A DNA stretch of 64,000 nt. Source: Anadara kagoshimensis. Taxonomy: Eukaryota > Mollusca > Bivalvia > Arcoida > Arcidae. Shown piece after piece: positions 1-64,000 of the stretch. Both the position numbers and the translations under genes were made by a program. The notes beneath the pieces were generated by a model, which was given only the letters and a program-made list of their open reading frames with translations, was not told where the DNA came from and did not search any database. The DNA is taken from contig CM037865.1 in NCBI GenBank assembly GCA_021292105.1, positions 67,018,630 through 67,082,629 on the forward strand, written 5' to 3'. Within the stretch, counting starts at the first letter, position 1, and each line of letters starts with the position of its first letter.

Positions 1-218
1 CTTGACAATAATTTTTGTTATCAACTGACCATAATTATAAAGTATTACCCAACTCATTTACATGTATTTACGTTCCACAATTACATGTATAATAAGCATG
101 TGTAACCATACGGAATAAAGAATTGAACTTGATATGTGAAATTTCAAAATTTCATTCCATGCATTACAATCTGACCAAAACTTAATTTATTCAAATGAAT
201 CCCCTTTATTACACATAC

Positions 219-3200
219 CTGATGAGTTACGAGGTCTATTTTTGGACGGATGTGATGCATTATTGTTGTTTTCTAACACATTTGTTTTGGGTTTGGACTG
301 TTCATTGGACTGCTTCTAAAAGTAAAGTTATGATAATCCACTTACAAACTACAATATTTCACTTTTAATTTACATGTATGCATTATACATTTAACAACTG
401 AAAACAAAATAAAAAGTAATCTAAAGTATTAAAATATCTGAAAATTTAATTAAAATTATTGACTGTCAAGACTATTTGTTTTTACTGTTTGTGTATGTGT
501 CAATTTTCAAATTATATACCAAATTTCTTAGTTATAAAAAATAAACCTGATCTAAGATAGAAAATGTATATAATTACATTTTGTAGCCTGTCGTTTCAAA
601 CATTTTTTTGTAAATTTATAATACTGACTGCTGCAACCTCAAAATCAACAAAAAAAAAAAAAAAAAAAAAAATATTTTTAGACTGATATAAATGTTCTGA
701 TTTGTTAAAATTTTCTGATAATATTATCAGACAAAATGTCAGGTACTACTGTGCATAAAGGCTATTTTGAACATGGAATATTGTAAATTACATTTTAATA
801 AAGAATTGCTTGGACAAATTAACAGTGCATATTTATTTACTATTCAGAGACCTAACTAAAAATTATATTTTTGTCAATGCTGCATGTTTTGGTTAACGTC
901 TGTATATAGAAAAAATCACATTTGTGACAGAAAATATGTATTCCAGCTATCCATTTGGGCCCCAAATTACAAGCCAATGTACCTTTTACCTGCGTGATTG
1001 AATCAAGACAATTCACACCTGGACAACCTACATATAACCAATGAGGTACCTAATAGGAGTATTTATACTTAACCATTTTGATTTTATTGAAAAAGTGGCA
1101 AAATTTATGGTATGCACACACTCATATAGACCGATTTAAAAGAAAACATATTTTTTTCCACTTAGGTCTCTCTTTTCTTTGTTGAAATATAATTAAAATG
1201 TTAACAAAAAGATACAAATAAAAATTTAATCGTAATAAATTCATGTTCAAAATAGCCTTTATGGACAGTAGTAATCATTTTAAAGGTTAGACACTTGCGT
1301 ATATTATCTAAAAATAGAATTATATAAAGGTAAGGGTACTTACTATACTCTCACTGAGTCTACGGTTAGATTCAGTAGCATTACATTGATCTTGTGCTAA
1401 TTCAAAGGCTTTTGACACGGTTAATGTTACTGCTTGAGCCTAAAGTAAAGAAATATATAGCAATGTTACAGTTATATGTACTACATATAAATCAGAAATA
1501 CCTACATTTCACTATATGATGTACTGCTTTAGCAATAAATGAGAGATTGACAGAGGTAAACAACCAACAATATATATAATATATATAAGTGTGTGTCTTG
1601 TAAAGAAAGTAAATCATTAATACCTAAATAATATCTGTAATAATAGAACTCAACCATCTCTATTAAGAAATATTCTTTCTTGTTTATAATAATTGGTATA
1701 ATTAATAGCATTGTATGTTTTTGTGGTTTTTGAGCACATTTTAACCATTAAACATTAAGTGCATGCAAACAACCACATGATCAGTGCGATAACATCTATA
1801 TTACCCCAATTCTATAAATTGTAAGGTTAGAGCAATCCAGTTTAATAACGATCTCAATATACTTCATTTTATTCCTTCTTTTACCAAATGAGTTCCGAAG
1901 TACATAGTTAGAAAAGTCAGAAAGACGACCTAATATACTTCATTTTATACTACAAAATCACCAAAAAGTACAACAATGAATGCTGAGACCAACACTGATG
2001 CTTGAAAGCATATAGGGACATAAAATAGTGCTTATTTTCTGCACTTTTGCTAGGCAAACTATAATTACTTGAAACAGCTAATAAATACTGAGATTTCAAA
2101 ATACTTACAATTTTTCTCTTTGCACATAAAAAGGCATGACACACCATTGTTTCATTTACTGTATTACGTGCCATAAATGTAAAAACTTTATCATGAGTTT
2201 TATCTGCTGAACAAAATGATATTCTGAAAAAAAAAAATTACAAGTCATAACTGAAAAGGAATACTATTTCAAAAGTGTCCCCAAACTGACCCTAATTGAG
2301 AAATTCCCAACCATGTCATATGCATGCATGGTCAAATATAATATCTAAACTGCATGCTTATGGACCACAGTGCCTTTCACCACCTAGGTTCGAATCAGGA
2401 CTCTGGACACTCCCACTCGGGACAGATTCCAGTGGGAGAAAGTATGTTAGTTCACTTGCTGAAGGTCAGTGGTCTTCTCTGGGTACTGCAGTTTCCTTTA
2501 TCATCCATGAACTAACTGCCTTGATGTTCCAAGGGTTTTCCCTTGCATCCTTTATTTGGGAGTCCTTAGGACTCCCAGCGCAATTTTACAGGGGTGCTTA
2601 GCCAAGATTTGGGAGTCAAATTTATATCTGTCATTTTCCGACATTACAGTTTTGTGTGTTAGATCAAATTGTTTGTGTAAAACAGGAACCTTGTTTTTTA
2701 TTCTCAACTCAAAGACTCGCAAGAAATTGGCTTTTCAGTTTCATACCACTATCGTGATCACCGGGATTATTAATTACAGGATTGTCGAAGAAGGAAAAAG
2801 TTTTCTGCTGCCACGGTATGTGGTTAATAACAATGATACAAGGTCACAAAAACACTTCATACTTGCGCTTTACTAAAATGAAATAGGACAATCTGAGTCA
2901 AACAAGCGTTTGTCAACTATAAATAGCATTTAAACATTACTGCCGATATAGATCTGTTCAGACTGAAAAAATATTTATAGCCCAGCATGGATTTAATTTT
3001 TGCGTCCCATGGGATGCACAGAATATTTCTGGGGGTCCATGCGAAAAACTTGCGTCAGATATGCGAGAAAACCCGGTACCCGAGAGAATCTTGACTGGAA
3101 CACAAAATTCCATTACCTCAATTAATTCAAGAATTGGAAAAAATCTTAAAATATGGACATTTTTAATTTACCTGTATATTGTTATATCATCTATCAATTC

Positions 3201-6200
3201 TTTAGATACCATGTCAGTGATTTTTATTCCATGTGGCGATATTGTTATAGCAACCTTCTGTAGTTTTTTACCCATGGCTTTTGCCTGTAAAATAAAATAA
3301 ATTAATCTAAATATTCATACATCTGGGGAAACAACACAAAAAATTATATTCCTTATTTTAAAAATAATAAATTTCTTGCCAACACTATATGCACTGACTT
3401 GGGATTACCGGGTAGTTACACATGGCCTCATACCTTCCTTGTACATGTACTACTGATTTTTTTCTAGTTACAGTTTATGTTTTCAAGAAGGAATCTTAAC
3501 TCTTATATTTTCCTGTCGACAAAAGGCAGTTTAAATGCAAATGAGTTATTTAATATGAAAAATTAAATATTCATGAACTCTTTATTTTGGACATTGTACT
3601 AAGGTGATATAATGGTCAAGGTAGCAGGAAACTATGTTTCCATTCCTGGTAGCCAAAATCGCCATTGGCTACTAATTTCTGAGGAATTCTTTCAAAAAGT
3701 AACCTATTTTAGCAAATTTGTGGAAAAATACTTTAAAAAGGACTATATTTTCACAAATTTTGGAAATTTGGCTACTAATTATTTTAAATTTATGGAAACC
3801 TAGAGGAAAACATAAAACCCTTGTAGATGTTAAGGACAGGTGTATTTGGCTCTCAAAAAACAGTTTTAGTTTCATACTTGCTGCTTACTTATTTATTTTA
3901 TTATTAAAATTTATCTTCTTGAAAATTTACTGAAAGGGCTGTAAATGAAGTGGTCAACACCAATGTTATATTTTTTCATCAAATCTTCACTTTTACATTA
4001 ATATATATGTATTAACTTGTTTCTGTTAAAACATTTTCAAGTGGTTTTAGTTTAGATATATCTTCTGTATAAATTTGATATACAATTTATAAATGTGAGG
4101 GCTAGAACCTTAATACGTCTACCATGACTGTATACAGTAGATAATAAAGTAGCTATAAACCTGCTTCCTGTTACATAACAGTAATTATACAGTTAATTAT
4201 AAAACAAAGTATATATTACTTCTTGTTTCTAGGTACTTCCTTTTTCTTCTAACCCCGGAAAGTACTTATAAAAGTTTGATAACACTTTAAAATAGGTCCA
4301 TACAACAACCAATAAGAGGGTGAAAAATCATGACATTTCAAATCATGACAACTTAAGCTAGATAGGAGGTGCTTACACTTCCGGATCACCCATCCTCACT
4401 TCCCTGTTGGATGTTCAAGCGCTTTACTTGATTTGCAAGTTTTCAAAGTTTTTACTGTGATTTGGATATGGAGCAGTATGTTTGTTTTTGATTCTCTTAT
4501 CAATGCTGTTATAAACTTCCACGATTGTCATATCTGATATGATCTCAAATATATACATGTATTGTGTTTCATGTTGGATATATTGAGTCTTTGGATCTTT
4601 TCTTAAGAATTAATTTCATAACTTTTTTATACCAAGTCTGAGACCTCATCATTATTGTAGCTACTTGTAGACATGGTTACCTTGCATTGCAGATCATATA
4701 TCACGTACATAAAATCATCTAAATACATGTGTCAACATCACAGTAGACAACATTCACACTGTTAGTGTTATTTAAAAGTACATCACAGCAGATACTGATA
4801 AGCCCTGACAATTTCCTATATTTGCCCAATCATTATCCAACATTAAAATAAATCAGATATACTCAAGTGTCAGTGTCTGTGCATGTCATACATGTACTCT
4901 ATGTTCATAGGTCCTATCAGCAAAGTTTGAAGTATTTTTAAAGTTTTACTTTAATTTTACATGACTAAGCAGTCGTTTCGGAATACGATTTTTAATTAGT
5001 AGTGCTTAGATCAAAATTGTGAAACCAAATTTTTTTCAGTTTCAATATAAAAAATAACCAGGATACAGATAAAATAGTTACCATGGAAATTATATTTTGT
5101 ACAGCCTTTGAACTAGCCCCATTTCCGTAACTTTCCCCGTCATTTGCCTCTTCTACTAGGGTTTGACCAATGTACTTCATATAAAATGTTATACCATCAT
5201 TGACTGCCTCCTTGTTCTCACTCCATCCTTCTCCTAGTTCTGAAATATAATAACAGGGCGAATTTTAAGGATTTGTTCTTATACAAAAATAAAGGCCAGG
5301 CTTTCACAAACATTGCTTTACTAGGAATTGGGTCCAAATAACAAAATCTTTCTTAACTTGGACAAGGTGTTTGCCAAATTTAAAAATTTAAATCTGGCTC
5401 AGACCCAAAATTGATCTCTAATTTTTTTATTCCATTAGATCTTTTTACATTTGCACCATTCACAAATTTAATGGTCCAATGAACACAACCTCGCCTAAGT
5501 GCAGTGGTCTGGGACCTACAAACAGTAGGCTCTAACTGCAACTGCTGATTTGACTGACCAGTGTGTTTTGATATCATACCAGAAATATTCTCTATAGGAA
5601 TTTAGGATAATATTATAAATATAATACACATATGTATTTAAAAGTATATTTTATTCAGTTAGATAGTTTCTCTCCTATGTTTGGTCTGTTTGTTCTGTCT
5701 GACTCACACACAACAACTAGGCCTATCATGCGACTAGCTCCAGACTTATCTTGGGGCCACACTTGTTACTTCAAAATCTTCTGAATAAAACAAGAGGCCC
5801 ATGGGCCTGATATGCTCACCTGATAACTAATGGCTAGCTGATAAGTTTAAAGAACACATAAATACTAAACCCCATTGACTTTTTTCTTTACATCATGATA
5901 ACCATTGTATCAATACCTACAACATTCTAATATACATGCCTATACAAAAATGTTATAGTTTTCGAGATAATTAACCATTTTGGTATTGTTTTGCATCAGT
6001 GACCTTGACCTTTGAACCCATGACCTTTTTCTATACATCAAAATGATCGTTGTATCAATACCTACAACATTCTAATATACAAGCTATAAAAAAAGTTTAT
6101 AGTTTTCGAGATAATTAACCATTTCGGTATTGTTTTGCATCTGTGACCTTGACCCTTGAACCCATGACCTTTTTCTATACATCAAAATGATCGTTGTATC

Positions 6201-7946
6201 AATACCTACAACATTCTAAATATATGCCTATACAAAAAGTTTATAGTTTTTGAGATAATCAACCATTTTGGTATTGTTTTGCATCTGTGACCTTGACCTT
6301 TGAACCCATGACCTTTTTCTATACATCAAAATGATCGTTGTATCAATACCTACAACATTCTAATATACATGCCTATACAAAATGTTTATAGTTTTCGAGA
6401 TAATTAACCATTTTGGTTTTGTTTCGCATCTGTGACCTTGACCTTTGAACCCATGACCTTTTTCTATACATCAAAATGATCATTGCATCGATACCTACAA
6501 CATTCTAATATATATGCCTATACAAAATGTTTATAGTTTTCGAGATAATTAACCATTTCGGTATTGTTTCGCATCTGCGACCTTGACCTTTGAACCCATG
6601 ACCTTTTTCTAGACATCAAAATGATTGTTGTATCAATACCTACAACATTCTAATATACATGCCTATACAAAAAGTTTATAGTTTTCGAGATAATTAACCA
6701 TTTCAGTATTGTTTCACATCTGTGACCTTGACCTTTGAACCCATGACCTTTTTCTATACATCAAAATGATCGTTGTATCAATACCTACAACATTCTAATA
6801 TACATGCCTATACAAAATGTTTATAGTTTTTTAGATAATTAACCATTTCGGTATTGTTTCGCATCTGTGACCTTGACCTTTGAACCCATGACTTTTTCTA
6901 TACATCAAAATGATCGTTGTATCAATACCTACAACATTCTAATATACATGCCTATACAAAATGTTTATAGTTTTTAGATAATTAACCATTTCGGTATTGT
7001 TTCGCATCTGTGACCTTGACCTTTGAACCCATGACCTTTTTCTATACATCAAAATGATCGTTGTATCAATACCTACAACATTCTAATATACATGCCTATA
7101 CAAAAAGTTTATAGTTTTCGAGATAATAATTATAATCAGAGGTAAAAAAAATTAGGTCACGACCTTCACAATCGACCTTGACCTCATTTTGAAGATACTA
7201 ACAAGAAGATGTCGAAACTGAAAACCCTATGTCATTATCTGGTCAAATAGTCAAGTTATAACAGTTTGAAGCTATTTTACGATTTTTTCAAAATTAAACG
7301 CAAAAACGCGTAACCTATTTTTTATCCGAATTTCACAAAATGAACAAACTATAGGCTTAAGACCCTAGAGAAGCCAAATATCACATCAGATTTTTTCTCC
7401 AATCATTGGTTTTGGAGAAGAAGATTTTTTAAGATTTTTGCACCCCTAGGTCACCTTGACCTAGTTATGGTAGCCATAGCAACGCCACGAACAAATCTGA
7501 ATTGCACCGGCCCATATATACTTCTGACAAAGTTTCATTAAAAACTGTCCAGTAGTTTCAGAGGAGAAGTCGAAAATAGGTGTTAACGACGCACACACGC
7601 ACACACGCACACACGCACACACGCACATACACACGCTGCGCTATGCCATAAGCTCACATGACCTTCGGTCAGGTGAGCTAAAAAACTCCACTACATAGGA
7701 GCATTATGTAATTAAAACAAATATTAAGACAAGGACAATCCTGTGATATTAACAATAGGAGCAAATTTGTGTTTTGTCGCCAAGCCCAAAAATCCCATTC
7801 ATAAATTTACAGGTGTAAATATTTCCGATAGTAGGGTAACAACATAAAACCACAATTTTAAACTTACTCGTATGGCGGGATTTCTTGTTCGACTGTTCAC
7901 GGAACAAATTTGGACTCTTTCTCATAGCTCGACGTAAAACTTCCAT
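219..7946 (-). CDS. LDLRAP1: Low-density lipoprotein receptor adapter protein 1 (ARH), 5' six coding exons, C-terminus off the window
   Basis: Coding exons read on the minus strand are 7946-7868, 5239-5082, 3284-3172, 2223-2109, 1439-1344 and 315-219. Each internal boundary has an AG acceptor and GT donor, and phases join without a break (79+158+113+115+96+97 bases, 219 codons plus one base). The start is the ATG at 7946, opening MEVLRRAMRKSPNLF, comparable to the short basic leader of vertebrate ARH. Residues about 30-185 form a PTB/PID domain: RHTKLGEGW, then FYMKYIGQTLVEE, KAMGKKLQKVAITISPHGI, YRISFCSADKTHDKVF, CHAFLCAKRKIAQAVTLTV, AFELA. In the known family this domain binds the NPxY motif in LDL-receptor tails, while a clathrin box and AP-2-binding segment lie nearer the C-terminus. 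Those last parts (human protein about 308 aa) would lie left of base 219, where a GTATGT donor ends the last visible exon. That exon (KQSNEQSKPKTN onward) is polar and linker-like. GULP/CED-6 is the nearest alternative family; the CHAFLCAKRK and SFCSADKTHDKVF segments favour ARH. Confidence 0.9.
650..672. repeat. Poly-A run
   Basis: An uninterrupted run of about 23 A lies in an LDLRAP1 intron (316-1343). The rest of this intron is AT-rich and shows no coding signal. Confidence 0.9.
2368..2560 (+). mobile_element. tRNA-derived SINE-like relic in LDLRAP1 intron
   Basis: The segment has a good RNA polymerase III B-box-like string (TAGGTTCGAATCAGG, near 2388) followed by GTGGTCTTCTCTGGGTACTG and GTTTCCTTTATCATCC. 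That resembles the GGGTACTCCGGTTTCCTCC block common in animal SINE bodies. No clean A box or target-site duplication is visible, so the boundaries are approximate. It lies between exons 2223-2109 and 3284-3172. An almost perfect palindrome (GGGAGTCCTTAGGACTCCC, 2558-2576) follows. Confidence 0.5.
4365..4412 (-). repeat. Copy 1 of a dispersed GGAAGTGAGG...TCCGGAA motif
   Basis: Read on the minus strand this contains AGGGAAGTGAGG, TGATCCGGAAG, then TAAGCACCTCCT. The same order of blocks occurs at 21985-22035, 41645-41702 and 61738-61795 on the plus strand. It sits in the LDLRAP1 intron between exons 5239-5082 and 3284-3172. Family and function are unknown. Confidence 0.6.
5789..7680. mobile_element. 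Non-autonomous repeat element with inverted ends, filling most of LDLRAP1 intron 1
   Basis: The left end reads AAGAGGCCCATGGGCC then GCTCACCTGA. The right end reads TCAGGTGAGCTAAAAA, so GCTCACCTGA and TCAGGTGAGC form short inverted ends. Inside are a tandem array of about 145-bp units and, near 7590-7625, an ACGCAC microsatellite. No ORF of note is present. The ends resemble a very abundant bivalve repeat family (recognised from general knowledge, not a search). A second end of the same family, inverted, is at 60535-60570. Confidence 0.7.
5880..7125 (+). repeat. Eight-copy tandem array, unit about 145 bp, with GTGACCTTGACCTTTGAACC
   Basis: The marker GTGACCTTGACCTTTGAACC, or a one-base variant, begins at 5999, 6143, 6287, 6432, 6577, 6722, 6867 and 7010, giving a 143-145 bp period. 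Between markers the conserved text includes CTATACATCAAAATGATCG, CCTACAACATTCTAATATA and GTTTATAGTTTTCGAGATAA. Copies differ by only a few bases, so the array is fairly young or homogenised. The array is inside the repeat element in LDLRAP1 intron 1. Confidence 0.92.
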
Positions 7947-8372
7947 GTTTATCCTTCAAAAACTCAAAAACATGAAAAATTCGACCTAAATGGTTGAACC
8001 TACTGTCGTGTATTGTGCCATATATGGGTGGCATGGGCGGTGATTTGTGCAGAATCAGGCGAGCAAATGGTCCAATAAGACACACGTGTCAAAGGTCATC
8101 GCATCTGGGTCAAATAATTATATTCATGGCAATAAGGAAAAGTGCCGTGCAGATCAATCGCTTTATCGACTCAGATGCATGATCATTATTAACCCGAAAA
8201 TCATCTTACATGAATTATCTCCACTTATTTTTGACATTTCCGTTTTTCCCGCACAAAATAGTATTATTATAACAGCATTTATTTTACAACTAGGTTCTCC
8301 TCATCAGTAGTGCTAGGACTAGTGGACCAAAATTATGAAACTTTTTTTTCACTAAAGGAGTTGAAAAGAATT
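7947..8372. other. 5' flank of LDLRAP1, no TATA box recognised
   Basis: This is the stretch between the LDLRAP1 start codon and the inverted-array element upstream. It is less AT-rich than its surroundings and has scattered CpG. No TATA box or second gene is visible; the short overlapping ORFs here look like chance. The 5' UTR and promoter of LDLRAP1 are expected here, but the start site cannot be placed. Confidence 0.4.
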
Positions 8373-9245
8373 CTGGTCAACTCGCCCCCTAACCAATTCG
8401 CCCCCTTCCAACTCGCCCCCACTATATACCAACTCGCCCCCATGCTAACTCGCCCCATTACCAACTCGCCCCCACTTATTTTAAAGTCAACACCAACTCG
8501 CCCCCAACTTATACCAACTCGCCCCAATATATATAATAATTAAAAAATAATGAACAGAATAAAAATTTATTATTATGATTATAATAATCATAATAATTAA
8601 TTTTTATTCTGTTCATTAAAAAATTAATTTTTGCATTTTCCCGTGTTTATTGTTTGTACAATCCATCAAACAACGTTGTCACAGTGAACTTAATTTGTTG
8701 TTGTTGTTTTTTAAATATTATAATAATAATAATAATAATAACAATTATCGGCACATTTTATCACCGGAAATTGCCGTGTGTTGACAGTGTTTTATGGCTT
8801 AGTGTGAATTTATGCAAACATGTTTATTTTGACTAAACGATACACAAGCAGTTTACGGGACATGTGTGCACTATGATCACATGACCTTTGGCTTCGTTTT
8901 CATTTTCGAAAGTTCAAAAGATATTCAAAGAAAAATATTTTGACCAATAAAATTATCGACAACGATTTCAGATACATGTATAAATGTGCTGAGATTAGAA
9001 ATGAAATTCATAAAACGTTACAATGGACACGGCAAGGTTCACTTATGTGGTCATTTCTGGAGTGTGTTTAGTGCAGTATTTTTGTTTTACGCCACAGTCA
9101 AGATTCTTTCATTTCATAGTCAGGGGGCGAGTTGGTAACGTCAAGGGGGCGAGTTGGTAATGTCAAGGGGGCGAGTTGGTAGGGGGCGAGTTGGTTAGGG
9201 GGCGAGTTGGTAGGGGGCGAGTTGGTTAGGGGGCGAGTTGACCAG
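8373..9245. mobile_element. Element bounded by inverted arrays of CAACTCGCCCC
   Basis: The left end (8373-8527) reads CTGGTCAACTCGCCCCC and continues with about eight copies of CAACTCGCCCC separated by short variable AT-rich spacers. The right end (9121-9245) is its inverse, about seven copies of GGGGGCGAGTTGGT ending CGAGTTGACCAG. The interior of about 590 bp has no coding potential and holds a 71-bp palindrome. The structure matches a non-autonomous DNA element whose terminal inverted repeats are made of short tandem repeats. No target-site duplication is evident. Confidence 0.75.
8548..8618. repeat. Near-perfect 71-bp AT-rich palindrome
   Basis: TAATGAACAGAATAAAAAT at 8548 is matched by its inverse at the 8618 end, and the middle ATTATTATGATTAT is matched by ATAATCATAATAAT. 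It can fold as a hairpin with almost no loop. It lies inside the CAACTCGCCCC-bounded element. Confidence 0.85.
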
Positions 9246-11459
9246 CTTTCGTTGAAAAATATCAAAAAGATTAAAATATATTTAACCAAATTCAGTTTAC
9301 AGTAGGAAATACTTGAGGCAGTGTACCTTAGTTTTTTCCAATATAATTGTTTTCAGATCATACGGTTACAGCAAATTTAGACAGTAGCACATTTCTGAAT
9401 AAGTTTTTTCAGAAACAAATCTTGAAATAATAATGGTAAACCAACATGATATAAAATGACTTGGCTAAATATGTTTTTCTCTTATAACTGGTATCTGAAA
9501 TTTGACTAATTTTATTGGTTCTCAAACTTACAAGTATATCATTTTTAAGTTTTCAAGCTTATGACTACTGCATTCTGTATTTAAATCTCGACGATGATTT
9601 TGAAAATATGCTCCTGTTATGCTGTTTATATATCCAAGTTACCGTGAAATCTCATTGAATGCACTTGAAAAATGGCCCAGAAAGTTGTTAAGAAAATGCG
9701 GTTTCGACCAGAAATATGAATTTCCCTATGTAAGTCTACAGAACTTACTAAGTCATAACACGCATGGATCACTGGGCTTCTGGTAAAACTCAGAACCCAA
9801 ACAAGGCAAACACATCGAATATGACCCATCCATGAGGCCACTATAAGAGCTGGTTCTTCTTAGTAAATGATATAAAGTTTGATCATGCATGTAGCAGAGA
9901 AAGCGTATTAAACATTCTCCGATATACCAGTGATTGGTAATGTTATGGGTTGTCTACAATCTAATAGTGATCTGATAATATATTTCGTATGATACGAAAC
10001 GAAACAAAATCAATGGTGAGGGTAGTAAAATTGCTTTTCTGTAAGACCATCATTCTAACAATTCTGTATTATATAGCGAGGCATTTGGCCTGGAAACATG
10101 AAAAGAAATCAAATATGGTGGAGAATCCAGGATAAAATTGGTTACAATACATTAGAAGTATATTTATGACAAATATTCAATTAGCATATCATCGAGAGGA
10201 GTTTCAGTCACTTCTCAGGAAAACAAATGTTGAATAATGATATGTTTTATGTACTAAACAAATGTTTGAAAAACAAAAGCGAGATATACGTATCTGCAAC
10301 CAGCCATTACTTACCAATTCTCTGGTGTGCCTGTACAGCACATAAATCATCCAACAACATTTACATCCATTATGTACAGTCCTGTATCTTATAATAACCT
10401 TCTAGCAGTAATAAACAGTAATGTTAAGTTTCTGATGTACTTCTCCATGTTATTTAAACTGAGTTATCCAAGTTACCATTCCTTTTGCTGTGATATCAAT
10501 ATGAACATTTCTTCAAATGTTGGAAACAATATTGCACTGTCTTAATTTCCATGATATTTGCCCTTACAGGCTCTTCCCTGTTTGGCATCACTTCACTCAT
10601 CTTATTTTTTAACCTAAGGTACATATATTCTTAAAACATCCTTAATCGAGATTTTTTCTTATACCTTCAAACAACACAAACCAGAGAACTGCCTTTACAT
10701 TGCCCACACCCCTTCTCATTTTTTTAACCATTTGGCTAAAAAATGCGGGTTTTAGACAAGAATAAATGGTTGATGAAATAAACCTGTGTGTTCCCTATAT
10801 AAATATACTTGTTGACAATACATATTTAAATTAAAGGTCAAGCAGACAGGTTAATGTCGTTTGCCTATATATGATCAGATTTTAGAGTAAATACAATGTA
10901 CCAGTTCTCTGATTTCATGAACTAATTTTGAATTTCTATATAAACGAGAATTAAAAATTACACGACATTACCATGAGCTCTCTTTATAATAATGACCAAT
11001 GACATTTTATTGCAATCAAGCTTATGAGTGGAGTGATGGTATTTACATCCAAGAAATATTGAGAAGGTCCGTTCTGGGATAGTGGAGGTTTCAAGAGTAC
11101 CAATAGAAGATAATTTACCTTTGACAAGCGAGGAACTGACAAACTTTCTCAGACAAGGACCTGGCCAAGTGGGATTGAAATCTTAGGGGGTTAGAGCCAC
11201 TATAATCTGTAAGTGCATGTTTTATACACATTTGTATATACATCAGCTCAAGCTTATGTTTAAACTAAATTTGTTTACTTTGTGTAAGAAACTAAATTAG
11301 AAATCATTGTGCAGTTTAGGAAAGAATATTTGTTTGAAAATCAAGAAATCCATGGCCAATGCGTTGTTTTTAAAGTACATTCACAGAATAGGAAAAGTCC
11401 CCAGTTTAAGCATTATGGCTGCACCTCTGTGAAGACATATTAAATGAAACTAGAACTGT
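9246..11459. other. Intergenic stretch, no gene seen
   Basis: This lies between the upstream element of LDLRAP1 and a repeat near 11.5 kb. Short ORFs at 9626-9841 and 10327-10545 have no recognisable domain, no splice context and no similarity I can name. I see no RNA gene and no clear repeat family. Confidence 0.5.
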
Positions 11460-11618
11460 CTCTGAAAGAGGCTAATACCAAGTTTGATAATCCTAGGTGC
11501 TACGGTTCAAAAGTTCTGTTCTGGACACGAAGCGGGACAGACGGACAGACGGACGGACAGACAGACGGACAAGGTAATTCCTATATACCCCCCAAACTTC
11601 GTTTGCCGGGGGTATAAC
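11460..11618. mobile_element. Dispersed-repeat end with GGACAGACGG microsatellite and GGGGGTATAA terminus
   Basis: CTAGGTGCTACGGTTC is followed by a run of GGACAGACGG repeats, then CCTATATACCCCCC, AAACTTCGTTTGCC and GGGGGTATAA. This closing block resembles a common bivalve repeat. A related left end with TATACCCCC and GGGGGGTATAT is at 29521. The element boundary on the left is approximate. Confidence 0.55.
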
Positions 11619-11729
11619 TAGTGAATACAGTAATAAGGTTCTCCTGAACATATTAGTATAAATCAGAAATGACATGATTGATCAATGTTTATTTAAACAT
11701 AAAAAATAATTCCACATGATTTGCTAGTT

Positions 11730-11731
<2 letters not shown>

Positions 11732-11772
<41 letters not shown>
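11732..11772. repeat. (AC)n microsatellite
   Basis: About 20 uninterrupted AC dinucleotides lie downstream of GTF2E1. Confidence 0.97.
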
Positions 11773-11774
<2 letters not shown>

Positions 11775-12194
11775 TCTTTCTTTGATTATAATCATACATA
11801 TACACATGTACTGTAAAACTTCCAATTTACAGGTTTTTTTGTTAATGGCAATTTTGCCATCAATTCAAATTCAATATCACCATATCCAACAGCCAAAAAA
11901 GAGAAATCTGATCTTCAAAAGTGGAATGTCAAAGCTGAAGTTTAATACATTTTGAATAATCTAAGCTTCACTGTCACAGATTTATCAATCAACAAAGTGT
12001 TGCATCAACGTCTCTTCATACACTTATGAATCCTATCATGTTTGAATTATAAATCAACATATTTATTGCAAGTCTTTATCAGATCAATCACACATATCCA
12101 AATGTCATGTTGATTCATAAATGAATTTTGACAGTAAAGATGTTTCTACAAATGTTATTTTTACAACTATGTCCTTTGTAGGTTCCTTTAACTT

Positions 12195-15100
12195 TCATTC
12201 ATACATATGTTGATACATTTCTTGACTGAGACGTATATAATCAGCTTTTTCTGAAGGTGTCATTTTTGCTACCATGTCGTCCGTAACCTCATGCAGTGGT
12301 ACTTTTGTATGTCCTATAGTAACCATAACAGCCTCTTCATCATCATCACTCTCCATTTCTTCAACAGCTGTAACCAAAAATAAAACAGAGTCATTTAACC
12401 ATGGATATATAAAACAGTCATGACACACTCAATGTCTCATATAAAAAGCACAGGAAGAAAAATATTAAAAATACATTGAATTATCTCCCTTTGTCTACAG
12501 TGTACTCAAGGATGGAACTAGACATAATACAAGTTTCATGATTAAAATTATCTAAAACTTAAAATGTATAATGTACAAAAGGGAAGAAGAAAAGAAAAAT
12601 GTACAAAAAGGTAAGAAGAAAAGACAAATGCTGTCATTTAAAATGACAGATGGTAGAAATATAAATAGTCAACTGGAAAATTTTTGTGCAAGTGCATTTT
12701 TGTGAGAAGCACATTTCAAAATAAAATCAATTATGGAAGTTTTATTTTTACATCATGTTACTATCATAAATTTATTTAGAAATTAAAACAAATGTGGAAA
12801 TTTCTAGAATCACAGTACATGTATTGAAATATTTACAAATAAACACCAGCTTTGTATGAAATAGCTGTAAAATATTTTTATAGGCTGCATGAACATGAAG
12901 CAGTTATAATCCTAGTTTTACAATGGCCTTACTTGAACTTGTACCCTGAATTTCCTAACTCAGCAAAAAGCCTCTGCAAGCAGTTTTATTTTAGAAATCA
13001 TTGTTCATTATTGGAAAGAGATTATTAACTATAATAGGTTGTTGGCTGTTTATTATTATTATATAGTAATATATGTATGAAAAATTGAAACCTAGACTCG
13101 ATAAAGAATTTTTACACTGAGACACTGACGCTGATTCCAAAGCTAGTGAACGATGGCATTTATCTTTCATATGCAAAGTAGATGTCTGTTAATATGCAAA
13201 ATGTTTATTGCAATACATGTTTTACCATTTGTAGCAAAAGAAGGCTTTTTGGAAGCTTCATCATCCTCGCTGTCACTACTAGAATCATCACTTCCTGCAC
13301 CAGGAATTGTTGGAGCTGCAGGTCCACCTTTTTTCTCATGAATAAACAAAAGGGTTTCTATCTCGTTTACGTTTGTACGAGATGTCGGTTCTACCTGAGA
13401 GGGACCAGCTCTTTCTTTATCAAGCTGAAATAACAAAATCGATAATGATTATTAACCTAAAAAGAGTCCAATGAAAGCCTGTAACACTCACCTGGCAAAA
13501 AGAGGTACAAATCTATACCTGTATTTCACTTAGATTTTCTATTTATAACAATCGAATCAAATATTCTAAGAAACAATCCATTGCACATTCATATACATTT
13601 ATATACCAAACATGAACTAAATCAGTGAATAAGTAAATGTGTAAAACCCTTTTTGTGTTTTGAGAAATCGCAAAAAATATCATCTTATTTCAAGTTATTA
13701 GCATGTTCAGCTAATGATAATGCCAAAAAAATGTTCATGAAAACGCTATCATATACATTAAATTCCTATACACCCACTGTCTATATATAAATTTTGAACT
13801 AAATTGGTTAAAAATAAACCTGTAATTCAGGTAACTATGATTTTGAATGTGGGTCAAGACTCAAGGGCAACCAGGTTCACAAAAGTATAAGAGCTTTACA
13901 CACTAAAACTATGTATAAAGTTTCAACCATTCAGGCTTGAGATATCTCAAAGTTATACTTCTCCCGGTCACTGTGACCTTGAATGATGGTCAAGGTCATC
14001 CAGCTTCTGAAACTTGGTAGAACTTTATGCATTTATACCATATATATCTTCTGCATGAACTTAGGCGAGTAAAGGATTATACAGATTGGGGAAGGATACT
14101 GAATTCATTACCTGATCATTAGTTTCCATAGGTACCCCATCAATGGTACTCTCCACCATCCATACTGGTCTCTCTTTAACTGTATTGGCATCCTTATTTT
14201 TCTCTGCTTCATCTCCCATTGATATTGTAACTGTACTCTCTGTGAATCCATAATCGATACCCCTGGTGGCATCCCCACTCCAAACCATCTTGTCTCCATC
14301 TTTCTGGCCTTTATTTGGATTATAAACTCTACTGCAAAAATATAAAAGATTCCATCATAAATTTGTTAATTTTTAAGAACTGTATGTATAGTTTATAAAT
14401 TCTGCAAAGATTAGGGAGATAGCATTTTTTGCATATCAGATTGAAAAATCTATAAAAATAGTGACAGATATTTCCAGCTTACACCCCTTGTGCAATAAAC
14501 GGTAGCCTACACACTCCTTTTCAAACTAAGTTTTGTCATTGAAATTAGAGATGTAGCAATGGTTGAGAACATGTTAAATTGCCCTTTTTATTGAAATTTT
14601 GCATTTTGTGGCCCTAAATTTGATCTATGTTCAATATGTATAATGGGTATCAGGGTAGTAAATATATGCTCAAAACAAGAATAACAAAGGGATAAAATTA
14701 TCTAGTATATACAAACTTTTTACTATGTTTGATGTCTGTGGGTTCAGGTTCCATGAGCTCTGGTGCTAGTTTTAAGTTCTCACAATCACTAAGCAACTCA
14801 TACACTGGTTGTATCTGCTCATTAAACTTTGCTAACAATGTACGAGCATCTTTCTTAGGCATGGCACTTTCATCTTCTTCCACCTCTGCCTGACAAAAAG
14901 TACATTTGTACATCTGTGCCATTGGATCAAACAATTCAAATGTATCTAAATCTGTAAAAGTCTTCAAACATTCTGGACATTTGAAGGATGCACGACTTGT
15001 ATTATCTCTTTCTTCTGTTTCTATCTTACGTCGGACATGATCAAGCTTATACTTCACAACATTTACAAACACTTGGTAGTTTATGAAATAATAATTATGC

Positions 15101-15366
15101 CTTGTTGATCTCCCTTCTTCGTCTGTTTCCACTCGTAGTCTTACTTTAAGAAATTTGTCACTTTTCAGTGTATTTATAAGTGCTCTTAACTGTTTTCTAT
15201 CAAATTGGAGAAGTTCAATCATATCATCTTCTTTCATACATGGGTTTCTCACAAGGATATCCATAATGATTGCATGTTCCATGCTGTAGAAACCACGTGC
15301 AATCAATCTTGCGAGTCTTTTCAGTGCCTCAGGCACCTCAGTTAACATATCTGGTTCAATCATCAT
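12195..15366 (-). CDS. GTF2E1: General transcription factor IIE subunit 1 (TFIIE-alpha), complete coding region in four exons
   Basis: Exons on the minus strand are 15366-14717, 14331-14112, 13424-13226 and 12367-12195. AG/GT borders and phases are consistent, and the joined frame has 413 codons then TGA (human protein 439 aa). TFIIE-alpha works with TFIIE-beta in the RNA polymerase II pre-initiation complex, recruiting and regulating TFIIH. Visible landmarks: an N-terminal winged-helix region (about 8-100) with [25 protein letters not shown] and HNYYFINYQ; a C4 zinc ribbon with Cys130, 133, 155 and 158; the [19 protein letters not shown] segment just after it; [19 protein letters not shown]; a Ser/Asp-rich acidic stretch; and an acidic tail ending MYQHMYE. 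The first donor (GTTTGT at 14716-14711) is non-consensus after GT, but the join gives [13 protein letters not shown] and keeps frame. The start [12 protein letters not shown] matches the family N-terminus. An acceptor at 15399-15398 shows that the 5' UTR continues in an upstream exon not identified here. Confidence 0.95.
13840..14045. repeat. Possible dispersed repeat in GTF2E1 intron
   Basis: The stretch has wording typical of bivalve repeats (AAGTTTCAACCATTCAGGC, GTGACCTTGAATGATGGTC, AAGGTCATCCAG) and no coding signal. GTGACCTTGA and TCAAGGTCA form a short inverted pair. No second full copy is in the window, so its repeat status is inferred. Confidence 0.35.
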
Positions 15367-15449
15367 GAACTTTAGTTTTAGACCGCACTCATCATATCTA
15401 AATAAATATAAGAAAACAATTATAAGATAATAGGTATTTGTGGAAGCAC

Positions 15450-15516
15450 GTTAGGTAGCTCAGTTAGTAAGGCGTCAGACTCCAGATAAAAAAGATGTGG
15501 GTTGAAATCTAGACAG
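15450..15516 (+). mobile_element. tRNA-like SINE relic (tRNA-Trp-like anticodon arm)
   Basis: GGTAGCTCAGTTAGTAAGG resembles an A box, GCGTCAGACTCCAGAT resembles a tRNA-Trp (CCA) anticodon arm, and GTGGGTTGAAATC is a damaged B box. The anticodon stem does not close and no acceptor stem is visible, so it is not a functional tRNA gene. Confidence 0.5.
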
Positions 15517-16539
15517 AGGCATATTATAACTTTAAGCAATTTACTCCATTTCATATTACTGCCGACTTACTCAGCACCAAGATAACGCAACCCCTGCAAC
15601 TGTGGTCTCAGTGACATAGCACCTAAAAATCGCCAGAGTGCATGCTTGTACAAATGCATGCATACCACACAAAATATACACTGTCAGTCATGGTCACATC
15701 AGGTCAGCACAATGTGATTTCCTTACACCTAGCACCGCTACAGTACAAAGAATAAAACGCACCCATACAAGCCTAAAGTTTACTAACAGTGTCTAATATA
15801 GTGAATAACATAAACAAGTTAAAAGAAGCAAGGGACATAGGTTGACATAAGTCAACTCACACATGTACTTCTTCTTCCCAGCCAGCATCAGATTCTGGTA
15901 CAATCTGCAAGTCTGGCTTATTGCAGCTACTGTTTTGCAAATTTTCAAAGTGGGACTTCGTATGAGGAAGATGTACATGTCACAGATTTTATTTGCATGC
16001 CATCCTAAACAGCACAAGCACAAAGTTTGATAATATTCAACTTTTGAGGGATGAACTTGCAAGGAAGAAGAAAATAAATGAGCTTTTAAAGGCAAACTAA
16101 AGATGTCAAAATAATTTCCACATGTTGCTTATTCCTATGTGAAATCATTGACCATAGTCAAATCTTTGATTCATAATCATAGCCTATAAAGCTCATTGTT
16201 TGAATGGTATTGTCACTAATACTCTTGTATAATACTTTGATTAAGCAAGTTTGCTCAAAATGTCAATCAACAAAATTTCCAGATAGTTGCTATAAATGCA
16301 TTTTTCAATTGACTTGCTGTTGTTTACAGACACATAATTCAATCTAGAATCGAATTCAACAATTCATATTTCGACACATAAATAAAAATGTTTAAAGAAG
16401 ATGTGAATAGGATATTATATCTCAGCGTTTATTATAGAACAGCCCATGGGTTATTAATCCCTTATTTTGCAAAATGACCTCATTGTGAACAACCTTAGCA
16501 TGCCGTATTTAGCATTACATATGTGGAAAACTGGGTTAA

Positions 16540-16820
16540 TGTGTGGCTGTGTATCTCAGTCTAAAGAGAGTCCTTCTAGTATTGGGAAGGTCTATGGTTC
16601 AAGTCCCGGTTTGTCTGCTGCATTTCTCTGTAACTTTTTGGGCTCATCTAACCCCGGGAAGAGCTGACTATAAGGGGAACTTGGTGGTTTTGATTCAAGG
16701 TAGTTTAATCGAACAAAGAAAGACAGGAATGTGTCAGACTGGGCTCAATGAGTTGATAGGTAGTTCAGTCAGTAGAGTGTTCTGGTAATATTTGGAAGGT
16801 ACCAGGTCCACATCTTGTTA
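16540..16820 (+). mobile_element. SINE-like relics with polymerase III box remnants
   Basis: TCTATGGTTCAAGTCCCGG (near 16590) is a good B-box match. TAGGTAGTTCAGTCAGTAGAG (near 16758) resembles an A box of a second, partly overlapping copy. The intervening ACCCCGGGAAGAGCTGAC has no coding meaning. Borders are uncertain. Confidence 0.4.
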
Positions 16821-17976
16821 CACATGTATGCAAGAATATTCGTACAATGGTGTTTATAGTAAAGTTTTTGAACATGGCCTTCTACACAACATAGATTGAA
16901 AAGTGCATATATACTCTATATATCAAATTAGTTAGTCAATTACATAGGGACCAGATTCATTTTTTTAAGATTTTTTAAACAAATTTCCAGTGAAAGAAAT
17001 GTCAAATATCAAAAATGATATTTGCCTTTTCTATTATTTACTATTTTTCTAACTGACAAAGAAAAGAATGTGTTCAAAATGTACCAGTATTGCTACCATT
17101 TTTGTCTCGTGAATGTCTTTCAAATAGGGGAATACATTAAAACATGTTCATTGAATATCGATGGATATTTTCCAGATTAAACGCCAGTTCAAAACGTGTT
17201 TATCATGGATCTAATCATGGTTGAAAAGTGGTCACGGAAGTAATCAAAACATTAGAAATTCGACTTTACAAAACGAAAACGTAAATGGAAAAGACCGGAT
17301 TTATTTCTACTATCTGCCGTAAAGATGGTAAGTTACTATATAAGGTGAAATGACACTTGCATTAACCGATATGCGTCTAATCAGCGACATTTTAACAGAT
17401 CTAGTCTTTAGAATCAATTGTTCAAGTTTTACACAAGAAAGAACCAACAGAGTAGGTGACAGAAACCTGCAATTAACAATTAATGTCCAATTTCACAGTT
17501 GCTAAGGAAACGGGTTAATATAAGCCATTCTGGCTCAGTGTTAACGTTCCTGGACCCTTTTCTGTATCTCCATATGTTTGTATATTGAATTATATGTAGG
17601 GGGGGGGGGGGCAAGCTACATCCGTCCAGTATAGTTGCAGCGTAGAATATGACGATTGAAACGGAGAAAAAAAGACTTTTGTTGTACCCCAGGTTGTACA
17701 AAAGTCTTAAGTATATCACAATCTTCACAATTTATAATCCAAAAATATTTGTCAAAGAGTTTTGATTATTAAAGCATTTATTTGATGTATTTATTATAGC
17801 CGAAAATCATCTGTCAAAATTACTGGACAGTAGATATCAAGAAATGAATTTCATCTTCTATAGAATTACTATAACATTTAGTGCATAATTTATCTTTTTT
17901 TCTATTTTTGAATAACGTCCAATTTCAATTTTTTATCTGTGATGTAATTCTTAATCTGGTTATATTTAAATAATCA
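16821..17976. other. Intergenic stretch with a 13-G run
   Basis: No gene is recognised. A G homopolymer of about 13 bases is at 17599-17611. The non-coding first exon of GTF2E1 could lie somewhere between 15.4 and 17.4 kb, but no minus-strand donor stands out. Confidence 0.4.
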
Positions 17977-18243
17977 GGCCCCGGTTTCACTATCATTCCC
18001 AATTTCCTTAGCTAAGATTTTCCTTAACTTAAACCTTGCAAAATTTCAAATCTTTATAATTTTGTTAATTTTGAAGATATGGAGGAATTTAATGTGTCAT
18101 TTGTAAGATCACCTCTAGAATAAAACATTTGCATTTAGTTTTGATAAAAATATCCACCAGTAGTTCCAAAACGAGATTAACAAAATTTGCTAAATTTAAG
18201 TTAAGGAAAATCTTAGCTAAGGAATGATTGTGAAACCGGGGCC
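17977..18243. mobile_element. Foldback MITE, copy 1 (ends GGCCCCGGTTTCAC)
   Basis: The left end GGCCCCGGTTTCACTATC with CTTAGCTAAGATTTTCCTTA is matched, inverted, by TAAGGAAAATCTTAGCTAAG and GTGAAACCGGGGCC at the right end. The inverted repeats run about 50 bp around a non-coding interior of 267 bp total. Related copies are at 34965-35199 and, as a right half, at 31250-31403. Confidence 0.85.
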
Positions 18244-18916
18244 AGTTTTGTTTTCCTTATATCTGTGTATGGCTAATGTAAAATTTAATATAAATTTATA
18301 ATGTATTAAAATCAGTTTGGCAGTCTTTTTTAAGGTAAAATAAACAAAAAATTTCGAAAGAATGAAACTTTACTCTAAAAATCTTCATATTTAATTTGAT
18401 CAACGCCCGTGACGTTTAATAGAGTCTTTAAAGTATTCTGTGTTCAACGTCGCTAATTATATATATCACATTTCTTCTTCCTTATTTAACTTTTTTTTTC
18501 ATTTTAAGAGGTTCTGAATATATTAAACAAATTTAAACCGCACAAACATTTTTAACTGTTCATTTTGAAAATTTTATATTTTGATTATTTTTTATTATCA
18601 TAATTTCATTCTGTAAATATTTCTCGAAGTCAGAACTTCTGTAATAGAAAATTACTGGAACTGAGAATCTTTATTTCAAAAGTGATAGTTTTGACTTGTA
18701 CGAAAGTGTATATTACATATTTTTACCCACAGGTAAAGGTTGCTAATTAATGTTGATATTCTGCATACCTTATCAACAGACGCGGTAACTTATTGATAAC
18801 GGAAGCAAATTCCAAATTCCCATTGGATCAGATGATAGTATATTATACGTGGAAAATGTACCTACATGGTGTTAATCTCATTAACAGATTAATTAATTAC
18901 CTTAATTTATGATGGA

Positions 18917-20098
18917 TATTCAATTCAATTCAATTCAATCTTTATTGCATTAAGCATACAAATGCTTTTTGCCACAAATATATTTTACATAACTGGTGGC
19001 AAAATATGTTACAAATTACATGTAATACCAAGAGAAACAATCAATATGGTAAGAGAGCATCACATATAATAATTATAATAATAACAATAACAATAATAAT
19101 TATATATATATATATATAAATGTATAATATTTCCATTTTACATGTATAATAAGTTACACATTTGTCAAAAAAAGTGTAGATTATATTAAACATAATATTT
19201 CGTCCCTCAATTTAAATGCATGATATAAATATTTTGAGGTTTTCTTAATTACAGAAGCATTTTTTGAAGACAAAAGGCTTGTAAATTTTTGTATGTTAGG
19301 CCAGTTACAATAATAAGTAGAAAAATATTTTCGCCGTAAATCAATATAAACAGGACTGACACACTAAAAAAAATGATATTCATTTTCTTGAACTTTCATA
19401 TTACAACAATTACAAAGTCTACTACTCTTTTCCACATTATAAAACCTACCATTCTCAATTTCTAAACAATGTGAAGATATTCTAAAACGAGTCAATACAC
19501 TTCTAAATTTTTTTTCTGTAATAACATTTAAATATTCTTCAAATTCAAATTCTTTTTTAAACCTTTGATAATAATATAATTTATTATAATGAGACATATT
19601 ACCAAACCATTCTTGTATGTACTGATCATTTAATCTTGTTTTTAACATATTAAAATCAGGTATAAAGAAATCTTGTTGAAGCCATATGTCGTGCATTCCC
19701 ATATAACACAATAAATTCTTTAACTGAAATGCCCAATTAAGACCTTTATAGCTGTTACCATTATCAGCATCTATCCTCAACATATTGTAAAATTTATATA
19801 TAAAGGCTTCTTTGTTTTTAATAATTTTCAACCAATACTTAATAATACGTAACTTTCTAATGTAAGATAAAGGATGTCTTCCGAGTTCACCATACACAGA
19901 TACATTACAGGAAGATCTTTTAACACCAAGTATAATTTTACAAAACTTCAAATGTGAACGTTCAATATCATCTGCTGGGTGAAATCCCCAGACCTCAGCC
20001 CCATAATTCAAGATAGAAGACACCATAGAATCAAATAGATCTAATGAATGTTTACATGACAAAGAAATATTATGATTCTGAATTACTAGTACCCACAC
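18917..20098 (-). pseudogene. 5'-truncated non-LTR retrotransposon, C-terminal part of ORF2, with (AATTG)n tail
   Basis: The minus-strand frame from 20098 to 19364 encodes a segment with SMVSSILNYGAEVWG, a typical motif after the palm of LINE reverse transcriptases. It ends with a cysteine-containing region (CNCCNMKVQENEYHFF). A one-base slip in a T run near 19375 breaks the frame, and the continuation in another frame reads PVYIDLRRKYFSTYYCNWPN, the usual ending of this family. The 3' end at 18943-18917 has AATAAAG followed by ATTGAATTGAATTGAA, a short-repeat tail as in CR1/L2-type LINEs. The catalytic palm with YxDD is absent, so the copy is dead. Confidence 0.85.
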
Positions 20099-20166
20099 TA
20101 GTTTTGAAACTGCCGTGAATTAATACTTCTAATTTCATGACATCGTATAGTTAATGACTGTGTATT

Positions 20167-20170
20167 CAAA

Positions 20171-20237
<67 letters not shown>

Positions 20238-20254
20238 ATTCATTCATTCATTCT
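20167..20254. repeat. (AAAT)n then (ATTC)n microsatellite
   Basis: About 17 AAAT tetranucleotides are followed by three or four ATTC units. It lies just beyond the 5' side of the truncated LINE. Confidence 0.95.
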
Positions 20255-21949
20255 AAACTTACCGTTGAAGAGCACGTGAAATAAAATTCTGTGACGTTGA
20301 ACCAGCTACAATTATAGATGTTTGAACTATATTCTCAAAATAATTTTTAATTTTAATTTTTATTACTATTATTATTTTTTGTTAAAAAAGACTTTATAAT
20401 GAAATAAAATTTAAATTCTTTAATTTCTAAAACGGAAAACTTTTAACGATATGCCGGTTACCTGTGAAATACCGGTAAAAATCCGGCATAGAATTTTGTC
20501 ATCTTTAACGCAAATTGGAAGCAAAAAGTCGTTTATAAAAATGTAAAAATATCCTGAGAAACAACAAATGTCGAAAAATGTAACCATAATCAAGATTTTG
20601 GATACTATAAGGGACAAAGGGTGAAATAAAGGCAATTTTTTAAACAAAAATAGAAGGAAAGACATCAGATATAAAAATAATTTTTACACCATAGGCACGG
20701 GATTATTTCGATCTTTTATAACTTATGATAACAAATTGATGGTTTAATGGTAAAAAAATACTTTTTCAACGATTTTATTCACGTTCCTTCATAATTTAAT
20801 TACTGTAAACAGGTAAATCGGAACTTGAGCTATTCGGGGTCTATCGATGAGGAAAAGTTGTACTATGGCAAGTGAGTGGTTTATTTATTTTTTTTTAAAT
20901 AGAAACAATTACTAGTTCTTACTCTCAACTAATAACTGTTTTTACTTATTTATATACCACTTTATTTGACACATAGGAAAGATATATCAACTACAGATAA
21001 ATTTACAAACGTAGACATCTTTTTTTTTTAACAGCCGTGTCAACTTTCGGTTTCCTTTTTGGTTGCTGTAATTTAAATAATTTCTACAAATAAATGATTA
21101 ATACACACTGTTTCACTTTCTGTATTATTTTATTTCTTTTATTCGTCATAATTGTTGGTGAAAACGATAACGAAGAACTACTAATTCACAATTTTTGACA
21201 GCGTAACCGCATCTCAATGTAGTCTTTCTTCAGCAACCTGTTGGACTTGCCCCCCCCACGAGACTTAAACGAGACTTCGGTAGACGCGAGACTTTGTGTT
21301 TTCGAAATGGTGAATATTAAGTCAATAATCATCCATTAGCGCTTGGTTATCGTGGTACTTGTACTTTCTGAAAATTCCACTGGCAAAACCGTAAAACTAT
21401 TCATAATGCCGTTTTTGTCATATACTAGTATATATATCTGTGCTGTTCATTCAAGCAACACAGGGATCTACCCCAGACTGGCGGTACCCAAAATGAACAA
21501 ACTGACAAAAAGCCATTTAGTCAAGTAGCCAGGTAGCTAATAAGTCGTTTGCATAATTTCAGTCTACAAAAATGCTACTACTATCCAGGCGTACATGTTT
21601 TCTGATATGAAGTTGCCATGTGCTGTTTTAGAACTGTTATATATACATGTATATACATAAACTGAAACGTGTTCAAAACAATGTCATGGCAATTTTGATA
21701 AGAAATAACGATTTTCTATATCTGAATCAAATAGAAGATTTGCATTACACTAATACGGTTTATACCTATTATGAATGGAGTTAAAATATGTTTTAAACTG
21801 TTGAAATTGCGGGCATAATTGATACATGTGAATCAGTAGACTGTAAAAAAGTACGCACCCGACAACAATTTTTTTATATTGGACCAAAATGAATAAATCA
21901 AATACAAACATGTCCAAATCACAATCCCAAAGAAAGGTCAAAACGGAAA
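20255..21949. other. Intergenic stretch, no gene seen
   Basis: AT-rich DNA. Short ORFs here (for example 20420-20665 on the minus strand and 21343-21528 on the plus strand) show no domain or splice pattern. No repeat family is recognised. Confidence 0.45.
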
Positions 21950-21984
21950 ACTAGCAAATTTAGTCAAATACGTGAACTTCCGCT

Positions 21985-22035
21985 AGGGGAAGTGAGACCG
22001 GGTGTTCCGGAATGGTAAGAACCTCAAGTTAAGCT
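21985..22035 (+). repeat. Copy 2 of the GGAAGTGAGG...TCCGGAA motif
   Basis: GTGAACTTCCGCTAGGGGAA, then GTGAGACCGGGTGTTCCGGA and GGTAAGAACCTC. The block order is the same as the copies at 4365, 41645 and 61738. Confidence 0.6.
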
Positions 22036-22337
22036 AGCTTCACCCATCACGTGAAAATGAAAGGTAAGCACCTTGCTTCGTTGTATAAAATTCCCGTAGT
22101 GGGAACAAGCTCTATAATATATTAGCATATAAATTGTGAAACTAATACAGTTTTCATCATTAGCAGTAGAAGCAAGTATATTTCTGCACAGAAAAGGTTG
22201 ACAATAGAAAAAATGAACTCATCACGGTTGTCATAGATTCAAATGTAACCTTTCGCGGACGTCAGAACTGCAAGTCCACATGAAAAATATTTCGAACTCT
22301 CTTAAGTCTCATTTATACAACGAGAACTGCATACCTA

Positions 22338-23938
22338 AAGCCCCATTTATACGGCGAGAATTGCATACCTAAGTATTTTTACTCATATGTAAATTTACTT
22401 ATGTAAGCAAAAGTATATTTTGCTTTGCGTTCATACATAATTTATGTACCATAAGTAAATTTGAAGTTTTCAACCAATTTTGGATAACTTTCATTCTGAA
22501 CATTGAACAGTGTTGACTTGATTATCAGATAAGAACGTTTCCTTACAATTTAAGCACCGATTTGATACTGAGCTATTATAATGACAAAGGAGCAGTTCTA
22601 CTTGGTGATCCGGCATATCTGTCATATACCAGTTTTTGAATTTTATCATAAAATACATTAAAAAATATTATGTGACATATCCTTTAAAGACTTGCTTTGT
22701 CAAGCCTTATACAAACAAACAAAATCTTACACCAGTGCAGAACACATTTATATGCCGTCTAGTTAGGGTAGAACGAAACTGGATCTTTGATCTTTTTGGG
22801 TTGCTTGAAATGCCCATTGTGATGTTTGCAATAAAGGATTGATGTCCATGTCGTGTTTGCTTGTTCTGTAAAAGGAGCTTGTGTTGTTCCCCATAACATA
22901 ACATATATCGGATATTTAGATTAGCCCATGTCTCCTAGAACCCAGTCTGGGCCCCAAAATGTTTACACATTTTAGCTATTTATTATATTAAAACTTCTTT
23001 TTTTAACTCAGCTGGACCCCTAACTCAAATTAGTTAAGCTTCATCCCTGTATATGAAGCTGCAAATTAAGTCTTTAGGGATCTGTCGAATGTTTTTATTG
23101 AACTTGATGGTGAAAATTATTTTAGTGATGTTGAAGATGATGATGCTTGTAATATTTGTTCTCCCAAACACTTCGTGACGACATGGCATCTCCTTTCATG
23201 GACAATTCATTGTCAAATTTGTAAAAGTAAATTTTCTTTACATTCTGTGGTTGGCTTTTGTTGCTCAAGCACTTTCTCTTTGAAAACTAGTAAAATTTTA
23301 AATTTTGGTGCCAGTTTGTCACTAGTTTTTGTGCTTTTGTCAAATAAATCTATTTCAATTACAACTTTTGATCTTTATTAGATAATAATTACAAATCAAC
23401 GAGGACAGTGGTGGTTAATAGTGGTTGGCTTCTTTAACCGCTATGATTGTAACACCATATGTGGTAAGTGGGGTTCCCTTACAATTGGCACCTGTTGGTT
23501 AGCTTGATGTCAATACAATGGGATGTATGTAATGTTAATCTGTGACATTGTATATCAGTGGACAACACTATTAAACATTTTTTCTGGTACAAGGCAGATT
23601 ACAAACACCCATATTCACTCATGCACCACATGGACTTGAACGAACATTAACCCATAGAAATAAATAACCTGGCATAAGCCCATGTGTTTAAAATTATGTG
23701 AGTAAATATTACTGTGCGTTCATACGACACTGTAGCAAAATTTGCATACCTTACTATAAAATACTCACATATTCTAGCAAATTTGCACTTGGTCCCTACT
23801 AGGTGCAAATTTACTTACATGAGTAAAATTTGCGTATATGCAAAGTTGTTCATACGACACAATTTGCATATGTGGGTAAATTTACATAAGAGTAAAAAAA
23901 TACTTAGGTATGCAATTCTCGCCGTAAAAATGGGGCTT
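22338..23938. mobile_element. TIR element 1 (ends AAGCCCCATTTATACGGCG)
   Basis: The left end AAGCCCCATTTATACGGCG followed by AGAATTGCATACCTAAGTA is matched in inverse by TACTTAGGTATGCAATTCTC, GCCGTA and TGGGGCTT at the right end. The inverted repeats continue for about 60 bp. The 1.6-kb interior has no convincing ORF. TTAA sits at the right border and TTAAGTCTCATTTATAC just upstream of the left border, suggesting a TTAA-type target but not proving it. It is immediately followed, head to tail, by element 2. Confidence 0.8.
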
Positions 23939-24471
23939 AAGTATTTTTACTCATATGTAAATTTACTTACGTAAGCAAAAGTATATTTTGATTTGCGTTC
24001 ATACATAATTTATGTACCATAAGTAAATGTGAAGTTTACAACCAATTTTGGATCATTTTCTTGTTCATTGAACAGTTTAGACTTGATTATCAGATTAGAA
24101 CGTTCCCTTTCTATTTAAGCACTGATTTGATACTGGACTATTGTAAGGACATTGAGCAGTGCTACTTGGTGATCAAGCATATCTGTTATATACCATTTTT
24201 TAAAATTAATCATAAAATCTATTCAAAAATGTTATATGACATATACTTTAAAGACTTTGTTTCCTAAGCATTATACAAACAAACCAAGTCTTACACCAGC
24301 ACAGAGTACATTTATCTACCTTCTAGTTAGGGTAGAACGACACTTGATCTTCGATCTCTTTAGGTTGCTTGAAATGCCCATTGTGATTTTTGCAAAAAAC
24401 GATTGATGTCCATGTTGTGTTTGCTTGCTCTGTAAAAGGAGCTTGTGTTGTTCCTTATAACATATATCAAG

Positions 24472-24738
24472 CAGTGGCCGATTTAAGGGGGGGGGGGGTT
24501 GCTGGGGTTGCAACCCCACCCCTTTGAAAAATTTAAAAGAGAGACAGAGAGAGAGAGCTATTGACTGATGTGACCCCCATATGTTAATGTAACAACCCAT
24601 TTCTGTAAACGTGTTGTTCTGGATCACGTTAACTAGATCTCACGTTTCTGGAAGCTCGCGCCTTCGGCGCTCGCACCTAGAATTGATATACTTGTGTAAT
24701 TCTCACCCCCCTTTCAAAAAATCCTGGATCCGCCCCTG
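24472..24738. mobile_element. hAT-like MITE (CAGTGGC... / ...GGATCCGCCCCTG)
   Basis: The left end CAGTGGCCGATTTAAGG and the right end CCTGGATCCGCCCCTG are imperfect inverses and match the CAGnGGCGGATCCAGG style of animal hAT ends. A G12 run follows the left end. TCAAG flanks both sides (24467-24471 and 24739-24743). The parallel site in element 1 (near 22900) lacks the insertion. Confidence 0.75.
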
Positions 24739-25471
24739 TCAAGGATTAAGATTAGGAGGGTCCTAGTAGCCCACGTTTTTTAAAACTCAGTATGGATCCC
24801 AAAATATTTACACATTTTAGCTATTTATTACATTAAAACTTCTTTTTTGAAGTAAGCTGGGCCCTAACTCAAAATAGTTAAGCTTCATCACTTTATATGA
24901 AACTGCAAATTAATTCTTTAGGAAAAGGTGGAATATTTTTATTGAACTTGATGGTGAAAATCATTTTGATGTTGAAGATGGTGATGCTTGTAATATTTGT
25001 TCTCACAAAACACGACATGGCATCTCCTTTCATGGACAAACCATGCTTTAAATTTTGTGATTGGGTTTTGTTGCTGCTTAAGCACTTTCTCTTTGAAAAC
25101 TAGTAAAGCATCAAATTTTGGTTACAGTTTGTCACTAGGTTTTGTGGTTTTGTTAAATAAATTTTTGTTACAACTTTTGATCTCTTTTTACTGGTCATTT
25201 ATTACAAACCAATATAGGCTGCGTAGACTAATAGTGGTTAGGCTCTTTAACATCTATGAGTTCGATCCCCGATTGTAACACCATGTGTTGAAAGTGGGTT
25301 TCCCTTACAATTGACACATGTTGGTTAGTTCGGTATCAATAATACAATGGGATGTATGTAATCTGTGATATTATATGTTAGTGGACCAACACTATTACAT
25401 AATGTTTTTGTGGTACAAGGCAGATTACAAACACACTCACATACTATAGCAAATTTGCATTTAGTCCCTAC

Positions 25472-28400
25472 TAGTCCGGTCTGTTAGCAACATAAATATG
25501 TACAATTGTGCAAAGTATGATACCAACATGAAACTTTCCATGAATACAGTTTGTTATGTCCTTAACAAAATTAGATATAGACCCAATCTCAAAAAGTCTC
25601 CGATTTCCGGTATGACGTCATCAATATTCATCCTTTATACAAGAAACTTCTTTAATTGTCATAAATTAAGTGTGGGCAGATGTGGCTTACTTGTCGGTTT
25701 ACAAATGCATTTTTATAGAAATATATATAGATAATTACATTTTCAACACATATGAATAAATATTTTAATTCAATTTTACACAAATTATTCATTTTTTGCA
25801 AATTTTAATACCATTAAAATACTACAAAGTATTATAATTATATTGTTTTGTATAGATAATTTCACCTGGTGATTACACAGAATATCCTTGGCGGTAATAC
25901 TTAATTCTCGGAAAAAAAAAATAAAAAATGAAATAAATAAAAAAAATAATTAGTCAATCAAATAATTAGTTAATTAATTAACAATTTAATGATAATAATA
26001 ATAATAAACAACGAAAAATATCCACCATTGTCATACATGGCGCACACAATTTAAGTGACTCTGATCTCAATATTTACATAATATCACAAAGTGTGTCTAA
26101 TGGGTCTCTATAATAGGCTATGGAAAGTACAAGAAAGTTGTTAAAGTGAACAAGACTTCAATAGTCTTGTGTATGGCATAGCTACTATGGATGTTTGCCA
26201 TGTTAACTATGCTAGATGGTTAGATACCATTTTTTCTCAAAACACTCAATGAACTTAACATTAGACATCCAGCAGTATTTGAAATGTTCAAGAAAGGGCA
26301 CTTTGTCACTCAGACAACTGTTCGACCGTTTTCTGCCATGTTAGATGGCCAAGCACATGAACAAAATAACAGAAATGTCAAATCAGAAGGAGGAGCTATA
26401 GGATTACTTAGCAATCCACAAGCTCTGCTACAATGGATGGTTGATGGGTCAGAAATTGGCAAGATTATTTCTGAATTTGAAACAGGAGCAGGGATGGATA
26501 TACCAAATGACGAATACCAACACCATCACGAGGCTTTTGATAAAAGATTCCAAAACCATGTTTTAAAAGTTGAAGAGGTAATGACTGATGAAGGAATTCT
26601 TTCGAAGAAGGTTCTCTCTGCTATCAGTTGCCTGTTAAAGAATTGTAGATGAAAAAGCATGTGATTCCGTAAAAATAGCCACAAAACTCGGGCAAAAAGA
26701 GTTTTTGTCATATTACAGAAACCGAACAGTTGGAGGGAAACATCTATCCATGATCCATTAAAAGAAACAATGTTCAATTTTTCAGAAAAAAAACTACCTT
26801 AGGAATGAGCAAAGGAAATGCAAAAATGTTTCCATTGAGAAAAGACTGCCAAGTTTTTTCTCATCTCTTAATTGCTTGCCAAACCAGACAAGGTGATCTT
26901 AGCGATTTTTTCAGTCACGAAAATCATCCATATCCACCATTTATATCTGAATATGAAAAAATAAGAAAAAGGAATAAATCAGCTGTTTGATTTGTCTATA
27001 AAACTATGGTAAAACTGAATTTACTACTCCAGCGACATCTGTTGTTATTATTGACGGGCCAGCAATTGTTCACATGACAAAGCCTAAAACCATGTGAAGT
27101 TTCAAAAACTATAGCAAGAATGTCTTTCAGTCCCTTATTTTGACTTATTTGAGAAATGCTGATAGAGTGGATATCATTTTTGATCTGTAACTTGACCATA
27201 GTCCTAAATCTGAGACAAAGGAACGACGTGGGACAGGAAGAAATTAAAGTGTCACCAACAACAATAATACCAAAAGACTAGAATGCATTTCTGAAGTTTA
27301 ACAGAACCAAGGAAAACTTTTTAAGTTGGTAGCAGAAGATTTAGTAAAGATAGATATTGAAAACAAGATAATTGTATGCACATATCTTGATAAAGTTATT
27401 TCATTAAACGCTTGACACTTCAGTTTCATCATCTTGTGGACACAGGAAGGCTGACACGAGGCTATTATTACAATAAAATTCTCATAAATTCAGTCGACTC
27501 TGATGTAGTTGCAATAGCACTGTATGCATTCCATTCGTTAAATGTAACAGAACTATGGATCGAAATTAGTACCGGAAAACACAGGCGGCATTTGCTAATA
27601 CATCTGTCCTGTCATACACTAACTGCTCCTCAGTTTTATTCCGGTATGCATTTACTGGATGTGAGACTTTGTCTTCATTTGTTGGACGTGGTAAGATGTG
27701 TGGGGAGTTGTTCCTGAAAGAACATTCCTGTTCATAACTTTGTGTAGCTGTCCACATGAAACACAGCATGGGATGTGTGGGAAGTTGTTCCTGAACTAAC
27801 ATTTCTGTTCATGACTTTGTGTAGCTGTCCGCATAAAATATCTAATCAATTATTTACCTTGTTGGAAAACACATTGTCTTGTTGTACGGTAGTACAAGTT
27901 CATCTGATTTGTAAATGAATGTTGCTAAACGTAAGTCAAAAATGAATCGTGCAATCGAAAACATACCACCAACAAAAGCAGCTCTTTTGCAACATTCGAA
28001 GTAAGCCATTTTGCAAACAGGTTTTATCTGGAGTCGGTGTCTTGTGAGAATGCCAGAAATACCAGATTTATGCTGCTGGAGTTTGAATAAAGGCGATAAA
28101 AGGTTTGTTTCCTCGTGGACAGATCTAGCTGAAGCTTCTCGTCACTGCTAAGAACTTATACACTGTTATTGCAAAGTAAGATGTGCAAAAAGGTGTAAAT
28201 GCATCAAATCTTCTTTAAAGTGCATACATTTGCGTGACTGTGGCCCTCAAGAGGATGATATTTAGTATGGGATTAGCCATGTGGAACATAATCTTTAGTT
28301 GCTAAAAGTACTGGTTTGTCTAGTTATCTGTTTTACCTGCTTAGATGCTTACATTTTCTAACTATATGTTCTTTTATTCATACTTGTGATATTTGATAAC

Positions 28401-28936
28401 TATAATAGGCAAAATCATTCCAAAAACTATGTCTTTGTCAGGGACAGAATTGTTTTATTAGAACAATTTGATTAGAATCTCGCATGCGCATTTATTTAAG
28501 TCAATATTTTTAATGGTTAAGAACATCATTTTGTACTATTAAACTTTGTCAAAGAAGTCTGCATTTTCTATCGAAATACGATAGTCGTAAACAATTATTA
28601 ACTTTGCGGCAGCCATTTTGAATTATGACGTCATACTAAAGTATAGGAAGTACCTAGATACAACCAGTTTAAAATTTTGTTAAAAATAACTTTGTTTAAC
28701 AATCCTGAAACACTCTATAAAGCGGAAAAACATTCTATATCCACTGAAATGTGATATTTTCAACTGTGTTTCCTTTCGACGGCAGCCATTTTGAAAAATG
28801 ACGTCATACGGAGAAATATGGTGCGAGCAAGTTGGGTCTATATCTAATTGTGATTGCAATAGTGCCAACTAATATTCCTGTAAGTTTCATGCTGGTATCA
28901 CATTTTGCACAATCTATGTGCTAACAGACCGGACTA
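25472..28936. mobile_element. 3.47-kb TIR DNA transposon, probably Academ-like, with decayed protein gene
   Basis: The left end TAGTCCGGTCTGTTAGCA and right end TGCTAACAGACCGGACTA are exact inverses. Similarity continues inward, including GATATAGACCCAA and TATGACGTCAT, for roughly 150 bp with mismatches. TAC flanks both sides (25469-25471 and 28937-28939). The unoccupied equivalent in element 1 (near 23795) reads CCCTACTAGGTG, which is what remains when the element and one TAC are removed. The interior holds a broken plus-strand gene (26180-28262). Academ transposons are described as having 3-4 bp duplications and encoding an XPG-type nuclease with a cysteine-rich zinc finger. The assignment rests on that fit and is inference. 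Confidence 0.8.
26180..28262 (+). pseudogene. Decayed transposon protein with XPG/PIN-like segments and C-terminal cysteine cluster
   Basis: Segments in order, each in an open or nearly open plus-strand frame: CHVNYARW (26195); NIRHPAVFEMFKKGHFVTQ through DGQAHEQNNRNVKSEGGAIG (26260-26652); VVIIDGPAIVHMTKPK (near 27038) then YLRNADRVDIIFD; NSVDSDVVAIALYAF (near 27490); FRYAFTGCETLSSFVGRGK (near 27640); and HCYCKVRCAKRCKC followed by KCIHLRDC (28160-28240). Acidic D and DxD positions in the middle resemble XPG/FEN-like nuclease cores, and the last part is a Cys cluster (C-x-C-x3-C-x3-C-x-C pattern). Many stops and frameshifts separate the segments, so no protein is made. It lies inside the TIR transposon and was presumably its transposition protein. 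The family is known to me from many invertebrate genomes as uncharacterised proteins. Confidence 0.7.
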
Positions 28937-29520
28937 TACTAGGTGCAAACTTACTCACATGAGTAAAATTTGCGTATGTCCAAAGTTGTTCATACGACAA
29001 AATTTGCATATGTGAGTAAATTTACATATGAGTAAAAATAGGTTTACAATTCTCGCCGTATAAATGGGGCTTTAGATAGATGACAGTCACATGGTCCCCA
29101 AATTTACGATGATATATTTAAAATCATACAGTTCTCACAAGAATGCTGAAAACCTACGAATTGTTATATATTGATATCATTTCGTAATGATGCTTTCAAT
29201 GTAGCATAGTGACTAACATAGTCATTTAAAAATCGCACGATTTAGCTGAAAATACACTTAATACCCTCCTCAGCGCAGCAAGTTTTTCCTTTGTTATTTT
29301 GGATTGTGATTTGAACATGAACTGGTATGTTTGTTTTCGATATATGGCTTGATGTTTTCCTAACTTGAAGGTTGACGCAATTCTAGAAAATTGCGCTGGA
29401 ATCTTTGCATAGCAAATGCATTGTAGTTGCGACGTAAACTTCAAAAACAAACCAACTTAATGTGAAGTTAAATCATCGAATAGACAACTAACAATATGTA
29501 CCGGTGTTTAAATATGTTTT

Positions 29521-29766
29521 ATTATACCCCCTGCTTAAAAAGTGGGGGGTATATAGTGATAGCGGTCTGTCCGTCCTTCCGTTACACCTTAGGATACCTA
29601 TCTCTTATCCACAACTCTTCCTGAACCCTTCAATGGATTTTCATGAAACTTTCACACAATCTTTGTGATATAATGTAGATGTGTACCTTCTATTTAAAAA
29701 TTTGATCCGATGGATTTTTGGGAGCGGGGGTATTTTTAGTGAGCTTGTGGCTCACAGTTTTTTCTA
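29521..29766. mobile_element. Dispersed repeat with TATACCCCC / GGGGGGTATAT end, downstream of the fucosyltransferase
   Basis: TTATACCCCCTGCTT and GTGGGGGGTATATAGTG form the left end. CGGTCTGTCCGTCC follows, and the right part reads GGAGCGGGGGTATTTTTAG. It ends a few bases beyond the fucosyltransferase stop codon, so it probably supplies the 3' UTR of that gene. Related to the repeat at 11460-11618. Confidence 0.5.
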
Positions 29767-29773
29767 GTTATCA

Positions 29774-31039
29774 TTAGGATTCGCCCGACTTCTCACACAT
29801 AGTTTTATTTTCATTGCCATGCCACCAGTCGTGAATATCTTCATAAACTCGTGGATATTTTTGCGGATTATTTAGATGTTTACATAGTTTACAAGTCACT
29901 AGAGAATCATGGAACATATGGTCTTCTTGTATGTGGTAATATTTATGCCATTTTTGATACTGGTTATATAATGTTAAGTTGTTAGCCAGTACTTTCATAT
30001 ATAATGCTAATGACTTTTTAGATGAGTATTTTCTAGCATCTATAAATGATTTTGGCGGCATATACAGATCATAATATGCACTACCACGGACTATAGGTAT
30101 TACTATTTGTCTTAAATTTACTAAAGCTTTTTCTGTTATATAATCCTGGCAAAATGAATTTTCAAAAGCTATATAAAACTTGTACTTTTCAGTAAGCATT
30201 TGTCTGCATTCTTCACCCCCAATACACCTTAACGAACCACAATTACCATAGACATCAATATCTGTATGTGCCTTAAGCGCATTAACATAATTTTCTCTAC
30301 GTGATGACGTCACACAATTACTGACAAACCATGCCGTAGAGTTTGTTTTATTTCTGAAAATTTCTGAAATATCTAAAGATTTGCCAAATTTTAGAGATGC
30401 ACCTTTTACTACAAAACGGTATGGTGCTACAAAATCGGAATCTCGTCTATATGTCAACGTCCAATTAATATCGTTCCTCCATCGTTCACTGGGGACCGTG
30501 GTGTGTACAGGTGATTCTATGTTTTCATATATCCAAATCTGATCTTTCACTTTCTTTGGTTTTTCTGGTAACCGTGTTCCTGTGAAAACAACGGCATCAC
30601 TTACTTCAAAATCACTTCTATCTGTAGAAAACTTACAGTTTTTATATTCGCATGAATCGAACGAATCACGTGACGAAAACGTCATCCATCCGGGTGGATT
30701 ATAATGTAGAATTATTTTAACTTTATTCTCTTCTTTGACATTGTTTTTAAATGTTGTATCTTTATTATCATTTTGTGGCGTTAATTTTGCAGTAGTCGAT
30801 GTTAAATTAACTTGTAGGCTTCTGGTAGAAAACGATTTTTGATTCCATTTACTCGTACGAGATAGTGTAGGCTCTTCAGTTGAAATCATACTAAGATTAG
30901 AAGAATTGTGAAATATTGACGGCATTATATCATGTAGAATTAATGTTTTATCATAATCCCGTAAATAAATTCTTGACCATCTACCAGCAATTAGAACTGC
31001 CCCGATGAATGAAATTCCGATAAGAGCCAACAACAGCAT
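29774..31039 (-). CDS. Alpha-(1,3)-fucosyltransferase-like, GT10 family, type II Golgi membrane protein
   Basis: Transfers fucose from GDP-fucose to N-acetylglucosamine-containing glycans in the Golgi lumen (family knowledge). From the ATG at 31039 the product is 421 aa. It has a hydrophobic signal anchor (about 2-18, LLLALIGISFIGAVLI) after no cytosolic tail, a stem rich in Ser/Thr/Asn (30-110), an N-terminal GT10 domain (DAVVFTGTRLPEKPK, IWIYENIESP, INWTLTYRRDSD at 190-202) and the catalytic C-terminal domain with KFYIAFENSFCQDYITEKAL (287-306), the GDP-fucose-binding signature. CKLC near 383 matches the usual C-terminal cysteines. Several N-glycosylation sequons are present. The frame stays open upstream to 31150, but only through an (AAAT)n microsatellite. 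A good acceptor (TTATTCTTTTAG) places an exon start at 31058, so the true N-terminus may include residues from an unseen upstream exon. The exact subtype is not determined. Confidence 0.9.
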   Translation of the reverse strand: MLLLALIGISFIGAVLIAGRWSRIYLRDYDKTLILHDIMPSIFHNSSNLSMISTEEPTLSRTSKWNQKSFSTRSLQVNLTSTTAKLTPQNDNKDTTFKNNVKEENKVKIILHYNPPGWMTFSSRDSFDSCEYKNCKFSTDRSDFEVSDAVVFTGTRLPEKPKKVKDQIWIYENIESPVHTTVPSERWRNDINWTLTYRRDSDFVAPYRFVVKGASLKFGKSLDISEIFRNKTNSTAWFVSNCVTSSRRENYVNALKAHTDIDVYGNCGSLRCIGGEECRQMLTEKYKFYIAFENSFCQDYITEKALVNLRQIVIPIVRGSAYYDLYMPPKSFIDARKYSSKKSLALYMKVLANNLTLYNQYQKWHKYYHIQEDHMFHDSLVTCKLCKHLNNPQKYPRVYEDIHDWWHGNENKTMCEKSGES

Positions 31040-31069
31040 TCGAAGTCTGTATGTAGATCTAAAAGAATA

Positions 31070-31074
31070 AATAA

Positions 31075-31121
<47 letters not shown>

Positions 31122-31142
31122 GTAAATAAATAAATAAATAGA
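31070..31142. repeat. (AAAT)n microsatellite at the fucosyltransferase intron border
   Basis: About 18 AAAT/AAGT tetranucleotides. On the minus strand it reads as an artificial repeated FIYL peptide in frame with the fucosyltransferase. Confidence 0.95.
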
Positions 31143-31249
31143 AATAACATTGAACAAATCTGTCCGTTCCTTAACGAAGATTTTGCTTATCATAAAATTG
31201 GTAATTTTTTGCAACATTTCGTGGTACTACATGTAAAAAGTTTTACTGT

Positions 31250-31403
31250 GACAAAATTAAAATAAAGATGTAGTAAGCTTTGACTGATCTTCAAAATGGC
31301 ACCATAATCTCCCGAATATCTTAAAAACTAACAATATATCAAATAAGCAGATTTGAATTACGGGAAATCTTATTTAAGAAATGATTGCGAAACTGGAGCC
31401 TTT
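31250..31403. mobile_element. Right-half fragment of the GGCCCCGGTTTCAC MITE
   Basis: CTGATCTTCAAAATGGCACC, CGAATATCTTAAAAACTAAC and GAAATGATTGCGAAACTGGA parallel the right halves of 17977-18243 and 34965-35199. The left half is missing and the end is degenerate. Confidence 0.6.
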
Positions 31404-31594
31404 TACGATAGAAACCATTTAAGAAGAATAAAAAATGGAAAGGTGCAACCAAATAAATACATGTATGTTTGTTTTTTGCAATGAAATAAATATGGAAAGG
31501 TGGATCAAAGTTCACATAAAATGTTCGTTAATTTTTAGTACTCTAAGTACCTATATATGAGGCAATCGAGGCAATTGCCTCGGTAAAAATTTAA

Positions 31595-31905
31595 CCAAGT
31601 TTTACACGAACGAATTATTGAGCTTTTTGCGACTTTGCCCATTGGATCGTGCAGCTACGAGTGATCCTTCTCATCACTACACAGACTGAAAACATGGCAG
31701 AGAAGCAGTATATGTCAGATAACAGACTGTCTGACCTCGGGATGATATATATATATCCACAGAGATGATGACGCCGGACAGGTTAAACCACTAGACTTCT
31801 TGAAGCAATGGGCTGGTCCGGGGAATCCGACCAGGAGAATTGAACTGGTGTTCCAAGACTTCAATCCCAATGTAAGACTCGGGTATCTAAATGAATGAAC
31901 ATGTG
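31595..31905 (+). pseudogene. C-terminal fragment of a hAT-family transposase
   Basis: Plus-strand segments in shifting frames read LHERIIELFATLPIGSCSYE then SFSSLHRLKTWQRSS, the conserved hAT dimerisation block. These are followed by MSDNRLSDLGMI, IHRDD and VKPLDFLKQWAGPG, then a stop at about 31900. Frame breaks occur at an in-frame TGA (near 31657), near the second ATG (31694), and at a (TA)n stretch at 31744-31757. Only the last about 100 codons remain. Confidence 0.8.
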
Positions 31906-33621
31906 ATTGTCACATTAAAACCTTTGCATTATTATTTAATTCGTTATTTTGGTTACTAGCTGTATTGCGATACTGTCTGGTTACTGCATTTAGCGCCTTG
32001 TCTTGTGAAAATGTATCAATGATCTTGCTTATAAAAACGCAGAAATATTATGAAAGATCCAGCCTAATTGATCAACCTATTTTTGTCTGACACCTGCCCA
32101 AATACAATTTAAACTTTTAAACTGTTCTGTACATAACCTGGATAACCATGTACAGAAATCGAGGTCCGACCGTAAACCATTGATGCGTTTAAGACGATGG
32201 TCTCATCACCTGTATTAAGTCACCTGTGCGATCGCCAGCCCGTTAAGTTACAATGGGAACTAGATATACCCGATTTTCAAATTTAAATTTCACCAATAAC
32301 AATATTATTTTCTAAAAATGTCTGGTTCTCAGTGAAAAATACATACTGTCACGAATATTCAAATATAAAAATGATTAAAATATCTTGAAAAAATCCATTC
32401 CACTTTTTGATTTAAAATATGGTGACATTTTACTTAATTTCCCTATGAAACTCATTAGAAAGTGCACAGCACTGTTTTTATAAACAGCTTTTTTTTTTAT
32501 TAAAGATATAGAAAAGTGAAAATGTCTGGTTTTCATGATAAAGTTCACATCGTGATGAAAATTCAGTTATAAAAATCTTTGTGGTACCTTTAAAAAAATC
32601 CATTCCACTTTTAATTTGAAATTTAGGTGGTACAATATTTGTATCAATATTTCAGTCAGTGGATAAGGGCCAATATGATAGACTACCGGTATGTATATAC
32701 TATGGATATGTATAGACTATCATGGTTAAATACTAGCCTACTGGATCTAATGCAATATTGTGCTCTTTTCTATTTAAAATATTATTAAAGAATTAAATGA
32801 AGTTAGAAAAAATAGGAAGTAATGAAACGTGCACATTTTTATTTTCCATTTTATTATAATTCTTATTTATTTAAATAATAGCGTATGGGACGTTAAAATA
32901 AGAAAAGTTCAGAAAAAAATGTACATTTTTATTTATTATATTTCATTTAACTAATAATAATAATAATATCTATTTTATTCAAGTTTCAAAAGTAATCAAT
33001 GCCATAAAACATTTCACAGTTTAACCCTAAATGAAATACAACATGATTATTCCCAGCCATGTTATTATTATTAGGAAACAACATTGAAGATGACTTAGTT
33101 AAAATTAACATTTACATTTAAATAATTGTCTATTGAACTGATTTAAAATTGTTTTAATTATACTCAAATAAACAAAACAGGGTGACGAAAATAAATTTAA
33201 ACTAATATTTATTAGATTTGCAAACGGTTCGTGATAAAATTATCATTTTTAATAATAATAATTATAATAATAATATTAACTATAACACCACGCAGTTACT
33301 ACATCTAATTTAAATAAAGCAGTGATGTTAGTTGCCTGCCATGACACAAATAACATGATCTAGGTAAAGTGATGGGTTAGGTTCGATTTTTTGTTGATTG
33401 GGAAATTAATTGATTAATGAAACAAGTAGGTAAACCGTCACGCTTGAGCCCCTACTGTTAATTAGGAACGTTATGTTCAGATTTTTTTAAGTTCTCATGA
33501 ACTTTTAGAATATTATATCGCATTTTGACCATGTCCCGATCATGTCCTGATTGTTAAATAAAAAGTAATATTATTGTATATTGATCATATTTATTGAACA
33601 ATATTTGTGACTTGAGAGTGA

Positions 33622-33622
<1 letters not shown>
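31906..33622. other. AT-rich stretch with an imperfect ~203-bp direct repeat
   Basis: AAAATGTCTGGTTCTCAGTG (near 32317) and AAAATGTCTGGTTTTCATGA (near 32520) begin two diverged copies. Both contain AAAAATCCATTCCACTTTT. No gene, RNA gene or mobile-element end was recognised in the remainder. Confidence 0.45.

Positions 33623-33662
<40 letters not shown>
33623..33662. repeat. (CT)n microsatellite
   Basis: About 20 CT dinucleotides. Confidence 0.97.
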
Positions 33663-33663
<1 letters not shown>

Positions 33664-33736
33664 AAACGTTACACATGCCTTTGTCCTTACCAGTGCCAGG
33701 TTTATGTTGCATTCTTTTCACAGTTCAGGTCGATGA

Positions 33737-33820
33737 ATAAAATAAAATAAAATAAAAATAAAATAAAATAAAATAAAATAAAATAAAATAAAATAAAATA
33801 AAATAAATAAAATAAAATAC
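33737..33820. repeat. (AAAAT)n microsatellite
   Basis: About 16 pentanucleotide units with one or two shorter variants. Confidence 0.95.
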
Positions 33821-33899
33821 TATTCAGCATTGGATTTGTCGGTTCAATTAGATGAATATCAAATCATCTAATTATAAAAATAAACATAAGAAAAATCAT

Positions 33900-34180
33900 A
33901 GTATTTATTTATTTATTTATTTATTTATAATCAAGCTAAAATGAATTGTTTTAAAAAAACGAAGATTTATTTTTTAAATCTCTGCTAGATTTCATTGTTG
34001 ATGCTAAGAAAATATCTTATCAATTTTTGTTTATTTATTTATTTATTTATTTATAATCAAGCTAAAATGAAATGTTTTAAAAAACGAAGATTTATTATTT
34101 AAATCTCTGCTATATTGCATTGTTGATGCTAAGAAAACATCTTATAAATTTTTATTTATTTATTTATTTATTTATTTAGT
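33900..34180. repeat. 126-bp tandem duplication seeded by (TTTA)n
   Basis: TCAAGCTAAAATGAA occurs at 33931 and 34057, giving a 126-bp period. Each unit begins with a (TTTA)n tract and contains CGAAGATTTATT and TGTTGATGCTAAGAAAA. A third TTTA tract follows. Confidence 0.85.
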
Positions 34181-34964
34181 ATTTATATAAAACATTAATA
34201 TAGCTAGAATAGAATATTTAAAAACGCTGATTTAATTTTTATTTAAACTTGGAGTAAGCATATAAGACTCCGACAAAACGTATTTAAAACAAATACTTGA
34301 AACATTTATAAAATTATGATTTCGTGCAAATATTCAATAAGCTAGTACATATGCATGTTAATTTTTCTTCATCATTTCATTACGAGATGCATTCAGGTCA
34401 TTAGTGTCTAAATACTGATTATAATCCGTCTGCGTTTAGCCAGAGACATCTAAAAACCCCGATTGGATTTTTGTTGATCTATAATCACTTATTGCTCTCC
34501 CAGATTGGAATTATCTGACAGGTCACGCTCGACTGAACTACCTTTATAACTGTAAAGTATATCACACCTGAGATGGTCAGTATAGGACGACTTCTAATGT
34601 AGGGGCAGATAACCCTTCAGATCGGGCCTCGATTTCTGCGTATGGAGGTTTAGTAGTGTGGTTAAACTAGTTTTGACACAAAGCTATCTCACTTATTTTA
34701 CAACAACTGGTCTAGTTTTGAGCTTCTCTATTATACTGTATCAAAATACCCTCTTACATGTGAAAGATGTAAAATGGTACTGTTTGTCGTTATATAATAT
34801 GTATTGATCTTTATTTCTTGCCTCGGTTTAAGGCTCTAGTTACGGTACTGTGATATCCATGTTATAATCCATTCGATAAAGTATGAAAAGATGCACCCGA
34901 GTTGTTACATACTAGTTGCAATCAACACATAAAATAAGACACAATACACAGAATTTATGACACC

Positions 34965-35199
34965 AGGTCCCAGTGTCACAATTATTCCTTAGCTGAGATT
35001 CTTCTTAACTTAAACTTAGTAATTTTTTGTAATCTCTTTAGGAGCTACTAGTGAATATTTGTGTTAAAACTAAATGCAAATATTTTAATCTGGAAGTGAT
35101 CTTAAAAATGACACCTTAAATTCCCCAATATCTTGAAAATTAACAAAATTATGAAGAAAGGAAAATCTTAGCTAGGAAATGATTGTGAAACCGGGACCT
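34965..35199. mobile_element. Foldback MITE, copy 2
   Basis: It opens AGGTCCCAGTGTCACAATTA with CTTAGCTGAGATTCTTCTTA and closes GGAAAATCTTAGCTAGGAAA, GTGAAACCGGGACCT. It is a diverged copy of 17977-18243 in the same orientation. Confidence 0.8.
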
Positions 35200-36479
35200 G
35201 AGATTCGTGTCTTGGCTGGTTCACTCGAAGCTTTCTTAGCAGTTACGAACACTTAATGCCGGAGTTAAGTGTTCGTTACTGCCAAGAGAGCTTCGAGTTA
35301 CAAAGCCCTGATCTAAACCGCCGTAATCAAATTGCACGTTTTGCTTATTTTACTCTAAATGTTTGCGCATGTCGTTATTTAAAATACTTTATGCTTATTT
35401 TACTTTCTTTTTCAAATTTACGATTTTATGATTTGCTTCACAAAGATTTCTGTTTTAACAACTTATGTTTTATCAGTGTTATCAGTTAGATTCAGTCCCT
35501 TTGTAAGCTTATGTTTATTATGCATATTATAACGATTATATGTTCTCTGTATTGTAAATGTGCAATTTATGAGAATAAAGAACTTGAACTTGATATTTTT
35601 TATTTCGTGTTTTGTAAAGACAATGTCCTTTATTTTTCATAAACCATTCACTGGCAATCATTTAAGTTATCAGTTATCAATGGACACGTGGTGTTATAAA
35701 TATGTCAGGTAGTAAAAATCCAATTAGGGTGTACGTCATTAGTTGAGGCAATTGTACCCCCCCCCCCTCTCTCTCTCTCTCTGTTACATTTAATGCCCCA
35801 TTTCAATAATTATTTAAGATCAAAGTAAACGTGATGCATTTTTTAAACATGTTGTTGTTACATGAATGGTGTATCTGTACTAGTCTATAATTCTTATATA
35901 TACCTACAGATACAAAAGTTATAGTTAAACAGTTTACCGTAACCGAGTTCCGCAACGACGAGTTACTTCCCTTTTTACCGGTAAACATCGCGTGCGTTTA
36001 TGTACCTTGGCAGATTTCCGTAACCCAGCAAGTTAACCAATCACTGTGCGAGAAATCTGTTTGAAGTTTGAATAAGCCATTGAACTGTGTTTCTGACAAG
36101 TGTTTGTAATGTTAGTGAAATTACCGTTGTAAAACGATGACCATAGAAAGTATATTGAAAATGGTAAAATCTGGAAACGGGTTTTTGTTATATACATTAT
36201 AATAAATCTATACATGTATAGCCAGAACAAATACAACAAATATCTAAGGCGGCAAATACATAATATACATAATAAATACACGTTCAATATTATTTAATAT
36301 TTAAACAATCTCTTCTTTTAAATGCATAATATAAATATTTTGCCAAATTAATAATAATATTTTCATGTTTACTAGATAATAAATTAACAAATTTAGACAT
36401 ATTTGGCCCACGACAAAACCATTTTTAAGTATTTTTCTTAAATCTACAGATAATAGACAAACCAAAACATTTTCAATAC
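35200..36479. other. Intergenic stretch with LINE-like 3' tail, poly-C and (CT)n
   Basis: GAATAAAGAACTTGAACTTG (near 35573) resembles a LINE or SINE 3' end. It recurs at 44254, and as AATAAAGAATTGAACTTG at 114. A C run plus (CT)n is at 35757-35781. 35545-35800 and 44165-44370 share two blocks in swapped order. No gene was recognised; the ORF at 35256-35489 has no known domain. Confidence 0.45.
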
Positions 36480-36849
36480 AATTAGAAATACAACATTTAC
36501 ATAAAACTGATTAACCGATGGCCTTAATAGATATGCCCTTTAACCTTTAACCATGCACTGATAACGGGTATACTATAGGTAATAGATAGGCGTAATGATA
36601 TTTAATACATCAGTAGTATTGGAATAATAAACTTCAGCTACCACCCTTATATTATGATAAACTGCATGACCAATATTAAAATTTAGTGTCTCCAACATTT
36701 AATTTTTTAAATTTAAATGACTTCTTATTAAGTAGAGCAATTAAAGCCCTTTGTATTTAGTCTGTTATGTATGTTGTTTATGAAATACGGTCGAGTTAAC
36801 ATGGCTGGTCTTAAGTATCAAAAGCATTATTTAGATCATTTAACTGGCT

Positions 36850-38265
36850 ATTGTCATTGACCAGGGCAACCAATAGAACGCCAATGTACGTCATGTCATT
36901 GACCAACTCAACCAATAGAACACCATTGTACGTCATTGACCAAATCAACACGGACAACACCAAAGTGCGTCGTGTCATTGACCAAGGCAACCAATGAAAC
37001 AACAATGTACGTCATGTCATTAAAGCAACACGAAGAACACAAATTATGTACGTCATGTCATTGACCAAAACAACACGGAAAACACCATTGTACGTCATGT
37101 CATTGACCAAAGCAAGCAATAGAACACTAATGTACGTCATGTCATTGGCCAAGGCAACCAATAGAACATCAATGAACGTCATGTCATTAACTAAAGCAAC
37201 ACGAAGAACACCAATGTACGTCATGTCATTGACCAAGGCAACCGATAAAACACCAATGTACGTCATGTCATTTACCAAGGCAACCAATAGAACAACCATT
37301 GTACGTGATGTCATTAACCAAATCAACAAGGAGAACACCAGTGTACGTCATGTCATTGCCCAAGGCAACTACTAGAACACCAATGTACGCCATGTCATTG
37401 ACAAAGGTATCACGGAGAACATCAATGTACGTCATGTCATTGATCAAGGCAACCAATAGAACACCAATGTACGTCACGTCATTGACAAAGACAACAAATA
37501 GAACACCAAAGTACGTCATGTCATTGACCAGGGCAACCAATAGGACGCCAATGTACGTCATGTCATTGACCAGGGCAACCAATAGGACGTCAATGTACGT
37601 CATGTCATTGACCAAGGCAATCAACAGAAACACTAATGTACATCATGTCATTAATAAAGGCAGCTAACAAAACAACAATATGCGTCATGTCATTGACAAA
37701 GGCAACCAGGAGAACAGCAATGTGTGTCATGTCATTGACAAAGGCAACCAACAAAACACTAGTTTTCGTCATTTCATTGCCAAATGCAACACGGACAACA
37801 CCAATGCACGTCATGTCATTGCCCACGTTAACCAAAAGAACACCAGTGTGTGTCATGTCATTGACTAAAGCAACCAATAGAACACCAATGTGCATCATGT
37901 CATCAACAAAGGCAACCAGGAGAAGAACAATGTACGTCATAACATTAACCAAGGCAACCAATAGAACACTAATTTACGTCATGTCATTGCCAAATTAAAT
38001 ACGGACAAGACCAATGCACGTCATGTCATTGACCAGGGCAACCAATAGAACACCAATGTACGTCATGTCATTGACCAAAGCAACCAATAGAACACCAGTG
38101 AACGTCATGTCATTGATTGACCAAGGCAACCATTAGAACACCAATGTACGTCATGTCATTGACCAAGGCGACCAATAGAACACCAAAGTACGTCATGTCA
38201 TTGACCAAGGTGACCAATAGAACACTAATGTACGCCAAGTCAATGACAAAAGCAACAAGTACAAC
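36850..38265 (+). repeat. 42-bp minisatellite array 1 (about 33 units)
   Basis: The unit core is TGTACGTCATGTCATTGACC followed by AAGGCAACCAATAGAACACC. Units are mostly 42 bp, exactly 14 codons, without stops. The plus strand reads as repeats of MYVMSLTKATNRTP and the minus strand as VLLVALVNDMTYIG, which accounts for ORFs of about 60-120 codons on both strands. Units vary by substitutions and occasional indels. It is not considered coding. Confidence 0.95.
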
Positions 38266-38823
38266 ATTACATCGCAGCAATATACACAAAAAAGAAAACA
38301 GAACACGTGTGTATTGAGATAATTGATTATGACACCAAACATGCTTTATATACAAGTGTCTTGTATATGGTCAAAAGAGTAGACGAGTAAATTGAGTAAT
38401 CTTAGAGGTATCAGTAGAATACACAACCTCATAGACCTTGATTTGAGTTGTTCACATTGACGAGATTGTCGGAACCTACCCCTTTTCCCCACTTTTTGAG
38501 CACGGTCTTTGATACTACAGGATTCTTTTCACATGAAGCAGAAATATTTGAAGTAGCTTTATTCTATAATTTTTTTGTCTAAAAATTAAACTTTATTGAT
38601 AATTAAGAACATATAAATGCAAACTCACCTGTTCTTCATGTTAGTATCGTTATGTCCACAGGTAAACTATTTGAGATAAGAAGCGGATAGACACGACATG
38701 AGTTTGAGATAAAATAGGAGGAAAATCAATGTGTTTGCTTAAAGGATATACATTTTACATTTATCTTAAATATCTGACTGGCTGACTGGTAATACGACGA
38801 ATGATTCAATTTAAATATGGGTT

Positions 38824-38843
38824 TATGTATGTATGTATGTATG

Positions 38844-38874
<31 letters not shown>
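38824..38874. repeat. (ATGT)n microsatellite
   Basis: About 12 tetranucleotides. A (GT)n tract follows at 38969-39003. Confidence 0.97.
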
Positions 38875-39206
38875 GTTATTTAAATTTCCTTGCAAATGTA
38901 ACTCACAAGAAAAGTATACTGATTTAATGCTAACGTTTACATCCTTCAAAGAAATTTTCAAGAAAATGTGTGTGCGTGTGTGTGTGTGTGTCTGTGTGTG
39001 TGTCATCGTGGTCTAATTTAAAAGGTACACATGTACAAAAAAATCCAATCAATAGGTCACAGGACTTGATAAATATTTTTATCTTAAAAATAAATGACAG
39101 TTTGATTATTTCTTAGTTCTTCAGATGATGTTATTACAAAGTGTTGGACTATAATTACCCAATTGCCAAAATTACGTCCCGCATTACTTAATTACGCGTA
39201 ACGTCA

Positions 39207-39442
39207 TCGATTGGCTGTTCTAGCGATTGGAAATGCATGTCGTGCACAACAGTATTTTAATTTATTTTAAGATTAAAGAAACCGAATTAAGATTTTAAAA
39301 ATGCAAAATTCAAATATATTCATTGAAATGTCTAGAAATTGCTAACATATTAGTATTCAGTTTGTTTAGCACTGCCCAGTTGAAGATATATAGCACTATT
39401 AACGCAATTCCTAGACAGTTCCAATCGCTAGAACAGCCATCA
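39207..39442. repeat. Inverted repeat pair, 24-bp arms
   Basis: TGGCTGTTCTAGCGATTGGA at 39212 is matched inversely by TCCAATCGCTAGAACAGCCA at 39420-39439. The spacer of about 185 bp is non-coding. It may be a small foldback element; it is present in copy A only. Confidence 0.75.
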
Positions 39443-39855
39443 GTTGAATACGTACACAGTTTACATCAAATACAAAGCACCTCCGAGTAATACATACATG
39501 TACTATAATTATATAATTAACAATTATTTTAGAGGGTATTCGAAAAAATAACCCCCGACATGCGCCGAGACACTACCGGAAACTGAAATGCCTTTTATAC
39601 ACTTTAAACGAAAGTCAGTCGAACAAAAAGCATTATATCGCGTTCGCGGTCTATATCTTGATTTTATGAACAAAAAGAGTGAAAATGTGTGATAAACTTA
39701 TATGTTTTTAGGTCCTAATTTGGACAGAATTGTTTTAGATCAAAAGTTTTATCTTTATGACAGTAATAATTAGTCGTGTTTGATTCATTATAATTTATTC
39801 ATTATAATTATTATTATATATTTGTTGAATTTGTGATTTTAGAAGAGGGCACAGA

Positions 39856-39859
<4 letters not shown>

Positions 39860-39909
<50 letters not shown>
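39860..39909. repeat. (TA)n microsatellite
   Basis: About 24 TA dinucleotides directly precede the hairpin-minisatellite element of copy A. Copy B has a shorter (TA)n at 54966-54985. Confidence 0.95.
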
Positions 39910-39913
<4 letters not shown>

Positions 39914-40553
39914 AAAGTCCATAACGGTTGACCAAAAATTTTTGAAAGATGTGCCAAGTCGGATTGATTATTAATCTATGGCGTCAAATATTTCCCAATC
40001 TAACTCATGATAAACATTTCCCATAATCCTTTAGAATTTTATACACAAAGGCAACATGAAAAAAATTATCTTGTGGCTCACGCGAAAATTATCGAGTGCT
40101 CACACAAGTGCCGCATTATATAGTGCTCACGCAAAACCTACCATGTTCACACGTAAGCGTTATTGACAGGTATATTGCATTCTTGCTCGAAAGTTTTGTG
40201 TGCTTACATAAAAGATATTGTGTGAGCACGTAATGGGGTTTTGTGTGCTCATATGAAAGATATTATGTGAGCACGTAATGGGGGTCTGTGTGCTCACATA
40301 AAAGATATTGTGTGAGCACGTAATGGGGCTTTGTGTGCTAACATAAAAGTTTTTTTGTGTTTACAAGAATGGTATCTGTTTTGCGTAAGCTACGCAAGAG
40401 TTATTGCATGGGCACCCAATGGCAAAACTTTAAACACACAATAGATTTTGTGTGACGACACAATGACATTTACATGAGCAAGCAATGTAAAAAATGCCAT
40501 CTTTGTGTCCCCGTAGTTTTACGTAAAGTGTTAAATGTTTATTTTAACCAGCT
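39910..40553 (+). repeat. Hairpin-minisatellite element, copy A
   Basis: AAAAAGTCCATAACGGTTGA opens the element and ACGTAAAGTGTTAAATGTTT closes it. Between about 40185 and 40360 are about four 45-bp units containing GTGCTCACA and its inverse TGTGAGCAC around an AT-rich loop. The longer sister copy is at 56646-57637. Confidence 0.85.
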
Positions 40554-40909
40554 ATGATTTATATGCTTCAAAATAAAAGCGGATAGAAACATCTTAATAT
40601 ACAGAGACAGTACATAATTTTAATAGAGATCAAATAAATGAATAGGAAAGCTGTTACTATAGTGATTAAAATCTGTTATACCAGACTGCTATTTCCAGTC
40701 TTTTTATAATATGAAATTAAATTACAGAATTGTAAAGGCTTCAGATGTCAAAGAACGAGATTGACGAATTTATTGTATTTCTTTACAAAATATATATATA
40801 TTTCCCTTTGGTGACACGTTTACCTTATTTTTAATCAATTAGTTGTGTTTATTGTGATTGTGTTTTTCTTTATTTGACGTTATTGCATATCTTTGTATGA
40901 TTAAATTTT

Positions 40910-40910
<1 letters not shown>

Positions 40911-40943
<33 letters not shown>

Positions 40944-41312
40944 TATTGCAAAAAGCAAACAATACATTGCTATAGCATTACAAAACAAATTGAATTATGT
41001 AACAACATGACAAAAAAAAACCCCAAATAAATAACAGAGAACAGTCAGGAGTTGAGAAGTTGAGAGAGTTTCCTTGTGAGAGATTCAGAGTCGGCTTTTA
41101 ATAGTGTATAAAAATTTATGGATATTCGACCAAACACAGTAATATTTCGGTAGATATTGATAACGTATGAAACGGAATGTAGGACATATAGGGACGAAGT
41201 GATACTCGGTCTCAATATAGTTTAACGCACAACATAAACAAATCCTCATTTCTCTTTGTAAAATATTAGACGGAATTATGACACGATACTGTATCAGTCT
41301 ATGCATCGACAC
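40911..41312 (-). pseudogene. LINE 3' fragment, end of reverse-transcriptase ORF, with (AAT)n tail
   Basis: The minus strand from 41312 reads REMRICLCCALNYIETEYHF then VPICPTFRFIRYQYLPKYYC, a LINE ORF2 ending. After a frameshift it reads KADSESLTRKLSQLLNS and stop (about 41096-41043). The 3' end carries CAATAAAG and a (TAT)n tail at 40940-40911. In copy B only the upstream part (near 61350-61400) remains; its 3' part is replaced by unrelated sequence. Confidence 0.8.
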
Positions 41313-41644
41313 AGGTTAAGCAAAATTACCAATGATTTTATATTTTGTTCAAGTTTCCTTTCTTTTCTTTTCTTTTTTAATCACCATTGCGTATAGTTTG
41401 CTTATTTCAATGAACTCAAATCAGTGGTCTGACCTGGAATTACTGAGACATGAACTATTTCTGCAGCCAAACCCATTTTATTTTCGTCATTATATACTTA
41501 AATGACGTCACAGTATACATGGAACGTTTTTACCCTAACGGCCCATACGTCCTACAAACAAACACAAAAATAAACAAAACACAAACTAATCCATGTTCGA
41601 AGCAAAGTAAAAACTTTGGATCTGACAAGTTAAATTAGACATGT

Positions 41645-41702
41645 GAACTTCCACTAGGGAAGTGAGGCGGGGTGCTCCGGAAGGGTAAACACCTCCTGTT
41701 AG
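41645..41702 (+). repeat. Copy 3 of the GGAAGTGAGG...TCCGGAA motif
   Basis: GAACTTCCACTAGGGAAGTG, GCGGGGTGCTCCGGAAGGG, TAAACACCTCCTGTTAGG. It is in copy A of the segmental duplication. Confidence 0.65.
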
Positions 41703-42370
41703 GAACAAACAAAAAATAAACATGAATGCTATCCTTAGGTTAACGTTTTGATGCGGAGAGTATTCAGTTAGTGAGTGTTTATAGTTGAAGGTTGAAATAG
41801 GTCCTCCTATTAATGCCACTTCGGGCTAATATAAGCAGTGATATCATTTATTTATTTCCTCAATACTGAGTTCATGATAATAAATATAACTAAACTAATA
41901 TTTAACTTTGTTGACAGTAAAAATATAGAGATATACAAAATATGAGGGGGTGGGACATATTAGTACATCACGTGTTAATTTGTTGAAAATTCATTAGATA
42001 AATACATCAATACTATTTTATGTAAAAACCATCTGTCCTTGATGTCATATACCATTTTTTAATTTAACATAAAATACAATAATATTTGCAAAAAGGTCCA
42101 TTGTTACAATTCGGCTGTTGAGATTACCTCCATTGAAATAAAAAAAAATTATGAATGAAAATTACGTCACAACCATTGTTCGCGACACGTAGCATGACGT
42201 CCTAAGATAAGCAAGGGAGTACGTCATTAAAACAGCGATGGTTATATCGTTTATTGTCACCCTTCAAAGAAATTTCTCGCATAGCGATTGGTTAACTTGC
42301 CGAGGTACATGGGTAAATATGTCATGTAGTAAAAATCCAATAGAGGAGTTTAACATTGTTTATTACGCAT

Positions 42371-43793
42371 GCGCAAGTCCCGTGACCTTACGAGTTTGGA
42401 CGTGATTGAACGTGATTTGCAATCGAGGGGGCAGTCGTAATAAAGGTTTAAGGCTGGTAACGCTTTAAAATGGTTAAACATTGCCGTAAATGGGATATAT
42501 TTAAATTCTATAATGAATAAATATATATTTTATGTGACAAAACGTTTTCTTACTAATAAATTTATATTTTCTTAAAGTCAAATATGTTTTTTTTTAATAT
42601 TTTAGAAATTAAAACTATCAAGAATTAAAAAAACAGTTAGAATTAAAAGATGATAAAAATGAATAAACCAAATTAAAGAAGTATAATTAATATATTTTGT
42701 TTAGCATTTGAAACTTTAAAAATAAAATAAAATGGTTATGTTTGCTATAAGGACAAAGATATGATACTATTAATAGGCAGTCTATAGCTAGAAAAACAAG
42801 TTGCATACATACACGTTTGTGGAAGAACTTTATCAGTTGTTCTTTTCTTAAAATAGTATCAAAACTTATAAAGTTTACGCCGATGTGGGTGAAAATTGAA
42901 TCGGTATATTCTGTATACATGTATATAATTGCCTCTGACAGAATTACATTTAACAAATTTTAATTAATTAAACGAACCCAAAATTATGATGGCGATTACA
43001 ATTACATTTTATTCTTTCCCTTACCCCATATTTGCTCCAAGAAATATGATGCTCCTCATATCTACATATTACATTACTGTTTTTTAAAAAGTTTCTCGTT
43101 GATGAATTGATTATCCCGTAATGTATTACCAAGATTATGGTGTTGAAGTCTTAATCCGTTAATTAGTATCCGTAATTCACATACCTCCGCACACCTGTCA
43201 ACATTACCGGACGACTCAATACATGACACGTACCGACAAACGACAAATGAACCCCTTTATGGTCAGCATCCATCGATAACATTAAAAATTTACAAGTATC
43301 GTTTTTATCAATTACACAAACTTCATCAAACTTATTCAATATACAAGATAATATCAAACTTATAAACTGATAAATGAAATGTATGGATGTTAGAGAATAT
43401 TGTAAAAGTATTTAGAATGTGAATAAAAAATAAATAAAATTTAACATTAAATATCTGTATGGTTTCAATAATTCTATCCGTTTTTTTTTTTTTTTTGATT
43501 GCCATTATTATTTTTTATTTTGATTTCATAAAAATGGCATATGAAATGGTAAACGATTCATTACTTTTTAGAAAAAAATCCCTATTTATTTCAAACGTTT
43601 TAACTAAAGTAATTAACCATTCCCTTATAAAGATACTTTCCAAAATAAATAAATAAATTTAATTGATAGACATGACACCGTGTGCCAATAAAAAATAAAA
43701 AAAAAAAAAATAATAATAAAAAAAAAAAATAAATAAAGATTTAAAATATTTAAAGTGTATATTGATGCGGCATTCAAGTTCATGTTTCAAAAT

Positions 43794-43841
<48 letters not shown>

Positions 43842-44164
43842 AACTATAATTCAACCTTGCATCAATAATTATTCATCATTATTCAATTACATTGTGGGTA
43901 CTTATTGGGTCAAGATTACTTTTCAGTCTCATTTATTTATTTATTTATTTATCTATTTATTTATTTATTTTCAGACGAAACACTTAAAAGTATATTGTTT
44001 AAGAAAATAAAATATAATGTAGATACTTTATATGCATTACACATATACTAAGTTTCATACTGGCACATTATGTAGGTAAAAAGGGAATGCCCCCTGGCTT
44101 GCAGACGGTACACTTTCTTACCTCTAACCATAGAGAGTAATCAAGGGAGATAAAATTGTTAAAC
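42371..44164. other. AT-rich spacer between the duplicated blocks
   Basis: It holds a T15-type run (43481-43496), A-rich runs (43690-43735) and (TTTA)n tracts at 43793-43840 and 43931-43970. The ORFs at 42687-42956 and 43163-43357 on the minus strand have no recognisable domain. No gene was seen. Confidence 0.45.
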
Positions 44165-45329
44165 CCCCTATTAGGTTGTACGTCATTAGTTGAGGCAATT
44201 GTACCCCCCTCTCTCTCCTTCTCTCTGTTACATTGTTAATGTGCAATTTATGAGAATAAAGAACTTGAACTTTATATATTTTATTTCGTGTTTTGTAAAG
44301 ACAATGTCCATTATTTTTCATAAACCATTCACTGGCAACCATTTAAGTTATCAGTTATCAATGGACACTATCAATAGACTTGAAATTTCACATGTGCTAT
44401 TAAAACATATTTTTACATATTTTCAATATTTTTTGCAAATATTCTCAGCTTTTTAAACCTTTTCAGAATTGAGTTCTGATTGGCTAATACGTATTTACGC
44501 GATACGGGTTTATACAGGTGTTCCTATTCCTAACCAATATACGTCACGGACTAGCCTATTGTACTTGTTTATGAATGAGCGACAGGTAAAACAGCACAAA
44601 CATGAAAATAAAGAATAAAATTCATTTATTACACTTGTTTGGCCTAGAGCGACACATTGTTATTTAATTTAGTGTTTTAAAACTACAAAACCTTTAAGCT
44701 CATCTAAGAAAACTGAGATTTTTTCTCAAAAGATGAAGTTATTGGCCATAAAGCATTTTACTACGTGTTACACATCGTCTGAACTTAGATGTGCGCTTGG
44801 TAAAAACTGGTTTTATTTGATTTTTAGACTTAATATAGAAAATTTAACCGAATTGTTTCAACACATGTTAAAAAAATAACAGATCTACATATAACATTAA
44901 TGAAATTTGAGCTAAGTTTTCGACGATCTTTTTAAGGCCACATCAGTATTCATTACTGAAAAACTGATCGGACTATAGAATTACAACATTTACATATAAA
45001 ACTGATTTTAAACCGATGACCTAAATAGATACGGTATACCCTTTAACCATGCACTAGTCCACTCATAGGCGTAATACTATTTAACACATCAGTAGTATTG
45101 TTATAATAAACTTCAGCTACCACCCTTATATTATGATAAACTGCATTACCAATATTAAAATTTATTGTCTCCAACATTTAATTTTTTTAATATAAATGAC
45201 TACTTATTAATTAGAGCAATTAAAGCTCTTTGTATTTAGTCTGTTATGTATGTTGTTTATGAAATATGGACGAGTTTACATAGCTGGTCTTAAGTATCTA
45301 AAGCAGTAATTAGATCATTTAACTGGTAA

Positions 45330-48300
45330 TTGTAATTGACCATGGCAACCAATAGAACGCCAATGTACGTCATGCCATTGACCAAGGCAACCAATAGAAC
45401 ACCATTGTACGTCATGTCATTGACCAGGACAACCAATAGAACACCAATGTACGTCATGTCATTGACCCGGACAACCAATAGAATACCAATGTACGTCATG
45501 TCATTGACCAGTGCAACCAATAAAACACCAATGTACGTTATGTCATTGACCAGGGTAACCAATAGAACGCCAATGTACGTCATGTCATTGACCAAGTCAA
45601 CCAATAGAATACCAATGTACGTCATGCCATTGACCAGAGCAACCAATAGAACACCAATGTACGTTATGTCATTGACCAGGGTAACCAATAGAACGCCAAT
45701 GTACGTCATGTCATTGACCAAGTCAACCAATAGAATACCAATGTACGTCATGCCATTGACCAGAGCAACCAATAGAACACCAATGTACGTTATGTCATTG
45801 ACCAGGGTAACCAATAGAACACCAATGTACGTCATGTCATTGACCAGGGCAACTAATAGAACAACAATAAACGTCATGTCATTAACTAAAGCAACACAGA
45901 GACGCCAATGTACGTCATGTCATTGACCCGGACAACCAATAGAATACCAATGTACGTCATGCCATTGACCAGTGCAACCAATAGAACACCAATGTACGTT
46001 ATGTCATTGACCAGGGTAACCAATAGAACGCCAATGTACGTCATGTCATTGACCAAGTCAACCAATAGAATACTAATGTACGTCATGCCGTTGACCAGAG
46101 CAACCAATAGAACACCAATGTACGTCATGTCATTGACCAGGGCAACCAATAGAACAACAATAAACGCCATGTCATTAACTAAAGCAACACAGAGACGCCA
46201 ATGAACGTCATGTCATTGATCATAGCAACCAATAGAACACCAATGTACGCGATGGTATTAACAAAGGCAACAAGGAGAACACTAATTTACGTCATGTCAT
46301 TGACCAAGACAACCAATAGAACACCAATGTATGTCATGTTATTGACAAAGGCAACCAATAGAACACAAATGTACGTCATGCCATTAACCAAAGCATCAAG
46401 GAAAACACCATTGTACGTCATTACATTGACCAAGGCAAGCAATAGAACACTAATGTACGTCATGTCATTGACCAAGACAACCAATAGAACATCAATGTAC
46501 GTCATGTCATTGACCAAGGTAACCAATAGAACAACAATATACGTCATGTCATTGACAAAAGCAACCAATAGAACGACAATATACGTCATGTCATTGACCA
46601 AATCAACACGGACAACACCAATGTACTTAATGTCATTGAACAAGACAACCGATAAAACACCAATGTACGTCATGTCATTGACCAAAACAACCAACAGAAC
46701 ACCAATGTACGTCATGTCATTGACCCGGACAACCAATAGAATACCAATGTACGTAATGCCATTGACCAGTGCAACCAATAGAACACCAATGTACGTTATG
46801 TCATTGACCAGGGTAACCAATAGAACGCCAATGTACGTCATGTCATTGACCAAGTCAACCAATAGAATACTAATGTACGTCATGCCGTTGACCAGAGCAA
46901 CCAATAGAACACCAATGTACGTCATGTCATTGACCAGGGCAACCAATAGAACAACAATAAACGCCATGTCATTAACTAAAGCAACACAGAGACGCCAATG
47001 AACGTCATGTCATTGATCATAGCAACCAATAGAACACCAATGTACGCGATGGTATTAACAAAGGCAACAAGGAGAACACTAATTTACGTCATGTCATTGA
47101 CCAAGACAACCAATAGAACACCAATGTATGTCATGTTATTGACAAAGGCAACCAATAGAACACAAATGTACGTCATGCCATTAACCAAAGCATCAAGGAA
47201 AACACCATTGTACGTCATTACATTGACCAAGGCAAGCAATAGAACACTAATGTACGTCATGTCATTGACCAAGACAACCAATAGAACATCAATGTACGTC
47301 ATGTCATTGACCAAGGTAACCAATAGAACAACAATATACGTCATGTCATTGACAAAAGCAACCAATAGAACGACAATATACGTCATGTCATTGACCAAAT
47401 CAACACGGACAACACCAATGTACTTAATGTCATTGAACAAGACAACCGATAAAACACCAATGTACGTCATGTCATTGACCAAAACAACCAACAGAACACC
47501 AATGTACGTCATGTCATTGACCAAGACAACCAATAAAACACCAATGTACGTCATGTCATTGACCAAAGTAACACGGAGAACACCAAAGTACGTCATGTCA
47601 TTGACCAAGGCAACTAACAGAACATCAATGAACGTCGTGTCATTGACCTAGGCAACCAATAGAACAACAATGTACGTCATTTCATTAACTACAGCAACAC
47701 GAAAAACACTAATGTACGTCATGTCATTGACCAAGGCAACCAATTAAACACCAATGTACGTCATGTCATTGACCAAGGCAACCAATTAAACACCAGTGTA
47801 CGTCATGTCATTAACCAAAGCAACAAGGAGAACAACAATGTACGTCATGTCATTGACCAATGCAACCGATAGAACACCAATGTACGTCATGTCATTGACA
47901 ACGACAACCAATAGAACACCAAAGTAAGTCATTTCATTGACAAAAACAACACGGAAACATCAATGTACGTCATGCCATTGATCAAGGCAAGCAATAGAAC
48001 ACTAATGTAAGCATGTCATTGACATAGGCAACAAATGGAACACCAAAGTACGTCATTATATTGACCAAGGCAACCAAGAGAAACACCAATGTACGTAATG
48101 TCATTGACCAGGACAACCAATAGAAAATTAACGAACGTCGTGTCATTGACCAAATCAACACGGGCAACACCAATGTACGTCTTGTAATTGACCAAGGCAA
48201 CCGATAGAACACCAATGTAAATCATGTCACTGACAAAGGTAACCAATAGAACACCAATGAACGTCGTGTCATTGAACTAGGCAACCAATATAACAACAAT

Positions 48301-50335
48301 GTGCGTCATGTCATAAACTACAGCAACACGAAAAACACCAATGTACGTCATGTCATTGACCAAGGCAACCAATTAAACACCAATGTACGTCATGTCATTG
48401 ACCAAGCAACCAATTAAACACCAATGTACGTCATGTCATTAACCGTACAAAACGGAGAACTCCAATGTACGTCATGTCATTGACCAAGGCAACCGATAGA
48501 ACACAAATGTACGTCATGTCATTGACAAAGGCAACCAATAGAACACCAAAGTACGCCATGTCATTGACAAAGACAACACGGAAACATCAATGTACGTCAT
48601 GCCATTGATCAAGGCAAGCAATAGAACACTAATGTAAGCATGTCATTGACATAGGCAACAAATGGAACACCAAAGTACGTCATTATATTGACCAAGGCAA
48701 CCAAGAGAAACACCAATGTACGTAATGTCATTGACCAGGACAACCAATAGAAAATTAACGAACGTCGTGTCATTGACCAAATCAACACGGGCAACACCAA
48801 TGTACGTCTTGTAATTGACCAAGGCAACCGATAGAACACCAATGTAAATCATGTCACTGACAAAGGTAACCAATAGAACACCAATGAACGTCGTGTCATT
48901 GAACTAGGCAACCAATATAACAACAATGTGCGTCATGTCATAAACTACAGCAACACGAAAAACACCAATGTACGTCATATCATTGACCAAGGCAACCAAT
49001 TAAACACCAATGTACGTCATGTCATTGACAAAGGCATCCAATAGAACACCAATGTACGCCATGTCATTGACAAAGACAACACAGAGAACATCAATGTACG
49101 TCATGCCATTGATCAAGGCAACCAAAAGAACTCTAATGTACGTCATGTCATTGACAAAGGAAACAAATAGAAGACCAAAGTACGTCATGCCATTAACCAA
49201 AGCAACAAGAAAAACACCATTGTACGTCATGTCATTGACCAAGGCAAGCAATAGAACACCAATGTACGTCATGTCATTGACCAAGATAACCAATAGAACA
49301 CCAATGTACGTCATGTTATTGATCAAGGTAACCAATAGAACAACAATATACGTCATGTCATTGACCAAATCAACACGGACAACACCAATGTACGTCATGT
49401 CATTGACCAAGACAACCGATAGAACACAAATGTACGTCATATCATTGACCAAGGCAACCCACAGAACACCAATGTACATGATGTACGTCATGTCATTGAC
49501 AAAGGCAAAAATAGAACTTCAATATACGTCATGTTATTGACCAAAATAACACGGAGAACACCAAAGTACGTCACGTCATTGACCAAGGCAACCAACAGAA
49601 CATCAATGAACGTCGTGTCATTGACCTAGGCAACCAATATAACAACAATGTGCGTCATGTTATTAACTACAGCAACAAGAAAAACACCAATGTATGTCGT
49701 GTCATTCACCAAGGCAACAAATTAAACACCAATGTACGTCATGTCATTGACCAAGCAACCAATTAAACACCAATGTACGTCATGTCATTAACCGTACAAA
49801 ACGGAGAACTCCAATGTACGTCATGTCATTGACCAAGGCAACCGATAGAACACAAATGTACGTCATGTCATTGACAAAGGCAACCAATAGAACACCAAAG
49901 TACGCCATGTCATTGACAAAGACAACACGGAGAACATCAATATACGTCATGCCATTGATCAAGGCAAGCAATAGAACACTAATGTACATCATGTCATTTA
50001 CAAAGGCAACAAATAGAACACCAATGTATGTCATGTTATTGACCAAGGCAACCAACAGAACACTAATTTACGTCATGTCATTGCCAAATGCAACACGGAC
50101 AAGACCAATGCTCGTCATGTCATTGACCAGGGCAACCAATAGAACACCAATGTACATGTACGTCATGTCATTGACCAAAGCAAACTATAAAACACCAATG
50201 AACGTCATGTCATTGATTGACCAAGGCAACCAATAAAACACCAAATGCACGTCATGTCATTGACCAAGGTGACCAATACAACACTAATGTACGTCATGTG
50301 AATGACCAAAGCAACAAGTACAACATTACATCGCA
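45330..50335 (+). repeat. 42-bp minisatellite array 2 (about 119 units) with higher-order repeats
   Basis: Same unit as array 1. Blocks of many units are themselves duplicated: 45908-46704 repeats almost exactly as 46705-47501 (797-bp period, about 19 units), and 47690-48320 repeats as 48320-48950 (627-bp period, about 15 units). ORFs of up to 266 codons on the plus strand and 226 on the minus strand are by-products of the stop-free 14-codon unit. Confidence 0.95.
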
Positions 50336-50679
50336 GCAATTACACAAAAAAATATAGAAAACAATTCAATTCAATATTTTATTTACGTCTAACCTTTTAA
50401 AACCAAAGGGGCCAGTTTCATAATAAAATTTAAAAAATACCCATAAGTATATAGAAAAGAGTAAAGGAGAACAACGAATCAGATCTTTGACTTGTAGGTG
50501 CTCCGACAAAATTCTACATTACTTTTTTAATTTGTGTCCGATCATTGTGGTCTTGGTGTCATTTTGTTCACAGATATATATTCTTTAAATTGACATTGAA
50601 TTTTTGGACATACCTTAAAATTTTAATAAAATGTTCACACGGAAAACACAGAAAAATGTTGTAATTTTGCCCGATGTAG

Positions 50680-52918
50680 CTAAGCCCGTCCATGTAAAAG
50701 TACCTTAAAATTCGCATTACGATCATGTTTTTCACTACCAGCGTCCGTGTCAACTACAAATGCTGATGTGGATCGAAGAACTAAAAAAAAGCAATAAATT
50801 TCTAGATCAGAGAATAAAACTTTCATTTTTTCTTCATTAGATAAAATCATAAAACCATTATAACATTCTGATGCTTTTAAAAATAAAATTTTTCTAAAAT
50901 CTTCATACAATGGACATGACAAAATAGTCAATAAATGCACAAAACGTAGATTTTTGACATTTTTTACGAACATCAATCAAGTTTGTCAAAGACGATATTT
51001 GGTCCACCGTGTTCCTGGCCTTTCGGAATCCATTTTTTTCGTCAGCGAGGACGCCATATTTGTCCGCCCACTTTGTCAACCTCTCATTAAGTATAAAACT
51101 GTAGAGTTTATAGCATGACGATGCTAGCGTAATTCCTCTAAAGGAAAGGGGGTCTCTCGCATCTAAGTTTCCGGACTTTGGGATGGGGTTGATAATACCT
51201 TGGCCCCAAATACTCGGAATTGTACCCGTCTCAAAGGATTTGGAAAATAAGACACATAAAAACTGTAAGACAATTTGATTACATAGTACATCAGCTGGTA
51301 TCTCATCAGCACCACATGCTTTAACCTTTTATGTTTATGAGAGCATAAACGACTTCTGAATACGATATGGCACTATATAAGATATTATCGTCATCTGGGT
51401 GAGAGTCAATATTCAAAACATCTTGACATGCATTATCTTCTGGACGTTGTGTGTTTAACAGGTTACTGTATTCATTCTCCCATTTGCAGAGAACATCGTT
51501 CAGATCATTACTTATATCACCTTTATCTGTAATTACTTCCATTGGTATTTTTTCTCTGCGATTTTCGTTAATTCCAATTTTACCTATCTTTTTCCAAAAT
51601 GTGCCACTGTCCGTCTTCATTAACTATATCGGTCTGCATTTTGTACCAGTCTTTTCGCTTAGTGCGCTGTACCGCTTTATCAAATATTTTCCGTCTTGAA
51701 ATAAAAAAAAGACTTCAGTTCTTTTATATTCGATGACACAGAATTTAACCATTGTTTTTCTGCTTTGCACATATCATTCCATAGACCTGTTAACTCTTCC
51801 GTCCACAATGGCTTTTTTAAACGTTTCTTTTTATTATTTACACTGTCCGACGCTTTTATTGTTTTAAATGGAAGTTTGTCTTTCATTTCATTTTTCACCA
51901 AGTCACAGAATGTTTTATATGCATTATTTATATTGGTGTCTAAATTAACTTCATTTTCTAACTTAGACATCACTTTCTGGAGTTGTTCTCTCACGCTATC
52001 AGAACACATAAAATTGTCCGGTATAACACTGACGTCATATTTAAGAAATTCCGCACCCGATCGACTTCTATCACTTGCTACTGATGGCAAAATGTGTCCT
52101 ACATTAAAAGACCATTTTAAAAATGAGTGATCTGGGATAAGTGAGGACTCTATACCTTTATTATACCCGGATTTACATACCAGGTCAGTAGCTCTGACTA
52201 CCTCAAAATTACTAAACAAGTTTAAAGCTTCGTGACTAACTATACAATAGTCTACCACGGAACAACCGTTTTGTGATACAAAAGTAAAATCATTATGTAA
52301 AGTATTTCTACCATTTAAAATACAACAATTACTAGAGATTAAAAAATCAATAAAGGGGCGACAATAACCATTTGTTTTAAAATCTATAACCTGTCGTGCT
52401 GGTACCTCATCAATACCCGCTATAAAGTCGTATTCTTCTCCTATCCTGCGATTAAAATCACCACATATATAAAATAGACCTTTACTTTGATATTCATGTA
52501 TCTGGGTTAATAAAGTGTCAAAAAATACGTGTTCATCAACATACCTGGTAGAATTAGAGGGGGTAAATAACATACACATACATTAAACTGCAACCTTGTA
52601 TTTGTATGAAGAAAACTTATCCATAAAAAACCTTCATTTGAGTTATCAAGTATTTCTATATTTAATGTATCATATAAATGAGTCTTCATAAAAACTCCAA
52701 TACCACCAGAACCTTTTTTGGCTCTGGCGTGTATACCCTGTCTATTATGACCTACCCATGTATAACCATTTAGTAAGATAATATCATTACCAAGTAAATG
52801 TGTCTCTGCTAAAGCAACCAAATCTAAATTAAGATTAAAAATACATGCTGTTCTAAGAACTACATTGTCACTTTTAATGTCACTGTTCCAACCCCTGACA
52901 TTCCAAAACCCGGCTGTA
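50680..52918 (-). pseudogene. LINE ORF2 (APE endonuclease and partial reverse transcriptase), frameshifted and deleted
   Basis: It begins AGFWNVRGWNSDI near 52914, the usual endonuclease opening. LVALAETHLLGND, YICGDFNRR, VVDYCIVS and SLIPDHSFLKW carry the E, D-x-N and DH residues expected of APE-type LINE endonucleases. Reverse-transcriptase text follows in broken frames (ADEIPADVLCN, TIPSIWGQGIINPIPKS, then RGITLASS). Sequence then jumps, near 50975, to the C-terminal FVHLLTILSCPLYEDFRKIL, so the palm motifs including YxDD are missing. Frameshifts near 52565, 51690 and 51320 add to the damage. Confidence 0.82.
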
Positions 52919-52920
52919 AT

Positions 52921-54152
52921 CTAATGTTTATTGTCTCTGTTATATGTATGTCGCAGTCCTCTTGCAGATTCCCATGATGAGCGATTACGTTTATAACTAC
53001 GGTTATGTGTTTCACCTCTACGGTCACTTGAGCGGTTATGTTCATTACTTCGGTAATGTGTTTCACTTCTACAATCACTTCTATCATTATAATTGGTATT
53101 TCTATCCTCATCGTGTTGTCCTATATTTTCTCTCTTGGCTTCTGTCATTTTCGATCCTATAATATGAATGTCATTCGTATGACTGTACGTATCGCGTTTA
53201 CCAATACCCGCATATTAGAATCATAGATACGCTGTTCGACACTTTGATCACTATGTATGAATACCTTCGGATACCGCCTATTCCTCTGTAGATCTTTTTT
53301 ACGCGCCAAAACTGATTTCTTGTCCTCTAGGGATTCGAGTTTCGCGATTATAACACCACTTTTATTTTCATTTTTGTGCTTTTTCCTGGTTACGCTTTCT
53401 ACTCTCACGTTTCTGAGGTTTAACCCGTCTTTAAATAGAGTGTTAACCTTCTCAGACAAATTTCTTTGTCTGTTTCGGCAAGGTTTCTTATCCCTTTATT
53501 CAAACGCCTATCATCAACAGTTCTATCTTTGTTAATTTTTTTCATTTAACGAAGAAATGTGACGACTGACATGTATGAAATTATCGTCTACGTCTTAAAG
53601 TTTTTCGTCGATCTCTTTAACTTCGGCTTCAATTTCGCATCGTATCGAATGAATGCGCGTATCTACTTCTTTCTTTATTTTACTAACCTCTTTGTTAAAT
53701 CGTTTGTCTATTACTTCGTTCAATTTTTTGGTAAGCTTTTCTTCAATATTTGTTTCGAGCTTATTAATTCTGTCATTTACCTGCCCAAACAATTGTCGCA
53801 TATCATCGGACAATTGTCCGATTAAGTTACGAAGCACTAAACTATCGTTTGAAAGTTCGGATTCGGCGTGTACATCTACGTGGACCGTCCGTTTATCATC
53901 TCGGCTCAGGTCGGTAGGTCGGTTCTCGTTGCACTTTTTTGTTTCTTTTTTCTGGGTTTTGTCGCGTTTTGTCTCAGCAGTGTCATTTTCACTTATTTGT
54001 TCAATGATTTCGTGATCGTTATCTTTAATGTCTTCAAACTCGCGCTTTGATGACATTTCATTTGTCTCTACATTGTGAATTTCATCGTCAAATATCACAT
54101 TATTTGCGAGCGAGATAACATCTGATATATCAGTACTCATGACTTTATTCAC
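52921..54152 (-). pseudogene. LINE ORF1 (coiled coil plus RRM-like region), frameshifted
   Basis: From the ATG near 54140 the first frame (to 53595) gives an acidic N-terminus and a heptad-rich coiled coil (about residues 110-180, for example NDRINKLETNIEEKLTKKLN). After stops, a second frame (53459-53160) carries KSGVIIAKLESLEDKKSVLA and RRYPKVFIHSDQSVEQRIYD, typical of the RNA-binding domain of LINE ORF1 proteins. A third frame ends in an Arg/Ser/Asn/His-rich tail (53148-52921). ORF1 proteins coat LINE RNA. At least two frameshifts disable it. Confidence 0.8.
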
Positions 54153-55052
54153 AGGTATACTTAGTAAATAAAAGCCACGCGTGGCTAACCACAGGACAGT
54201 TCAATGGCCGTGTATATACGTATATGTTGAGTGAGTGTCGTGTAAAATGTCTACTATGTTGTGCCCAATTTATCACTAAACTAATTTTTCAGCTTCTATA
54301 AATGTTCTCTGAACAGTTTAAAAACTCACTGTTTATGTTTTAAGTCTTCCTAAAGCTCCTACAGCTCCAACGTAGCAAATATAGCACATACAGATGCAGA
54401 TCTCCGAGACACGTCCGTACACCTTGATGACCACTCACGACTCTCCAGAAAACAGAACACTTGTGTATTGAGATAATTGACCATGACACCAAAGATGCTT
54501 TATATACAAGTGTCCTGTATATGGTCAAAAGAATAGACTAGTAAATTGAGTAATCTTATAGGGGATAGTAAATGTACCAGTAGAATACACAACCTCATAG
54601 ACCTTGATTTGATATGATTTGATTTTCGCCACTTTTTGAGCACGGTCATTGATAAGACAAGATTCTTTTCACATGTAGCAGAAATATTTGAAATAGCATT
54701 ATTCTATAATTTTTTTGTCAGAAAATTGAATATTATTTATAATTAAGAACATCTAAACGCAAACTCACCTGTTCTTCATGTTAATATCGTTATGTCCACA
54801 GGAAAACTATTTGAGATAAAAAGCGGATAGACACAACAAGAGTTTAAGATAAAATAGGAGGAAAATCAATGTGTTTGCTAAAGGATATACATTTTACATT
54901 TATCTTAAACATCTGACTGGCTGACTGGTTTCAATTTAAATATGGGTTAATTCAAATATGGGTTAATATATATATATATATATATGGAAATTTAACCTTA
55001 CGTCATGCATATTTAATAAGAAGTGCCACATTTTTAGTTCCCAAATAAGGAA

Positions 55053-55114
55053 TTGACCTCTGACGTCAAAGGTCAACTTCCTTATACGGATTGACCTCTG
55101 ACGTCAGAGGTTAA
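55053..55114. promoter_or_regulatory. Two consecutive 24-bp palindromes centred on TGACGTCA
   Basis: TTGACCTCTGACGTCAAAGG (55053) and TTGACCTCTGACGTCAGAGG (55091) each continue into an inverted TCAA or TTAA. Each is a near-perfect palindrome with the full CRE consensus TGACGTCA at its centre and TGACCT half-sites outside. They could be CREB/ATF-type sites or remnants of transposon ends. Function is not shown. Confidence 0.6.
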
Positions 55115-55771
55115 ATTTGCTAGTGCCACAAGGTGCCACACATCCAAAAGTTTTTTACTCACTACTATGTTACTTGGGTTGACAAGTTTTGGTAAAAATT
55201 GGTAACATGACTTATTTCACATAATTCGAGGATACTGAATTTAAAACTGGTGGATACCAAGTTTAATTGTGAGTTTTTGAACCCATAATTCCAAAAAACA
55301 AAATGGCGACTTAAACTTATGGTGTACCAATGCAAAAATTTTACTTGGGTTGACAAGTTTTGGTAAAAGTTGATAACATGACTTATTTTACATAATTTGA
55401 GGATGCTGAATTTAAAACTGGCGGTTACCAAGCTCAATTGTTAAGTTTTTGTACCCATAATTCCAAAAACAAAATGGCGACTGTTTCAATTTATTGGCAT
55501 ATAATTTCCTAGTGTTATTGAAGTTGCATGTTTTAGCAAATAATGGTACTGTGTTTTTTAACACTTCAGCATAACTTGAGGTTGCTAAATTAAAATGGAA
55601 GCGACTAAACTGAAGTTTAAATGTTTAAACCCAATTTAAAACAATTTATATCAATAAAGTTTTGGCTGTTCATTATATTTGCATTTTGCATCGACACCGA
55701 TGAAATCTACATGATTAAACTATGTTCATAGCCAAAACCATGCTGAAATACTGCTCTATTCAGATCATGGT

Positions 55772-55963
55772 GTGGAATTAACGGTCAAAATCGAAACTTG
55801 TGTTTGCAATGGAAAAGAACCTATTTCAGAACAGTCTGTTATAGAGTTTGCCACATGTTCTTGCAAAATAGTATGTAGAACCCGTCGTTGTAAATGTAAT
55901 AATACAAAATTACTTTGCATGTCATCATGCGTCAAACGTTTAAGAAGAATATTGCTTGAATAG
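55772..55963 (+). pseudogene. Short Cys-rich fragment related to the Academ-like protein C-terminus
   Basis: The 63-codon frame contains CSCKIVCRTRRCKC then KLLCMSSC, the C-x-C-x3-C-x4-C-x-C-x6-C pattern seen at the end of the decayed protein at 26180-28262. A frameshifted relative is at 58690-58850. No upstream domain is present, so this is probably a captured or leftover terminus, not a gene. Confidence 0.5.
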
Positions 55964-56645
55964 GTAGAATCACAATCATTACTTAAAAATATAAAGTGAT
56001 TAATACGTTGTGAATCTCATGTGTAATGGTTTAAATTTTGGCGGTAATATTGCATTATTTTTCAACTATATCGGTCTCTACAGTTTTGCCAGCAATATTT
56101 AAGGAACTCGATGCAACTTTTACAACTGGGTAATGTAAATTGCCGTTTTCAAGGTCGAAAATAGACTGATGTGGAAGCTTAAGCAATAAGTTGGCCACTC
56201 AATTTAAAATTTAAAGCCACAATCGTTAATTGCAGTCAAGGCAATGGTAAGATTGTGCTAGTGGACCAAGACAGCTTTACTGAGTTTTCCACAGTTGAAT
56301 ATGTTTCCGTAACAGCATCACAAGTAATATAAATTATGTGCCATTTATTTTTTCCCTTTCAAAAATAATCTACATGTACTATCATAATACCATCAGTATC
56401 TAAGTTAAACATGGTCATAACATTTCCAGATGATGGAAGAGTCTTTCTCTACCTTATTTGATGGAGGTTAACCAGAGTGGTTCCATTGTTTAGACTGTTG
56501 TTTGGGGTTTGGGATGAAAAAATGGACCCATCTAGTAACAAAGTTTTTAAGGGAGCTAGCAGGATTTACCACTAAAAGGTTTAGATTATCACGTGACAAA
56601 GTGCATCTTGTGTACGTCTGTTTCATTGTCCAACAATATAATTAC

Positions 56646-57637
56646 TCAAAAAGTCCATAACGGTTGACTAAAATTTTTGAAAGATGTGCCGGATTGATAA
56701 TTAATCTATGACGTCAAAAATTTCCTTATCTAACTTATGATGAGAAAAATATTTCCCATAATCTTTTTAGAATTTTATACACAAAGGCAACATGAAAAAA
56801 TTATCTTGCGGCTCACGCAAAAATTATCAAGTGCCCACACAAGATCCAAAGTATATAGTGCGCACGCGAAACCTACCATGTTTTCACGTAAACGTTATTG
56901 ACAGATATATTGCATTCATGTTCGAAAGTTTTGTGTGCTTACACAAAAGATATTGTGTGAGCACGTTGTAGGGTTTTGTGTGCTCACATAAAAGATATTG
57001 TGTGAGCACGTTGTAGGGTTTTGTGTGCTCACATAAAAGATATTGTGTAAGCACGTAATTGGGTTTTGTGTGCTCACATAAAAATATTGTGTGAGCACGT
57101 AGTGGGGTTTTGTGTGCTCACATTAAAGATATTGTGTGAGCACGTAATGGGGTTTTGTGTGCTCACATAAAGATATTGTGTGAGAACGTAGTGGGGTTTT
57201 GTGTGCTCACATGAAAGATATTGTGTGAGCACGAATTGGGGTTTTGTGTGCTCACATAAAAGATATTGTGTGAGCACGTAATGGGGTTTTGTGTGTTCAC
57301 ATAAAAATATTGTGTGAGCACGTAGTGGGGTTTTGTGTGCTCACATAAAAGATATTGTGTGGGACGTAATGGGTTTGTGTGCTTACATGAAAGATATTGT
57401 GTGGGCACGTAGTGGGGTTTTATGTAATCACATAAAAGCTTTTAAGTGTTCACACGAATGGTATCTGTCTTTCGTGAGCACGCAATAGTTATTGCGTGGG
57501 CACCAATAGCTAAACCGTAAACATGCAATAGATTTTGTGTGACGACACAATAACATTTACATGAGCAAGCAATGGGACAAATGCCATTTTTGTGTCCCGT
57601 AGTTTTACGTAAAGTGTTGAATGTTTATTTTATTAGA
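56646..57637 (+). repeat. Hairpin-minisatellite element, copy B (about 11 units)
   Basis: The left flank CAAAAAGTCCATAACGGTTG and right flank TTTTACGTAAAGTGTTGAAT match copy A. The array (about 56930-57440) consists of about 11 units of 45 bp: TTTTGTGTGCTCACAT, an AAAGATAT spacer, TGTGTGAGCACG, and TAATGGGG or a variant. GTGCTCACA and TGTGAGCAC in each unit pair as a hairpin. The unit is 15 codons, which produces stop-free repeated peptides on the minus strand. Confidence 0.9.
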
Positions 57638-57639
57638 CT

Positions 57640-59540
57640 AGAAAGAAATTAGAAAATGTGACTTGAAGCGGCATTTTTTAGTAAAAGTTGGTAACATGCT
57701 TTTGTAACATAATTCGAGGGCGCTGAATTCAAAAATGCGGATACCAAGCTTAAATATGAGTTTTTCAACCCATAATTTAAAAACAATATGGCGGCTAAAA
57801 TAAATGGTGTACCATTGGTTAACAAATTTTGGTTAAAGTTGATAACATGATTTATTTAACATAATAGGAGAATGTCGAATTAATAAATGACGGATACCAA
57901 GCTCAATTTTCAGTTTTTGAACCCATAATTCCAAAATCAAAATGGCCACTAATTAATAATGTACCAATGCAAAAATGTTAATTTGGGTGTCAAATTTTAG
58001 TTAAAGTTGGTAACATGCTTACATTAACAAAATTCGAGTTTGCTGAATTTCAAAAATGATTGATACCAGGCGACTAAAATTGATTGTGTACTAACGCAAA
58101 AAATGTTACTTGGGTTGACAAATTTTAGTAAAAGTTAGTAGCATGCTTTATTCAACATAATTCGAGCGTGATACCAAGCTAAGTTTTAAGTTTTTGAAGC
58201 CATAATTCCAAAAAAAAAAAAAAATGGCGAATAAAATCTATAGTGTACCAAAAAACTGTTACTTGGGGTGGTAAATTTTAGCAAAAGTTGATAACATGTT
58301 TTTAAAAATAGTTTAAACGTGCTAAATTCAAAACTTGCAAAGGTAATTCAGAAGGTAATGTTTTACTCATTATTTCAAAAACCAAAATGGCGAAAGTTTC
58401 AAATAATGAATATAATTTATCAGTGTTACTGAATTTGTACGTTTAGCAAAAGATGGTACTTTGTTCTTTTTAACATTTCAGCATAACTTTGCTTAATTAA
58501 AAGAGCCTAAACTGGAGTTTAAATGTTTAAACCAAATTTAAAACAGTTTGTAAAAATAAAGTGGTGGCTATAATTAAGTGTTTGTTAATTGTGTGTGCCT
58601 TTTGCATAGTACACTGATGAAATATACATGATTAAATTAAGTTTATAACCAAAACCATACTGAAATACTGCATAATTTAGAGCATGGCGTGGAATTAATA
58701 GTCAAAATCGAAATTTGTGATGGGATGCAAAAAGAGCCTATTCCAGAACAGTCTTTTATAAAGAGTTTGCCACATGTTCTTGCAAAATAGTGTGTAGAAC
58801 CCGTGGTTGTAAATGTCAAAATACCAAATTGCAATGGTTTAAACTTTGCCGGTAACATTGCATTAATTTTAAACATTGTAACGGTTTATACAGTTTTGCC
58901 AGCGATGTTTAAGGAACTCAATGCAACATTTCATTTCTTGAAAGTCGGAAAGTTCTCCAATGAATATATGAAACTGGGTAAAGTAGATGGTCGTTTTCAG
59001 TGTTGGAAATAGACGAAAGACTAATGTGCAAGCTTAAGCAATAAGTTGCCAACTCAATCAATTTAAAATCTAAAGCCACAATCGTTAATTGCGGTCAAGG
59101 CAGTAGTAGAACTGTGTTAGTGGACCATGACATCTTACTGAGTTTTTTCACAGCACTTGAGTTGCATATTTTCCGTAGCAGCCTCACAAGTAATTTAAAT
59201 TATGTGACACTTATTTTGTCCTTTTTGGAAATAATCTACCATCAAAATACCATCAGTATCTAAGTTAACTGTGGTCATAACTTTTCCAGATAATGGAAGT
59301 GTCTTTCTCTGTTTCTTTGGTGGAGGTGAACCAGTGTGGTTCAATTGTTTAGACTAATGTTTTGGCTTTGGGATGAAATAATGGACCCACTTTCCCTCCA
59401 TACTAACAAAGCTCTTATGTGAGCTAGCAGGATCTACCAGGATCTACCACTAAAAGTTTTAGATTAACACGCGACAAAGTGCATCATGTATGCTTCTGAT
59501 TAATTGCCAGAAGCCCAACGGGCTAAAAGCATTCTCATTG
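57640..59540 (+). mobile_element. Element X2, relative of X1
   Basis: It carries four or more diverged ~165-bp units with AAAATGGCG-like ends (57788, 57941, 58220, 58387), then a Cys-cluster relic (58690-58850), then blocks parallel to X1 (for example AGGAACTCAATGCAAC, near 58913, and TCTAAGTTAACTGTGGTCAT, near 59260). The order is the same as in X1, so X1 and X2 are direct copies on either side of the hairpin minisatellite. Confidence 0.65.
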
Positions 59541-60530
59541 CAGGTTGTCAGAATGGAGTGTCCTCTTTTTGTGAAATGCCAACTCAGTGCCCTTATATTT
59601 TCTATGACTCATTATCAGTCATAACAATATCATGGCTTTTATCTTTGTTTCAACAATTTTAAAATGATAAGTGGCCAATGTTCTAAAATTTTTGAAAGTG
59701 TTTTTTTACACAGTTTTCTTTTTGAAAGGAAATGACCAGCCAATGGTAATTTCGGCTACCATGAATAAAAACAAAGATTTATTGACCATTTCTGGGGTTT
59801 CAACATTGGCATGGCTTTCAGGACTGGGGTCATCATATATGTTCTGCCTGTCCGGTTTATAATCCGACACCCACATGTTCACTATTGCCTATCAAGGGAC
59901 ATCTTTCTCTTGTGCTGCTTTCATATCAGTATGGATAGCCCTAGGTGCTTAATAGTTCTTGTGCAAACATTGGATCCTGCTCTTTCATCATTTTTCACAT
60001 TTGCCAAGTCACTAGCCTTATTTACTTTGGAGTAATACCTTGTTGATATTAACTTACAAAATGACACTGGTCTTTTGATACACGAATTTAAATAGTCATG
60101 AAATAGAAGGGTTAAAAAGGGACATCGGCGCTAATCTCCTTTAACAGAAGGCTCACGACATATCATTCAGCCTTCGTACTTCTTACCAGGTTAATAAAAC
60201 CAATACAGTGTTGCTTTTGCTATTGTTAAATATCAAACTAACTTTACAACAACATTTTGCAATGCAAGTTCACCTTTTTAGCAAAAAAGTCAGCTTAGAG
60301 TTGCTTGGTGATGACTTAGCACCTCTAAATAGGTTTTGAAGGCTAGTGGAGTCAAATTTACTTGGCTTTTCCTTTTGCTAATTTGTGTATTTGGCCATTG
60401 TTTCAAAAAGTATTATAAATAGATAAAACACCAAGTTGAAAAACAATCAACATTCCAAGATCCATCTCCGTAGCAAATTTTGTATATGATAATCGGAGAA
60501 GGTTTGTTGCCCCTAAAATCTTCTAAATGT
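59541..60530. other. Copy B-specific stretch, no gene seen
   Basis: ORFs at 59671-59862 and 59811-60035 overlap in different frames and show no domain. The stretch has no counterpart in copy A. Its right part probably belongs to the repeat whose end is at 60535-60570. Confidence 0.4.
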
Positions 60531-60572
60531 TTTCAGGTGAGCAATAAGGTCCATAGGCCTTTTGTTTAAATG
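60531..60572 (-). mobile_element. End of the AAGAGGCCCATGGGCC repeat family, inverted
   Basis: TTCAGGTGAGCAATAAGGTC then CATAGGCCTTTTGTTT is the inverse of the left end of the element at 5789. The rest of the element is not recognisable. Confidence 0.6.
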
Positions 60573-61737
60573 TTCTGCTAATTTACACCCAAGTAAGATA
60601 TATGTGAAAATGTTACAATCTTTGATTAACAGTGGTTTCTTGCTACTGAAACAACTTCTATATCAACTTTAATGCAAAAAAGCAGTTTGATTTTTGCGGT
60701 CATTTTGTATTAAAATTTTGACCTACTTAGAGCAATTTTTTAGCTTGGTATCCGCCATTTTCAGAATCAGCACACCCAAATTAGGTAAGAAGATTATATG
60801 GTTTGCTTTTACTAAAAATGCTTCTTCCTCTTTAAAACGACATCTTTTCTGAAAATGTGCCTAGTCTATAACCAACAGTAACTACAATTTATATGCTTCA
60901 AAATAAAAGCGGACAGAAACATTTTAATCTACAGAGACGATACATAATTTTTAATAGCGATCAAATAAATGAATAGGTTAGCTGTTACTATAGTGATTAA
61001 AATCTGTTACCAGACTGCTATTTCCAGTCAAATTAAATTACAGAATTGTAAAGGCTTAAGATGTCATAGAACCAGATTTATGAATTGTATTTCTTTACAT
61101 AATATATAATCTCCTTTTGTGATACGTTTACCTTATTTTTAATCAATTTGTTGTGTCTGTTTATTGTGATTGTGTTTTTCTTTATTTGACGTTATTGCAT
61201 ATCTATGTATGATTTAATCTTTATACAGACACATTAGTGTCGTATGATCGTTTCTATATATAACAGATAAAGAATATAAGTTCTTCGCACAAGGCTACAT
61301 GCAAATTATAAGTGGGTTTTTTTTCATTTTTTTTCGGTTTAGTAAAGTAAAATATTAGACGGAATTATGACACGATACTGTATCAGTCTATGCATCGACA
61401 CAGGTTAAGCAAAATTACCAATGATTTTATATTTTGTTCAAGTTTCCTTTCTTTTCTTTTCTTTTTTAATCACCATTGCGTATAGTTTGCTTATTTCAAT
61501 GAACTCAAATCAGTGGTCTGACCTGGAATTACTGCGACCTGAACTATTTCTGCAGCCAAACCCATTTTATTTTCGTCATTATATACTTAAATGACGTCAC
61601 AGTATATATGGAATGTTTTTACCCTAACGGCCCATACGTCCTACAAACAAACACAAAAATAAACAAAACACAAACTAATCCATGTTCGAAGCAAAGTAAA
61701 AACTTTGGATCTGACAAGTTAAATTAGACATGTGAAC

Positions 61738-61795
61738 TTCCACCAGGGAAGTGAGGCGGGGTGCTCCGGAAGGGTAAACACCTCCTGTTAGGAAC
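61738..61795 (+). repeat. Copy 4 of the GGAAGTGAGG...TCCGGAA motif
   Basis: Nearly identical to 41645-41702, as expected from the segmental duplication (GAACTTCCACCAGGGAAGTG, GCGGGGTGCTCCGGAAGGG). Confidence 0.65.
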
Positions 61796-62158
61796 AAACA
61801 AATAAATAAATATGAATGTATCCTTAGGTTACGTTTTAATGCGGAGAGTATTCAGTTAGTGAGTTTATAGTTGAAGATTGAACGAGGTCCTCCTAATAAT
61901 GCCACTTCGGGCTAATATAAGCCGTGATATCATTTATTTATTTCCTCAATACTGAGTTCATGATAATAAATATAACTTAACTAATATTTAACTTTGTTGA
62001 GAGTAAAAGTATATGCAAAATATGAGGGGGAAACATATTAGTCATCACGTGTTAATTTGTTGAAAATTCATTAGATAAATACACAATACTATTTTATGTA
62101 AAAACCATCTGTCCTTGATGTCATATACCGTTTTTTAATGTAACATAAAATACAATAA

Positions 62159-62396
62159 AAATGGTATATGCAATTAACAATGATTAGCAACTATACTTAA
62201 GAAATAATCAACATTTACCCGTGGTATATCGTCCATAATATATATATATATCACGAGGTGGCTGTGCCACCGAGTGATATATTAACCGCATGTTAACGAC
62301 GGGTTAATGTTGATCATTCCAATTCTTACACGACTTAGATAAAACTGTTTGCAATAAACATTGCGAACTTTTTCCTCGGAAGTACATTTTACTATC
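62159..62396. mobile_element. Foldback MITE inserted in copy B
   Basis: Copy A reads continuously ATACAATAATATTTGCAAAA, while copy B is interrupted here. Inside, AATCAACATTTACCCGT (62206) and ACGGGTTAATGTTGATCATT (62299-62318) are inverted, and TCACGAGGTGGCTGTGCCAC at the centre folds on itself with its continuation CGAGTGATAT. It is non-coding. Confidence 0.75.
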
Positions 62397-62570
62397 TATT
62401 TGCAAAAAGGCCCATTGTTACAATTCGGCTGTTGAGATTACCTCCATTGAAATAAAAAAAATTATGAATGAAAATTACGTCACAACCATTGTTCGCGACA
62501 CGTAGCATGACGTCATAAGATAAGCAAGGGAGTACGTTATTAAAACAGCGATGGTTAAGTCGTTTAATAA

Positions 62571-62785
62571 ACCACGGCTGGCTTTCTTCGTGTTTCATAT
62601 GAAAGAAAACGCAGATCATGTTAGAATTATGTATAGTCCCTGACACGAGGGACTATAGTTTTTATTTTTAGACGTTATTATTGAGATTTATTGCAGTTTT
62701 AATATGTTGAATTTTTTTTTATTGCTTATAACAGTTAGAAATCAAAGATGTTGAATACAATTAAAACAAAGACATATGGTATCTA
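62571..62785. other. Short intergenic stretch with a hairpin
   Basis: TATAGTCCCT and AGGGACTATA (62632-62657) form a 10-bp stem with a 6-base loop. No gene was seen. Confidence 0.5.
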
Positions 62786-62934
62786 AATCTATTATGGACC
62801 TCTCCCTCGGGAACATTTTTCTTATAGTGCTGTCTGGAGGGGGTACAGTGACCTCACTTATGCGCTCGGACACTATACCTCTCCAGACAACACTTTAAGA
62901 GAACAGTTCCCTCGGGAGAGGTTCATAATGGATT
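62786..62934. mobile_element. 149-bp foldback element, arms about 64 bp
   Basis: AATCTATTATGGACCTCTCC with CTCGGGAAC on the left is matched inversely by GTTCCCTCGGGAGAGGTTCA and TAATGGATT on the right. Inner parts TGCTGTCTGGAG and CTCCAGACAACA also pair. Almost the whole element folds, with only a short central loop. Confidence 0.8.
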
Positions 62935-63717
62935 AATACATTATCGGTTTGAGTTCAATCAGACATAAACGCTATGAGGCAAGTCTGTGGTGCACTACAG
63001 AGGCTCCTCTGAGATATATGAAAATGAAAAAGAATTTCTTCCCGGTTTCAATGTTTATAAAAAAGCTAACGGTCTATCAAGGATACTGGCCGTATTCTTA
63101 CAAGAGTAAACTCAAGTTAATCTGAAGACGTCGGTTATAACTTAAAGTTTTTATTTTTTCGTCAGTTTTTTTTTTCATTTGAATTTTAATGTCGAAAACG
63201 GAAATTTTCATCGAATTGGTCAACCTGTAATATGTTGTCTACATAAATAAATAACAGAATTACAAGTTCAAAATACATTGTAGATTTATTATTATATTAT
63301 ATTTGTCCTTAACATATATTAGTCTGTATGTGTTAATAAGCACTAATCAATGACTTGGCTATGTATGGTCATTACTCCGGACACTGACCTATTACCTCAT
63401 TAACACACAATGGTCAGTACAAATAATTCGGACACTGACCTCTTGCCTCTTGATTACCTCTGACGTAATTCACATACAGAATGGTAAAACACCAGTGCTA
63501 AAGTTGGTGAGTATATGTATATGTGTTCTTTAAAATCACATTTTATAATTGCTTGGTATTTGTAATGCAATTTTCGCACCTTTTCGGTTTAAAGAGGTGT
63601 CTTTTTTATTTATTCAGCTTGGCCATGGAATATTTTTTTCATATTTTAAACATTTTAAATAATCTATCAAGACAAATAAAGTGGAATAATTTAGCTGCAA
63701 TCGTGCCTACTGTATTT

Positions 63718-63851
63718 AAGGATTGTTTGTCATTTTGTGTAAATTTATTGACTCGAAGTATAACAGCACGATGACGGATAACAAATTGTATAAAACCGCG
63801 TAGCGTACTGTTATACTTCAATAAATTTACACAAAATGACAAACAATCCTT
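63718..63851. mobile_element. 134-bp foldback element, arms about 53 bp
   Basis: AAGGATTGTTTGTCATTTTG with TGTAAATTTATTGA is matched inversely by TCAATAAATTTACACAAAAT and GACAAACAATCCTT. The arms continue through GAAGTATAACAG and CTGTTATACTTC around a loop of about 25 bases. The overlapping ORFs at 63523-63774 and 63639-63842 are artefacts of the inverted arms. Confidence 0.8.
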
Positions 63852-64000
63852 ATAATAACAAACCCTATCGGCGATGTGTAAGACCCTAAATAACGATCAA
63901 ACTTCGAACTACTTAGCGCAATAACTCACCATTTCGAAAACATGACAGGCTAGGGGAGATAACACCTTTCAACAAAAACGAGACGGGGTGGGGGGGGGGG
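63852..64000. other. Right edge, ends in a G run
   Basis: No feature is recognised. The window stops in a run of at least 10 G, so what follows is unknown. Confidence 0.4.

Follow-up and report, generated by a model that had tools for sequence, protein, structure and literature searches.

The window analyzed here, i.e., the whole 64,000-nucleotide stretch of the Anadara kagoshimensis genome, contains a DNA transposon of 3,465 bp (positions 25472-28936), the ends of which are 18-bp exact inverses, TAGTCCGGTCTGTTAGCA, located at 25472-25489 on the forward and at 28919-28936 on the reverse strand. When up to three mismatches were allowed, these two sequences were the only matches to the end in the window, compared to a mean of 0.01 matches in shuffled windows (n=100), none of which had two. 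Beyond the exact ends, the inverted similarity runs on imperfectly to about 140-150 bp, with the left terminal inverted repeat (TIR) occupying 25472-25621 on the forward strand (the first 17-18 bp exact, then imperfect to ~150 bp) and the right TIR, the inverse of the left end, occupying 28798-28936 on the reverse strand. The triplet TAC flanks the element on either side (25469-25471 and 28937-28939), representing a 3-bp target-site duplication that was assigned based on the reading of the flanks and on an empty site in the same window. That is, the joined flanks align uninterrupted through CCCTACTAGG to a relative of the insertion site at 23763-23941 on the forward strand (88%, 179 bp; TAC at 23797-23799), and a second block of the joined flanks matches 23363-23608 at 74%, with 154 bases of the relative between its two blocks being without counterpart. 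These alignments indicate that the insertion hit one copy of an older duplicated stretch. The preliminary description of this locus had proposed a TIR DNA transposon with the same boundaries, with TAC duplicated and the empty site placed at about 23795, all of which were borne out.

The interior of the window copy was read against L019, a full-length copy of 5,927 bp from the same genome (described below). Two deletion junctions are present on the forward strand: one at 26077/26078 (approximately positions 550-1280 of L019 absent), which is private to the window copy among the 33 copies compared, and one at 26187/26188, left by a 1,772-bp deletion (positions 1392-3163 of L019) whose end points are identical in 25 of the 33 copies. 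Downstream of the latter junction and on the same strand lie a relic of the C-terminal part of a DDE-like region (26188-26900, with an AHEQNN motif and a 122-aa open frame at 26284-26652), a relic of a FEN1/XPG-like nuclease domain (26903-28148, with stops and frame breaks common to sister copies) and, by sequence reading, a relic of a C-terminal cysteine cluster (~28149-28263). The protein relics noticed previously were recovered by tblastn with the nuclease-like protein of L019, which found 26903-27406 and 27858-28148 (65% identity in both cases), with stops. What could not be seen at that stage is that the window copy is deleted for much of its 5' part, so that the beginning of the DDE-like region is absent as well.

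Several other features are found in the window. An open frame for a family 10 fucosyltransferase on the reverse strand (29774-31150; PF00852, E 1.5e-52) has its stop ~0.8 kb from the right end of the transposon, and an open frame with a TFIIE alpha domain is located at 14698-15366, also on the reverse strand (PF02002, E 5.9e-27). A 42-bp minisatellite unit forms two arrays (36852-38256, 33.5 copies; 45331-50315, 118.5 copies) that contain open frames on both strands, and additional tandem arrays occupy 5871-7127 (145-bp unit) and 56928-57438 (45-bp unit). Finally, an endonuclease-reverse transcriptase-like fragment at 51680-52579 on the reverse strand matched PF14529 below the curated cut-off (E 1.6e-4).

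Copies of the element across the host genome

A search of the host genome (1.115 Gb, 36 contigs) for the exact end returned 79 copies (39 + 40), compared to 1 + 1 for the reversed-pattern control. Pairing by hand resolved the 79 ends into 34 inward-facing pairs, 3.5-9.9 kb apart and including the window copy, and 11 single ends. The element counts reported here refer to the 33 elements with both ends read (window included), with L041 left out as its sequence stops before the right end. Exact 3-bp duplications flank 28 of these 33 elements, whereas shuffles of the right flanks gave a mean of 1.5 and a maximum of 7 (n=10,000), and one more element, L015, has a 4-bp duplication (CAAG). The presence of 3-bp duplications among same-ended copies had been named beforehand as a check on the preliminary description, and it is confirmed by these counts. 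L030 and L038 are without duplication. L010 and L011 also show no duplications; their matching triplets occur crosswise, as expected if recombination between both copies inverted the intervening DNA, and their flanks are partly similar to each other. As a separate observation, L010 and L011 (C3:10759962-10776936) lie in inverse orientation ~9 kb apart and differ by 1 substitution in 4,013 compared bases, with 13 gap columns.

The 28 duplications represent 22 different triplets, with the TWA form seen in 2 of the 28, so the element has no fixed target. This diversity bears on whether the family could belong to another superfamily with 3-bp duplications such as PIF/Harbinger or CACTA, for which the length of the duplication, taken alone, would be suitable. 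However, PIF/Harbinger elements produce TWA duplications as opposed to the many triplets observed here, and CACTA ends start with CACT whereas those of the present family begin with TAGTCC. We give hardly any credence to an assignment to either of these superfamilies.

The single ends, among the matches listed, comprise four with a protein match within 6 kb and seven without. Nine of the 11 were examined by sequence at least partly (L001 and L002 with 1.5 kb; L042-L048). Based on blastn, L043, L045, L047 and L002 contain all or some of the nuclease-coding part, L001 has the element's left part in the 1.5 kb read, the aligned element sequence in L042, L044 and L048 is limited to 89-312 bases of the end, and L046 shows no element sequence. 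In L042, the left end of the element is present in two direct copies (501-807 and 4971-5277) that are separated by ~4.5 kb, in which nothing else of the element was detected.

Protein content and architecture of the family

The nuclease-coding DNA of L019 was matched by blastn in all 33 elements, with a gap of 463 bp in L023 and L034 and of 292 bp in L013. The search for intact same-ended copies, which the preliminary description had proposed, was successful with respect to length, providing the 34 pairs and two full-length copies among the 33 (L019 and L020, ~5.9 kb), but not with respect to coding capacity, as one unbroken reading frame was seen in none of the 33. In L019, which is flanked by a CTT duplication, the 1,088-aa ORF1 overlaps an open frame of 411 codons, with the latter containing the motifs noticed originally in the forms IIDGPAI, TVDSDVVAI and FTGCDT. 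In both L019 and L020, the DDE-like region immediately precedes the nuclease-like part, and what lies between ORF1 and the nuclease frame is a private frame break in the former and a stop in the latter. In a more distant relative, L053 (43% identical), a single open frame of 802 codons covers the later DDE-like region, the nuclease-like domain and the cysteine cluster, in this order, from which we infer that the ancestral protein was one chain. Candidate DDE sites, assigned by eye, are kept in L019, L053 and L054 (the D of CDQP, the D of LDHVHYARW and the E of AHEQNN), and nine cysteines of the C-terminal cluster are alignable in L053, L054 and L020.

The nuclease-like protein of L019 was also searched by tblastn against the genome, with 101 of 1,106 candidates scored and at least 137 matches listed; hence, the following counts are lower bounds. 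Among the matches listed, 31 of the 34 pairs have a match, and the other three (L023, L034 and L036) hold nuclease DNA by blastn. At least 51 listed matches lie in no pair nor near a single end: 6 at 70-92% identity (in three places) and 45 at 32-49%, the latter probably representing other families. Some of the 32-49% matches sit in open frames of 779-1,072 codons; examples of such relatives with long frames are located at C5:5883400-5889900, C5:30090516, C6:51465561 and C19:22969542. No relatives of the protein were found in viral contigs or prokaryotic genome contigs by pattern-prefiltered scans, or in phages by tblastn.

The location of these 45 distant matches outside TIR pairs and single ends (among the matches listed), together with the fact that the window copy retains the nuclease relic and not the first part of the DDE-like region, would be in line with the nuclease-like gene being a host gene that was captured by an unrelated TIR transposon. 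The full copies L019 and L020, however, have the DDE-like region directly upstream, and one open frame in L053 spans both the end of the DDE-like region and the nuclease domain, so the joining of the two parts predates this family; we consider capture of a host gene highly improbable. The earlier suggestion that the protein is a transposition protein agrees with the occurrence of its coding DNA inside all 33 elements, and needs to be modified in that the nuclease-like part, given the L053 frame and the DDE-like region upstream in L019 and L020, is not by itself the transposase. Two main corrections to the preliminary description result: the nuclease-like part comes together with a DDE-like region, and the class to which the window copy belongs had already lost part of this region.

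Comparison of the nuclease-like domain with FEN1/XPG

XPG uses seven active-site carboxylates according to PMC7515719. The nuclease-like domain has seven acids (D51, D94, E185, D187, D211, D213 and D270) that are invariant in L019, L020, L053 and L054 and match, in order and with similar spacing, seven FEN1 carboxylates (D27, D80, E152, E154, D173, D175 and D236) shared without exception by the 49 archaeal FEN1 proteins compared, with D187 replacing an E. Column shuffles fitted the carboxylate spacing in 0 of 20,000 cases with narrower windows and in 8 of 20,000 with looser windows, numbers to be read with the windows having been chosen after the positions were seen, the seven acids having been picked from 16 invariant ones, and FEN1 having five further conserved acidic columns.

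Searches for profile similarity were negative. Alignment of the nuclease-like domain against the 49 archaeal FEN1 proteins with hhalign gave a probability of 0.1, compared to 0.2 for the reversed control, with a thin query profile (Neff 1.8). Both L019 frames were without a Pfam match of any kind at E values up to 1, helicase included, L019 was also without match in NCBIfam, and sequence searches against PDB gave nothing meaningful. The eEF2 matches in the PDB search (E 0.24 or worse) and the Pfam models Med28 (E 0.29) and RNaseH pPIWI_RE (E 0.078), both below cut-off, were disregarded. Of the XPG/PIN-like character proposed originally, the part that stands is the seven carboxylates in order, while homology to XPG was undetected by Pfam, PDB and profile-profile comparison (49 archaeal FEN1). 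The domain is likely, albeit not proven, to be FEN1/XPG-like: it resembles these nucleases in having seven active-site carboxylates that are ordered alike and spaced similarly, and differs from them in the undetected profile similarity and in being a domain of a mobile-element protein with a cysteine cluster.

Deletion classes, coding decay and probable recent movement

The 1,772-bp deletion of the 25-copy class takes out the first part of the DDE-like region, the CDQP motif included. A second deletion class lacks positions 2070-3186 of L019 (4 copies of 33) and a third lacks positions 821-1321 and 1392-2198 (2 copies of 33). Two single-base frame breaks in the nuclease part are common to all 23 members of the 25-copy class included in the indel count, which left out L011 (near-identical to L010) and L024; one further frame difference seen in all 23 is a private break of the reference, L019, and was not counted as shared. 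In-register stops in the nuclease part occur at codon 337 in 24 of the 33 copies and at codon 363 in 25, and L024 is diverged and shares few of these stops. Since the frame breaks and in-register stops are shared, the 25-copy class, L024 aside, was already coding-dead when it spread. Most codon differences between the two full-length copies, L019 and L020, change the amino acid (19 of 24 in the nuclease domain and 25 of 34 in ORF1), as in decaying copies. In addition, a stretch of ~77-87 bp in the nuclease-coding part (positions 4731-4816 of the L019 element) is tandemly repeated in many copies, e.g., at least five times at 3173-3490 of L043, and a 77-bp insertion at this stretch is present in 13 of the 23 class members.

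Between L026 and L027, two members of the 25-copy class, 4,530 compared bases show 3 substitutions, with 33 gap columns; the two have different duplications (ACA and TCA), and no similarity was detected in their 500-bp flanks. The simplest reading is a recent movement, probably in trans. Alternatively, the near-identity of L026 and L027 might be driven by gene conversion between old copies. The window copy groups in the tree with L018 (support 0.967) and L040 (1.0) and has a terminal branch of 0.65%. It is a broken, recently inserted copy, and, because it has lost much of its transposase region, another element probably moved it.

The three deletion classes (25, 4 and 2 of the 33 copies) each lose part of ORF1 and retain the right end together with the bulk of the nuclease-coding DNA, although the latter is dead in the largest class owing to its shared stops and frame breaks, and all 34 exact-TIR pairs are at least as long as the window copy (3,465 bp). 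Both observations count in favor of a cis requirement for the 3' half of the element in movement, even where this half has ceased to code for protein. The argument is weakened by the sample being composed of exact ends, and the single ends L042, L044 and L048 could represent truncated copies, or short ones whose second end has changed, which lowers what we would otherwise have rated as an unlikely hypothesis to a very unlikely one.

Probable family assignment and proposed mechanism

AcademX elements encode a nuclease of the XPG type, and Academ elements carry a Cys8 finger. In PMC10045372 (citing Kojima 2020), AcademX is assigned 3-4 bp duplications and AcademH 9-10 bp, a difference that seems tied to the encoded nuclease vs. 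helicase, and PMC5199201 gives 3 bp for Academ. The present family shares with AcademX, as described, the duplication length (28 of 33 with 3 bp and one with 4 bp) and carries a putative nuclease, and the C-terminal cluster with its nine alignable cysteines is a candidate counterpart of the Cys8 finger; AcademX has no helicase, and likewise the two L019 frames have no Pfam match to one (E up to 1). The window copy itself departs from such elements in being internally deleted and coding-dead. AcademH, which would be part of the same superfamily as our family if the AcademX reading is right, encodes a helicase and has 9-10 bp duplications according to the same source, as opposed to 3 bp here, with 9-bp flank identity found in 0 of 33 elements and no helicase match. 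Among the molluscs covered by PMC10294476, Academ is reported almost exclusively from bivalves, and the mean length of its curated elements is 5,565 bp; the 5,927 bp of L019 is consistent with, and close to, this mean. The Academ-type identity guessed in the preliminary description gains from the fit of duplication length and putative nuclease to these published features (PMC10045372 and PMC5199201). Our best reading is that the family looks like AcademX.

A distinct origin needs to be weighed against this reading, namely that a PIN/FEN-like nuclease was acquired by a DDE lineage separate from, and independent of, Academ. In its favor, neither the DDE-like nor the nuclease-like part scores above the cut-off of any library profile, and the likeness to AcademX is by description; on the other hand, the duplication length and the nuclease both fit the AcademX description in PMC10045372, and the size is near the bivalve average in PMC10294476. 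We regard a separate lineage as unlikely and favor AcademX.

Judged from the L053 frame, the protein would be one chain with Cys/His motifs at its N-terminus, followed by a DDE-like catalytic region and a FEN1/XPG-like domain, and with the cysteine cluster at its C-terminus. The DDE region may cut and join the TIR ends with a stagger of 3 bp, rarely 4 bp, the nuclease-like domain may trim or resolve flaps at the cut ends, and the cysteine clusters may bind the ends or the target; catalysis by either the DDE-like region or the nuclease-like domain is putative. Several observations weigh against this reading: the negative profile and PDB searches, DDE sites assigned by eye, the missing duplications of L030 and L038, the broken frames of all 33 copies, the decay-like codon differences between L019 and L020, and the seven single ends for which no protein match was listed within 6 kb. 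Taken as a whole, we consider it quite probable that the window copy is a non-autonomous, coding-dead deletion derivative of an AcademX-like DNA transposon, moved in trans, whose full-length relatives would have encoded the one-chain protein deduced from L053 and used the mechanism outlined above.

Implications

The family looks like a kind of element already described. A protein that was unrecognized here by Pfam and NCBIfam is now tied to a transposon family with tested boundaries, which allows related proteins in animal genomes to be annotated as belonging to transposons. The family also provides a case of apparently very recent movement of coding-dead copies, and a protein combining nuclease-like and DDE-like parts, the division of labor between which is open to testing.
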